Source: Apostichopus japonicus (taxonomy: Eukaryota > Echinodermata > Holothuroidea > Aspidochirotida > Stichopodidae). From it: a stretch of 64,000 bases of DNA. The position numbers and the translations under genes are program-made. Below the pieces are notes generated by a model. The model saw only the letters and a program-made list of their open reading frames with translations, ran no database searches and had not been told where the DNA came from. The stretch lies in the NCBI RefSeq assembly GCF_037975245.1, contig NC_092561.1, positions 6,002,001-6,066,000 of the forward strand, written 5' to 3'. Shown here in pieces: positions 1 to 64,000 of this stretch; the first letter of the stretch is position 1, and every line of letters starts with the position of its first letter.

Positions 1-1057
1 CCAATCCAGGAGTGAACCACAACCCCAATCGAATCTTTCAGGGTAACTGGTAGCTGTAAAATTTGCACCTGTGACTGCATCAAAGTCTGCATCGAGTTCC
101 TTGTCTGTCTCACAGGTTACGTTAGGTGATACACGCATAGTCATGGTGTCCTCTCGGATGCTTATAGTGACCCTATCGTCGTCTTCTTGGAAGGTCGCAC
201 CTGTTAAGCGTAACTTATCGTTAGTCCTCGACGGTGACGGTAACCGGTTTCTTGCGTCCGTTACTTCTGCAAGAACGAGCAATCCAGGCTGCCCATTACT
301 TTGGTAAGGGATAGCAACAAGCAAATTACGGTAGGTTGTTTGCAACTGGCTTCTTAGATCACATGGCAGATAGTCCAAATCCATGTCTTCAAAAGTTCCG
401 TAATTTACATATACTTCACCGTAAAGGGACTCATCGTATTGAGCAGATTTTAATGATTGTGCAAGAGACAGATCGACATCTGTAAGTTAAAAAGAAAATA
501 GTAAAATAAAAATATCAAACATCGAGAACCAAATCGGTTTCGGGTGACAATAATTATCACCGTGACACTATCTCCTCAACCCCCCCCCCCCCCAGGAATC
601 CCCCTTACACTGGGAGAAAACAATCAAAACAACGAAATTGAGAACATATATATACAGCGATAATTTCTTTGGCAACCAAACAAGGGCTGGGCAACTAGGC
701 CTACATTAGTTTTATCGAGCTTAAGGCTAATTTATGTGTACACACAAATTCCATTGCCAACAAACTATCTTAATAATTCACCATATGAATTTCTGTTATT
801 CAATGTTTTAATACATTATCGAAAGTTAGCTCACGTTTTCCACATTGCTGGTCGTCTTCAGTTCGTTTGTTAATCACTGCTTGAAGAGAATCACGTGGAC
901 CAAGAAATCGCCCGGAAGTTCCCTTTATACGAAACCGTCTGAGATTTGGTAACAATGTCGATGAGGTAGGCACAACTTCTACATACAACAGAGTTAATGC
1001 CAACATTCTTGTCAACATAACGAAGCTCCCTACCGACTTTCGAGTAATTGCCATCAT
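1..1057 (-). CDS. Secreted cysteine-rich protein, paralog A (3' end outside window)
   Basis: Two-exon gene on the minus strand. Exon 1 is 1057-835 (ATG at 1057-1055, 74 codons plus one base) and encodes a signal peptide (MMAITRKS start, then a hydrophobic run) followed by a short basic stretch and one Cys (QQCGK). The donor is GTGAGC after base 835. Exon 2 starts at 479 after an ACTTACAG acceptor and runs off the window at base 1; by alignment to paralog B about 250 bp are missing. The visible part has the family landmarks YGEVYVNYG, LPCDL, the Cys in VTCETD and YPERFDWGCGS. The reading frame is open throughout. The family is not recognised and no function is assigned. The intron (480-834) holds a poly-C run near 580-593. 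It is likely secreted, as judged from the N-terminus. Confidence 0.7.
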
Positions 1058-1915
1058 TTACAAAACTAAGATTCAAAACAAAAAGTTTTGTCAGTCATTT
1101 AGCGTCGTAAAGCAGCCTTAACTATGCTACTCTGTTAAAGGGTTATATACGGCCGTCTAATTCCAGCTTACGAATCAACTTTGAAGTACGTTACTGAAAG
1201 ACAAACAGTTTTCGCGTAACAGGAGCGCTTATACACTGATATGCAGGCCTACATGTATCAGTGTATAAGGAATTGTCTTTCTTCAATTGGCTATTGCTGC
1301 TCGATTGTCGTGAAATTTATCATGAATAATTATCTTTTAATATCATATCTTGTATGCCCGCATATACGTTTTATGCATTGAATTTCCGTTCGTAGTAGAG
1401 TTATTTGTCCAAAAACCTTGCTAACCTCAAGTAATTAGGTGTAGTTTTCAAATTAGAATGAGTTCAATGACTTGCGTTTTGCCAAGCAAACTCGATTAAC
1501 AAAATCTATTAGGATTTATTATGCTTTTACAATTATTAAGTTGCGCTCGAGAAAGTATCATTGTAAAAAGATAAAACATAAGTAACTTAAATTATTCCTG
1601 TTCAGCTAATTAATACACCAGGAAATTAACCATCCACTGCATGTTGACAAGCATATACAATTACAAAGCTTAATACGAATACAAAAAGACGTAGGTCAGA
1701 GTAAAGCACAAATAAGTTTTGACAAATACCATGAAAGGCCATTTTTATTTAACTTTCAGACACATTCTATGCATGACATATCCAAAACGTTTAGCCAACA
1801 AGGTATTAATAAAGGTATCTAACATATATCCTAGGAGAAAGAATGAAAGTTTCAGTTGATGAATATTACTTTGTATTTTTCATTCATCAATAGACTTAGC
1901 CATATATCATCAATC

Positions 1916-2040
1916 ATGGTTGAAAATCTTAATCCGGGCTGTTCTCGCTCTGGCTCGACCAGTTTTAGTATTAACTTTTATTTTTTGCAGAGATGCCGAT
2001 TTCGTCGACGATATAACCGAACTAATATTTATATCTTGGA
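1916..2040 (+). pseudogene. Relic of the C/E-type signal-peptide exon
   Basis: The ATG at 1916 is followed by MVEN-like codons, then sequence alignable with exon 1 of paralog C (the ...CCGATTTCGTCGACG... segment matches its ATGCCAATTTCGTCAACG). Upstream, the 'ggagaaagaatgaa' and 'catcaatcATGG' context also matches C. Frame is lost and the rest of the exon and the donor are gone. No exon 2 follows. I read it as a decayed first exon left by duplication. Confidence 0.55.
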
Positions 2041-2059
2041 GGAAAAGTAAGTCGAAATA

Positions 2060-3335
2060 ATTTGTAAAATAGTATATAATTGACAATTCCAAAGACTAAA
2101 CAACCATACACACAGTTAGAACATGACACGAGCGATACATTACCTTGTCTAGTAAGAGTAAGACTTCTCCCGATAAGGCACCATTTAAATCAAAGCACAA
2201 TAGCAGAGACCAGTCTATGCTATCCTTTAGTTTCAAGTTAATAACCTAGTACAAACTTTATTTTACTTTTTTTTCTCATTAGTACGTTGACTTGTTTTAA
2301 TAGAAATGCTTATTAATTATATTTAATTTTTCTTCAGTATCCTTCAGTTTCCATTGAAAGTGATCACTTGGTCTCTAATATTACATCTTTGAAAGAATTA
2401 TATCGGTCGCATTTTTTCGGAAGTATAGTTAGATTTGGAAAGCGAAATTTCATTCACAGATTTCAAAGGAATTTAAGGTGATTGAGTAATATTAATTTTG
2501 CCAGTCGTATTTAATGGCGTCTTACGTAGGCCTATTGATAGTGCGCGTATAACATTGCAAAATGGAGTAGTAATTTATCTTCTATGACATACACTTCAGA
2601 ATTGGCTTTACATTTAGTACAATGTTGGAATGAAAGGTGTACGCAAACTAATAAATTCAATAACAGGTGATTATGTCGTAACAAAGTCCGTTGCTGAGGA
2701 ACCATTTATAGCAATGATTTAGGCGTAAAATTAAGTTTGATATTTTGCAGACCAATAAAAAAGCACTGCTATCAATCCATGGAGTATGCCTATATCATTT
2801 TTTTTAAATAAGCATCCTTTTAAGGATCTGAGGCTCATCAATTACAATGACTGGGCTACTTAGACTAACAGACAGATCATTGAGTCAGTTCCTCAGACGA
2901 CACACAACACTCAAACCTGTCTTCTCAAGAATCTCAAGAAACAATACGCAGCGCGTGCATGCTTTTACACTATCATCGTGTACATAAACATTATCATCGC
3001 CGTGCCTGTATTGGATGCAGTGCCGTCGTGTAGTATTATATTAATATTATCATTATTGTGTACTATGCTGTGGACAAGGTTACATGGACTGACCTATTTA
3101 AATCAATTGTATTTCGATGTGTGCGTAGTTAAGTCATGGATATATCCATGGTTTAAACTACTGAACAACGGACGATTTTAATATGACTTTTTCAACTCAG
3201 TTCTAACCTAAAAATACAGTTATTAGGAAAATCTTCTTCTTCTATTATTATTTTTTTTTTTCATTTAACAACGTAAAAAACCCAAGAAAGAAATCAATAA
3301 AAGAGATGGAAAAAGTCAGATATGTTGCAATCAGA
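2060..3335. other. Intergenic, AT-rich; duplicated arm without gene
   Basis: No coding region seen. About 2060-2880 recurs inverted around 10.2-11.4 kb (for example the 'gatgagcctcag' segment near 2830 and near 10510). 2880-3335 shows nothing recognisable beyond A/T runs downstream of paralog B. Confidence 0.5.
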
Positions 3336-4668
3336 CTAGGTTGTCAAACAAGGGTATTTAATACCAACATCATGGTCTCGATCGATACTCTCACTTTCAA
3401 AACTTTCAGATGGGATCGTTGCCAACAATCTAGAAAAAGTATCATGAAAAACACCATTCATAGATATGATTTCCATCGTAGACGGACATCTAACGGAACT
3501 TCTTACGGTTTCGTGAATACAAACATCACCGTCAAATCGTTGAATTTGGCAAAGATTTTCGTTAATGACCTTACAGTACCCTGTATCCCAATCCAGGAGT
3601 GAACCACAACCCCAATCGAATCTTTCAGGGTAACTGGTAGCTGTAAAATTTGTACCTGTGACTTCATCAAAGTCTGCACCGAGTTTCTCGTCTGTTTCAC
3701 ATGTTACGTTAGGTGATACACGCATAGTCATGGTGTCCTCTCCGATGCTTATAGTGACCCTATCGTCGTCTTCTTGGAAGGTCGCACCTGTTAAACATAG
3801 CTTATCGTTAGTCCTCGACGGTGACGGCAACCGGTATCTTGCGTCCGTTACTTCTGCAAGAACGAGTAATCCAGACTGCCCGTTACTTTGGTAAGGTACA
3901 GCAACAAGCAAACTACGGTAGGTTGTTTGCAGCTGGCTCCTTAGATCACATTGCAGAAATTCCAAATCCATATCTTCAAAATTTACATAGTTTACCAAAA
4001 CTTCTCCGTACAGGGACTCATCGTATTTGGCAGATTTTAATGATCGTGCAAGAGACAGATTGACATCTGTAAGATAAAAAAAAATAGTAAAATAAAAATA
4101 TCAAACAGGGGGCACCGTGAGCCAAATCGATTTCGGGTGACTTTAATTATCACCGTGACACCGTCTCCTCATCCCTCCCCCCCCCCAGGAATCCCCTGCA
4201 AGGGGAAAACAATCAGAACAACGAAATTGAGAAAAGATCTATATATATCGGTAATTTTCGGGGCAACCAAGCAATTAGGGCTGGGCAACTACTTTGATTT
4301 GATCGAGCTTAAGGCTAATATTATGAAGTCACTCTTTCCATTCCTTTGTACACAAAAATTCTATTGCTAACGAAATTTCTTAATTATTCCCCATGTGAAT
4401 TTCTGTTATTCAATGTTTGAATACATAATCGAAAAGTAATCTCACGTTTTCCACATTGCTGGTCGTCTTCAGTTCGTTTGTTAATCACTGCTTGAAGAGA
4501 ATCACGTGGACCAAGAAATCGCCCGGTAGTTCCTTTTATACGAAACCGTCTGAGATTTGGTAACAATGTCGATGAGGTAGGCACAACTTCTACATACAAC
4601 AGAATTAATGCCAACATTTTTGTCAAACTAACGAAGCTCCCTACCGACTTTCGAGTAATTGCCATCAT
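3336..4668 (-). CDS. Secreted cysteine-rich protein, paralog B
   Basis: Complete two-exon gene. Exon 1 is 4668-4446 (ATG 4668-4666, 223 bp, signal peptide, then PNLRRFRIKG and QQCGK); donor GTGAGA. Exon 2 is 4066-3336 (731 bp, acceptor ATCTTACAG, stop TAG at 3338-3336), phase 1. Predicted length is 317 residues. Landmarks in order: YDESLYGEVLVNY, LQCDLRSQ (the paralogs have LPCDL), DKLCLTG with an extra Cys not in A or D, VTCETDE, YPERFDWGCGS, TGYCKVI, NLCQIQRFDGDVC, VRCPST and a final GIKYPCL. I count ten cysteines in the mature part, so up to five disulfides are possible. It is a tandem copy of A (about 3.6 kb apart, same strand). Function unknown; secretion inferred. Confidence 0.8.
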
Positions 4669-4689
4669 TTTCAATTCAAAATTTTCTTA

Positions 4690-5110
4690 AATGTTTAGAC
4701 AGTCATTGAGCTTCCCGAAGCAGCCTTAACTATGCTATTCTGTTTTAGGGCTACATATGGCCGTCTTATTCCAGCTAACGAATCAACATTGAGTCCTTAC
4801 AGATAAACAGTTTCGCGTAACTAGAAAGTTATAATTTTGCAATAAAGAAACAACCGTGTAGCGTTTCTTAGACTAATATGCAGGCCTACATGTATCAGTG
4901 TCTAAAGATTTGTCTTTCTTCAAATGACTATAACTGCCTGAATAATTAACTAATAATATCATATCTATAACGCCCGCATACGTTTTATGCATTGAATTTT
5001 CGTTCGTAGTAGAAGTATTTGTCCAAAAACCTTGCTACCTCAAGTTTAAAACTCAAAAACTATAATGATTTCGATGACTTCCGTTTAGCCAGCAAACTCG
5101 ATTAACAAAA
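4690..5110. repeat. Upstream region of B, tandem copy of A upstream region
   Basis: 4690-5110 matches about 1090-1510 upstream of paralog A, including the 'aggcctacatgtatcagtgt' segment near 4883 and the 'acaaaatcttt/acaaaatctat' end. It contains the empty counterpart of the transposon insertion seen upstream of paralog D. Confidence 0.6.
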
Positions 5111-5370
5111 TCTTTCGGGAATTATTTAACAATAAATCAAGCGAAGTAGGTTTTTTATTACATTTTGGATGTTGAAGGTATAGCGTTTTGGTAAACCCTG
5201 TGTAAATAAAGCTAATTGACTTACTAATAAAAATCCATGCATGACATACGCCGCAAAGTAACCCAGCAAAGTTAATACAAATATTTTACATATATTCCAG
5301 GAGAAGGAATGAATTTGTATCGTTTTCCTCTTCTCAGTTAGATGTAACCATATCATCATCATCATCAATC

Positions 5371-5633
5371 ATGGTTGAAAATTTTCTCGATCTTGCTCGA
5401 CGAGTCTTGGTCTTAAGTTTGCTATCTGTAGCGATTATGCCAATTTCGTCAACGGTGCTGCCGAATCTCCGACGGTATCGTACCACATCGACCAACGGAC
5501 GGCTTCTTGTTCCACGCGATGCTCTGCAAACCGCGATTAGTGATCGCATAGACAGCGACTTCGAATGTGGAAATGGTGAGTTTTATTGCTGATTTCGTTT
5601 GCAGTTACTATATTGGGACCACAGATGTTGGAC

Positions 5634-5708
<75 letters not shown>

Positions 5709-6939
5709 AACCTGTACACCTTCGCCCTACCGAGCACAGTAATCTTAGACGGTACATGGTCGTTAGGAGCATATTCATAATTAATTACTCTGTGCTGGGA
5801 GGGATTCCTAAAATGCAAGAATAATTTGTTTGCACGAGCAAGTCGATGAACGTTATTAGGCCTAGTCGTATATCGCATGCAAAATGTGACGCCCCATTTA
5901 TCATTTCTGGTTTTTTGGTCCAATGTATTACAACCTGCAACAGAAAAGCACAACCAGATGAAGTCCCCGGATGGATCCCGCTCCTTAATCTGAAGCATAC
6001 CAACACTTTAAATTAGACCTATAATTGGATCTGAATACAATATTGTGCTAAAAAATACTTTGAAAGGTTGAAAGATGAGATTGAAGTGGATGTGTAAAGG
6101 TGGGGGTGGGAAGGGAAGGTATACCTCTCACACTCCCCTGGATCCTCACCTGCTAATTACATTTGATATCTCTTCTCCTAATTTTATGGCTGTATAAAAC
6201 AGACGTCAGCCTGTCACTTCCAGAGTCCCTACCATCGGCAGATTACGACCAATCTCATTACGGGGAAATATTCGTCGCCTATGGAACTTTCGAAGAACTG
6301 GATTTGGACTACCTACCGTGTGATTTGAAAGACCGGTTAGAAACGAGCTACCAAAGTTTGTATTTTGCCATCCCTTACCTGAGCAATGGACATTCGGGAT
6401 TACTCATACTTGCGGAGATGTCAGATACAAAGAACCGTTTAACGCCACCGTTAGTGACGAACGATAAGTATCGTTTTATCGTAGATACCATCGACGAAGA
6501 CGGAGAGAGTGTAACGTTACGTGTAGGTGAGGACAGCTTGACGCTAGAGGTATCCAAGAACGTTTCTTGTCAAACAGACGAGAACGTTGGAGACGATTTC
6601 GATCAAGTTATCGGGGAAAGTCTGGACAATACCTGCTATCCAGAAAGATTTGATTGGGGATGTGGTTCAATCCTGGGTTGGGATATAGGTTATTGTAAGG
6701 CCATAAAAGAAAATCTGTGTGAGATTCAGCGATATAATGGTGACGTCTGCATGCATGCTACTACCAGTCGTTCCGTCAGGTGTCCATCTACGTTGATAGT
6801 CACATCTATGAATGGTGTTTTTCGTGAAATTCTTCCTGGATTATTTGATACACTCCCATCGGAAAGTCTTGAGGCAGAATGGGTTGATCGATACCACGGT
6901 GCTGGTATTAAGTACCCTTGTCTGTCACAAGAGAAATGA
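5371..6939 (+). CDS. Secreted cysteine-rich protein, paralog C
   Basis: Complete two-exon gene, second subfamily. Exon 1 is 5371-5575 (ATG after an ATC-ATC-ATC run; MVENFLDLARR, then the hydrophobic run VLVLSLLSVAIMPISS, PNLRRYR, and the Cys in DFECGNG), donor GTGAGT. Exon 2 is 6203-6939 (acceptor ATAAAACAG, 737 bp, stop TGA), phase 1. Predicted length is 313 residues. Exon 2 landmarks: YGEIFVAYG, LPCDLKDR, VSCQTDE, NTCYPERFDWGCGS, IGYCKAI, NLCEIQRYNGDVC, VRCPST, GIKYPCL. Ten cysteines are predicted in the mature protein. Compared with A, B and D it has a Cys before YPERF where they have Ser. The intron (5576-6202) carries a long TA repeat. It is nearly the same protein as E on the opposite strand. 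Function unknown. Confidence 0.82.
5637..5704. repeat. (TA)n microsatellite in intron of paralog C
   Basis: Uninterrupted alternating TA of more than 60 bases. The apparent Tyr-Ile-repeat reading frames on both strands are artefacts. The intron of paralog E has only a short 'tatatata' at the equivalent place. Confidence 0.95.
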
Positions 6940-8624
6940 TGGAGACCCAAATGGGGAGTTTTATATTCGACCTAATGAAACAAGTTAACCTAAAGTCATT
7001 CAATATGTATTGCAAAAAAAAAAGGGTAAACAGCTTAATATGTTTTTGTTGCCTATAACCAAATAATATCACTTCTTAAAAGAGAGCTTAATTAATTCAT
7101 GTATTTACATTACGAAATTACGATCTCACACTCTGGTAAGGCCTCGGTGTATGCCGAGAGGAATGGGAGGTGGTGAGATGATGGGAACATGGGTAACGTT
7201 GAATTCTAGGGTACTATATTGGTCATGTAGTTAAGACAGTTTTCATTATTTAGAACGAACCACATTGTTGTGGTGGTGGCCTCGAGAAAGAGATGGTGTT
7301 TGGTAGAAGAAATGATCTCCAGAGTACAGACTGATGGGGAAAGTATTTACTTGAGTTTCTGGTGGCATTATATAATATATTAGTCTATATCAGTCCGCCC
7401 GAATGTTCTACTCCAGGAAAAGTGACAGAAAGGAGTAGGAGAATATCGTTTTGGTTATGTGGAAGAGCATGAATGGAAGTACATGTGGTTCAAAAATTGG
7501 GTTTAATTGAGGCAGTTTTATACCCCTTTAGGCCACCCGGGAGCAGAGTACGAAAATTGTTTACTACTGAGTGAAGAGGTTTGTTTACAAGTGACGTAAA
7601 CGTCACGCTATGATAGCAAAAACTCTACATGGTCATGATACAAAAATTTCGGTAAGGCCATATTTGGCCAACTTATAAGCTATCCAGTGATGGGTAGCGT
7701 TTAGCTAGTGAGAACTTTCTATCTAGACTTCAAGACCACATTACTTTTGTGATTAAGTGTGTAAGTCAAAGTAAGTTTAATGGGAGTATGCTGCCTTCTT
7801 TGCTGAGACGCACAGACTGTTTTACATGTCAGTGTCACAAACACGAAGGCTGTAATATGGAATACACAGATATTTGTAGTTCTTATTTTCATTCGATTTC
7901 TCCATTTTGTAATTGTTCCCTCTTGAAATGTTACGTATAGCGCAATATAGTGAAACCTTGTTGCACTGTTTGTTTTGTATAATGGAGTAACAAGCCTACC
8001 ATAAGAAATAGTACTCAAAATAAGATGGCTATTGGTTAACCGAGGACTATTCCTCCGATTCGTCAACATAGGTAAAGGTTGTGTACAGGTGATCTATAGT
8101 GAGGGGGCTTCCCTTTGCAAGAAGGGCCACCGAAATTAATAAATAATTGAACATATTAACCAGACTCGCTATTATCCCTTCAAGCAGGCGGTAACAAGTT
8201 CCCCTTACACTTTACCATTTTTTAACCGGTAAAAAGGCAGATCTGTTTGTAAAATTTCCGATATATTGCGTTCAGAAATACACCACCTTTTAATATTAGA
8301 GATAGAAAAGAACTTCGTTCATTAAAGAATCTTGTTCTAGTCGCTAAGCATGAGAAGCAGAGCCTTTTAATTAGAGTTTCCTCACGGTAATAAAACGTTC
8401 AATAAGGGTTGAAAGCCAATTTAATTTAATTACCAAGCTTTGGCTTTACAACATCCCATGACATGACATGCCCGAAGTGGTTTTCCAACGTGAATTTGGA
8501 AATAAGAATACAAACTGTTAGTTTACGAATCCTACTTGGCATCTTTCTTTCATTACAAGAATTAACTAATAAAGCATCATAATGGTCGACACTTGTAAAT
8601 CCTATTTATCGTTTACCATCTGGA

Positions 8625-8772
8625 ACGAAGTATCTTGGTCTAAGTTTGCTGTCAGTATGGAGAAGGGGTAATGGCGATTCCGTCACCAGTATTTCCGAAA
8701 CTTCGACGATATCGTTTCTCATCGACTATTGGAAGGTTTAATCCTCCACATGAAATACTGCAAACCTTTATC
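8625..8772 (+). pseudogene. Relic of signal-peptide exon downstream of C
   Basis: Aligns with exon 1 of paralog C from 'cttggtcttaagtttgct' through 'ctgcaaacc'. The segments 'cttggtctaagtttgctgtc', 'cgacgatatcg', 'catcgac' and 'actgcaaacc' are kept in order. Insertions and frame changes destroy the coding frame, and the start codon and donor are missing. Confidence 0.6.
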
Positions 8773-8779
8773 TATGGTT

Positions 8780-10200
8780 AATATGAAGATTCCTGAACAA
8801 GCAACTCCCTTTTTAGCTTCTAAAAGTTGCTCATGCGTCGGACAGGAAAGGAAGAAAACTTATTTTCCTTATAGCTTTTGTTGTTCATATATGTGTATCC
8901 CCATCCAACGTTGATATTATACTTCAACACTTCCCCAGTGAATATATTTGAATGATCGATAGAGCGGTTCGCTATTCAAATTAAACAATTGTAAGAAAAG
9001 ATACATAGGAATCTCAACACACGTTATATTCCATGTAATTGATGGATTAATAGAACAGACTATACAGTACAACAGACTTTTAATTTGAACGATATTAAAC
9101 AGAATACAGTTTGTTGTTTCGAAGGCTTTTGGGTGGGGTGGGAATGATGCCTTCCAGTTAAATATAGTTAATCTACAGTTTGTAAACTGAGCAGCCCGGA
9201 ACAACGGGTTAGCAGTCCACAGCTCTACCCATTTCACATATACATATTGGGCGACTTCATAACTGTGCGAGGGTCATAAGGTCGGTCCACGCGCCACAGT
9301 GGAGTACACAGGATTTCAAAGGTAGGGGCTTCAACATTTTCCCACGACTGATTACGGTAGGAGCTGAACATTAAGTTGTGGAGGTACCAGAGGGGGATGA
9401 AGGAACTCGTGAAGGATTGGGGCTGCACTGGGGTCAGTTAAGCCGACTCTTAGTGTAGGGTGTCTGGAGGACTTCGCCCAGAAAAAATCTTCAAATGGTG
9501 CATGTAGATTATAATTTAGGTCTATATAAGTAGCTCTAAACGCAGGCTTTGCGCTAATAAATAATAATAAACCCCAAAATCCCCCGCCCCCCGACTGATT
9601 AAGTTAGTCATCTGAATTCTTAACCAGATGCAAGTGAACTTTTGAGGGAAGGTCAGAGTCGAATGGGGAATTTATAATAAAGGTGATGCTGCCTTGCGGT
9701 TAGTGAGGCCGTCGCTTATGTAGGGAGGCGGGTTGACGGTTCTTCCCCAGAACAGTGGTGCATTCTGATACATATTTAGACTCCAAACGTAGAAGTAGTC
9801 CAATTTCTCCCGGCTGAATGCAAACCCCACTGATTGAACCATTACGCCTAGACTGGTGGGTAGGATGGGGGTGGTGTTGGTATGCTACTTAACATAGATT
9901 TAGCACTGCAATGATGGACACTGCGGATGATGTCATAACGGTTCAGGTACTGGTGTATTTGATATACACTGATTCATGAAAACATTATACGTCGTATCGT
10001 GTATAGGCCTGTACCTCTATATTGTATATGTTTAAGGCTCCTCCTTACTATATAGGTAATTCCAATCTGCGATCTATCAAAGAATTCATACAGCTGATTT
10101 AACATTGTCTTGGCCTACGATCCAATCTTTTTAACATACCGAGATCTATTAGTTTGGTTCTTGGACTAACTTAGACTAATGGTATTTGTCATTTGTGCCT
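8780..10200. other. Intergenic stretch with no recognised gene
   Basis: Short unsupported frames only. I see no domain, no paired splice sites with protein similarity and no clear repeat boundaries. Confidence 0.4.
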
Positions 10201-10394
10201 TGATTTAAATAATGTTTTTTTCGGGAGAAGCCTTATCTTTATTCGACAATGTCCTTTATTGCTCTTGTCATGTTCTAACTCTGTGTAGGGTTTAGCCTTT
10301 GGAATTGTCAATTATAGACTAGTTTACAAGTACTTTGAAATTATTTCGACTTATTTTCCTCCAAGATATATTATTAATTCGGACATATATTGAA

Positions 10395-10480
10395 CTAATT
10401 CGGCATCTCTGCTAGGAGCAAATTTAATATTAAAACTCTTCAAGCGAGACGGGAACAGCCCCGGATTTAAAACTGTCTGC
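10395..10480 (-). pseudogene. Short relic of the duplicated exon region
   Basis: Parallel to 11480-11580 ('attaattcgg', 'catctctgc', 'cccggattta'), and in reverse complement to 1930-2030. It is therefore a further decayed copy of the exon 1 relic neighbourhood. No coding capacity. Confidence 0.4.
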
Positions 10481-11459
10481 GAGTCTAGATAGCACAGTCA
10501 TTGTAATTGATGAGCCTCAGCTCCTAAAAAGGATAAGTATTATAAAGATAAAAACAGGAATAAAAGTGGTATAAGCATGCATACTGCATGGATTGATAGC
10601 AATGCAAAATATCAAACGTAAGTTTGCGCCTAAATCAATCATTGCACTAAATAGTTCCTCAGCAATAGCACAGCAATAGTTCCTCAGCAAAATAGTTCCT
10701 CAGCATTGTTACGGCTTAATCACCTTTGGTTGCATTTATTAGTTTGCGTACACCTTTCATTCCAACATTTTACTAAATGTAAAGCCAATTCTGCAGTGTG
10801 ACATTGAAAAAGGGCAATTTAAACCAAATTATCCAACATTTACAAAGTGCGTTCTGCTAATACACATATGACTACCGAATGGTACAAATATTACATATAT
10901 CATAGAAGATAAATTACTACCTCATTTTGCAATGTTATACGCGCACTATCACCTACGTATAACACGCCATTAGATACGACTGGCAAATTGAAATATCACT
11001 TTTTTCCTCTTTAATTCCTTTGAAATATGTGAATGAAATTTCGCTCTCCAAATATAATTATATACTTAATACACAATGCGACCGAAATAATTCTTTTCAG
11101 AGATGTAATATTAGAGACCAAATGATCACGTATTATAGAAACGGAAGGATACAGTATACAAAATAAATTAATAAATCTTTTTATTAGAAAATGTCAACGT
11201 TAGAATGAGAACAAAAAAGTAAAGTTTATAATAGGTTGTTAACTTGAAACTATAGGATAGTATAGACTGGTCTTTGCTATTGTGCTTTGCATTAAATGTT
11301 ACTTCATTGAAGGAGCAGTCTTAATTTCATTAGACAAGGTAATTTATTGCTATTGTCACGTTCTAACTCTGTCGATGGTTGTTTAGTCTTTTATGTCAAT
11401 TATAGTCAATTATAGACTATTTTACAAATTATTTGAAATTATTTCGACTTATTTTCCTC

Positions 11460-11588
11460 CAAGATATAGCCTAAATATTAATTCGGTAATATCGTTGACG
11501 AAATCGACATCTCTGCAAAATGCAAAGTTAAAACTAAAACTGGTCAAGTCAGTGCGAGAACAGTCCCGGATTTAAGATTATCGAACAT
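11460..11588 (-). pseudogene. Relic of signal-peptide exon, minus strand
   Basis: Reverse complement carries an ATG at 11588-11586 preceded by CATCAATC, as in the relic at 1916. The shared 'cgatttcgtcaacgat'-type segment follows (antisense 'atcgttgacgaaatcgaca'). The frame is interrupted by an early stop. It sits in the D-side arm as the inverted partner of the 1916 relic. Confidence 0.5.
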
Positions 11589-12561
11589 GATTGATGATAT
11601 ATGGCTAAGTCTATTGATGAATGAAAAAATACAAAGTAAAATATTCATCAACTAAACTTTCATTCTTTCTCCTGGAACATAAGTTAGATATCTTTATTTA
11701 CATTTTGGGCTAAATGTTTTGGATATATCATGCATAGAATGTGACTGAAGGTTACATAAAAATGCCCTTTCATGGTATTTGGAAAAACTTGTTTGTGCTT
11801 TCCTGTAACATACGTCTTTTTCCATTCGACTAACGCTTTGTAATAGTACATGTATGTCTACATACACCTAAGGCGTTATTTCCTGGTGTATTAATTAGCT
11901 GAGCAGGAATAATTTAATTGACTTATTTTTACAATGATACTTTCTCGAGCGCAACTTAATTACTTTTACATGCTTAATAAATTCTAATAGAGTTTGTTTA
12001 TCGAGTTTGCTTGGCTAAACGCAAGTTATCAAAATCTTTCTAGTTGTTATTTGAAAAGTACACTTAATTACTTGAGGTTAGCAAGGTTTTTGGACAAATG
12101 ACTTTACTACCAACGTAAATTCAATACATAAAACGTATGCGGGCAAAATAGATATGATATTAAAAGATAATTACTCGTGACAAATTTCACGACAATCGAG
12201 CAGCAATAGCCATTTGAAGAAAGACAATTTCCTCAGACACTGAAACATGTAGACAGGGACGTAGCTAAGGCCTGATGATTGGGGGGGGGTGTAGTGGCTG
12301 AAATTCCAACTGGATGGGTTTTGGAGCCAGAAAATTCTGACTGCTGCCTTGTACCCCCCCCCTACCCCCGCACTAATCGTCAATGATACGGTCAGTGTCA
12401 GAAAGACACCCCATCTTTCGCGACTGCACTTATGTTCCAAACTTTTTTCGATACATTTGTACCTTATGGGGCAAAGTTTTTGCTTATGTTGATGGCACTT
12501 TTAAGCTTCCATAGATTAGCATTGGTGTTTTAATTGTATACCATAGAGACAATATATATCC

Positions 12562-12996
12562 CAACGACGTAGCCAGGAGTTTGAAAGAGGGAACACCTTT
12601 TGCGATTGTTATAGGGGAGGGGTCTAAGGGGAGGGGGTGTCCCCCTCCCCTTTGAGATATTTTTGAACAATTGAAGGTCCTTAGATGCGATCTGGTGCAA
12701 TTTGTTGCCAGTTTCATCATTATCATATGATATCATATTATCAGCAGATTTTGTTTTCCTGTTTGAATTCTTTTACATGTTCTTTTACATAATATATCAG
12801 AAATACATTTGACGAACTTAACTGATGGACAATATAAACTTTCATATTTTGTAAGACAGCCAGATGTGCAGTGGCCTAAAAACAAATATCGTTATCGCCG
12901 TGTATTAGCAGTGTAATAACAACAGTTTTTAAACATATTTTTCGACACTGAAAGGGGGGAGCAGTCGCTCCCCTGCTCCCCCTGGCTACGTCCCTG
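12562..12996. mobile_element. Nested hAT-like MITE
   Basis: Inside the larger element. The left end CAACGACGTAGCCAGG pairs with the right end CCCCTGGCTACGTCCCTG, and a 7-base direct repeat TATATCC flanks it (12555-12561 and 12997-13003). It contains a G-rich/C-rich hairpin (GGGGAGGGGGTGTCCCCCTCCCC at about 12629-12651) that is shared with the insertion in exon 1 of gene D. No coding capacity. Confidence 0.65.
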
Positions 12997-13278
12997 TATA
13001 TCCTGAACTTACTTGAAGCAAGCGAACAGGGTCGACCCACCCAATAGCAAAATTAATACATAAATTATCCGAATTGAAGCTGGCGAACGTTGTATTTTTT
13101 TTTTAGAGTATTCAAAATCATACGAAGTTTTGTATGGTGGAGTATAAGGATCGCGAGATACAATTTCTCAATGTGACGAGGAAAACGTGGTAAATATGAC
13201 TGATTAAACGTCAATTTTGATCGAAAATTTTATGTCACTCACAATTTACAAGAACATATGAAAATAAAAGTGCGACAG

Positions 13279-13380
13279 TCAGAAAAATTAGAGTGCGACA
13301 GTCGGAAATTCCGAATTGAAGCTGGCGACAGTCGGAAATTCCGACAGTCGGAAATTCCGACTGTCGCACTCAAATTTTCC
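13279..13380. repeat. Fold-back palindrome inside the outer element
   Basis: The motif GCGACAGTCGGAAATTCCG occurs twice directly and once inverted. The segment 13342-13366 is a perfect odd-length palindrome centred in GGAAATTCC, and the outer flanks (GAGTGCGACAG and CTGTCGCACTC) also pair. Confidence 0.75.
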
Positions 13381-13689
13381 AACTATCGTAATTTTTACCA
13401 AGATTGGGGGGGTGAGACACCCCCCCACACCCCCCCTCTAGCGACGTCCCTGCATGTAGACCTGCATATCAGTGTAAGTAACGCTACGATGTTGTTTCTT
13501 TATTGCAAAATTATAACTTTCCAGTTACGCGAAATTGTCTGTCTGTAAGTACCGTACTGCAAATTGATTCGATAGCTGGAATAAGACGGACGTATATAAC
13601 CCTTAAACTGAATAGCATAGTTAAGGCTGCTTTACGACGCTCAATGACTGTCAAAACTCTTTTCTTTTTTTTAATCTTAGAACTGAAAA

Positions 13690-15312
13690 ATGATGGCAAT
13701 TACTCGAAAGTCGGTAGGGAGCTTCGTTATTTTGACAAGAATGCTGGTATTAATTATGTTGTATGTAGCAGTTGTGTCTACCTCATCGACATTGTTACCA
13801 AAGGGGTCTAAGGGGAGGGGGTGTCCCCCTCCCCTTTGGAATTTTTTGTATTTCCAGGTGGCCTCAGATGCAATTTGGTGCAATATAGCACACTTCAACA
13901 CCCACTCCATTTTGTAAACTTAATTTTGTATTTTCACCTGGCCTTAGATGCAATTTGGTGCTCCAAATGAGATTTTTTTTCTCATTTGGAAATGAAAAAG
14001 GGGTTTTCTGACTTGCGGAGCGGGGGGGGGGGGCGGAATGATACTTCCGCCCCTCCACATTTTTCACTGGGGGGGCTGGCGCCCCCCCCAGCCCCCCCGG
14101 TTCCTACGCCCTTGGTTTCGTATAAAGGGAACTTCCGGGCGATTTCTTGGGCTACGTGATTCTCTTCAAGCAGTGATTAACAAACGAACTGAATACGACC
14201 AGCAATGTGGAAAACGTAAGATTACTTTTCGATAATGTATTAAAACATTGAATAACATAAATTCACATGGTGAATAATTAAGATAGTTTTTTGGCAATGG
14301 AATTTGTGTGTACACATATATTAGCCTTAAGCTCGATCAAACTTACATAGGCCTAGTTGCCCAGCTCTTGTTTGGTTGCCAAAGAAATTATCGCTGTATG
14401 TATATGTTCTCAATTTCGTTGTTTTGATTGTTTTTTCCCAGTGTAGGGGATTCCTGGAGGGGGGGGGTGAGGAGATAGTGTCACGGTGATAATTATTGTC
14501 ACCCGAACCCGATTTGGTTCACGATGCCCCTGTTGATAGTTTTATTTTACTACTTTCTTTTTTAACTTACAGAAGTCGATCTGTCTCTTGCACAATCATT
14601 AAAATCTGCCCAATACGATGAGTCCCTATACGGGGAAGTATTTGTAAATTACGGAACTGTTGAAGATATGGATTTGGACTATCTGCCATGTGATCTAAGA
14701 AGCCAGTTGCAAACAACCTACCGTAGTTTGCTTGTTGCTATCCCTTTCCAAAGTAATGGGCATTCTGGAATACTCGTTCTTGCAGAAGTGACGGACGCAA
14801 TATACCGGTTACCGTCACCGTCGACGACTAACGATAAGCTATTCTTAACAGGTGCGACCTTCCAAGAAGACGACGATAGGGTCACTGTAAGCATCGGAGA
14901 AGACACCATGACTATGCGTGTATCACCTTACGTAACCTGCAGTGAGACAGACGAGGAAATCGATGCAGACTTTGATGAAGTCACCGGTGCAAATTTTACA
15001 GGTACAAGTTACCCTGAAAGATTCGATTGGGGTTGTGGTTCACTCCTGGATTGGGATACAGGGTACTGTAAGATCATTAAAGGAAATCTTTGCCAAATTC
15101 AACGATTCGACGGTGATGTTTGTATCCACGAAACCGTGAGAAGTTCCGTTAGATGTCCGTCTAAGATGAAAGTCATATCAATGAATGGTGTTTTTCGTAA
15201 TACTTTTTCTAGATTGTTTGCAACGATCCCATCTGAAAGCTTTGAAACTGAAAGTATCGATCGAGACCATGATGTTGGCATTAAATTCCCCTTGTTTGAC
15301 GACCTAGTCTGA
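13690..15312 (+). pseudogene. Secreted cysteine-rich protein, paralog D, probably broken
   Basis: Same layout as A and B. Exon 1 starts with ATG at 13690 (MMAITRKS) and should run to the donor after 14215 (AATGTGGAAAAC|GTAAGA). It is interrupted by about 310 bp of transposon sequence (13804-14113) after the codons for TLLP, and a few bases of the exon are lost at the junction. The inserted frame reaches a stop at 13917. Exon 2 (14573-15312, acceptor AACTTACAG) is open and keeps YGEVFVNYG, LPCDL, VTCSETD, YPERFDWGCGS, GYCKII, NLCQIQ, DVCIHE and VRCPS. One extra C near 15290 shifts the last codons, so the final conserved Cys (GIKYPCL in relatives) is replaced by GIKFPLFDDLV. The two lesions suggest a recent pseudogene. 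An alternative first exon cannot be excluded. Confidence 0.75.
13804..14113. mobile_element. MITE fragment inside exon 1 of paralog D
   Basis: Right end reads GGTTCCTACGCCCTTG, the terminal repeat type also found at 62326-62877. The left part (GGGGTCTAAGGGGAGGGGG) equals an internal part of the nested element at 12562-12996, so the left terminus is missing. Several G/C homopolymer hairpins occur at 14017-14100. No coding capacity. Comparison with intact exon 1 of A and B defines both breakpoints. Confidence 0.75.
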
Positions 15313-15760
15313 TCACAACATAGCTGACTTTTTCAATCTCTTTTAATGATTTCTTTCTTGGACTTTTTACGTCGTTAAATGAAAAAAATAATGATAATTA
15401 AAAGTAACTTAAAATTATTTGTAAAATCAAACTTCGTAGGTTAGACATTACCATTACCACTAACGAATTATTTACTATGTTAACTTTCTTCGACATTAAA
15501 CTACTTAAGTAAATGATATCGTTATTAACTTTTACATTTGACTTGTTAACAACATATTGATTAGAAGAATTATTTGGAGGGCAGAAATTTAAGTCCGATT
15601 AAGCAACGCAAACCTCATCAATTAAAAATAAACATCATTATGAAAATGAACATGAAAATGGTGGTGATGATGGTGATGGTGATGGTGATAGTGATAATGG
15701 AATATATTGTTCTTCCTCTTAGAGCGCACACAAGACTGCCTGAAAGACTACTTCTGTTTT
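15313..15760. other. 3' flank of paralog D
   Basis: AT-rich, with a short GAT/GGT-type repeat near 15655-15700 (the 'atggtgatgatggtgatggtgatgg' family). The start of this stretch resembles the 3' flank of B. No gene seen. Confidence 0.4.
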
Positions 15761-15764
15761 GAGA

Positions 15765-16090
15765 ATTGGCCGAATTGATGCAACTAATTTGCAACAAACA
15801 CTACCTCCAAATTCATGGCACCGCAATGGGTACCAAATGTGGCACCGTCTTTTGCCAACATCTTAATGGGAAACCTCGAGAAAGAATTTCTATCTCGACA
15901 AAACTTGAAACCACATACGTGGTTACGTTTCATTGACGTATCTTCATGATATGGACTCATGGCGAGGCAAATCTAAAACTCTTCATTGATGACAAACTCG
16001 TTTCATCACACTATCAAATTTACTGCAGATTTTGCTGGACATGGCGTTTACTTCCTGGACACCACTGTGACCCTACAAAATGGTTCACTA
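15765..16090 (+). mobile_element. Decayed Penelope-like element reverse transcriptase fragment
   Basis: Conceptual translation in shifting frames gives RT segments typical of Penelope-like elements: a GTAMGTK box, then a MGNLE-like stretch, then FID followed at once by a frame break (catalytic box near 15930-15945 is disrupted), then MIWTHGEANLKLFID and a TIKFTADF-like stretch. Several frameshifts and stops make it non-functional. The N-terminal RT part and the GIY-YIG endonuclease are not visible. This is an invertebrate retroelement relic. Confidence 0.7.
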
Positions 16091-17224
16091 TCATAAGACA
16101 ATTGCTTTTACAATTAACTTACAAACAATGGGCCACCCGAACACATTTGAATTACGTCTACACTATCGTTGGCCACGTACTTGGCCTTTGCATTTGTCTT
16201 TTGATTATCCCAAATAAATGTGTATTATGGGTTGAGATTCTTGAAGATATTGACAATTATTTGCATCACAAATGTATTCGTTTCATCAAAAGGTTTTAAA
16301 AAGTTTAAAACAGTATTTTGCGTCCTTTTCTATAATTTTTCTCAACCTCACTGACTCCACTATGCCATAACGACATACATAACTAGCCTATCTATTTAAA
16401 TCTTACTTCAAATGGTGGCATAAAAGTCGAAAACTTTGCAACTTTCAACTTTGTTTTTCTCCAAAATATTTTTCGTTGGGGTCCCAATAAACCTGGCCCA
16501 TAATATGAATATTTAAGCACTACGAACGTCATTGACTAATAGGCCTACGTAATACAACACTATGCTTGATTTGTGTACAGTCTATATGCCAGTTGTACCA
16601 GGGAGTTCCATAACATCTCCCTGGTTGTACCAACGCAAAGTTTTGAATCTATTTTTAGCAACGGCTTATAACTAAACCTGCATCTCTGTTTGGTTGAATT
16701 CAAACTAGGGGGTTTGGGGGAACTGTAGGCGATTAATTTTAACTATGGAATTTGTCGTGGACACTTTTCTCATTATCTGCAAATATCCTTAATCACTCGC
16801 CAATTAACGTTGTTGGCAGGGAAAAACTTGGCTAATATCTTAGTGTGCTGTTTTGTGATTGATACATGTAAAACAATCGATGAACATGTCAAAAAAGTAA
16901 AAAATGGCGACCAAACGCAAAATGCTGCTTTAAGATTATATTTTATTTTATTTTTACTCGTAGTCGTTATAACTTGTTTTATGAAGTATTGAAACCAAAC
17001 TTTGGTTGAAAGGTACAGTTCTGAATGTTTTATGTTAATTTTCTGAAATCAATCTCTCTCGTGACCTGTAGGACCATAGGAAAGCAGAGGTGATGAATAA
17101 TTGAAAGAATTTTAGTTAGAGAAGTCTATCAACTATAACTAAAAAGAAAGAGGACGGGATTGTTGCTGGCTTTAAAGCTTTATAGAATTACCGATTATAC
17201 GTTGATTTGTTATAATTGTTCTAT

Positions 17225-18005
17225 GTAAGGTTTTGCAGGGTAGTATTGCTTACCTTGTTGATTCTGTCCACCATTATGAACCCAGGCCGGGGCTGAGGCT
17301 TGAGGGTAAGCATTCGCTCAAGTCCCCCGGAACTCGTACCAGATATGGTGATCGGTCTTTTGCTGCTATTGCTCCACGTCTTTATAATAATCTTCCTTCT
17401 GATTCGCTTTCCACCATCGATGAATGCATTTAAGGCTCATCTTAAGACTGACTATTTTTTCCTTATTTCAATTCGGATTTTCTATTTGTACTGTTGTTGT
17501 AAAGCAGTGGTTTCCAAAGTGGTCCCTGTGTTGGGAAGTCTCATTGGGGTGCTACAGGGTACACGGGGATAAGGGAGCGTTGGGACTGATTTGGGGGTGC
17601 CTGGTAATTATGACACGTCACTGCAGCGATTTAGGGCACAATAAGGCATCTGGGGGGTTTGGGAACAAAATAAATACATTTTGTGATCCAATTGTGATCC
17701 AAAGTTATCCAAAAGTGGTATTAGAAATTCAATAACTCCACTCCCTAGGTCCAATTTCTTTCGCGTTTGGATTATATTGTGGCAGAGACATCTCTTGTAA
17801 TTTATAAGCGCATAGCGCGACCATTTTAGCCTGTCATTTGGGGTACTCCCTGAGCTGATTACTGATTGCAAATTCGAGGGGAGGGGTGGGGGAGGGGCAT
17901 TGGGACAGTTCAAGATTGTCGAAAGGGGCGGTCGTCTAAACAAGTTTGAGAACCACTGCTGTAAAACGCTTCGAGCCTTTGGGAAAGGCGCTATATAAAT
18001 ATGTT
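17225..18005 (+). mobile_element. 5'-truncated LINE, copy 1
   Basis: The frame at 17233 encodes the C-terminal end of a CR1/L2-like LINE polyprotein (TRYGDRSFAAIAPRLYNNLP, then a frameshift into KAHLKT). The 3' end has the typical 'gcctttgggaaaggcgctatataaat' tail at about 17973-18000. An hAT-like element splits the 3' UTR. All of the endonuclease and most of the RT is missing. Family assignment (L2/CR1 group) is inferred. Confidence 0.7.
17505..17958. mobile_element. hAT-like MITE in LINE 3' UTR, copy 1
   Basis: Ends CAGTGGTTTCCAAAGT and AGTTTGAGAACCACTG are inverted repeats. Flanks TTGTAAAG and CTGTAAAA are an imperfect 8-bp duplication. No coding capacity. Confidence 0.7.
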
Positions 18006-18921
18006 TATTTATGGGCTTCTTCTGATTTAGCTAATTAAGTGTGTTTTCTTCTATTCCATTCGGAGACATAGTTTCGCGAGTAAAAGCTTGGGACTAAACT
18101 AGTGTATATAAAGCTTCATGTCTTACGTAAAAGTGTGGTCGTACAATAGTTCTTGTTTTTGCGAAAGATTTTTGTTTGCTGCTATCAATCATTCCTTTCA
18201 CCTCTAGAACTAGGCAACAGTTATATCAGTCCAGAATTAGCATCGAGCGAACTAAAAATGAAAATTTTGTTAAAAAGCATCCATCTTCCAATGTTAAGTG
18301 CTATCAAAACCCCGCCCCTCTCTCCCCCCCCCCCCCCAAAAAAAGAAACCCATCTAAAATAATGGCCTCTCGTGTTTGAAAAATTGGTATAGTGCCTTCT
18401 TTGAAGCATTTGCCCGAATGGGCTGCTTTACCGTAATTTTCTAATTTGACACACATCAATGTCCGGAAATGGTATCAGTTTATGGTCACCATTCTCAGAA
18501 AATTAGATCTGTAAACTTGTGGCAATTTACCACATACAATAAAGTTTGGAGCTACAATTATTATAATTTATTGTCAGTGAACGAATAGTTACATTTGCCC
18601 CTTATGATACTAGGTTTTGGGTATCACAACTCTTGGTATATATATGACTTTAAACTCCTACACCAGTCCTCCCTCCCCCACCAACCCCACCTCAACCCAC
18701 TCCCCAAAGGGATTGCTCTGTAATTCATATTTTCACTAAACATGTAATCACTTGTATACTGTTTCCTCTTTCATTTCTTGTGTCCGTTCTGTAGTTTATT
18801 ATTGTATTTACTTCTTATTCAAAAAAAGATGGAAAAAAGAAAGAAGATGGAATCATGCTATTCAGTCGACATATATTCCAGTTCAAATATGAACAAGTTT
18901 TAAGCGATCTTAAGCCCATCT

Positions 18922-19485
18922 TCTAGTTCTCAAGTTCTAACCTTGCTCAGATTTCCTTTATGATATGCTACTATAGCGTAATATCTTTTTGCATGTACAG
19001 TTGTGAAGGAGTTGTATTTGTTCATTCATTTATTGATTTATCGAGTTTGTTTACGTGGTTGTATAAATATTGTGATGTAACCACATGAGGGTCAGAAGTC
19101 CTGTCACACTATAATATGATAGGTGTTTTGTCGATTATGGACAAAATGCCAATTTAATTTGGTAAATTGTCGATTTCATGTATGTCAAGCACTGGAATTA
19201 TGGTTTAGTTTTTAATGGAAGCAGAATTTATTGAAAATTTAAGGGGATGGTGCATATGTTGAGGGACCATAATGGCTACACTTGCTAGCTGCGCCTTATT
19301 TAAATGTCAATTCGTCGTAGTTTTATAACTAGTAAGTTATTTGTCTTTCAGTAATGCGTTCTTACTAATTTTCAAAATAATCTTTCTCATGTTCAGACCA
19401 CCATGACAGTTTTGACTACCATGGTTAATATTTTAAGCAACGTCATTTGTTAAAATTCGCATTTTCAACATTTTGTATGTATCAT
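18922..19485. other. Spacer between the two duplicated blocks
   Basis: AT-rich sequence between the copies; nothing recognisable. Confidence 0.4.
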
Positions 19486-20034
19486 AAGACAATTGTTTGT
19501 ACAATTAACTTACAAACAGTGGGCCACCCTAACACGTTTGAATTATATATTTCACTATCGTTGGCCACGTATTTGGCCTTTGCATTCGTCTTAAGATTAT
19601 CCCAAATAAATGTGTATTATGGGTTGAGATTTTTGAAGATATTGACAAATATTTGCATCACAAATTTATTCGTTTCATCAACAGTTTTTAAGAAGTTTAA
19701 GATTATATTTTATTTTATATTTACTCGTAGTCGTTATAACTTGTTTTATGAAGTATTGAAACCAAACTTTAGTAGAAAGGTAGAGTTCTGAATGATTTAT
19801 GTTAGTTTCTGAAATCAATCTGTCTCGTGATCTAGAGGGCATGTGATCTTTATTTTAGTCATTCGGGTAGTTTCACATCCTGACAATAGGAAGCCAGAGG
19901 TGATAAATAATTGAAAGAATTTTAGTTAGAGAAGTCTATCTAGTATAACTAGAGAGAAAGAGGAAAGGATTGTTGCTGGTTAAAGCTTTGTAGAATTACC
20001 GATTATACGTTGATTTGTTATAATTTTTTATATA

Positions 20035-20810
20035 AAGTTTTGCAGGGTGGTATTGCTTACCTTGTTGATTCTGTCCACCATTATGAACCCAGACCAGGGC
20101 TGGGTCTGAGGGTAAGCGTTTCCTCAAATCCTCCAGAGCTCCTACCAGATATGGTGATCGGTCTCTTGCTGCTATTGCTCCACGTCTTTATAATAATCTT
20201 CCTTCTGATTCACTTTCCACCATCGATGAATGCATTAAAGGCTCATCTTAAGACTTATTATTTTTCTTTATTTTAATTCTGATTTTCTATTTGTACTGTT
20301 GCTGTAAAGCAGTGGTTTCCAAATTGGTCGCTGTCGGGGGGGGGGGGGGGCGTTGGGAAGTCTCATGGGGGTGCCACAGGGTACGGTGAGTACGAGGCGT
20401 TGGCACTAATTGGGGGTCCCTGGTGATTACGACACATCACTGTAGCAATTTAGGGCTCAATAAGGCATCCAGAGGGTCTGGGAACCAAACTAAATAAATT
20501 TTGTGACCCAAAATTATCCAAAAAAGGTATGAGGAATTCAATAACTCCACTCCTAAGGTCCAATTTCTCTCGCGTTTGGATTATATTGTAGCAGAGACAT
20601 CTATTGTAACTTATTAGCGCATAGCGCCACCAATTTAGCCTGTCATTTGGGGTATTCCCTGAGCTGATTACTGATTGCGAAGTCGAGGGGATGGTTGGGG
20701 GAGGGGAAATTGGGACAGTTCAAGATGGTTGAAGGGGAGGTCGTCTACAAAAGTTTGAGAACAACTGCTTTAAAGCGCTTGCCTTTGGGAAAGGTGCTTT
20801 ATAAATATGG
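20035..20810 (+). mobile_element. 5'-truncated LINE, copy 2
   Basis: Same LINE tail as 17225-18005. The C-terminal frame is again broken, and the tail 'gcctttgggaaaggtgctttataaat' is seen near 20780-20806. Confidence 0.7.
20310..20767. mobile_element. hAT-like MITE in LINE 3' UTR, copy 2
   Basis: Ends CAGTGGTTTCCAAATT and AGTTTGAGAACAACTG; flanks CTGTAAAG and CTTTAAAG preserve the 8-bp target duplication with one difference. A long G run lies at 20335-20350. Confidence 0.7.
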
Positions 20811-21730
20811 TTATGTATGTTTGTATATGTATTGATGGGCTTCTTCTGATTTAGCTAATTTAGTGTGTTTTCTTCCGTTCCATTCGGAGACAGTCTCGCG
20901 AGTATAAGCTTAGGAATATTAAAGTGTATGTAAAGCTTCATGTCTTAGGTGAAGGTGTTGTTGTACAATAGTTGTTTGATACATTTTTCGAAAGATTTTT
21001 TTTTTTTGCTGCTATCAATCATTCCTTTCACTTCTAGAACTAGGCAACCGCTATTATCAGTTCAGCAATAGCATCGAGCGAACTAAAAATGAGGACATTG
21101 TAAAAAGCCTCTCTCTTCCAATGTTAAGTGCTATCAAAATCCCCGCCCCTCTCCCTCCTCTAAAATCCCCATCTGAAATAATGGCCATTAGTGTTTGAAA
21201 AATTGGTAAAGTGCCTTCTCCCGTTGAAGCATTTGCCCGTATTTTTCTAATTTGACACTTATCAATGACCATCAATGAAATGGTATCAGTTCATGGTCAC
21301 CATTCTCAGAAAATTAGATTTGTAAACTTGTAACAATTTACCACATACAATAGAGTTTGGAGCTACAATTATTATAATTTATTGTCAGTGAACAAGAAGT
21401 TACATTTGCTCTTTGGGATACTAAGTTTTGGGTCCGTATCACAATTATTGGTAGATATGACTTTAAACTCCTACAGCAGCCACCCCCCCCCCCAACCCAC
21501 TCCCCAAAAGGATTGCTCTGTAATTCATATTTTCAATAAACATATATATACTCAATTGTAAACTGTTTCCTCTTTCATTTCTTGTGTCCGTTCTATAGTT
21601 TATTATTGTATTTACTTCTTACTCAGAATAGATGGAAAAAAAGAGGAAAGATGGAGTCATTGTATTCAGTCGACAGTATATCCTAATTCACAATTTTAAG
21701 CGATCTTCAGCCCATCTTACTCATACAGTG

Positions 21731-21829
21731 GATAAACAGTGGAGGGACAAAGAGATGATTAAGGGAAGGGGCTAGGGAAAAAACTGGATAAGGACAAAAC
21801 AGAAAGGTGTGGTCCCTCCACTGTTTATC
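21731..21829. repeat. 18-bp perfect inverted repeat
   Basis: GATAAACAGTGGAGGGAC (21731-21748) is exactly reverse-complemented at 21812-21829, with a 63-base loop. It lies just upstream of the hammerhead-like motif and may belong to the same retroelement. Confidence 0.8.
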
Positions 21830-21987
21830 TCCTACCTCTCCTCTTCTCCTGTTGGTTTCTTTTGTCTTCTCTCCATCCCTTCTCTACTAATCCCCTTACA
21901 TCTATCTCTTTGTGTTCACCATGCTCATTAAACCTGTCTGTATTATGTGCGTGTGTTTGTACCTTCTGTTACTGTTACTAGTCATTT

Positions 21988-22028
21988 GGCCTCTGAAGAA
22001 GATCCTGCTAGGATTGAAACGTCAGGCC
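21988..22028 (+). ncRNA. Hammerhead-ribozyme-like motif (Penelope-like element tail)
   Basis: Type I hammerhead layout. GGCCT (21988-21992) pairs with AGGCC (22024-22028) as stem I. CTGAAGA core (21993-21999) fits CUGANGA. GATCC/GGATT with a TGCTA loop forms stem II. GAAAC core (22016-22020) is followed by GTC at 22021-22023, the expected cleavage triplet. Stem III is almost absent, as reported for the minimal hammerheads of Penelope-like elements. Downstream sequence to about 22080 ends in GTGGATAAGCAG. Activity is not shown. Confidence 0.5.
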
Positions 22029-22089
22029 AACTTACTTTTACACATTCTCTTACACAGGTTTTCTAGTGGATAAGCAGTTTGATAACAGT

Positions 22090-23660
22090 TTTATTTCATT
22101 TTCATTTAGTATTTGCAGTACTACGCATAGTTTCCTTTCTCAAACTTTAGAGACCTACCATTATGTCTGTTTTTTAAACATAAAAAAAAGATTAATTTTA
22201 GTTTCCTAAGTTGTCTGATCTTCATGAAGTAAACCTTAAGCAAGATGGACATATGTCGTTAGCCTCTTGACCTAATGTGACCTTCACACATTTAAAGGAT
22301 GATCGCCGGAACAAAATTAAGTTGCTGGCTGTGCAGATTTTATTACTACACCACCTTTGAGTTTTGAGAAAGACCTTTCAAAATCTTAAATCAAAAGTGA
22401 CTGACACTACTTAGTCCAAAACACAGAAGATTAGGCCAGTTCCTCAGGTGCAAAATCAAGTTTAATGGCCTCAAATAACATGTTTATATTGTATTACAAA
22501 TCTGTAAAGAGAAAAATGGTGTTGAAGCTATATAGTGGTGCTCTCTGGCGTTCACGTAAAGGTATTTTGGCTGAGTTATATATAACTAATTAAACAATGG
22601 ATTAATATGTTATCCTGCAGGAAGGAGCCAAAATTATCATATATTTACCATTGAAGGAACCATCATTATTGGTTCGGAATCATAATCCTACTGATACTAG
22701 AAGTGAAGCTCTTCAACAAGCGAATTATCTTCTTCTGTTAGGAACTGCAGTCTGTTTGTCTGCTCGCAACATTGTCCAATTCCATTTCATAACGTTAATG
22801 ACTTAGATAGGGAAAAGTTTGTCTCACAAGTGAAGCATTGTATGCTTCAAAATATGACTAAAGTTAGAATCACTCATTAACAGGTCTTGCAACAGTAAAG
22901 ATCATGCAGATTTAGACAACGTTTGAGAAATTTAACATTTTATGACCTTTATTTGTTTGCAGAACATGCAGTTTAACCGTCTAAAACTGCAAACAAAGAT
23001 AATGTATGACTAAAAGTCAATTAGAAATTCGCTTACTGTCTCAGAGACTTCGTGAGCCCCCAATCCCCACTATGTGCTAAAAGGAAACTTTTTTTCTCTC
23101 TACATAACGAGTTGAGTGCCAAAAATGGAATGTACTGTTCTTGATTCTTTGTAAACTTCTTGCTAATATTGTGTTGGTGTGAGAGTAAAATAACGTTTTA
23201 TGTGTTCATAAGTCGAGGCCAAATTGTAAAAAATCCAATGCCCAACGACCTGATGCTTCAAGCACAAGTAGTTTATCGCATATTCTATGTCTGCAATTAA
23301 ACAGTTAATGTAAAACACCAAAGTTCACGTGATTGAGTATCATCCTTGTTTTTTCATATTTGTATTTGTTATTATTTTTTCTACTTTTTCAATGACGGCT
23401 AATAATTTTTATAACCTAGCTTCAATTATACAACTTTATTTTCGTTAACTTTAATTTTTAATATATTTTAGACACTTAGTTCAACTTTTAATTTTAAATA
23501 TTGCTCTTCTCTATTCATTGAAGTAAATTTAAAAACAGGTGTTTAACGATTTTAAGTATTCTCGTTATTAAATTCCTCATTGTGCAGTATGTGACGTTGA
23601 TTTTGCTACATTTTCGATTTAAAATTCTAGAAAATTCCCTAGTTAAATGTTTTACTTGAC
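22090..23660. other. AT-rich stretch before the satellite
   Basis: No gene, splice-paired exon or repeat boundary recognised. Confidence 0.4.
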
Positions 23661-26600
23661 TAGAATAATTACGAATAGTATCAATCTATAGATATCTGTG
23701 GCTTAGAATATTACGAATAGGATTATTCTATGAATATCTGTGGCTTAGAATACTTAAAAATAGGATTAATCTATAGATATCTGTGGCTTAAAAAACTTAC
23801 GAAAAGTATCAATCTATAGATATCTGTGGCTTAGAATACTTACAAATAGGATTATTCTATAGATATCTGTGGCTTAGAATACTTACGAATAGGATTATTC
23901 TATAGATATCTGTGGCTTAGAATACTTACGTATAAGATCAATCTATGAATATCTGTGGCTGAGAATAGTATAAAGTATCACTATCTGTGGATTAGCAAAT
24001 TAACGAATATATTAATCTATGAATATCTGTCGCTTAGAATGCTTACGAATATGATTAATCTATAGATATCTGTGACTTAGAATACTTACGTATATCATTA
24101 ATCTATGAATATCTGTGGATTAGAATATTAACGAATAGGATAAAGATATAGATATATGTGGCTTAGAATACTTACGAATAGGATTAATCTATGAATATTT
24201 CTAGCTCAGAATACTTCCAAATAGGATTAATCTGTAGATATCTGTGGCTTAGAATATTTATGAATAGGATTAAATCTATAGATATCTGTGGCTTAGAACA
24301 CTTACGTATAAGATCAATCTATGAATATCTGTGTCTGAGAATGGTATAAAGTATCAGTATCAGACTAGCAGATTAACGAATATATTAATCTATGAATATC
24401 TGTGGCTTAGAATACTTACGAATAGTATCAATCTATAGATATCTGTGGCTACGAATACTTAAAAATAGGATTAATCTATAGATATCTGTGGCTTAAATTC
24501 TTAAAGATAGGAATAATCTATAGATATCTGTGGCTTAAATTCTTAAAGATAGGAATAATCTATAGATATCTGTGGCTTAGAATACTTAAAAATAGGATTA
24601 ATCTATAGATATCTGTGGCTTAAAATACTTACGAATAGTATCAATCTATAGATATCTGTGGCTTAGAATACTTACGAATGGGATTAATCTATGAATATCT
24701 GTGGCATAGAATACTTAAAAATAGGATTAATCTATAGATATCTGTGGCTTAAATTCTTACAAATAGTATCAATCTATAGATATCTGTGGCTTAGAATACT
24801 TAAAAATAGGAATAATCTATAGATATCTGTGGCTTAGAATACTAACGAATAGGATTAATCTATAGATATCTGTGGCTTAAAATACTTACGACTAGTATCA
24901 ATCTATAGATATCTGTGGCTTAGAATACTTAAATATAGTATCAATCTTCAGATATCTGTGGCTGAGAATTTTACGAATAGGATTATTCTATGAATATCTG
25001 TGGCTTAGAATACTTAAAAATAGGATTAATCTATAGATATCTGTGGCTTAAAAAACTTACGAATAGTATCAATCTATAGATATCTGTGGCTTAGAATACT
25101 TAAAGATAGGATTATTCTATAGATATCTGTGGCTTAGAATACTTACGAATAGGATTAATCTATAGATATCTGTGGCTGAGAATATTATAAAGTATCACTA
25201 TCTGTGGATTAGCAAATTAACGAATACATTAATCTATGAATATCTGTGGCTTAGAATACTTACGAATATGATTAATCTATAGATGTCTGTGACTTAGATA
25301 CTTGCGTATATCATTAATCTATGAATATCTGTGGATTAGAATATTAACGAATATGATAAATCTATAGATATCTGTGGCTTAGAATACTTACGAATAGGAT
25401 TAATTTATGAATATCTCTAGCTCAGAATACTTATAAATAGGATTAATCTATAGATATCTGTAGCTTAAAATATTTACGAATAGGATTAATCTATAGATAT
25501 CTGTGGCTTAGAATACTTACGTATAAATTCAATCTGTGAATATATGTGGCTGAGAATAGTATAAAGTATCACTATCTGTGGATTAGCAAATTAACGAATA
25601 TATTCATCTATGAATATCTGTGGCTTAGAATATTTACGAATATGATTTATCTATAGATATCTGTAGCTTAGAATACTTAAGAATAGGATTAATCTATGAA
25701 TATCTGTGGCTGAGAAAATTAACGAATAGTATAAAGATATCCCTATCAGTGGATTAGCAAATTAACGAATATGTTAATCTATGAATATCTGTGACATAGA
25801 ATACTTACGAATATGATTGATCTATAGATATCTGTAACTTCAAATACTTACGTATCGGATTAATCTATAGATATCTGCGGCTTAGAATATTTACGAATAG
25901 GATTAATCTATAGATATCTGTGGCTTAGAATACTTTAAGAATAGCATTAATCTATAAATATCTGTGGCTTAAAATACTTACGAATATGATTAATGTATAG
26001 ATATCTGTGGCTTAGAATACTTACGTTTATCATTAATCTATGAATACCTGTGGATTAGAATATTAACGAATAGGATAAAGATATCACTATCTGTGGATTA
26101 GCATATTAACGAATATGATTAATCTATGAATTATGTGGCTTAGAATATTACGAATATGATTATTTTATGAATGTTTGTGGCTTAGACTACTTACGAATAT
26201 AAAAATCTATGAATATATGTGGCTTAGAATATTTACGAATAGGATTACTCTATGAATATCTGTGGCTTAAAATATTTACGAATAGGATTAATCTATGAAT
26301 ATCTGTGGCTTAGAATATTACGAATAGGATTAATATTTTAATATCTGTGGCTTAGAATACTTAAGAATAGGATTAATCTATGAATATCTGTGGATTAGCA
26401 AATTAACGAATATATTAATCTATGAATATCTGTGGCATAGAATATGTACGAATATGATTAATCTATGAATATCTGTGGCTTAGAATATTTACGAATAGGA
26501 TTAATCTATGAATATCTCTAGCTCAGAATACTTACAAATAGGATTAATCTATAGATATCTGTGGCGTAGAATATTTTACGAAAAGGATTAATTCATAGAT

Positions 26601-29010
26601 ATCTGTGGCTTAGAATACTTACGTATAAGATCAATCTATGAATATCTTTGGCTGAGAATAGTATAAAGTATCACTATCTGACTAACAAATTAACGAATAT
26701 ATTAATCTATGAATATCTGTGGCTTATAATATTTACGAATATGATTAATCTATGAATAGCTGTGGCTTAGAATACTTACGAATAGAATTAATCTATGAAT
26801 ATTTGTGGCTTGGTATATTTACGAATATGATTAACCTATAGTTATCTGTGGCTTAGAATATTTACGAATATGATTAACCTATAGATATCTGTGGCTGAGA
26901 ATACTTATGAATTGAAATCTATGAATATCTGTCGCTTGGAAAATTAACGAATAGGATTACTCTATGAATATCTGTGGCTTAAAATATTTACGAATAGGAT
27001 TAATCTATGAATATCTGTGGCTTAGAATATTACGAATAGGATTAATATTTTAATATCTGTGGCTTAGAATACTTACGAAGAGGATTAATCTATGAATATA
27101 TATGGCTAAGAATTTTAACGAATAGGATTATTCTATGAATATCTGTGGCTTAGAATATTTACGAATAGGATTTATCTATGAATATATGTGGCTTAGAATA
27201 TTTACGATAATCTATGAATATCTGTGACTTAGAATACATAAGTATAGGATTAATCTATTGATATCTGTTGCTTAAAATACTTACGAATTGTATCAATCTA
27301 TAGATATCTGTGGCTAAGAATACTTAAAAAATTGGATTAATCTATAGATATCTGTGGCTTAAATTCTTAAAAATAGGAATAATCTATAGATATCTGTGGC
27401 TTAGAATACTTAAAAATAGGATTAATCTATTGATATCTGTGACTTGAAATACTTACAAATAATATCAATCTATAGATATCTGTGGCTTAGAATACTTAAA
27501 AATAGGAATAATCTATAGATATCTCTGGGGCAGAATACTTACGAATAGGACTAATCTATAGATATCTGTGGCTTAAAATACTTACGACTAGTATCAATCT
27601 ATAGATATCTATGGCTTAGAATACTTAAATATAGTATCAATCTACAGATATCTGTGGCTTAGAATATTACGAATAGGATTATTCTTTGAATATCTGTGGC
27701 TTAGAATACTTAAAAATAGGATTAATCTATAGATATAGATATTAAAAGGATTTATCTATGAATATATGTGGCTTAGAATATTTACGATAATCTATGAATA
27801 TCTGTGGCTTAGAATACTTACGAATATGATTAATCTATCGATATCTGTGACTTAGAATACTTACGAATAGAATTAATCTATGAATATTTGTGGCTTGGTA
27901 TATTTACGAATAGGATTAATCTATGAATATCTGTGGCTTAGAATACTTACCAATAGGATTAATCTATAGGTTTCTGTGGCTTAGAATACTTACGAATAGG
28001 ATTAATCTATGAATATCTGTGGCTTAGAATATTTACGAATAGGATTAATCTATGAATATCTGTGGATTAGAATACTTACGAATAGGATTAATCTATGAAT
28101 ATCTGTGGCTTAGAATACTTGCAATAATCTATAAATTGCTGTTGCTTACAATACTTACGAATAAGATTCATCTATGAATATCTGCGGCTTACAATACTTA
28201 CGATAATCTGTGGATAGAATACTTACGGATTAATCTATGAATATCTGTGGCTTAGACCATTAACGAATTGGATGGCTTTATGAATATCTGTGGCCTAGAA
28301 TATTTACGAATATGATTAATCTATGAATATATATGTGGCTTAGAATATTTACGATATGATTAACCTATATATATCTGTGGCTTAGAATACTTACGAATTG
28401 GAAATTATCTATAGGTAAACATGGCTTAGAATATTAACGCATTGGTTTTACATATGAATATCTGTGGCTTAGAATATTTACGAATAGGATTAATCTATGA
28501 ATATCTGTGGCTTAGAATGTTTACGAATAGGATTAAACTATGAACATTTTTGGCTTAGAATACTTACGAATATGATTAATCTATGAATATCTGTGGCTTA
28601 GAATACTAACAAATAGGATTAATCTATTAATATCTGTGGCTTAGAATACTTACGAATTGGAAATTATCTATAGATAAACGTGGCTTAGAATACTAACGCA
28701 TTGGTTTGACATATGAATATCTGTGGCTTGGAATACTTACGAATAGGATTAATCTATTAATATATGTGGCTTAGAATATTTGCGAATAGGATTAATCTAA
28801 TAATATCTGCATCTCAACATACTTACAAATGGGATCAAACCATGTATACCTGTGGCTTAGAATATTTATGGATGGGATTAATATATGAATATCTGTGGCT
28901 TAGAATACTTGCAATTAGGATTAAACTGTAAATATCTGTGGCTTAGAATACTTACGAATTGGATTAATCTATAAATATCTGTGACTTAGAATATATCCAT
29001 GAATATCTGT
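23661..29010. repeat. 43-bp satellite array, domain I
   Basis: Roughly 120 head-to-tail copies of a 43-bp AT-rich unit, for example GAATACTTACGAATAGGATT followed by AATCTATAGATATCTGTGGC and TTA. Two core variants alternate: ATCTATAGATATCT (overlapping palindromes ATCTATAGAT and AGATATCT) and ATCTATGAATATCT. A distinctive 'tataaagtatcactatctgtgg' variant recurs and at two places is spaced about 375 bp apart, suggesting local higher-order repeats. Not CRISPR: there are no unique spacers. Confidence 0.95.
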
Positions 29011-30215
29011 GGCCTACGACTTTAGCATATAACATTTATCTATGAATATATGTGGCCAAGATGTCTAACATAACAGCTATATCTCTGAATATCTGTGGGC
29101 TACAATAACATATAACTACTGCCTTAACATATAGGAAATTCTGTGGCCTACAACACTAACATAACAGCTGTATCTAGGAATATCTGTGGCCTACAACACT
29201 AACATGACAGATACATTTAAGAATGGATGTGGCCTACAACACTCACATAATAAATGAATATATATGTGGCTAACAACATTAACATATAAGATGTATCTAT
29301 GAATATATGTGGCCTACAGCACTAACGTAACAGATATTTATATGAATATCTGCGGCCTACAACAAGAACATAGAAGATGTACCTTTGAACATCTATATCT
29401 GTGGCCTACATCACTAATATACCAGCTATATCTCTGAATATATGTGGCCTACAACAGTAACATATAACTACAATAATAACATATAAGATATATCTAGGAA
29501 TATCTGTGGCCTACAACACTAATATGACAGATATATCTCTGAATATCTGTGGCCTACTACATTACCATTTCAGATATAGCTATGAATATCTGTGGCCTAC
29601 AACACTAACATTACAGATGTATCTATGAATATCCTTGGCCTACTACACTCACTTAACAGATATTTTTGAATATATGTGGCCTACAACAACATATAATCTA
29701 GGAATATCTGTGGCCTACAACACTAACATTACAGATGTATCTATGCATATCTGTGGCCTACTATACATTACCATATCAGATATATATCTAGGAATATCTG
29801 TGGCCTACAACACTAACATAACAGATGTATCTATGCATATCTGTGGCCTACTATACATTACCATATCAGATATATATCTAGGAATATCTGTGGCCTACTA
29901 CATTACCATATCAGATATGTATATGAATATATGTGGCCTACAACACTCACTTAACAGATATATCTTTGAATATATGTGGCCTACAACAACATATAACTAT
30001 ACATCAATAACATATGGGATATATCAAGGAATATATGTGGCCTACAACTCTTACATATACAGACTAACAGCTGAATCTAAGAATATATGTGGCCTACAAC
30101 ACTAACATGACAGATATATTTATGAATATATGTGGCCTACAACATTGCCATATCAGATGTATGATTATGTGTGGCATCCAGCACAAACATAACAGATATA
30201 ACTATGAATATATAC
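29011..30215. repeat. 43-bp satellite array, domain II
   Basis: Contiguous with domain I and keeps the GAATATCTGTGGC core, but the other half of the unit changes to CTACAACACTAACATAACAG followed by ATATATCTAT. About 28 units, with some 20-odd-base deletions. The 156-codon open frame at 29635-30105 is only the satellite read in one frame. Confidence 0.9.
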
Positions 30216-32330
30216 GCAACAACAACAAAAACATTAAATTAAGCATTTATTTTTAACATAAATAGAAGCAACGTGTGACAAGCCTAAAAGAATATTGTGG
30301 GTAAGTAGATAACTTACTGTTTATTTATATCGCCGAAAAGTTCACATAGCAAATTAAAGTTTTATTTTCAGGATCGGTTGTAGCTGGTGTAACCGGTTCC
30401 AGAAAGCTTCGGTATTGTCTCTTTGGCGATAACGTCAATACCGCATCGGGAATGGAAACGAGTGCGTTTGTGCATATAAATACACGGGCCTTTCGTGAGC
30501 TTACGTTCGCAATTATTTAGTTATTGATGCACAAGTGCATCAAATGCACACGTTTTAAATTATATCTAACCCATACTTTAGGGGTAGAAAAGGTGTGGCT
30601 GGAATGCAGAGGTTATGTAATATGTGGTTGAACAAATTAAAAACAAACGATCTGATGTCCGAGTTTGAAGTGATTGAAATAAAGAAACTATGGCATCCTT
30701 TCCGTTTCATTTTGTTCATTTCATTTATTTCGTATATACAAAAGAACAAGTGGTATAGTATAAACAGGGCACAAGAAAAAAATCGAGCGAGCGACCAAAA
30801 AATAAGGAATAACAAAGAAAGACGGTAACAATTAAGAGTAGAGAAAAATTAACAACCTTACAACTACACCAGCTATCATATATAGCATGAATATTCATTG
30901 TATAATTATATGTATTCCTATAAAATTGTTCGCGGGTAACTTCTCCTGGTGTTAGTAAGACGATCCGAAACATTTAGTATAGAAAAAGTGTACTCACGGT
31001 TTTTCTTCCTCATCTGTTCCCTTCCTTCCCCTCGGACCCCTTACTGTCCCTAGATACTTACCACGGGCCGGCGAAGTAAAAGATCAGTCGGACACCACGA
31101 TTGACAGATAGAATCCGACACAACTTAAAATTGGAAATAAAGATATCCCTTGTAATTATCCAAGGCAAGGGTATTCAAAATGGCGCCGTTTGATGATTGT
31201 GTTCGTTACGGCATATGGGTAGTTCCGTTATGATTTCAATCACTCTGAAAACGCAAGAAATCGATCACGTATTCAGTTCTGAAAAAGACGTGTATTTTGT
31301 TCCGAAAATCTTTTATTTAGTTCCTTTACGAACTGCAGCCTCCGAGAACGTCCGAAAATCCTTATTTAGTTCCGAATCCTTATTAAGTTCCAAGAATCCT
31401 GTGTTAAGTTCCAAAAATCATGTATTTAGTTCCAAAAATCATGTATTTCGAATCCAATCAGCCACCGAGAACGCAAGAAAATCATGTTTTTAGTTCCAAA
31501 TTACGATAATGTGGGTATCGAAAATAAATTTTTAATTGCGAGTTATTCCGGTTTTATTATCTGCCAATGATAAGACATATAATATTGTTCCATTGGAAAC
31601 CGCGATAAGAAACATTTGTCTTTAAATTTATTGGTACTAATATAAAGGTTATTCAGTACCAAACCTGTTGAGCAGATAATCAATTCCGAAATGTGCAAAT
31701 GAAGTTACTATTAATGTCACCCACGGTAGAACCTGTGCAAACAGACAACTTGTTCCACTTTCAACCCCAGTCCCATTGAAGGTATAGTGGTTAGGTTGTC
31801 GTCCGCTCATAAAGTTATATACTGAAAGCCCACAGCTGTACACAGACACGCCTGCGTGTGTAGGCCTATACAGTGCATCGATAGATCAGATAAAACCAGT
31901 CTTTTATCTTTCCGTATGGGAGTATAGCTGCTAATTTGAATAACAATATAGCAGATAAATTCCTGCATACTTTGATGAATAGCTGATGGAACGCACAAGC
32001 TGGTAATGACATTGTGATTATCTGAATCAAGGAGTTATACTAACCCTGCCTGATCTAGCCTAGATGCGCTTAATCCGACCCCTGAAGAAAAGGAGAAATT
32101 GGCCTTTTTTTAACAGACTGAACGAAAACACAAGTTCCGCCGTCAAAGAAAAGAGGACAAAAGAAGAAAGAAAAACATTATAATTTGGTTACGTGTATAT
32201 TCACGAATAGATTGTGAGCGGAAACCAATCCTACATTACCGTATCAGTCCGAATAACTCCATATTTTATTCATCTCGTATCATAGCGGAGTTTTATATCC
32301 TGAAATTCTTGCACAGATTTATTATCTTAT
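30216..32330. other. Gene-poor stretch with a small tandem repeat
   Basis: No supported gene. 31270-31500 holds about ten degenerate copies of a roughly 21-bp unit (TATTTAGTTCCAAAAATCATG). The A-rich, AAATG-type stretch near 30700-30740 resembles the LINE tail at 32335-32360, but there is no coding evidence. Confidence 0.45.
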
Positions 32331-32334
32331 TGAT

Positions 32335-32957
32335 TTCATTTCATTTAATTTCATTTATTTTTTTCTATCACAACATAAGTATGACATATAACATAGGAGG
32401 AGATAAGAAACAAAACTTGTGAAAGGAAGTGTACTTAAAAACCCTATAGGGCTTGTCGGGTAGTGACACTCTCTGAAATAATACAGAACTTTACAATTTG
32501 AAAAGAGAACCCAAAAAAAACAGAACCACCCCTTCCTCTCCCGTCCCTAACCTACCCCCTCCCCTCCCTCCACTCCCTCCCCAGTTATAATAAGTGCATG
32601 CAATAATTGAGTAGTAGATAAAACATTTTGCAGTTCTAGTACATGTTGATGAAGTGCTTTTATAGGCTTTCAACTAAAGAAGGCATTGCCTTTAAAGTGA
32701 AAGGTAGGGGATTCCAAGGTGTGATGGCCCGATGATGTAAGTTATTTTAAGAGACACGTGTTTTGACAATGCCTTGGGTGCAGGTAATCAGCTTGCCTAA
32801 TATTGTGAGTGTGGATGTTTGAGTTTTGTGTAAAGAAGGCATTTAGAGTATTTGGTAGCATTTCGTGTAATGAACGATAAACAAAACTGAGGACATTTAG
32901 ACTGAACAGATCAGTGAGCTTCAGTAAATTCATAGACTTACCCGTGTATATTCTCAT
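32335..32957 (-). mobile_element. Antisense LINE remnant (RT C-terminus and tail)
   Basis: On the minus strand the frame 32957-32742 reads LTDLFSLNVLSFVYRSLHEM, then a NIHTHNIRQADYLH stretch. After a frame break come ITPWNPLP-like codons down to about 32650. This is the usual end of jockey/CR1-like LINE reverse transcriptases. A 3' UTR and an A-rich AAATG-type tail follow to about 32335. 5'-truncated and frameshifted. Confidence 0.65.
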
Positions 32958-32959
32958 AA

Positions 32960-34229
32960 TTCATACGATTATTGACTAATGTTTTTTTTTTTTATTGTGG
33001 ATGTTTCCATTTAAAAAGAGAACGATTGAGATTTATCATTTGTACAATTGTGGAGTACCAAATTTGCTTTTTCTTTGTCATTCATGCAAATTTGTGACTA
33101 GACTGTGTGGTTACTGGTCTGTTTCATCATAAAAAAAACATATCAATTTTACTGTATCTTGGTCCCAAAGGTTTGCGACAAACAGCCCTAATCATTAATT
33201 GATGATCTCACCAGCCCTGATGACTGGCAGGGTACATAATAATAATATTTGTGCAGGTTGATATCATTCCTCTATACGTGTGTGTGTCTGCCGTGAAGGT
33301 CTTACAGGCTTATTTGCAGTGCCAGATTACCCGATGAGAAGATAAGGCGAAGACCAAAGCGACCGGAATTAGCAAGATCTTGGGATTTTCAACCCTAGAT
33401 ATCGCTAGATATTGTTAGATATCCATACAGTACAGTGTCCTTGAGATTTCTTGGGATTTTTCGGGGCCTGATCTTGGGAAATTGCAAAATCGGGAGTGGC
33501 CACACTCCATGTACGTCAGTGCACGACCTCTGGACGTCACTAATATACCCGATCACTTGTTATCGATGAAATGGTGTGTTGCCGGATTTTGTCAAGGTCT
33601 TGGTACTACGGGCGAAGAGGGGTGGGCGTATAGTTGTGGGGCGCGTGTTATAATGCAGACGGGAACAATCTTAAGAAGTGATGGGTTAGTCCGCCCCCTC
33701 TCCCCCCCCCCCTCCATGATACGTCCTTGGCTCTACTACACTATATTCACAGGAGATGTGCTCAATTCTGCAATCGCATGCGGAATTTATTTTAGATTCA
33801 TTGTACGAGTTACGGTACTAGGTTTGGGGTAACAATTAGTATTCGACATACATTAATCTTGGAGTGACTCGAACTCGGGACCTTATGATTGAAAGTGATT
33901 ATGATTGAAAATATGATTGAAAATATGATTGATGAATGATTGAAAATAGCCTTATGATTGAAAATAGCCATCAATGTTGCTTTTGCTTGGACGTACCATC
34001 GTCGAATTCGTCGCAGAACTGTCATGATGTTGCAGCTCATGATGTTGCGTCCCATTGTAATGATGTCGCATCGTCGTTTATTATGTCTGTTTACACGATT
34101 CGCCGTATACATGACAGCAAGCTTTAGACTAAGATACTTCGTGCCAGATGGTAAACGGTATACAGGATTTACAAGTGTCGACCATTATGATGCTTTATTA
34201 GTTCATTCTTGTAATGAAAGGAAGATGCC
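32960..34229. other. Intergenic; short ATGATTGAAA repeat
   Basis: No gene seen. 33885-33965 holds a degenerate ATGATTGAAAAT tandem repeat. A C-rich run lies near 33700-33715. The 116-codon frame at 33482 has no recognisable content. Confidence 0.4.
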
Positions 34230-37085
34230 AAGTAGGATTCATAAACTAATAGTTTGTATTCTTATTTCCCAATTCACGTTGGAGAACCACTTCGGACATG
34301 TCATATCATGGGAAGTTGTAAAGCCAAAGCTAGATAATAAAATTAAATTGGCTTTCAACCCTCATTAATTTAAACGTTTTATTACCGTCTGGAAAGTATA
34401 TTCAAAATGGCTCTACTTCTCATGCTTAGCGACTAGAACAAGAAAATTTAATTGCCGGGGGTTCTTTTCTATCTCTAATATTAAAAAAGTGATGTATTTC
34501 TGAACGCAATACATTGGAAATTTGACAAAATGGTCTGTCTGTTTACCGGTTAAAAACTCGTAAAGTGTAAGCAGAACTTGTCACCGCCTGCTTGAAGGGA
34601 TAATAGCGAGTCTGGTAAATATTAAAAACGCAAAGAACCAGCACCATATTTAAGGTAATTCACTACTATAACGAAAGTAATAATAATAAGTTACATGTGG
34701 ATCACAGTTGCAAACAAAAAACCCCACAAAAACAGCGTATTTCGGTGTCGTTAACGCCACAAATTTCTTGCAAAGGTAAGCCCCTCACTAGATCCGCCTT
34801 GATTACCCTTTAACTGAGTTGACAAATCTGGGGTCAGGAATAGTCTTAGGTTAAACAATAACCATATTACTTTGAGTAATATTTTTCATGGAAGGTTTGC
34901 TTTTCCATTATACAAAACCAACAAGGTTTCGCAATGTTGCACTATACGTAACACTTCAAGAGGGAACAATTATAAAATGGAGAAATCGAATGAAAATAAC
35001 AACTACAGATATCTGTGTATTGCATATTATAGACTTTATGTTTGTGACACTAAACATGTAAAGCAGTCTGTGCGTCTCATATTGTGATCCCAGCATATAT
35101 ACTAAGTAAGGTAATGTTACTCCGCATGGATATGCCTTACTTCCACCAACACCTATTCCTTCTCGAGGCCACCACCATAACAATGTAGTTCGTTTTAAAT
35201 AATAAAAACTGTCTTAAATATACGTGACCAATATAGTACCCTAGAACTCATCGCCTCCCATACCTCCCGGCATACACCAAGGCTTTGCCAGAGTATGAGT
35301 TCGCAATTTCGTAATGAAAATACATGCATGAATTAATTAAGCTCTCTTTTAAGAGGTGATATTATTGGGTTATATGCAACAACAAAAAGCATATTGAACT
35401 GTATACCTTTATTTGCAATACATGTTGAATGACGATATAATGAAATTGTAGGCTAACTACTTTCATTAGGTCTAAGATAAAACTCCCATTTGGGTCTCCC
35501 TCATTTCTATTGTGACAGACAAGGGTACTTGATACCAGCACCGTGGTATCGATCAACCCATTCCGCCTCAAAACTTTCCGATGGGAGTGTATCAAATAAT
35601 CCAGGAAGAATTTCACGAAAAACACCATTCATAGATGTGATTTTCAACGTAGATGGACACCTGACGGAACTACTGGTAGTAGCATGCATGCAGACGTCAC
35701 CATTATATCGTTGAATCTCACACAGATTTTCTTTGATGGCCTTACAATAACCTATATCCCAACCTAGGACTGAACCACATCCCCAATCAAATCTTTCTGG
35801 ATAGCAGGTACTGGCCAGACTTTCACCGGTAACTTGATCGAAATCGTCTCCAACCCCCTCTTCTGTTTGACAAGAACCTTTTTTGGATACCTCTAGCGTC
35901 AAGCTGTCCTCGCCTACACGTAACGTTACACTCTCCCCGTCTTCGTCGATGGTATCTACGATAAATCGATACTTATCGTTCGTCAATAACGGTGAGCTTA
36001 ACCGGTTCTTTGTATCTGTCATCTCCGTTAGTACGAGTAAACCTGAATGTCCATTACTCCGGTAAGGGATGGCAACATACAAAATTTGGGAGGTCGTTTC
36101 TAACCGGTCTTTCAAATCACACGGTAGGTAGTCCAAATCCAGTTCTTCCAAAGTTCCATAGGCGACGAATATTTCCCCGTAAAGAGATTGGTCGTAATCT
36201 GCTGATGGTAGGGACTCCGGAAGTGACAGGCTGACGTCTGTTTTATACAGCCATAAAATTAGGAGAAGAGAGATCAAAATAATGTAATTAGCAAGTGAGG
36301 ATCCAGAGGTGTTTGAGGGGAATACACCCCATGGTTATATGACAATTAGACTTATGACGTCACATCACAATTGTATACTATGCTTCGGAACGGGAGGGGG
36401 ACGAGGGGGCGGGGCAATCCAACCGGGTGATTTTATCTGGTTGTGTCTTCTGTTGCAGATTGTAATATATTGCACCCAAACCCAGAAATGACATATGGGC
36501 GTACCACTCTGCATCCGTGTATACGACTAGGCCTAATAACTTACATCAAAAACATTATTCTTGCACTTTTGGAAGCTACTATATACCCGCACAGAGTAAT
36601 TAACTATGAATATATGTTCTTATAAGGACCATTTACAGCCCAAGATTTCTGTGTTCTGGTAGGGCGTAAGTGTACAGATTTTAATATATATAGCTGTCAC
36701 ACATCCTTTGTCCCAACAGTAACCGAAATACAAAATGGAACAATTAAACTCACCATTTCCACATTCGACGTCGCTGTCTATGCGATCGTTAATCGCGGTT
36801 TGCAGAGCATCGCGTGGAACAAGAAACCGTCCGCTTGTCGACGACATACGATACCGTCGTAGATTCGGCAGCACCGTTGACGAAATTGGCATAATCGCTA
36901 CAGATAGCAAAGTTAAGACCAAGAATTGTCGAGTAAGAGTGAGAAAAGCCACGGTTTTCATATTTTCGACCATGATTGACGACGATAATGATGATGAAGA
37001 TGATGACGATATGGTGACATCTAATGGTGAAGAGGAAAATGGAACAAATCCATTCCTTCTCCTGGAATATATGTAAAATATTTGT
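34230..37085 (-). repeat. Inverted duplication arm 2 (contains paralog E)
   Basis: Reverse-complement partner of 5270-8560. Similarity extends from upstream of gene E exon 1 to the sequence beyond its 3' end. Arms diverge by substitutions and small indels. Confidence 0.7.
35507..36973 (-). CDS. Secreted cysteine-rich protein, paralog E
   Basis: Complete two-exon gene. Exon 1 is 36973-36754 (ATG 36973-36971; MVENMKTVAFLTLTRQ, hydrophobic run FLVLTLLSVAIMPISS, PNLRRYR, Cys in DVECGNG), donor GTGAGT. Exon 2 is 36237-35507 (acceptor ATAAAACAG, 731 bp with stop), phase 1. Predicted length is 316 residues. Landmarks: YGEIFVAYG, LPCDLKDR, GSCQTEE, STCYPERFDWGCGS, GYCKAI, NLCEIQRYNGDVC, VRCPST, GIKYPCLSQ. 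It differs from C mainly by scattered substitutions and by five extra residues near the start of the signal peptide. The open frame continues upstream into a Ser-coding TCATC repeat that is 5' UTR. Secretion inferred; function unknown. Confidence 0.82.
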
Positions 37086-37089
37086 ATTA

Positions 37090-37380
37090 AGTTGCGGGTT
37101 AGTTTGGGGCAAATGTCCTTCATGGTTTGTAATTAAAAGGCAATTATCTGTATTTACGCAGGATTCACTTAAAGGCTAGCTTAACGTTGAAGGTTAGTTT
37201 GGGGCGAATGTCCTGCATGGATTGTCATAAAAAGTCCTTTATCTTTATTTACTCAGGGTTCACCAAAAGGCTAGCTTAACGTTGAAGGTTAGTTTGGGGC
37301 GAGTGTCCTGCATGGATTGTCATAAAAAGTTCATTATCTTTATTTACACAGAGTTCACCAAAAGGCTAGCTTCAACATCC
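37090..37380. repeat. Three 95-bp direct repeats upstream of paralog E
   Basis: The segment GGCTAGCTTAACGTTGAAGG recurs at 37174 and 37269 and partly at 37364, with GGTTAGTTTGGGGC and the GTCCTGCATGGATTGTCATA block repeated in register. No counterpart was noticed at this place upstream of C. Confidence 0.8.
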
Positions 37381-37561
37381 AAATTGAAATTAAAAATGCC
37401 CTAATTAATTTAACGAGTTACCACGTAATATACTTCCTAATATATAGATAGATAGAAAGATATATAGACAAAGAGAACGATATATAGATTCAACATCCAA
37501 AGTGAAATTAAAAATGCCCTAATGAGTTTAACGAGTTACAACGTTATATACTTCCTAATAT

Positions 37562-37622
<61 letters not shown>

Positions 37623-37665
37623 TAGATAGATAGACAGACAGATAGATAGATAGATAGATAAAATA
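37372..37665. repeat. Duplicated segment and GACA/GATA tetranucleotide repeat
   Basis: A roughly 116-bp segment beginning TTCAACATCCAAA is repeated at 37488. It is followed by about 100 bases of GACA and GATA tetranucleotides (37557-37660). Confidence 0.85.
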
Positions 37666-39064
37666 CTTTTCAGATTAAATTTCTTCTCATGCGATTTTGG
37701 ATTTTCTTTTGTTTTGGCTATAAACTGACTGACGGTTTTGGTACTTGCGAATAAACTATATTCTAATTGCTTATTCATGGTTATTTGCACTTAATAGTTC
37801 ACTGCTGGTTGACTTAATTAGCAGAACCAGCATAATTATGTTTTTTCCCCTTTGTAGCAATAAAAGATTCAAACCTTCTTTAAAGAAGTACCAATTGGTA
37901 CGACTCTCTACGCGGAAGTTCAAATGAATTACTAATGGAGCTAGTTTGTTGGGCTAATCAAAATGCAATGTACTCATAACATTTTCAAGCGCGACTGTAA
38001 AAAATAACCTTTCCATTTACAGTATCTTTCAAATCAAGTCTATATAATTAATTCAATTTTCTTGTGCGATACTTGATAATATTTCAACTGTCCTGTGCAA
38101 TTCAATAGTTTCCTATAGGCTCACTCTGAGCCTGAAGAAAAATTCATGAACCAACGTACGTAGATTTTGGTAATTATTTGAAAACAACAGTCGGTCTATG
38201 TTTACACCGTTATCTATTGTAATAGTGCGATATGTTTATCCTTATCATTACATATTCATATTATTTTCTTAGATCATATAGGCCTACCTCGGTATACCTT
38301 TCCTATATGTGGTGTGAATGGATTTAGTTGTTATTATTATAAAGCCATTGTACATTCCCTACCAACAACAAAAAGATAGAATTTTAGCTGAATAAGTCAT
38401 TACCATGATACTCACTATCATGTTCAGAGATGAACAACTAACGGATCAAAGCCCCTGTGTGTTTGTATCGTGGGTTATATGGGTAAGAATTAGGTTTAGT
38501 GATCACCATATAGAATATTAACCCTGATCCATAACCAGGCACGAATCTAGGGTTGTGGTGTGTACGTTTCCGTGTTGTCCCCATTTTTTGGCATAAGTAA
38601 GGCTCTAAACGTTTTTTTCTGGGGAGGACCTCATAACCCTTCCCTTCGTGGAACTCGGATTCAACCTCACTCAGGGTCATGCCTTCCTTTTCTTAAAATC
38701 CTGAATCCGCCCATGCTAACCGTAAACACATATAATTACAATTTTAAAAATACTGAACAGGGTGTACTTTTCATGTGGAATTAACACTATTATATCATCC
38801 TCCCTTTCCCATCCATGCCCTTCACCTTTCTCCTACCTCTTCAATAACCTTCCCTTCCTCTCCCCTCTCCCCTATCCCCTCTCAATCCATACCCATTCCA
38901 TTGTCTGCTGGCTGAGTGGGCAAAACGGGTTCAATTGCCAACCGATGGCGCTATTCGTAAACGTTAAATCTGTTGTATCAAATGTTGTCTTCACGGCGAA
39001 ATTGTACGGAGGTGAATTTAAAGTTGACAACCCATGTGAAAAAGGGGTAAACTTCATTAGCGGG
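37666..39064. other. TNPO3 upstream region
   Basis: No other gene seen. The frame of TNPO3 exon 1 stays open upstream to 38762 without protein similarity, so it is treated as 5' UTR or flank. A clear TATA box or CpG-rich promoter was not recognised. Confidence 0.4.
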
Positions 39065-39181
39065 ATGGACCCTCCACCGTCGATTGAAAATGTTATGCAA
39101 GCAACAAATGCCTTGTACCATGATCCAGATGTGTCACGGAAGGAGGCAGCGTCCAAATGGCTGCAAGAATTCCAGCAATCG
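39065..39181 (+). CDS. TNPO3: TNPO3 exon 1
   Basis: Residues 1-39 ([10 protein letters not shown] start, ALYHDPD motif, ends EFQQS). Donor GTTTGT is weak; ends in phase 0. Confidence 0.9.
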
Positions 39182-41291
39182 GTTTGTATCGCTTCCAATC
39201 GAGCCCTCTATCCGCCCTTGTTTTCGAAGTATCCACACATGAAACATATGTTAGGCTAGCGTTAAAAAGTGTAGGTTTAACTGCAGTATGGTACTGGCCT
39301 AAACTAAAGCCTAAGCTTTGCCGTGGCCATGCAAGGGTTTACTCTAGGAGTAGGACTACTTTCAGTTGACACTGTCGACACAGCCCTACGACTCGGCAAA
39401 CAATATAACAGTGCAAATGGAAACGGAGGATATTAAACAGAAGAGAAGAGGTACAAACTACTGTAGTGTACTGTATTGGCCTAGGCCTATTTAGCACTGG
39501 TCATACATTTTTACGTAGGCCTAGGCTAGAGGCCTAATGTATGTAAAGCCAAAGGCTATACCTGACACTGAAGTATTGCAGTGGAATTGCCGTCAACTAT
39601 AAAGAGTTCAACCCCCTATCATTATATTGGAAACACAATATTTTTGTTTAAATTAGAGGCTAGACAAATCCAATGTCAATCTGCTGGTTGCCTCCTAATT
39701 CCAACAGTCAGTTACCAGACCTAACGTTTGAAAAGCCTACCAGCTTAGCAACACTCTCATTGGGAGAATACTGTGTAACATGACAATGTGTATAAATTAG
39801 AAATGATTGCTGATTGTAGCTTTTTTAGCCAAAACTTTCTTCGCTCATTTCTTGATTATATATATTTAACAATCCAAAACTTGTAATGTTTGTTTTGGTT
39901 GATTGATTCAGGTGTACGCATGGCAGATCTCGGATCAGCTGCTTCAAATGAAACAAAACCTGGAATCTTGTTACATTGCAGCCCAGACCATGAGGACTAA
40001 GGTAAGTACAAAATTACGTTTAGGAATTTTAAAAAAATCCTTGACAAATCTTGTTGCTCATTGTTTCCTAGAAATGTTGTGATTTGCAGTGCATTGAAGT
40101 TTTCCCAACTCTTGAAAGGCATTGAAAACTCGCCCCAAACCGTGCGCGGCCATCTGTTAAAGTTAACTTTCTGTTGCTTGCAAGTGACATTTTGTTCGTG
40201 TCGCTACAAAATGCAGACAGTAATGAAACGTGATATCTTAATTGTTATCTTTACCTGCCCCTGAGATGTCCATCGCTGTATCCTTTGTATACTGTGCTGT
40301 GGGTATTGACCGCAGCTGTATGTACTGACTGTACACTAGTGTCTAATTACCGACCGTAGCAAGCTGTGTATGTATTTTCTGGGATCGGTGGTGGTGTTCA
40401 CCACTTCTATTACACCTCATTCGAAACTAGGTCAAGTTACCGGCATTAGACGTTTCCAAGGATACCAATTATTGGTATATTAAACAGTTTTTTATTACAA
40501 CCTTTGAGGAAAATTTCCTCACTGGGACATTCAGCCATCTTGTGTGTTCCTTAGCAATGTAGCAAAGCAATGTCTGAGAACAATTTGGAGAGTAAAGACC
40601 TCTAGGAAAGTACTTTTTGAAAACTTCTAGCAATTATTAGCGTGCTATAATTTGGGGCCTATACTGACTACCTTTAAAGTGAGTATTCCAGAGGTTTAGC
40701 TTCGAAACAGCCGAACATCTATAGCAACCAGTGCTTACACTCAGTTTTTTTTTATCTTGGACTGTAACATTTCTAAAAAATTTGTCGAGAGCCACCCTTT
40801 AACTTTCAACTTAGACAGTCATGACAATGACCATTTTTCTTATTTTCCCTCCCCCCCCCCCCCCCCGTTCAGATCCAGTACAGCTTCCACGAACTCCCGG
40901 CAGACTCCCACTCATCTCTCCGTGACTCGATCATCAGTCACATCGAAACCATGACGGATCCACAGTTTCAGATCACAAACACTCAACTCTGCCTCGCTCT
41001 AGCAGATCTAGCACTTCAAATGGTCACCTGGAAAAAGTCAGCAGAGTTCATCATCCAAAAGTGAGTACTTTTCTTGGCCTTAAACATTCTTTCCTTTTTG
41101 TTTTCCCTGTTACTCTGTCTAACAGTCAGTGTTACTATGTAGGGTTGCATTGAATTTCAAATCTGGCTGAATTCAAGAGTTACAGTAAAAGCTTTCAGTT
41201 TTATGCATGTGTGTTCATATACTTTTGATTTCTAGTAGGATGAAAACATTGACCTACAGATGTTCCCAATGTTTTTTTTTGTTTTTTTTTC

Positions 41292-41325
<34 letters not shown>

Positions 41326-44300
41326 TTTATATAATTCTAGAGGGTTTTTTTATTTATTTATTTTATATTTTTTATATATATTTTTTTTAAATATAATTGT
41401 AGATTCAGTAACAATGCAGCCAGTATACCATCTCTCCTGGAACATTGACCTACAGATGTTCCCAATGTTTTTTTTTTAGTTATATTTATTATTTTTTTAT
41501 TATGGTATAATTTTAGATTCAGTAACAATGCAGCCAGTATACCAGCTCTCCTGGAAATCCTCACCGTTCTTCCGGAAGAGGTCCACAGCAAGCATCTCAG
41601 ACTGGGTATGAACAGGAGAGAAGAATTCACACAGGAACTCCGCACTGCAGGGTCCACCATTATAGCTCTCTTGGTATTTTATTCGTTTATTTTGCATGTA
41701 TCCATCGTTTTCATCCAGATAGTTATTAATGCAAAACTCAGAGGAATTGTTAGAAATGAGGCCAAGGGTTGTTTCAGTTCAAAAACAGAACCAAATCACA
41801 AATCTTTGGGATAGACAATGCCGACAAGGCTTCCATATATTTCGGAGTGTCCTAGTTGTTGGGAGCAGTGATATCTCAAAATGGGGGTAATTTCTGATAC
41901 CGGTACAAGCAGACAACATAAATGGTATTCGCTCATGGCGTGTACCCTGTGATAGGTGTGGTACAAGTCACTTTTCTAAACATTAATTGGGCTACAGCAT
42001 CACTGACAGTCTAGATTTTTAATTTTTAACGATGAGAGAATCTACAATACAGGACCGAAGACAAAACCTCAAATTTGAAGTTACAGACAAAGTGAAATGC
42101 ATCCAGACCAGCTGAAATTATTGCCAGCCACAAAATTTTCATAATAATTGTAGGATGATTGATGCAGAATGGAACACGAAACTAATATTGATATGAAGAG
42201 CATGCAAACGAGATTATAAAATATATTTATGGTTATTAGTTTCAGTGAGAATATGCTGGTGGCAGCAGGATATTTCTTTCTTTCTCTTGAGGGGGAGGGG
42301 AGGGGGTGTAGTGGTAATATGAGGTGGCTCATATTTTTTTTGTGGAAAATTCACAGATTAATAAAGATGATCTTTGACCTGACATCATACTTTGATCTGT
42401 CATTCTATGTGATACATTTTTTTACCAGAGGCTTCACTAACCCCTTCACCTTGTTAAGGTTTAATATTTTGATCCTTTTTTCCTCCCCTGCTGCGGCAGA
42501 CGGCTTGCACAGATAACTACGGCAACGACGAGAGATTAATTGGAAAGGTCTTCAAGTGCCTAGGCAGCTGGTTCTCTCTGGGGATAATGCCGAGTGATCC
42601 CATCGCACAGAGCAAACTAATACCACTGTTATTTCAGTGTCTGGTAAGCAGTTTTTTTTTTATCATATTATATCTTCAAATGCCTAGGCAGTTGGTTCTA
42701 CCTTCGGCATCATGCCAAGTGAGCCCATCTCACAGAGCAAACTTATACCTAGCGCTGTTATTTCAGTGTCTGGTAAGCAGTTTTGTTTTTATGATTATTA
42801 TTATTATTTATGGTCACAAAAGGGTTGTTCCACATTTTAGCATTTTGCATAACAAGAGCTCTGGTGGACCCAGTATCTGATTGAAATAGGCGAATTTTGA
42901 TATGTGTCATGTAAGTATCATGGATTGATACTTTGCTCGTTTCTAACTGGCCCGTCATATCAACATGACTTTATTGTTAATAATTGAACGATGCAAGGTT
43001 AATATTCATCAGTTTTGTTGCAAGTTCGGTGTCCGCAGTCGAGATTGTGTACGTTACCACAACATCGTGAGAATTACTCTAATGGTCATCGAGGGATGTG
43101 CTCAGGAATATTTGAGTGCCGGGCAGATTGTGCGGTAGTGTGATCCACACCCTGGGAGAGGGATCTCATGGGTGGGGTACCCCTTCCCCACTGGACAAAT
43201 TTTGAACATGAAGTATACTTAGGTGGTGCTATTTTTCCTATTCTGTGCCATATGTTCTCCCAAATTTTGGTTATGGTAAAATTTGTTAAATTGTCATTAA
43301 AAAAGTGCCGGGCGGAAATGTTTAAAATACTGTTTGTGCTGGGCGGCATTCAGAACTGCTGGGCACAGCCGCCTGGTGCCGCCCAATGTGCGCACATCAC
43401 TGGTCATGAAAGTCCAAAAAGACTTGTAGAATCCTGACTAAGCGCAAGAAGGGCAACGTTCTGATAGGAGAATTATCAGTAATGTTAATAAGTATGATAT
43501 CAGTCTAACTAAGTTGCAAGACGAAATTTAAAAGGTTGAACAGATGATGTTTCCCCAGGTGAAATTCTGAAATTATTCACACTTTATTATAGAGGGGGCA
43601 ATTCCGCAATGGTAGCCATAAAATTTCTCTTCAGTTATTTTTCCAGATCCGTTTTTACCCTAATCTGCAAGACCGTTTCAGATATTGCTACCTCACCTGT
43701 ATCCTGTTTTCTCTTCCTGCCATGAACATGTTTCAGTTTGAAGAACCGGTTTCATTATTTACTGGTCGTTTGATGCACAAACTTTCGTCTAGTGATTGCA
43801 ATCGTTAAATCCCCTCTCTCTTTTCTGTTTCTAGAGTAAACACGATGCACCATCTATGCTACACGAAGCAGCTTCCGATTGCCTATGCGCTGCCCTCTAT
43901 GGAATGGAGGTATGGTTTCTACACTCGCAAGTCATCAACACCCCTCATCAAAACTTTGCCCCTTATAAGAAGCTATGGAATTCTCAAAGCAGATGCTTTA
44001 CTCGACAGTTAAAATTTTCTCTCGCCAAAAATCAAATTTGCTTCCAGAGAAAGCGTTTTGGTAGATAGTTGTGACAATGTGCATTGATTGTTCATTCAAA
44101 TTGCCTCCAGTGGCAGCACAAATGCCCCACAGGTGAATCATTTCTGTAAAAATTATTAGAGACAATACTTATGCCAACCCACCCCCCACCCTCCCTATAC
44201 CCCACTCTTTCACATTGCTTTACTATGTGGAATGTTTCCTTATTCAATTTTCTGTTTAGTGGAATACTTAGAGAAGCATTTTCTCCTTTGTTACTAGAAG

Positions 44301-47300
44301 TCTTTGTGAACAACTCAAACACCTCTCTTACATAAGTCATTTTGAGTGTAATGTGTGATTAACTATGTGGTTAGCCATGGTGTAACCTTCTAGGGTGTTG
44401 TTTGAGCATTGTGGTTAGCCATGGTGGAACCATGTTAGGGTGCTGTTTGAGCATTGTGGTTAGCCATGGTGTAATTATGTTAGGGTGCTGTTTGAGCATT
44501 GTGGTTAGCCATGGTGTAACCATGTTGGGGTGCTGTTTGAGCATTGTGCTTAGCCATGGTGTAACCATCTTAGAGTGCTGTTTGAGCATTGTGCTTAGCC
44601 ATGGTGTAACCATCTTAGGGTGCTGTTTGAGCATTGTGGTGAGCCATGGTGTAACCATGTTAGGGTGCTGTTTGAGCATTGTGGTTAGCCATGGTGTAAC
44701 CATGTTAGGGTGCTGTTTGAGCATTGTGGTAAGCCATGGTGTAACCATGTTGGGGTGCTGTTTGAGCATTGTGGTTAGCCATGGTGTAACCATGTTAGGG
44801 TGCTGTATGAGCATTGTGATTAGCCATGGTGTAACCATGTTAGGGTGCTATTTGAGCATTGTGGTTAGCCATGGTGTAACCATGTTAGGGTGCTGTTTGA
44901 GCATTGTGGTTAGCCATGGTGTAACCATGTTAGGGTGCTGTATGAGCATTGTGGTTAGACATGGTGTAATCATGTTAGGGTGCTGTTTGAGCATTGTGGT
45001 TAGCCATGGTGTAACCATGTTAGGGTGCTGTATGAGCATTGTGGTTAGACATGGTGTAACCATGTTAGGGTGCTGTATGAGCATTGTGGTTAGACATGGT
45101 GTAACCATGTTAGGGTGCTGTATGAGCATTGTGGTTAGCCATGGTGTAACCATGTTAGGGTGCTGTTTGAGCATTCTCTGATTTCTCTTGCAGGACGTCG
45201 AAGATCACATGTCACTGGCTACAACGTTATTTCATGGAATAATGGAGCTGCCACAGGCGTATCACATGACAGTCGCTGAGGATGATGTGGACAAGTAAGT
45301 TTTCATTTTCGACTGTTTTTGGGGGGTCATTTTAAGGACATTTTCTGACCTTTCCAAATATCGGACAATCTTGTACGTTTGCATCGGTTATCTTTGCTTT
45401 ATCCCTTATTGTTTAACCGATTGGTAAGTTTCTTTCAAAGCAGTTTAGTGACCAGAACATATGAGAGATTCCCCAAGGCCTGTGGAGGAATAACTGTTGT
45501 AAATCACCCCAAATGGTGCGTACAAACAACTATGCTAGAATAAGAATACCAGAATGGACTCACACCACATGGTGCAACAAGTACCAGAATGGACTCACTC
45601 CACATGGAGCAACGAGTATCAGAATGGACTCACCACATGGTGCAACGAGTATCAGAATGGACTCACACCACATGGTACATTTGCAATTTTACATTGCGCT
45701 CTTATCATGATAACATGATCATTGCGCCTGAATCAACTTGGGCCCATGTATGGTCATGTAACAATGCCATGCCGTACTATTATTGGAGTTATATATTTTC
45801 TTTATTTTTTATATAATATTTTCAAATCCTGATCATTCTGACTGTATATGTCTTCCTTTTCAAGGTGTGTAAACTACTGTCGAATATTCACAGAATTAGC
45901 TGAGGCCTGTCTGGAGGCCATGGTCAGTACGCCTGGAGAGGTAAGCGACTCATCTCAAAGACTTTTATATAACAATAGATCGAAGCCAAAAAGCCATCCA
46001 CGCTCTCCTTTGGGTCGCAAGCCATCATTTGTCAAAACGGCATTATTCAAAATGTCAAAGCTTGAAGTTTGTAGAAAAATTCGGGACAGAACTTGCTTTG
46101 CCCTTTCGATACGGCTGGTGCAATCTCAAACCTATCAGTTTATTCTCTCATGTGTCAAACCTTTGAAGTTTAAAGTTAATATGTTTTCAGTGGATAATGT
46201 GTATTGATGTCATGATATGTGGTTAACTGTCTGCTATCTTATAAACAGTGTACATGTATATGCAATAGTTGCAGGGTGATGTAAATACCATGCCATCTTA
46301 GGCTCAAAACTGATCGCCAAATTTGTGCAAATCATGTTAGTATATAAAGTCTGAATGTCTCTCTATTCCATGACGTTCTCAAATCTTTTTGCCATCTTTG
46401 TACCCTGTATGGACAGTTAGGAACTGTTCATGGACCCCAGAGATGGAGTATTGCTTGTGACTTCAGCCCCCCTCCCAAACTGTTGAGGCTGGTGTCAGCC
46501 TAAATGTCCAAGATGTAACTTTTAGACTTGTTCGGACTGCCTTAATGGCGAACATCGGTCTTAACAAATGTTGATGTGCCCCTTTTGCTGTCACATACTC
46601 CTTTCCTTTGTCACTAACTCCCTTTGCCCTCAAGGAACCCCACAAATTTTCATGAAGCCCCTTAGGGGTCTCCACGGATACCCAGTTTGAGACAGATGCC
46701 CATTCGATAAGGATGTTTCCTTTTCAATAATTTTTGTTTTGTGTGTGTTCTTCTCACAGAATTTAGGAGATCTACGTATTTTGGACGCACTGGTCGCCTG
46801 CATAAGCGGTCCGTACAGGGAGCTAGCCGACATCACTTTTAACTTTTGGTATCGGCTGTCGGAGGTCATCTATAAGAAGGACGTTAGAATCATCAACGAA
46901 CACTTCAGGCCGTACGTCCAAAGACTGGTGCAAGCGCTGTGTGTTCACTGCCAAATGGAATCAGATCATGTGAGTCACTTTTGCGATCTGAAACGTGAAG
47001 ACGGTTTCATATATTTGGGGGTTTTCCTTTGCAAAGAACAAAATTGGGTCCCTGTTTTCATTTGTGGACATTACCAAGCATGATAAGAGGGGTGGGGTGG
47101 GGATCAGGCAAGGCTACAGCCCTGGGACACCTGGGTATATCAGGCAGCCCAGAAAATATTGGGGGGGGGGGGAAATATGGGATAATGAACAGTTCATTCT
47201 CATTTTCATTATATACTTCTAAAGTAAAGTGAAAACTGAAAACAAAATGGGACCCAGTGACATAATTGTCCCTGGGTCTCTCAATGCCTAAGGTCATTAC

Positions 47301-50300
47301 TATCGTGCTTGTGTTTTTTTAAGGGTTGGTACTTGTGCAATACAGTAAATCCTAAATTAAGAAGGAGCTGGAACCTCTCTGGATATGAAATACTCCAGAT
47401 AAATGTATTGGTAGTTTGCAATCATAATCCCTCCCTCCCTAAAAGGTGGCGTAGGGAACTTCAGATCTTTTCTTTTCTTCGACTGCAGATAAAGGCCCCC
47501 TTACCCCTTCTCCTCCCACTTGAACATGCCATCTTTTAAAGAATGAAGTGCCTTACAATAAAAGTACATGTTTACCTAAAAAATTGGGAAAGTGAAACAG
47601 CAAATCCTGTTTACACAGCTTGAAAAGGATCCCTCCCATTAATTTGTACCCCCATTTCCACAAAATTTGGACAGAGAAATTCATTTCATATTCTATGTTT
47701 GCCTGCTTAATTATATTTTGTTTCTTCAATTCTTCTTTCTCTATTTCTTACGAATGACACACAGGAAGGTATCCCGGATGCCTCTGATGACTTTGGTGAC
47801 TTCAGAGCAAGAGTGACCGAACTGATCAAGGATGTGGTCTTTATCGTGGGTTCTACTTCAAGTTTTAGCCAGGTGAGTTTTCCCTGCCATCAATAATTTG
47901 TCATGTTTGAATTCTTTGGCAACATTCGAATTAATGTCAAAGAGTCGAACCCTGAATTCTGACTTAAACGATAATAAAAAAAATTAAAAATTTATGACAG
48001 TCAGTTATTATATATTTTCATCTTTCTTATTTTTCTATAGATCTTTCAGAATATTACAAATCAACAGACCCCAGCCTGGGAGGTGACGGAGGCTTCATTA
48101 TTCATAATGGCAGCGGTCTCTAGGAATGTTCTGCCGTAAGAAAGATAATCTCTGTTTTGTTCCATTCCAGTTTGTTTGCTCACTTTTCTTTCTTTCTCTC
48201 TTGCTTGGAAGGTGGAGGAGGGGAGGGGAGATTGGGTAATTTATCATTTCTTTAATATGTTGAAATATTTTATCAAGTTGTCCAAAATGTCATTAAACCA
48301 GTATGAAATCCATGAAGTTGTTTTCTATGACGTATTCGGACTCTATATAACTTCAAAACTGTATATACGTGAGAAATCTTCCAAGTATTTCAGTACGGAA
48401 AGACACATTTTCGGTAGAGAGTGGGCTCAAAATCAGGGGGTAAAAACAAAGTTCCTGGTTTATGAGTAGATTTAGTGTTGAGCAAAATGGCTAAAAAGAA
48501 GTAAAGAGGGACGTATTCAAGCATGTCAACGTTCTCACGCATACTTCTCTGAAAATAATTGTCTGTACAGTCGAAGGAGCACTAAATCCAAAGCAAATGT
48601 GGAAAGTGATGAGCTTTAAATGAGTACACAGCTTTAAATATGAGAACTCTTGTACTAGTTGGCACCTACAATAGATCTCGGAAATACTCCAAGCATGATT
48701 AAAAATCTGTTGGTGAAGGAGAACGGTCAAGCTTACCTATGGAAACACAGTCCCCATAGTTCATTCGAGCATTAATAATTTTTTACGTGATAGCATAAAG
48801 TACCCCAAGTACTGCCATTAGGAATCATTCTTGAGTGCACCTAATTAATTGACCAGCCACCAAATGATTATAAACACAAGTGCTATAATTGCCCGCACTT
48901 ATTTCCTGCGTGAAGACAAATTTGGCTTGACCACTGAAATAGTACACTGTCACTGTGTTTAATCATGAATTTGTGCAGCCAAGCATTCAGTATGGCTAGC
49001 ATATACACCAACTCGGGTAGATGTTTTGGGCCAAAAAATGGGGATGCGGTATTTTGTTATAGGCAGGGAAGATCGCATTGGAGCTGATTGAAATCGGCAC
49101 ATTACAATTCTTTTCATGCTCTTTTGCAGAGACGAAAATATCGTTGTTCCCATGGTGATGCAGGCTATCATCAACACGCCGGAAACGTCACACGTGGCCG
49201 TACGCTACACCAGTTTGCGCATGGTAGGAGAGCTGTCCGAATGGCTGCACAAGCACCCTGATTATATCGGTGAGGTTCAAAACCCTGACTGAATTTCATT
49301 CCATTATGCGACAATTGTAAGGTCCACGGCTGCAGTGTCATCACTCAGTGCATTTTTTGACAAGTTACTCCCTTCTCTGTTGCGAATACACACTGCCGCA
49401 AACGGGCAATGGACATCGCTAAGAGAAACCATCAAGCCTGTATTTTTCATCGATAAACCTCTAATCAGCCATATAAATTGGGTCTAAGTGTTTTTGTTTC
49501 TTGTGTTTTTTTTCCGAAAGATCCTGCGTTAAACCTTTTAACGGCTGGACTGAAACATCAGGATTTGGCATCAGTATCGGCTACTTCCATCCAGAAGATT
49601 TGTGAAGAATGCAGAGACCTCATGCATAATCATTTTGAGGGCCTCATGAATATTACAAGAGCCGTAGACGGATTCAAGTTATCTTCAGAGGCAGCCGTCG
49701 GCTTGGTGCAAGGTAAAGATGTGGGGCCTCCCATCCTCATCTCCCCTCCCCCACCACCACCCCACCCCTTTCTAAACATGTATTTACTTGTGGCCCTCTA
49801 ATAGCTCTGTATATGTCTCTCACTTCATTAATCATTTAGCTCATTTGGGGGGATTTTGTTTACCCAATTGGAAGGCCACTTCTGATGGGGAACCACGGAT
49901 TGCATGTGGGTGAAGAACCCACCTTATTTTAAGCTATACAGATCAAAAACCCACAAATATCAGTGTTTTGTTATGCATGGAGAGAGAAGTCGAGCTACAA
50001 TATGAAATCAGCTCCCATAAGCCAGGTCTTTAGTAGTACTTAGACAGCATTTGGAGCGATTGCTGTTTTTGTCTGTCTAAAACTAAAACTGCTCCTTCAA
50101 TGTCTTTTTGACATATATAGATGGGTGAACAGCCTATATGTCTGAAATTTTTTGAAATGATTAATCATACATTTATCATATCCTTTAATGAGGACATGTA
50201 ATAGATTTGTTTGTTTTTTTACCCCTTGTGTACTTGTTTCTTGTTTAGGTGCTGCTTTGGTTTTATCAAGGCTTCCAGCAGAGAAAATCCCAGAAGGGTT

Positions 50301-53300
50301 GAAAGAACTGTCAGCTTGCCAAATAACTCCTTTGTCACAGGTGAGAAACCAATTACAATGGAAGTACAGTATGCTCTACCCTGACTGTGGTTAGTTTTTT
50401 TCTTTTCTACAGCACTCTGCTGTATGTGTGTATGTAAGCAGCAATCTGTGTGGGTAATTTTAATGTGTCGAGCACTCTGTTATATATATGTGTGTTCGTA
50501 TGTGTACAGCACTCTATTGTATGTATGGGTGTGTTCGTTTGTATAAAGCACTCTGTTGTGTGTATGCATTTGTTTGTATGTGTACAGCACTCTGTTGTGT
50601 GTATGCATTTGTTTGTATGTGTACAGCACTCTGTTGTATGTATGCATTTGTTTGTATGTGTACAGCACTCTGTTGTATGTATGCATTTGTTTGTATGTGT
50701 ACAGCACTCTGTTGTATGGTTGTTTGTTCGTATGTGTACAGTACTCTGTTGTATGTATTTGTGTGCATGTATACAGCACTCTGTTATATGTATTTGTTTT
50801 GTTTGTATGCATACAGCACTCTGTTGTATGGTTGTGTTTGTTCGTATGTGTACAGTACTCTGTTGTATGTATTTGTGTGTATGTATACAGCACTCTGTTA
50901 TATGTATTTGTTTTGTTTGTATGCATACAGCACTCTGTTGTATGGTTGTGTTTGTTCGTATGTGTACAGCACTCTGTTGTAAGTATTTGTGTGTATGTAT
51001 ACAGCACTCTGTTATATGTATTTGTTTTGTTTGTATGCATACAGCACTCTGTTGTATGGTTGTGTTTGTTCGTATGTGTACAGTACTCTGTTGTATGTAT
51101 TTGTGTGTATGTAAACAGCACTCTGTTATATATATTCATGTATTTGAATGTATAGATCACTCTGTTATATATGTATTTGTGTGTTTGAATGTATAGAGCA
51201 CTCTGTTATATGTATTTGAGTGTTTTAACCAGAGAAAAGAAAGCCTCTAATATTCTCTTGTGAGCAAAAAGGGGAAAAAATTGGCAATGTACTTGTATAA
51301 CAGCGAGGGTCAGTTACATGACTGCGTATGGGTTTTTGGAAGAGTTATAGGGACAAAAGTTTGCCGTTTTTTATTCATTTGAGGTCTTTCTTTGCTCCGA
51401 TATAGATTCTGAAACAAGACGGGATTGAGGACAAAGAGAATAAGAAAACGTCAGATCCAACGGTTTGGCTGGATAGACTTGCTGCAATATTTAGGTAAGT
51501 ATTTTCAGTTGTAAAATATAATATTTATGTTTAAGTTTTGTGCCAAATATGGTTTCAGTAGTTATAGCAGTGATGTCAATTTTTTTTTTGTGGCTAAAAT
51601 GTGCAAAATAAAGCAGCTGAGTAGTCATTTGTGAAAGTAGGAAAGAAGGGTGAAATAAGAAGTGAGATAATCCTGTTGCTGAACGTAGCAATGTGTACTT
51701 CAGGCATGGGCCCTTTTTCTGCGAATTGGCGGAATTTCCGTGATTTCTTTTCTACCTCGGGAACAAAAACTATTATCCTAACACACTGTAGCATATGCAA
51801 ACTGGAGCCTATACCGCAATTTTTGCAAAGTTTCATGATTTTTTTGAATCCAGGCTCATCCCTGGAACTTTGAACAATGTCATATATAAGCCAAAGATGA
51901 TGATTTAGGTCTGTGTCTCCCTTTCAGACGTGAAGGTCATAGGTCAATACGGGGCAAGCATTGATATGGCTTTTAACGACATGGATCTTATACCCTCCAT
52001 GGTTTGTTGCTGATGGAAGCCCATAGCCATCTTTCCCAAACTATTTCCCTGGGGTGCCCATGTCGTGATATCCTTGGGCCAGCCGTGACCCCCGTAAATT
52101 TCTTTACGGCCTAAAATCACCCGATATGTACTCCCCGGTGATGGACGATTTTAACTGCAAGTTGACTCCATCAGTAGATCACAATTAATGGCACATTGTC
52201 TGAAAGTTTAATTTTAATAAAAAAAAATGGTTTCTCAAACGCACATTCATCAAACTTGGGGAAGCAAATCACTGTGTCACAGGAAGTTTATCGTCACACC
52301 CCCATCTGAAACATTGTTCTCGCATCATGTTCAGTATTTTCCCACACCCAGGATCCCGACAGACCGAGGCATATCTGGGCTTGCATCGTCTTATGTTCAC
52401 CCCGCGTGGTTAGTTTAGTGGTATTTTAAACATGGAATACGATCGTATCAAAAGAGACGTGTATATTTATTTATTTTTTTCCCCGTCCCGTCAGGTACAC
52501 CACTCTGTCGGTGTCGAACGGGCAACCGCACCCCTGCGCCGCCTTACTGCAGAGTATATGGCCTGTCCTATCTGATATTCTGACTAAGTACCAGACGGAC
52601 ATCCGAATCGTAGAAAGATGGTGCCGCTGTTTGAGGTTTGCCATCAGGACGATCAGCAAGAGCTCAAACTCTCTCTTATCGCCGCTCGTCCTTCAGGTGA
52701 GGTCCGCAGATGGAGGTTTTCGATTACCTTCTCGTTCCAGTAATTAGTCGACACTTCGATCGATAGGCTGTGCACCAATTTTGTAGATAAGCTAAAGGCT
52801 CTCTTTCGGTACTCATCACATGGTGACTTGTGTCTCAATGTCTGTCACTCACTAAAACTTGTATTTTTAGGAGAATTACTTCATGCTCCAGAAAACGTGC
52901 AATCATTTGATAAATTGGAGCTAATCTAGGGGAAATTTGTTTGATGGTCTTCAGAGATGAACAAGTTTCTGTTCGGACGACCAATATCAGCTTTGGTGGT
53001 GGTCCGATGTTTACATCAACTCCAGACTGAATTTGTAACTTAATACCCCCAAATAAGTAGATAAAGTAAAATAAGATAAGAAATTGGTTTAACCCTCCAT
53101 CACTTCAGAGATACTGGAAATTAAACAAAAAGAGTGGCAGGCCGCATTTTACCCACCCCGATGGGGAGTTTTACTGACCCAAAGCTGGTGTTCGAGCCAC
53201 CAAACCTACACATCAAACTACAGTACATGTATTGTCCATTCTTTGTTTGATTTTTCTTTAGTTTCATTTTTTTGGACAACTAAATTTGCAGTTTAGACAA

Positions 53301-56300
53301 CAAAATCAAAGGTTGTCCCAAGGTGACAACCAGGAGAGGCCCTTAAAGTTTTGCCCCGTAATCATTCAAATTACATAATTATTGTGCTAAGTCTCCGATA
53401 TGTCAATTAAATTAAACAACTGTCCTAAATGTGTTATAGGTTTAGGGTAATTATTTCATATCTGCTATAAATATAAATCTATACAGAATTTCTTGATGTC
53501 TTTAAGCATATATGCAGTAAGACTTTTTGAAACAAACTAAATGGCAAAAATAAACTTTGTACAAAAAGTGTAAATTCTGTGAGCCAGTCTTGGGGTTGAG
53601 GGGTAACTGTTGCATTGCTGGTACAAATAACTGGCTTGAAGAGTGACGAGTAAGCACGAACCGTGGAAATATTCATGACTCTTTTCGATTGTCGTCAACA
53701 GATGGTGAGTATCTACGAGAATCAGAAGCATTCCTGTTTTCTCTACCTTGGAAGTATACTAGTGGACGAGTACGGGAAGGACCCCACCTGTAAGACAGGT
53801 CTCCTAGAAATGTTGAAGGTAAAGCACCGTAATGGTCTTCTTTTCTTTTTTTTTTGCTTTTTCTTTTTTTATAGCGCTTTATACCAGCGATAGGTCTCAA
53901 AGCGCTTTACATACGTTATATTACCCCTGGTCAATGATAACCTGTCCCAGAGACAATCCCTCCAGTCGGCAGCAGTTATATACTGCGCTCAATGACAAGT
54001 TACCTCACAGGTACCCATTTAACCCATGGGTGGAGAGAGGCATGTGAGATAAAGCATCTTGCCCAAGGACACCACGTAATGAACTAGGCAGGAATCGAAC
54101 CAGCAATCATTGGATCACGAGTCTGACGCCTTAGCCAATTGGCCACCACGGTCTCTCTCTTTTATTCTGAGAAACTTGCAAAGCCTTTAGGACCAAAATC
54201 CTCATCATAGGGATCGAAACGTCTGTTCCTCTAACTTTACCTACGTGGGCTCTTTGCAGTAGATAAGCAGATTTTGAAGAGAGTTTCTCTTCCCCTCTTT
54301 CCACAAAACTTTCCATGACAATGGTTTATGCCCCCAAGGTTGGTTATCCCGACATGACCAGTGGTGCCTGTAGGGTGTGGACATGGTACTTGTGAATTCT
54401 CAGGATGTTTGTCAAATTTCGTCTTTGGCATCTTCATTTTGGCTATCAGAGTGAAATGCTTGGCAGCTAGGGTTTTATATAAACCATTTGGGTGCTCCAA
54501 ATTGGTGAGCTTTTTAACCTGTTTAACCCCAATACAGAAAATGGGCAAATCACAATAGAGAACATGGATTGTATTGTGCTTTGCAGAAACATTTGATCTT
54601 TCCACCTCTCATTGCTTCTCGTGCCACTCTGTGGGACTCGCAGACGGTTTTCAAGTCATTTCTCTTTTTCTCTAATGACCAAATATGGTAATCTCTAGGT
54701 TACGACAAATTCTATACAAAAGGAAATTAGTTACTGAAACCTTCAAGGATGTGATGAGCTGGATAAACCTGTTTTAATTTAAAAAGAAACCTGACCATGT
54801 GTGTCCTTGTTTTTGGTTTCTTTTCTCATTGCCATGGCATCGTTTTGAAGGTTTTTCATTGACCGGCTCAGATCCTGCTTTAAAAATTCATGTGGTTTGG
54901 ATTCTTACAATCACTTTTAGAGAGGTCAGTTGATGGGAAAAGTTGGTCTTCAGTTGTTACTGGTATTTCTTTTTTCTCATGGAAGAACACTTAGAGTGAC
55001 ATGAGGATCAACTTCCCACACATTAGTTGATGTATTGATTCTTGGTGGTTATGTTCATAACCTCTACCGGCAGAAATATTGCAAAAAGCCTTATGTTTTT
55101 GGGCTACTGCCAAATGGCAAACTCCACTTGCAATAAGCCAGTAGATAAGCCTGAATTTCGAGGCCTATGTTGTCTTTATAGTGTATCAAAGGACTAAACA
55201 AGTCAGCCGAAGGGGATAGATGTGGGAAGTTGAAGTAAACTTTAGAAATGCTTCGATTTCCGGTGGATGCCTAAGGGTCGAAATCCACAGCTTTTTTTTT
55301 CAAAAAGATATCTTGAAATGTTGGAATACAATCTCTCTTCTTTTTTCTTTTTTTTGTCGTTCTCTCTACTTGCACAGGCTTTCATCACACCCACCTATAA
55401 AGTGTTGGAAGAAGATAACGGACTACGAAACCATCCAGACACAGTAGATGATTTCTTTAGGTTGTGCATTAGGTAAGAGCTGCGAGCATCTCAAGCATAG
55501 CCATCCAGACACAGTAGATGATTTCTTTAGGTTGTGCATTAGGTAAGAGCTGCGAGCATTTCAAGCATACCCATCCAGACACAGTAGATGATTTCTTTAG
55601 GTTGTGCATTAGGTAAGAGCTGCAAGCATTCCAAGCATACCCATCCAGACACAGTAGATGATTTCTCTAGATTGTGCTTTAGGTAAGAGCTGCGAGCATT
55701 TCAAGCATACCCATCCAGTCACAGTAGATGATTTCTTTAGGTTGTGCATTAGGTAAGAGCTGCAAGCATTCCAAGCATACCCATCCAGACACAGTAGATG
55801 ATTTCTTAAGGGTTGTGCATTAGGTAAGAGCTGCGAGCATTTCAAGCATACCCATCCAGACACAGTAGATGATTTCTCTAGATTGTGCTTTAGGTAAGAG
55901 CTGCGAGCATTTCAAGCATACCCATCCAGTCACAGTAGATGATTTCTTTAGGTTGTGCATTAGGTAAGAGCTGCAAGCATTCCAAGCATACCCATCCAGA
56001 CACAGTAGATGATTTCTTAAGGGTTGTGCATTAGGTAAGAGCTGCAAGCATTTCAAGCATACCCATCCAGACACAGTAGATGATTTCTTTAGGTTGTGCA
56101 TTAGGTAAGAGCTGCGAGCATTTCAAGCATAATTCCATTTGTTGTTAATCATACTTGGATGAAACCTCTACACACCAGGGGTGGGCATTAAATGGGTTTT
56201 TTTTCCATCTTCTTTTGTCCTTAATTTTTTGGGGGGGGGGGGGGAGGAAGGGGAGAGCATGATCTGTTCACCTGTCGTATGGTAGATGATTAAACCAATC

Positions 56301-58660
56301 TGAAAACTACCGTTGGATTTCAAAACAACCAAAACTTGTCGTTGCGATGACAATTAATATACAAATATACTGAGTTTGGGCAAATTACAAGGTCTAGGTA
56401 CTGAAAGTAAAGGTTTAAAAGCACAGATCCCTGTCTGTATCATCAAACGCATGAATATATTTTCGCATCCCTTTTCTGTGTGTGTCATAACTTGAGTGAT
56501 GCTATCAACATAAAATATAAAACCCGTTGGAAAAAAATGAGTGCTGACTCTAGAGATGATTCAGTTTGGTTCTGATTTTACGTAGATTTTTGCAGAGATG
56601 TCCGTTGGAGTTCCTGCAGTGCGACATCTTCCCGTCCATCGTCCAGTGTGGGATGGCCGGATTAAAAGTGGACCATAGGGACGCCAACGGGTCCGTCGCC
56701 AAGTTCTTCATAGAATTTGTCAAGTGCGGCAACGAAAACTGGGTAAGCGAGGAGGAGTCTTTTGATGACGTTCTCAAATTTTTGCCGAGAAAGTTATTGT
56801 TTAGAACAGGATTCCTAGTAGTGATCTACAGGGTTTAACCCTGTGCTATACAAATTGAGGCTATCCCTGATCTCAGGGTTTAACCCAGTGCTATACAAAC
56901 TGAGGCTATCCCTGATCTCAGGGTTTAACCCTGTGCTATGCAAACTGAGGCTATCCCTCATCTTAGTCGGTGGGCAATTCCTGCATTGCCATTTTCAGGT
57001 CTGGATTTATTGGTTCAAATCCTGTTCCCGTGAAATGTTAATTGTCGTTTTATTTTTTATTTATAATTTCCCAGTCATTATTCCACTGTTCATTTTACTC
57101 TCTTTAGACTTTATTTATATTTTCTACCTTTACTTAGTCATGTGTTCACCTGTAAGACTGAATGTTGGCTTACCCTGTCAAGTACAACTAGGTTCACATG
57201 TATGGCCCCACTTCTCAGATTTGTGGCTTCTCAAATTCAGATTAAATAGCTGCCACTGCTGTGATAGTAGTGGGTTCACCTCATGTATTCACCTCTCACA
57301 TTCATACGTTCACCTGTTTGAAATCATTGGTTCACTTGTCCCTGTTTTATACAGTCACATCTTCAATTTATCATGGACTTGACAAGTCAGATTTAAATAG
57401 CTTCCACTGCTGTGATAGTAGTGGGTTCACCTCATAATGTATTCACCTCTCACATTCATTAGTTCGACCTGTTTGAGCCATCAGTTCACCTGCCAGATTT
57501 AATACAGTCATCTGTTCAACCCATCATGGGGTCCACAAGTCAGATTTTTAAAGTGTCAGTTTCCTTCTAGGCAATCTCTTCTTTTTCATGTTACCCTGAA
57601 CTGTCATTGCAAAAGTTTCCATGAGTTCTCCTGTCAGTTTTTAATGAGTTACCTTGCTTGATTCAGTTTTAATGTTCAGTGCTGCCACCTCTCCCTCCCC
57701 TTTCCAATTTTTTAGTCAAAATGTCAGAAAATTGCCACCTCAGTCATGCTTACCTCAGATCAGATGCAACAGTCTTCTTCCTTTTTTTGTCCCCCGCACA
57801 TTCAGGAATCCTCCGAGTTTGACAGTCGGAAAGCGTGCGTCCAGAGAATCTTGGAAGGCAACGGAGAGAAGATGGTGAAAGGAATATTAGACGCTTGCGT
57901 CTTCCACCTGCCAACTTACATGGTTCCAGACCACGGAGAGGTCCTCTTTGAACTCTTAAAATTCAGCCGAGAGGTAAGACCGTAACAGAACAGCAGGAGG
58001 GTAGAACATGGCAGTTTGACCGCGCTTGCACTGAATTTTGCATTTTATTATAATAAATAGGATTCTGCACTGTTGGAGTGACAATTTTAAAAAATAATGG
58101 CATTTTGAAAGGCACGTTGTATTCAATTACATTGAAACCATGCATATCCAGCACGTCCAGCCAAAGAATGAGAAAATAAGGTCCACAATCTTTCACGACC
58201 TGAGATCAGAGCGAAGTTCCTCGAGAAGTCTTGTGAAATCTTTGAAGAGAACCTCCAAAAAAAAAGAGAGACGTTTGCATCTTGTTAAAATGGAGACTTG
58301 GTTTTTCACTGGATTAGAGATGAATTCTGAGGTTTTGATAAACTTAACATAAATATGAGGAAGTTTTTGTTCATCTTCAAAAGATCAATCTGTCGTGCAT
58401 AATACTTTATGTATTAAATATTGCTCTTGCACGATGATTACGAACCCCCTGGATCTTTGTTTTATTTAAACTTTGCATCACACTTTCAGTCCCTGCTGGC
58501 GTGGCTGGAAACGGCTCTCCGCGAGCTCCCAGTGTCGACAGGCGGAACGTTAGGCGCCACCGTAGAGCAGATGGCAGCGTTCCACAGCTCGGTGTCCACC
58601 GCACAACAGGACATCAACGTCACATACGCTCTGCGAGACTTCACCAGGCTCTTCAGGTAG
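39065..58660 (+). CDS. TNPO3: Transportin-3, nuclear import receptor for SR proteins (21 exons)
   Basis: Importin-beta family karyopherin. In animals it binds phosphorylated RS domains of SR splicing factors in the cytoplasm and releases them in the nucleus on RanGTP. Coding exons: 39065-39181, 39912-40001, 40873-41060, 41517-41673, 42500-42643, 43835-43909, 45194-45294, 45865-45940, 46760-46969, 47765-47872, 48041-48135, 49130-49269, 49521-49712, 50249-50340, 51406-51494, 52495-52696, 53702-53818, 55378-55472, 56586-56742, 57806-57973, 58490-58660. All introns are GT-AG and phases join to 927 codons plus TAG; human TNPO3 is about 923. Recognised segments: ALYHDPD (N-terminus), [40 protein letters not shown], the Arg-rich helix [15 protein letters not shown] that binds cargo in the human protein, [32 protein letters not shown] and the C-terminal [14 protein letters not shown] repeats are expected throughout. 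The start was chosen because it gives the family's N-terminal length. UTRs are not defined. Confidence 0.96.
39912..40001 (+). CDS. TNPO3: TNPO3 exon 2
   Basis: Residues 40-69 ([11 protein letters not shown] ... AAQTMRTK). Acceptor GATTCAG, donor GTAAGT, phase 0. Confidence 0.95.
40873..41060 (+). CDS. TNPO3: TNPO3 exon 3
   Basis: Residues 70-132 ([19 protein letters not shown] ... ADLALQM ...). Acceptor after a long C run (CCGTTCAG), donor GTGAGT; two bases carried over. Confidence 0.95.
41245..41440 (+). pseudogene. Partial tandem copy of intron 3 end and exon 4 start
   Basis: The 3' splice site and first ~40 bases of exon 4 (AGATTCAGTAACAATGCAGC) appear at 41401-41440, ahead of the real exon at 41517. 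The 'aacattgacctacagatgtt' block that precedes each copy starts at 41245 and 41441. In the exon frame the copy hits TGA shortly after its end, and it has no donor. It is a decoy acceptor. Confidence 0.85.
41517..41673 (+). CDS. TNPO3: TNPO3 exon 4
   Basis: Residues 132-184 ([20 protein letters not shown] ... STIIALL). Acceptor ATTTTAG, donor GTATTT, phase 0. Confidence 0.93.
42500..42643 (+). CDS. TNPO3: TNPO3 exon 5
   Basis: Residues 185-232 ([12 protein letters not shown], then [13 protein letters not shown], ends LIPLLFQCL). Acceptor GCGGCAG, donor GTAAGC, phase 0. Confidence 0.95.
42673..42790 (+). pseudogene. Degenerate partial copy of exon 5 with its donor
   Basis: 124 bp downstream of the matching part of exon 5. 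It keeps TGCCTAGGCAGTTGGTTCT and the end TTATTTCAGTGTCTGGTAAG, including an intact donor. Single-base and short insertions break the frame, and no acceptor precedes it. Confidence 0.85.
43090..43400. mobile_element. Degenerate hAT-like element in TNPO3 intron 5
   Basis: Flanked by the direct repeat TGGTCAT (43083-43089 and 43401-43407). Ends GAGGGATGTGCTCA and TGTGCGCACATCAC are imperfect inverted repeats. Internal 'gccgggcgg'/'ctgggcggc' motifs repeat. No coding capacity. Confidence 0.45.
43835..43909 (+). CDS. TNPO3: TNPO3 exon 6
   Basis: Residues 233-257 ([20 protein letters not shown] ...). Acceptor GTTTCTAG, donor GTATGG, phase 0. Confidence 0.93.
44366..45176. repeat. 45-bp minisatellite in TNPO3 intron 6
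   Basis: About 18 copies of a 45-bp unit (GTGTAACCATGTTAGGGTGC then TGTTTGAGCATTGTGGTTAG and CCATG), ending 17 bases before the exon 7 acceptor region. Because 45 is a multiple of three, both strands show long repetitive open frames, which are not genes. Confidence 0.95.
45194..45294 (+). CDS. TNPO3: TNPO3 exon 7
   Basis: Residues 258-291 ([20 protein letters not shown] ... DDVDK). Acceptor TCTTGCAG, donor GTAAGT; two bases carried over. Confidence 0.95.
45548..45680. repeat. Short minisatellite in intron 7
   Basis: Four copies of a roughly 30-35-bp unit containing CAGAATGGACTCACACCACA and TGGTGCAAC. Confidence 0.85.
45865..45940 (+). CDS. TNPO3: TNPO3 exon 8
   Basis: Residues 291-316 ([18 protein letters not shown] ...). 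Acceptor TTTTCAAG, donor GTAAGC, phase 0. Confidence 0.94.
46760..46969 (+). CDS. TNPO3: TNPO3 exon 9
   Basis: Residues 317-386 ([14 protein letters not shown] ... [16 protein letters not shown] ... CQMESDH). Acceptor TTCTCACAG, donor GTGAGT, phase 0. Confidence 0.95.
47765..47872 (+). CDS. TNPO3: TNPO3 exon 10
   Basis: Residues 387-422 ([17 protein letters not shown] ...). Acceptor ACACACAG, donor GTGAGT, phase 0. Confidence 0.95.
48041..48135 (+). CDS. TNPO3: TNPO3 exon 11
   Basis: Residues 423-454 ([17 protein letters not shown]). Acceptor TTTCTATAG, donor GTAAGA; two bases carried over. Confidence 0.95.
49130..49269 (+). CDS. TNPO3: TNPO3 exon 12
   Basis: Residues 454-501 ([20 protein letters not shown] ...). 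Acceptor CTTTTGCAG, donor GTGAGG; one base carried over. Confidence 0.95.
49521..49712 (+). CDS. TNPO3: TNPO3 exon 13
   Basis: Residues 501-565 ([20 protein letters not shown] ... [11 protein letters not shown]). Acceptor CCGAAAG, donor GTAAAG; one base carried over. Confidence 0.95.
50249..50340 (+). CDS. TNPO3: TNPO3 exon 14
   Basis: Residues 565-595 ([19 protein letters not shown] ...). Acceptor TTGTTTAG, donor GTGAGA, phase 0. Confidence 0.94.
50410..51215. repeat. 39-43-bp minisatellite in TNPO3 intron 14
   Basis: About 20 copies built on GTGTACAGCACTCTGTTGTA plus a TGTATGTATTTG-type spacer. Between about 50811 and 51153 three units form a 114-bp higher-order repeat present three times (starts at 50811, 50925, 51039). 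Long cysteine-rich open frames on both strands are artefacts. Confidence 0.95.
51406..51494 (+). CDS. TNPO3: TNPO3 exon 15
   Basis: Residues 596-625 ([20 protein letters not shown], then LDRLAAIFR). Acceptor GATATAG, donor GTAAGT; two bases carried over. Confidence 0.93.
52495..52696 (+). CDS. TNPO3: TNPO3 exon 16
   Basis: Residues 625-692. Contains the Arg-rich segment [15 protein letters not shown], which in human TNPO3 contacts phosphorylated RS cargo. Acceptor CCCGTCAG, donor GTGAGG, phase 0. Confidence 0.95.
53702..53818 (+). CDS. TNPO3: TNPO3 exon 17
   Basis: Residues 693-731 ([16 protein letters not shown] core). Acceptor GTCAACAG, donor GTAAAG, phase 0. Confidence 0.95.
53840..54156 (-). 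mobile_element. tRNA-derived SINE in TNPO3 intron 17
   Basis: On the minus strand an A box-like TGGCCAATTGG (54145-54135) and a B box GGTTCGATTCC (54101-54091) head the element. The body includes the widespread marine-invertebrate segment TTGCCCAAGGACACC (plus sense). An A-rich tail follows (T-rich on +, 53840-53870). It begins about 20 bases after the exon 17 donor. Age and family not determined. Confidence 0.7.
54157..54330 (+). mobile_element. Penelope-like tail fragment, degenerate
   Basis: Contains GGGATCGAAACGTC, then CTCTAACTTTAC and AGTAGATAAGCAG. These are arranged like the GGATTGAAACGTC ... GTGGATAAGCAG segment at 22011-22075. The hammerhead core is not intact here. Confidence 0.35.
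55378..55472 (+). CDS. TNPO3: TNPO3 exon 18
   Basis: Residues 732-763 ([20 protein letters not shown] ... DDFFRLCIR). Acceptor TTGCACAG, donor GTAAGA; two bases carried over. Its last ~42 bases and donor are the first unit of the 70-bp tandem array that follows. Confidence 0.95.
55431..56131. repeat. 70-bp tandem array built from the end of exon 18 and its donor
   Basis: Ten copies start at 55431, 55501, 55571, 55641, 55711, 55781, 55852, 55922, 55992 and 56063. Each contains CCATCCAGACACAGTAGATG (exon 18 coding sequence, one base changed in two copies), then GCATTAG or GCTTTAG, and an identical donor AG|GTAAGAGCTG. Copies 4-6 and 7-9 share the same private changes, so a three-unit block was duplicated again. 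Confidence 0.97.
56586..56742 (+). CDS. TNPO3: TNPO3 exon 19
   Basis: Residues 763-815 ([14 protein letters not shown] ... [15 protein letters not shown] ...). Acceptor TTACGTAG, donor GTAAGC, phase 0. Confidence 0.95.
56829..56965. repeat. Three 45-bp repeats in intron 19
   Basis: CAGGGTTTAACCCTGTGCTA plus CAAATTGAGGCTATCCCTGA, three copies with small changes. Each begins with a short AGGGTTTAACCCT palindrome. Confidence 0.9.
57236..57480. repeat. Direct duplication (about 150 bp) in intron 19
   Basis: CCACTGCTGTGATAGTAGTG and the following GGGTTCACCTCA occur near 57255 and 57405, with similar downstream sequence (ATTCACCTCTCACATTCAT). Confidence 0.8.
57806..57973 (+). CDS. TNPO3: TNPO3 exon 20
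   Basis: Residues 816-871 ([20 protein letters not shown] ... [20 protein letters not shown]). Acceptor ACATTCAG, donor GTAAGA, phase 0. Confidence 0.95.
58490..58660 (+). CDS. TNPO3: TNPO3 exon 21 (terminal)
   Basis: Residues 872-927 and stop TAG ([14 protein letters not shown] ... [10 protein letters not shown]). Acceptor CTTTCAG. Confidence 0.96.
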   Translation, partial: SLLAWLETALRELPVSTGGTLGATVEQMAAFHSSVSTAQQDINVTYALRDFTRLFR

Positions 58661-61640
58661 CCGACGTCTCCCTCGCATGCTGACAGATTATGACGGGCGC
58701 CAAACTGACACAGGGTGGGTTTACTACGGAGGGAGGCCGCGAAGAGAGCCGCGAACGATCGAATGCGAGACTACATCCGACAAATGACCAAGGACAACCA
58801 TCTGCATGAACAAGGTTTCAAGTAGGAATTGTTAAGTTTATAAATGTTTGATTCCCCATGCATGTTGGCTGGCACATCGGCCAATTTGGGTAACCACCCC
58901 CTTCCCCCCCCCCCCCCCTGGTTGAGATCCCCAAGTTTTCTCATGCAGCATTTATTTGCAGGGTGAGAATATTGAGCCCTTTTATGTAATCTGTTTCTGA
59001 GACTCAAAGAAATTGATGTGGTGTCAAAGCAACTGAGGATGGACCGAACTGACACACAGCAGGCACAGACTTGGCAAAAATCAATTATTTTGATCCGTGT
59101 GAAAGTGGTCGGTTCTATGACCCTCTTGCGATGATATACTGATCACCCTGTTTTGCCTTGCACTCTTGGAGGACATGGTGGGATGTTTAAGCCTACTTGC
59201 CACTTGACCATTGATTCAATTTTTGTTTTGAAGAAGAGAGCCTTAATAGTGACAATCAAATTGATTATATGACATTTTGTGAGCTGTTGGACCTAAGCAA
59301 TAGACGACAAAGGTTTACTTTTAATGTACGTTTTAATTTTGGCAGGGCTGTGCACACTGACAAGTTTAATAAAAACAGAGTTTTTTGGTTGTATTTATTT
59401 ACAAAACCCCACCACCCTCCTCTCCCCCACCTTAAAACTCAAACACCACCTTTACAAGTAGTTGGGTTCTGTGTTAATAACCATTTTACTCTCAACATCA
59501 GATTCATTGAAATAATTAGTGAAAATGCTCTGTGAACGATTTTGCGGACATCTACTTTCGACCTAATCCTGCAGTTTTAACTGTCAGTCTACCGAAGTAG
59601 ACCTCTCGAGAACATTAAATATTTTCGACACAATCTGATTACACAAAGTAGAAAGGCGTGTGCATATTCAATGAAAAATTGTGGTTGATTCCATGTGAGG
59701 TATTTCTTTGAAAAGTATTGTAAAGTTCCTTAAATTTTGCTTTAACATTGTTAACAATCGCCAACATACATAACGGTTTCTCTATGGCAGTGTATTTGAG
59801 ATAATGAGAGCAAACTAGTCCATCTGTTTTGACCTGGAATAGAAATGACAACCTGATAGTATGCGGTATTTTTAGTCTTTTTTGGTTTTAGTCCCCATTG
59901 CAAATTTAGAGAAATATGCACATTTTTTTGTGTATTACATCAATTTTTATTGACCGTCCTTCAAGAAACAGGAATCAAACATTTTTTGTTTTTAAATCAT
60001 GGAGTAGACGCATTAGTAAGGAGACTAATTATTTTAAATTGTAGAAAGAATTTTGTAAAAGAAAATCATGGGTGATACCAAAAAAAAAGAAAAAACCCAG
60101 ATAAGTGATATCATTTTACGTTTCACATATCTCATTTTTTAACCCGAAAAAAAGAATCCTGATTTTTTTTTTTTTCACTTTTATTGGTACCTGAAATAGA
60201 TACAACTGCAATTTATCTCTCAACTGTGGCATAATAACATGAAAATATTGAATTGGCTAAAAAATTAGATATCTGAGGCCAAAAGTGATGTGGACCTTGA
60301 AATTTTTTTCACCAGTGTTTTGCTACGAAGGTACCTCTTGTCATCTCTCGAAACTTATACAAGGTACACCATGTTTTGTCATGAATATGTGATGTTGTTA
60401 GAAACATTTGAATTGGTTTGTTCTTTTTTTCTTTTTGTATGCAAATAGTTCTCTTAATTTGATCACTTTAGGATCAGCAATGTATGAAATGTTAGATGTG
60501 CATAATACAAAATGCCATCACTCAGTCGGTACAATAAGCAAATACCTTTTTTCCTGCCACTTTCACATCACACTTCAATCCTATGGTATTGACAGTATGA
60601 ACAGTTTCAGAGCTTTATCTAAATAGGAACAGGATGTTCATACTGTCACTGTCCCATGTCAATGGCATGGGGGGGGGGGGGTGAGGGGAGGCCTGGGGTT
60701 GAGGGGAGGCCTGGGGGAGGCATCATATATCTCGAAGATCATGTTGATTTTCACAAACCTTTTGCGAAAAGGAGGGTGATACCGCCAGGGATAGCCAGTA
60801 TGTATGTACTTAGATTTTACCGTCTCCTTTAGTATGTGTTACCTCAATGAGGCATATAGTTTAACCAAATTTAATGCTCCTTATAATGTGGGGAAATATT
60901 CGAATAGATTAGAACAACCATCAGGCAAAATAATTCTGGGAAACTTTGGACAAGTTTCATCTTGGCTGAAATACAGGAAACTTTGAACGAATTTTTTTTT
61001 TTTTTTTTTCGTCGGGGGATGAATGGATAGATGGATGGATGGACCTAACTCGGAAAAGGGTGAGAGGTGATATTGCGCAGGGTATGTTTGAAACCTTGTT
61101 GACTGGTTGGCTGTCAGAGGCAAGGCAAGCCCTACAAATGAGAATAAAAGTATTATTGGTTACATCGATTTACTTCTTTTGCAGATGTTACACGTTTTGT
61201 TTTGCATGGATTTTATGCTAATTATCATGAATACTCATTTTACGAGTAGATGGCTGATGTTCAATAGATACGTTTTATTTATGATTTTTTTTTTTAACTT
61301 GTGTGTGTGGAATGTGTAATAAGTCCTGCCCTTTACCCCCCATCCACCCACCCCCACCACCACCCCCCTATACATCGACTACTTTCTGGTGAGTTTATTG
61401 TTTTATTTTACTCATAAGAATTGTTTCTTCTCTTAATTTCACAATTTTTTAATGTATCATGACCTAAGTCAGTTCCATGTTGCTTTGCTGTAAACTTTGA
61501 AAACCACGTTTTTTGTAAATGAAAAATCATTGTAAGCTGCTTGATAAGAATGTACATGTGATATAAATTGAAGAGACGAAGTGGAGTAACAAAAATATCA
61601 AGTCTTGCCTTGGCTTTTCTTTTCTTCTATGTTTCACCTA
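58661..61640 (+). other. TNPO3 3' region
   Basis: Likely 3' UTR and flank. AATAAA hexamers lie at 59368-59373 and 61143-61148; which of them is used cannot be told. A C run (58900-58918) and a G run (60668-60681) are present. No further gene recognised. Confidence 0.45.
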
Positions 61641-61902
61641 AGGCATTACTGGAAGACCTCTTCTCTCCTCTCCCCCCCCCATCCCTGCTATGGGGAAGGG
61701 AACCTTGGAAATAATTTTTGTCAATCTATGAGGCAGGGAAATAGTTCCGTTTTCCCATTCCCAACACATACATGTTATTAGGCACCTACGGATAGACAAC
61801 TGCCGTGCTATATACCGAGGAGAGCTCAGGAATTGATTTGGAGCAAGTATTCGATGCTTCCGTGATGTACCCCTATGTATACCCTTAGTATAACCCTTAT
61901 AC

Positions 61903-62233
61903 CAGGGTTTCACCAACTTTACCCTCCCCACCACGAACCCCCTTTGGATGTTACAGTTTTCCACGAACCCCCAACTTTTCGAGACACGATCTGAGTCATT
62001 ATTATACAATAATACGTATAACGGTTCCTTCGTAAAAGATCCAAGTTCATAGTGTAATATTGTAGAGTTTGTCGATAGGTACGACTTAAGTACATTACTA
62101 AATTATATGATATATCAGATTTTAGTTCAACAAAAAGTACTCTAGTGTTTACTTTCAGAGACGTCTCACGAAGCCCCTGGGATGGACTCACGCACCCCTT
62201 AGGGGTTCATGCACCCAAGTTAGGGAACCCCTG
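61903..62233. mobile_element. hAT-like MITE with perfect 8-bp TSD
   Basis: Left end CAGGGTTTCACCAACTTT, right end AAGTTAGGGAACCCCTG (inverted repeats, imperfect). The flanking duplication CCTTATAC is exact (61895-61902 and 62234-62241). 331 bp, non-coding. Confidence 0.8.
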
Positions 62234-62325
62234 CCTTATACCCTTAGTTATACCCTTCGTTGTACCTTAGCATACGGGGTGTATAGGCACTAATAACAAG
62301 TCACTCATGTCCTATGGGTCAGGGA

Positions 62326-62877
62326 CATAGGCGTAGGAGGCGGGGGGTGGCTGCAGCCCCCAACCAACATTTTTTGTGAAAATTCGGGCAATATGCTGAG
62401 AATTTTTTCGGGCACCTACTGAAAGAAGAATAATTTTCAATGTGTTTTTCAAATTTTGTGGTGAAAATTTGGCAATATGCTGAGAATTTTTCGGGCACCT
62501 ACTGAAAGAAGAATAATTTGCAATGTGTTTTTTAATTTTTTTGGTGAAAATTCGGGCAATATGCTGAGAATTTTTCGGGCACCTACTGAAAGTAGAATAA
62601 TTTGCAAGGTGTTTTTCAATGGTTAAACTTATATTATTATTATCATTATTGTTGTAACGACTTCCCCAATAATTATAACCAATATGGAAGGGTAATAACA
62701 CGGAAAATGATTGTACGTTATTGGCATGTGATGTAATAACCGATGAATGCCTGTATGATATGCACATTAACATGTTGAACGCGCGCGGAGCGCACGAAAT
62801 ATTTTGGTTATATTTTTCGGACAAGTCGTTACAGCCCCCCCCCCCCCCCCAAATCAAATTAGGCTCCTACGCCTTTG
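62326..62877. mobile_element. hAT-like MITE with perfect 8-bp TSD and internal triplication
   Basis: Ends CATAGGCGTAGGAG and CTCCTACGCCTTTG are inverted repeats with one mismatch. The flanking duplication GTCAGGGA is exact (62318-62325 and 62878-62885). Inside, a roughly 83-bp unit (GCAATATGCTGAGAATTTTT, then CGGGCACCTACTGAAAG) is present three times at about 62380-62615. Non-coding. Confidence 0.8.
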
Positions 62878-62885
62878 GTCAGGGA

Positions 62886-64000
62886 TTGTCCTCTTTTGCC
62901 ACAAAAAATACCCAATTATGACTATACAAGCTTCAAATTCTAAAGGCCATTTTTCTTCACCTATGGTCCGATTTTACCGAAAATCCTACACTTTAAATCG
63001 CGAGAAAATCGATGATTATCTACTGACGGTAAATTCTTTCAAATAACCTTTTCAATTTTGGGATTCGAATGTAATCGGGTTTTGACTTTTTTTTTCGTTT
63101 TTCTTTTTTTTTTTTACAATGGACCCAATCAAGTGAATACATGATCTTGTTTTCCACTGGCGATTACATTTCGCTTGTTTGTCTCCGAGTAAATCGAAAA
63201 ATTGAAGGAATGATATATTCAAGAGAAGAAAAAGAAAGAAAAAACGGTAGACCTATTTAGTTCCGGTGAATTTGATAACAGTGGTGGAATTATTTACTAA
63301 TTTGACAAGCTTGTGAAGTAGTTGTTTTGTCTTTTTCATAGTCCTTCGCCTGATCGAAGAATGAGTATTGTAAACTGGAAATGAGTTCGCCTGATGGAGA
63401 TTACCTACAAAACGCATTAAAGCCTTTACACAAGCCTAATTGCAAAAATCTAGTAACTATAGAATTCCTACAAATTATCGAAGCAAAACCGTCGGCTCGG
63501 CGGCATAGCGAAATAAGACCCGACGGTGTCATAGTTTAACTAGGCCTACAGCACAAATTTGTAACAACTGATATTTTGCACAACGATGTCGTTAATACGG
63601 AAGTAGCAAAAGCCCGACCCCGGGGCGCGATTTTTTTTTTTCCAAACAGGTTTGCAATTACGGAGGTTCAGCCAATCAGATTGCTCGTGACGTCAGCATC
63701 AATAATGACCATCGCTTGTATGTTGGAAGACAAACACTGAATCAGAGGAGTGATAAGGTCGATATGGGTCTTAAACATGTCAAAACATGACTGAGTTCAT
63801 TGACGTCACTAAAACATGGTGAACAGATTAATGTTTGTATTGATTGATTATTGATTGACCTGTGACACTTAGTTAAGTCTACTAACGGGGTTTCCTTTCA
63901 ACACCCTCAATTTACTTTAAATGCTTGTATCACATGTTAACATTACTTATGATACATACGCTACATTCCACTGGGTTAGTGTTTATGTTATCCGTAAGCC
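62886..64000. other. Right end of window; no supported gene
   Basis: Homopolymer T/A runs and unassigned sequence. The only notable part is the candidate promoter near 63.6-63.7 kb. Confidence 0.4.
63610..63710. promoter_or_regulatory. Candidate promoter: CCAAT box and full CRE
   Basis: GCCAATCAG with CCAAT at 63672-63676 (NF-Y type) and the palindromic CRE TGACGTCA at 63688-63695 lie 11 bases apart. A short GC-rich patch (CCCGACCCCGGGGCGCG, near 63613) lies upstream. No exon is seen within the remaining 300 bases, so this is inference from motif pairing only. Confidence 0.3.

What the first reader, a model, noticed from the sequence alone, without database searches (positions are those of the whole stretch)
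55431..56131. A coding-exon end and its splice donor amplified into a ten-copy minisatellite
The last ~42 coding bases of TNPO3 exon 18 together with the donor GTAAGAGCTG and some intron form a 70-bp unit repeated ten times. All ten donors are identical. Only the first gives the normal protein. Use of any later donor would read AGG TAA, an in-frame stop right at the first exon/intron border. Copies 4-6 and 7-9 show a second round of amplification.
Basis: partly seen in the sequence, partly recalled or inferred. Interest (0 to 1): 0.75.

Follow-up and report, generated by a model that had tools for sequence, protein, structure and literature searches.

The report
Ten-copy splice-donor minisatellite in TNPO3
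In a gene of what is very probably a sea cucumber, the end of one protein-coding segment and its splicing signal are repeated ten times in a row, and similar arrays sit at several other splicing signals in the same genome, so splicing here must often pick the right signal among close copies.

Summary
Window 55431-56132 holds ten 70/71-bp copies, each with the last 42 bases of coding exon 18 (of 21) of an intact TNPO3 gene plus 28 intron bases. All ten donors read TAG|GTAAGA. Copies 4-6 and 7-9 are a duplicated triplet. Donors 2-10 used alone stop the protein after 763 of 927 residues.

It is not a one-off. The same gene has two more tandem duplications across one splice site (exon 4 acceptor, exon 5 donor). 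In a panel of TNPO3, chaperonin and myosin exons of this genome, 7 of 76 donor sites are locally duplicated, six of them in arrays of about 7-39 copies, against 1 of 76 acceptor sites (Fisher p=0.063).

The kind is known: "mirages", minisatellite-like duplications of exon/intron boundaries, described in amphioxus with normal splicing. By its assembly statistics this genome is very probably the sea cucumber Apostichopus japonicus. My searches listed no case outside amphioxus.

Most likely: a minisatellite tolerated because the first donor is used. The invariance of the ten donors is no evidence of selection (chance 0.195). Splicing inside the array (AG|GT) would also restore the normal mRNA; untested.

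The parts
39065..58660 (+). TNPO3 gene, 21 coding exons, 927 aa, intact
   Evidence: exon model with GT/AG at all 20 joins and no internal stop; 1073 bits to human transportin-3, PDB 4c0p
55378..55472 (+). coding exon 18 (95 bp)
   Evidence: the peptide across the 18/19 join aligns without gap to transportin-3
55431..56132 (+). ten-copy 70/71-bp array: 42 bases of exon 18 end plus donor within 28 intron bases
55473..55478 (+). first donor GTAAGA, the one that gives the full protein
55543..56110 (+). nine decoy donors at 55543, 55613, 55683, 55753, 55824, 55894, 55964, 56035, 56105
   Evidence: same donor score, 10.75, as the first; each gives a stop after 763 aa
55641..56062 (+). duplicated triplet: copies 4-6 (55641-55851) and 7-9 (55852-56062)
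   Evidence: 0, 0 and 1 differences between paired copies
56586..56742 (+). coding exon 19, acceptor ttttacgtag
42549..42801 (+). second donor-spanning tandem duplication, exon 5 end plus donor, two copies, 84% alike; the second donor (42773) would add 43 aa in frame
41357..41556 (+). acceptor-spanning duplication: decoy copy 41357-41442 upstream of the real exon 4 acceptor region 41468-41556, 84% alike (89% over a shorter stretch); use of the decoy stops the protein after 146 aa

Best explanation
A mirage-type minisatellite: a short tandem duplication laid across the exon 18 donor, then amplified by slippage or unequal exchange in at least two rounds. It is tolerated because copy 1 stays in the exon and its donor is the one used; copies 2-10 lie in intron 18 as decoys and are removed. 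Shown: the array, the intact gene, the effect of each donor on the reading frame, similar arrays at other donors of this genome. Inferred: use of donor 1, through exon definition (95 nt against 165-727 nt) and because it is transcribed first; the mechanism of amplification; near-neutrality.
For: Array and units. Intact, full-length TNPO3 with donor 1, a stop with donors 2-10. Two further splice-site-spanning duplications in the same gene at 84% identity, so probably older. Arrays holding a donor at five other exons of the panel: four exons of two chaperonin genes and a myosin exon, plus a kinase exon outside the panel. Donor invariance is compatible with drift: P = 0.195. In amphioxus the same architecture leaves regular splicing intact by RT-PCR, as passages of PMC3087553 state.
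Against: No RNA was available. The nine decoys are as strong as the real donor, so site strength alone does not predict the choice. Arrays cross donors more often than random placement in introns gives: 4 of 12 without the given array, 1.16 expected, P = 0.020. So something beyond randomly placed minisatellites may be at work. With at least 9 exonic bases demanded it is 3 of 12, P = 0.069.
Confidence: 0.8

Rival explanations
1. Self-erasing array. Each repeated border is AG|GT, so a later copy's ATTAG can act as an acceptor and its GTAAG at once as a new donor. Splicing donor 1 to a later AG (recursive), or removing the array as a nested intron after use of donor 10, gives the same normal mRNA, so decoy use repairs itself.
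For: Copies 2, 3, 4, 5, 7, 8 and 10 score as acceptors at the 95.9-98.1 percentile of intronic AGs, the real exon 19 acceptor at 95.6; they stay above it with 67 or 48 training acceptors. Any such path leaves the reading frame unchanged. The AGGT duplication model of intron gain has been reproduced experimentally in ATP2A2, as a passage of PMC4974935 reports.
Against: Copies 6 and 9 score lower, at the 79.8 percentile with the TNPO3 matrix and 87.0 and 89.9 with the other two. The intron is 1113 nt, while ratchet points are described for long introns (start of the abstract of PMC8605326). The acceptor matrices rest on 19-67 sites; no branch point was tested. Three of the other six duplicated donors in the panel lack AG before GT: exon 5 (CTG), C17 18675 (CTG) and C17 20253 (GTG).
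Confidence: 0.12
2. A regulatory poison switch: use of donors 2-10 gives a premature stop and nonsense-mediated decay, letting the cell tune TNPO3, which imports SR splicing factors (recalled).
For: All nine decoys give the same immediate stop and are intact.
Against: Intactness is compatible with chance (P = 0.195). Stops soon after the first donor are also read at array-bearing exons of two unrelated chaperonin genes, while the second donor of exon 5 stays in frame. No conservation could be tested.
Confidence: 0.05
3. Assembly artefact.
For: Tandem arrays can be mis-sized in assemblies; one amphioxus mirage appears aberrantly assembled in the draft (PMC3087553 passage).
Against: Copies differ in a structured way and the assembly that it seems to be was made from HiFi reads (PMC10344927). 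Similar arrays recur at other exons.
Confidence: 0.03

Closest known systems
Mirages of amphioxus (Adh3, globins BflGb6 and BflGb9, troponin C, PGBD5)
   Same: Minisatellite-like tandem repeats across an exon/intron boundary, at donor or acceptor, with AG/GT kept in many units; units of 10-72 bp in Adh3 and 150-160 bp in globins (passages of PMC3087553 and PMC3902484)
   Different: Here the genome is very probably a sea cucumber, not a cephalochordate. In my panel donors are hit more than acceptors, 7 of 76 against 1 of 76. RNA and length variation were not tested.
Human IFI6 (6-16) minisatellite with multiple splice donors (Turri 1995)
   Same: A minisatellite provides several donors in one transcript; two downstream repeat units serve as donors (passage of PMC4526556). 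The 1995 paper itself is not held; I saw only its title in reference lists.
   Different: In IFI6 the alternative donors are used and give protein isoforms; here all nine decoys give a stop.
Intron gain by tandem duplication of AGGT segments (Rogers model; ATP2A1; fission yeast SPOG_01682)
   Same: Repeated AG|GT whose splicing restores the old reading frame (passages of PMC4974935)
   Different: There a new intron arises inside an exon; here the duplicated step is the donor of an existing intron.
Recursive splicing at ratchet points
   Same: Juxtaposed acceptor and donor, AG|GTAAG
   Different: Described for long introns (start of abstract); here 1113 nt, and the sites arose by duplication of an exon end.

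Membership tests
mirage (boundary-spanning minisatellite) | tandem repeats that span an exon/intron boundary | tested here: met
   42 exonic plus 28 intronic bases per unit, ten copies
mirage (boundary-spanning minisatellite) | AG/GT splice signals kept in many units | tested here: met
   10 of 10 units TAG|GTAAGA
mirage (boundary-spanning minisatellite) | both donor and acceptor boundaries can be duplicated | tested here: met
   donors of exons 5 and 18, acceptor of exon 4 in the same gene
mirage (boundary-spanning minisatellite) | regular splicing of the mRNA is not disturbed | not testable with these tools
   no RNA at hand; only an intact reading frame through donor 1
mirage (boundary-spanning minisatellite) | length or somatic instability | not testable with these tools
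   one assembly only; the duplicated triplet shows past change of length
mirage (boundary-spanning minisatellite) | host group on record is cephalochordates (a fact of record, not part of the definition) | tested here: inconclusive
   assembly size and contig lengths fit Apostichopus japonicus, which would be a new host phylum; no gene-based check was answered
recursive splice site | AG|GTAAG with acceptor-grade sequence upstream | tested here: met
   7 of 9 decoy copies score at or above the real exon 19 acceptor, 2 of 9 below
recursive splice site | lies in a long intron | tested here: not met
   intron 18 is 1113 nt
recursive splice site | splicing intermediates in RNA | not testable with these tools
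   no RNA

The most novel reading that the evidence does not exclude
In this echinoderm genome minisatellites grow preferentially at splice donors, not acceptors. The asymmetry would be a footprint of splicing as it happens on the growing transcript: a decoy donor is made after the real one is already committed, while a decoy acceptor is made before the real one, so only donor arrays are harmless. On top of this, arrays with AG|GT units could erase themselves by splicing inside the array. Roughly one donor in ten would carry such a natural decoy experiment.
Probability: 0.25. Interest if true: 0.75.

Novelty: new member of a known kind. Interest (0 to 1): 0.52.

Why it matters
How a cell picks one donor among equal ones is an old question, tested mostly with made-up duplications (recalled). 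Here nature offers ten identical donors 70 bases apart in a conserved gene, and several more arrays in other conserved genes. RNA from one animal would show directly which donor wins and whether arrays splice within themselves. It would also move mirages, known to me only from amphioxus in the papers held, to a second deuterostome phylum, which bears on how tandem duplication feeds intron growth and intron gain.

Tried and rejected
Selection on the donors: rejected as evidence, since a 10-base stretch without variation has P = 0.195. Unit as a dispersed element: a search with 55300-55500 listed no match elsewhere, but the tool's counts are lower bounds.

Survey, first pass: 60 of 60 fetched loci, some overlapping (30 of 134 kinase matches, 30 of 57 chaperonin matches); 9 have a local duplicate of 15 or more coding bases. 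Five of these (L030, L033, L034, L035, L038) I dropped, since they look like one repeated kinase-like family with weak repeats at its edges, not exon borders. The other four are L025, L042, L046 and L060. Second pass: 73 exons, 6 donor-crossing, 1 acceptor-crossing, 1 internal. One donor case (C17, exon at 12777) was wrong: its real donor is near 12959 and the array starts behind it. I corrected this and used the corrected borders. One array that begins 2 bases before a donor (C17, 20253) was then counted; dropping it gives 6 of 76, and dropping the given exon 18 site gives 6 of 75. One exon-end copy that stops 3 bases short of the donor (C21, 7780-7953) was not counted. Of the 57 chaperonin matches 52 entered the panel: three of an intronless copy, one outside the fetched stretch and one long match were left out. 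Only the first 9 of 70 myosin matches were used. Borders of chaperonin and myosin exons were chosen by a TNPO3-trained matrix and mostly not checked by eye. All panel statistics were made after seeing the first hits.

Species check by mitochondrial or ferritin genes: not completed. Papers: ten searches were answered; four bore on this question, and no listed paper reports a boundary minisatellite in an echinoderm, as far as titles and abstract starts show. Listings were capped (one search showed 15 of 48, 8 of 14). The original Adh and IFI6 papers are not held.

Full report
What is there. TRF reports a 70-bp array of 10.0 copies at 55431-56131. Cut by hand, ten units run from 55431 to 56132; copies 6 and 9 carry one extra base. 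A genome search with 55300-55500 lists ten matches, all at this array; the tool calls such counts lower bounds.

The gene. I built 21 coding exons, 39065-58660, all 20 joins with GT and AG, no internal stop, 927 aa. The product matches human transportin-3 at 1073 bits over residues 4-927, and the stretch across exons 18 and 19 aligns without gap. Exon 18 is 55378-55472. Each unit therefore holds 42 exonic and 28 intronic bases.

The donors. All ten read TAG|GTAAGA and score 10.75, at or above all 1048 other GTs scored in the other introns. With donor 1 the protein is complete. With any of donors 2-10 it stops after 763 residues. Ten of 71 columns vary: six in the exonic and four in the intronic part (one search printed 6 of 44 and 4 of 27 with the border one base off; with the border it is 6 of 43 and 4 of 28). 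So the exonic part of the decoys is not better kept than the intronic part. The donor stretch would be spared by chance with P = 0.195. Copies 4, 5, 6 and 7, 8, 9 pair with 0, 0 and 1 differences: a later duplication of a triplet.

More of the same in this gene. Exon 5 has its last 95 bases and its donor duplicated once, 42549-42801, 84% alike; the second donor would add 43 residues in frame. Exon 4 has its acceptor and first 40 bases duplicated upstream, 84% alike; use of the decoy stops the protein after 146 residues. Each duplication crosses one splice site, and the site that yields the conserved protein is the one facing the exon body. That last point follows from the protein being conserved and is no separate proof.

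More of the same in the genome. I chose kinase and chaperonin families before knowing what they would show. I then completed the chaperonin gene regions, marked exons, corrected borders by eye where an array was seen, and added the first nine of 70 myosin matches. In the final test 7 of 76 donor sites have a local copy with at least 2 exonic and 10 intronic bases, against 1 of 76 acceptor sites; Fisher p = 0.063, binomial p = 0.070. Without the given site it is 6 of 75. The seven are TNPO3 exons 5 (two copies) and 18 (ten), four chaperonin exons on C17 (38.7 and 36.5 copies) and C21 (7.1 and 11.8), and a myosin exon (11.5). Donor signals, the real one included, are mostly kept in three of the chaperonin arrays: 36 GTGAGT in 36.5 copies, 11 GTATGT in 11.8, 7 GTATCA in 7.1. 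In the fourth, C17 at 18675, a rough pattern found ten decoys out of about 38, all worn to GTAGTA. The myosin array keeps CTAG|GTATGC or close forms in the copies printed. A kinase exon (L025) shows a further 31-bp array with GTAAGT, outside the panel.

Chance placement. In 41 introns with both ends known there are 13 TRF arrays of period 25 or more; 5 cross a donor where random placement gives 1.2, P = 0.0045, and none crosses an acceptor where 1.2 are expected, which is itself not unusual, P = 0.27 (TRF does not see the exon 4 duplication as such, and the C17 18675 array lies in an intron not in this set). Without the array I was given: 4 of 12, P = 0.020; chaperonin genes alone: 3 of 6, P = 0.014; with at least 9 exonic bases asked for: 3 of 12, P = 0.069. 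So a pull towards donors is suggested, not shown.

Whose genome. The assembly has 671,581,487 bases in 35 contigs. Apostichopus japonicus, by PMC10344927 (passages), has 671.60 Mb, 34 scaffolds, 23 chromosomes of 18.21-46.02 Mb, scaffold N50 29,647,521 and N90 20,397,903. Contigs here of 29,643,483 (C4), 20,392,820 (C18) and 18,203,763 (C23) come close to these. The taxon is an echinoderm. A gene-based check did not complete, so the species is an inference.

What is known. PMC3087553 (passages) describes minisatellite-like duplications of intron/exon boundaries, called mirages, in amphioxus globins and, by citation, Adh3, at both kinds of boundary, with many AG/GT signals kept, with length and somatic instability, and with normal splicing by RT-PCR. 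PMC3902484 (passage) adds PGBD5 and troponin C. The array here meets the structural features. The searches that bear on this list no case outside amphioxus; listings were capped and the library holds open papers only.

How it works, most likely. A tandem duplication across the donor leaves copy 1 in place, with exon 18 at its 95 nt, and puts all later copies into the intron. Donor 1 is transcribed first and gives the short exon, which both exon definition and early commitment favour (established ideas, recalled, not tested here). The decoys cost little and drift. A further property follows from the sequence: since the repeated step is AG|GT, any splice from one copy to a later one removes whole units, and the reading frame is unchanged. 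Seven of the nine decoy copies score at or above the true exon 19 acceptor, two below. Whether the cell uses this is open.

Verdict. A real boundary minisatellite, a new member of the mirage kind in what is probably a new phylum for it, with a hint that donors are favoured.

Noticed in passing
23661-28993: A 43-bp minisatellite of about 123 copies, with related arrays up to about 30213, next to an exon that looks like a guanylate cyclase (30350-30520, recalled resemblance).
   Followed up: no
44366-45175: A 45-bp array of 18 copies in TNPO3 intron 6 that ends 18 bases before the exon 7 acceptor without touching it.
   Followed up: partly
42644-42772: Use of the second exon 5 donor would add 43 residues in frame without a stop; an alternative TNPO3 form is possible.
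   Followed up: partly
L046, L048, L050, L079-L082 (C17 chaperonin gene): This region of 23.8 kb holds 17 tandem arrays of period 15 or more, two of them at donors with 36-39 copies; the other eight chaperonin regions hold 0-7.
   Followed up: partly
L030, L033-L036, L038: Kinase-like matches of about 230 codons in one frame at many similar places on C1, C7, C21 and C22, possibly a recently spread family.
   Followed up: no
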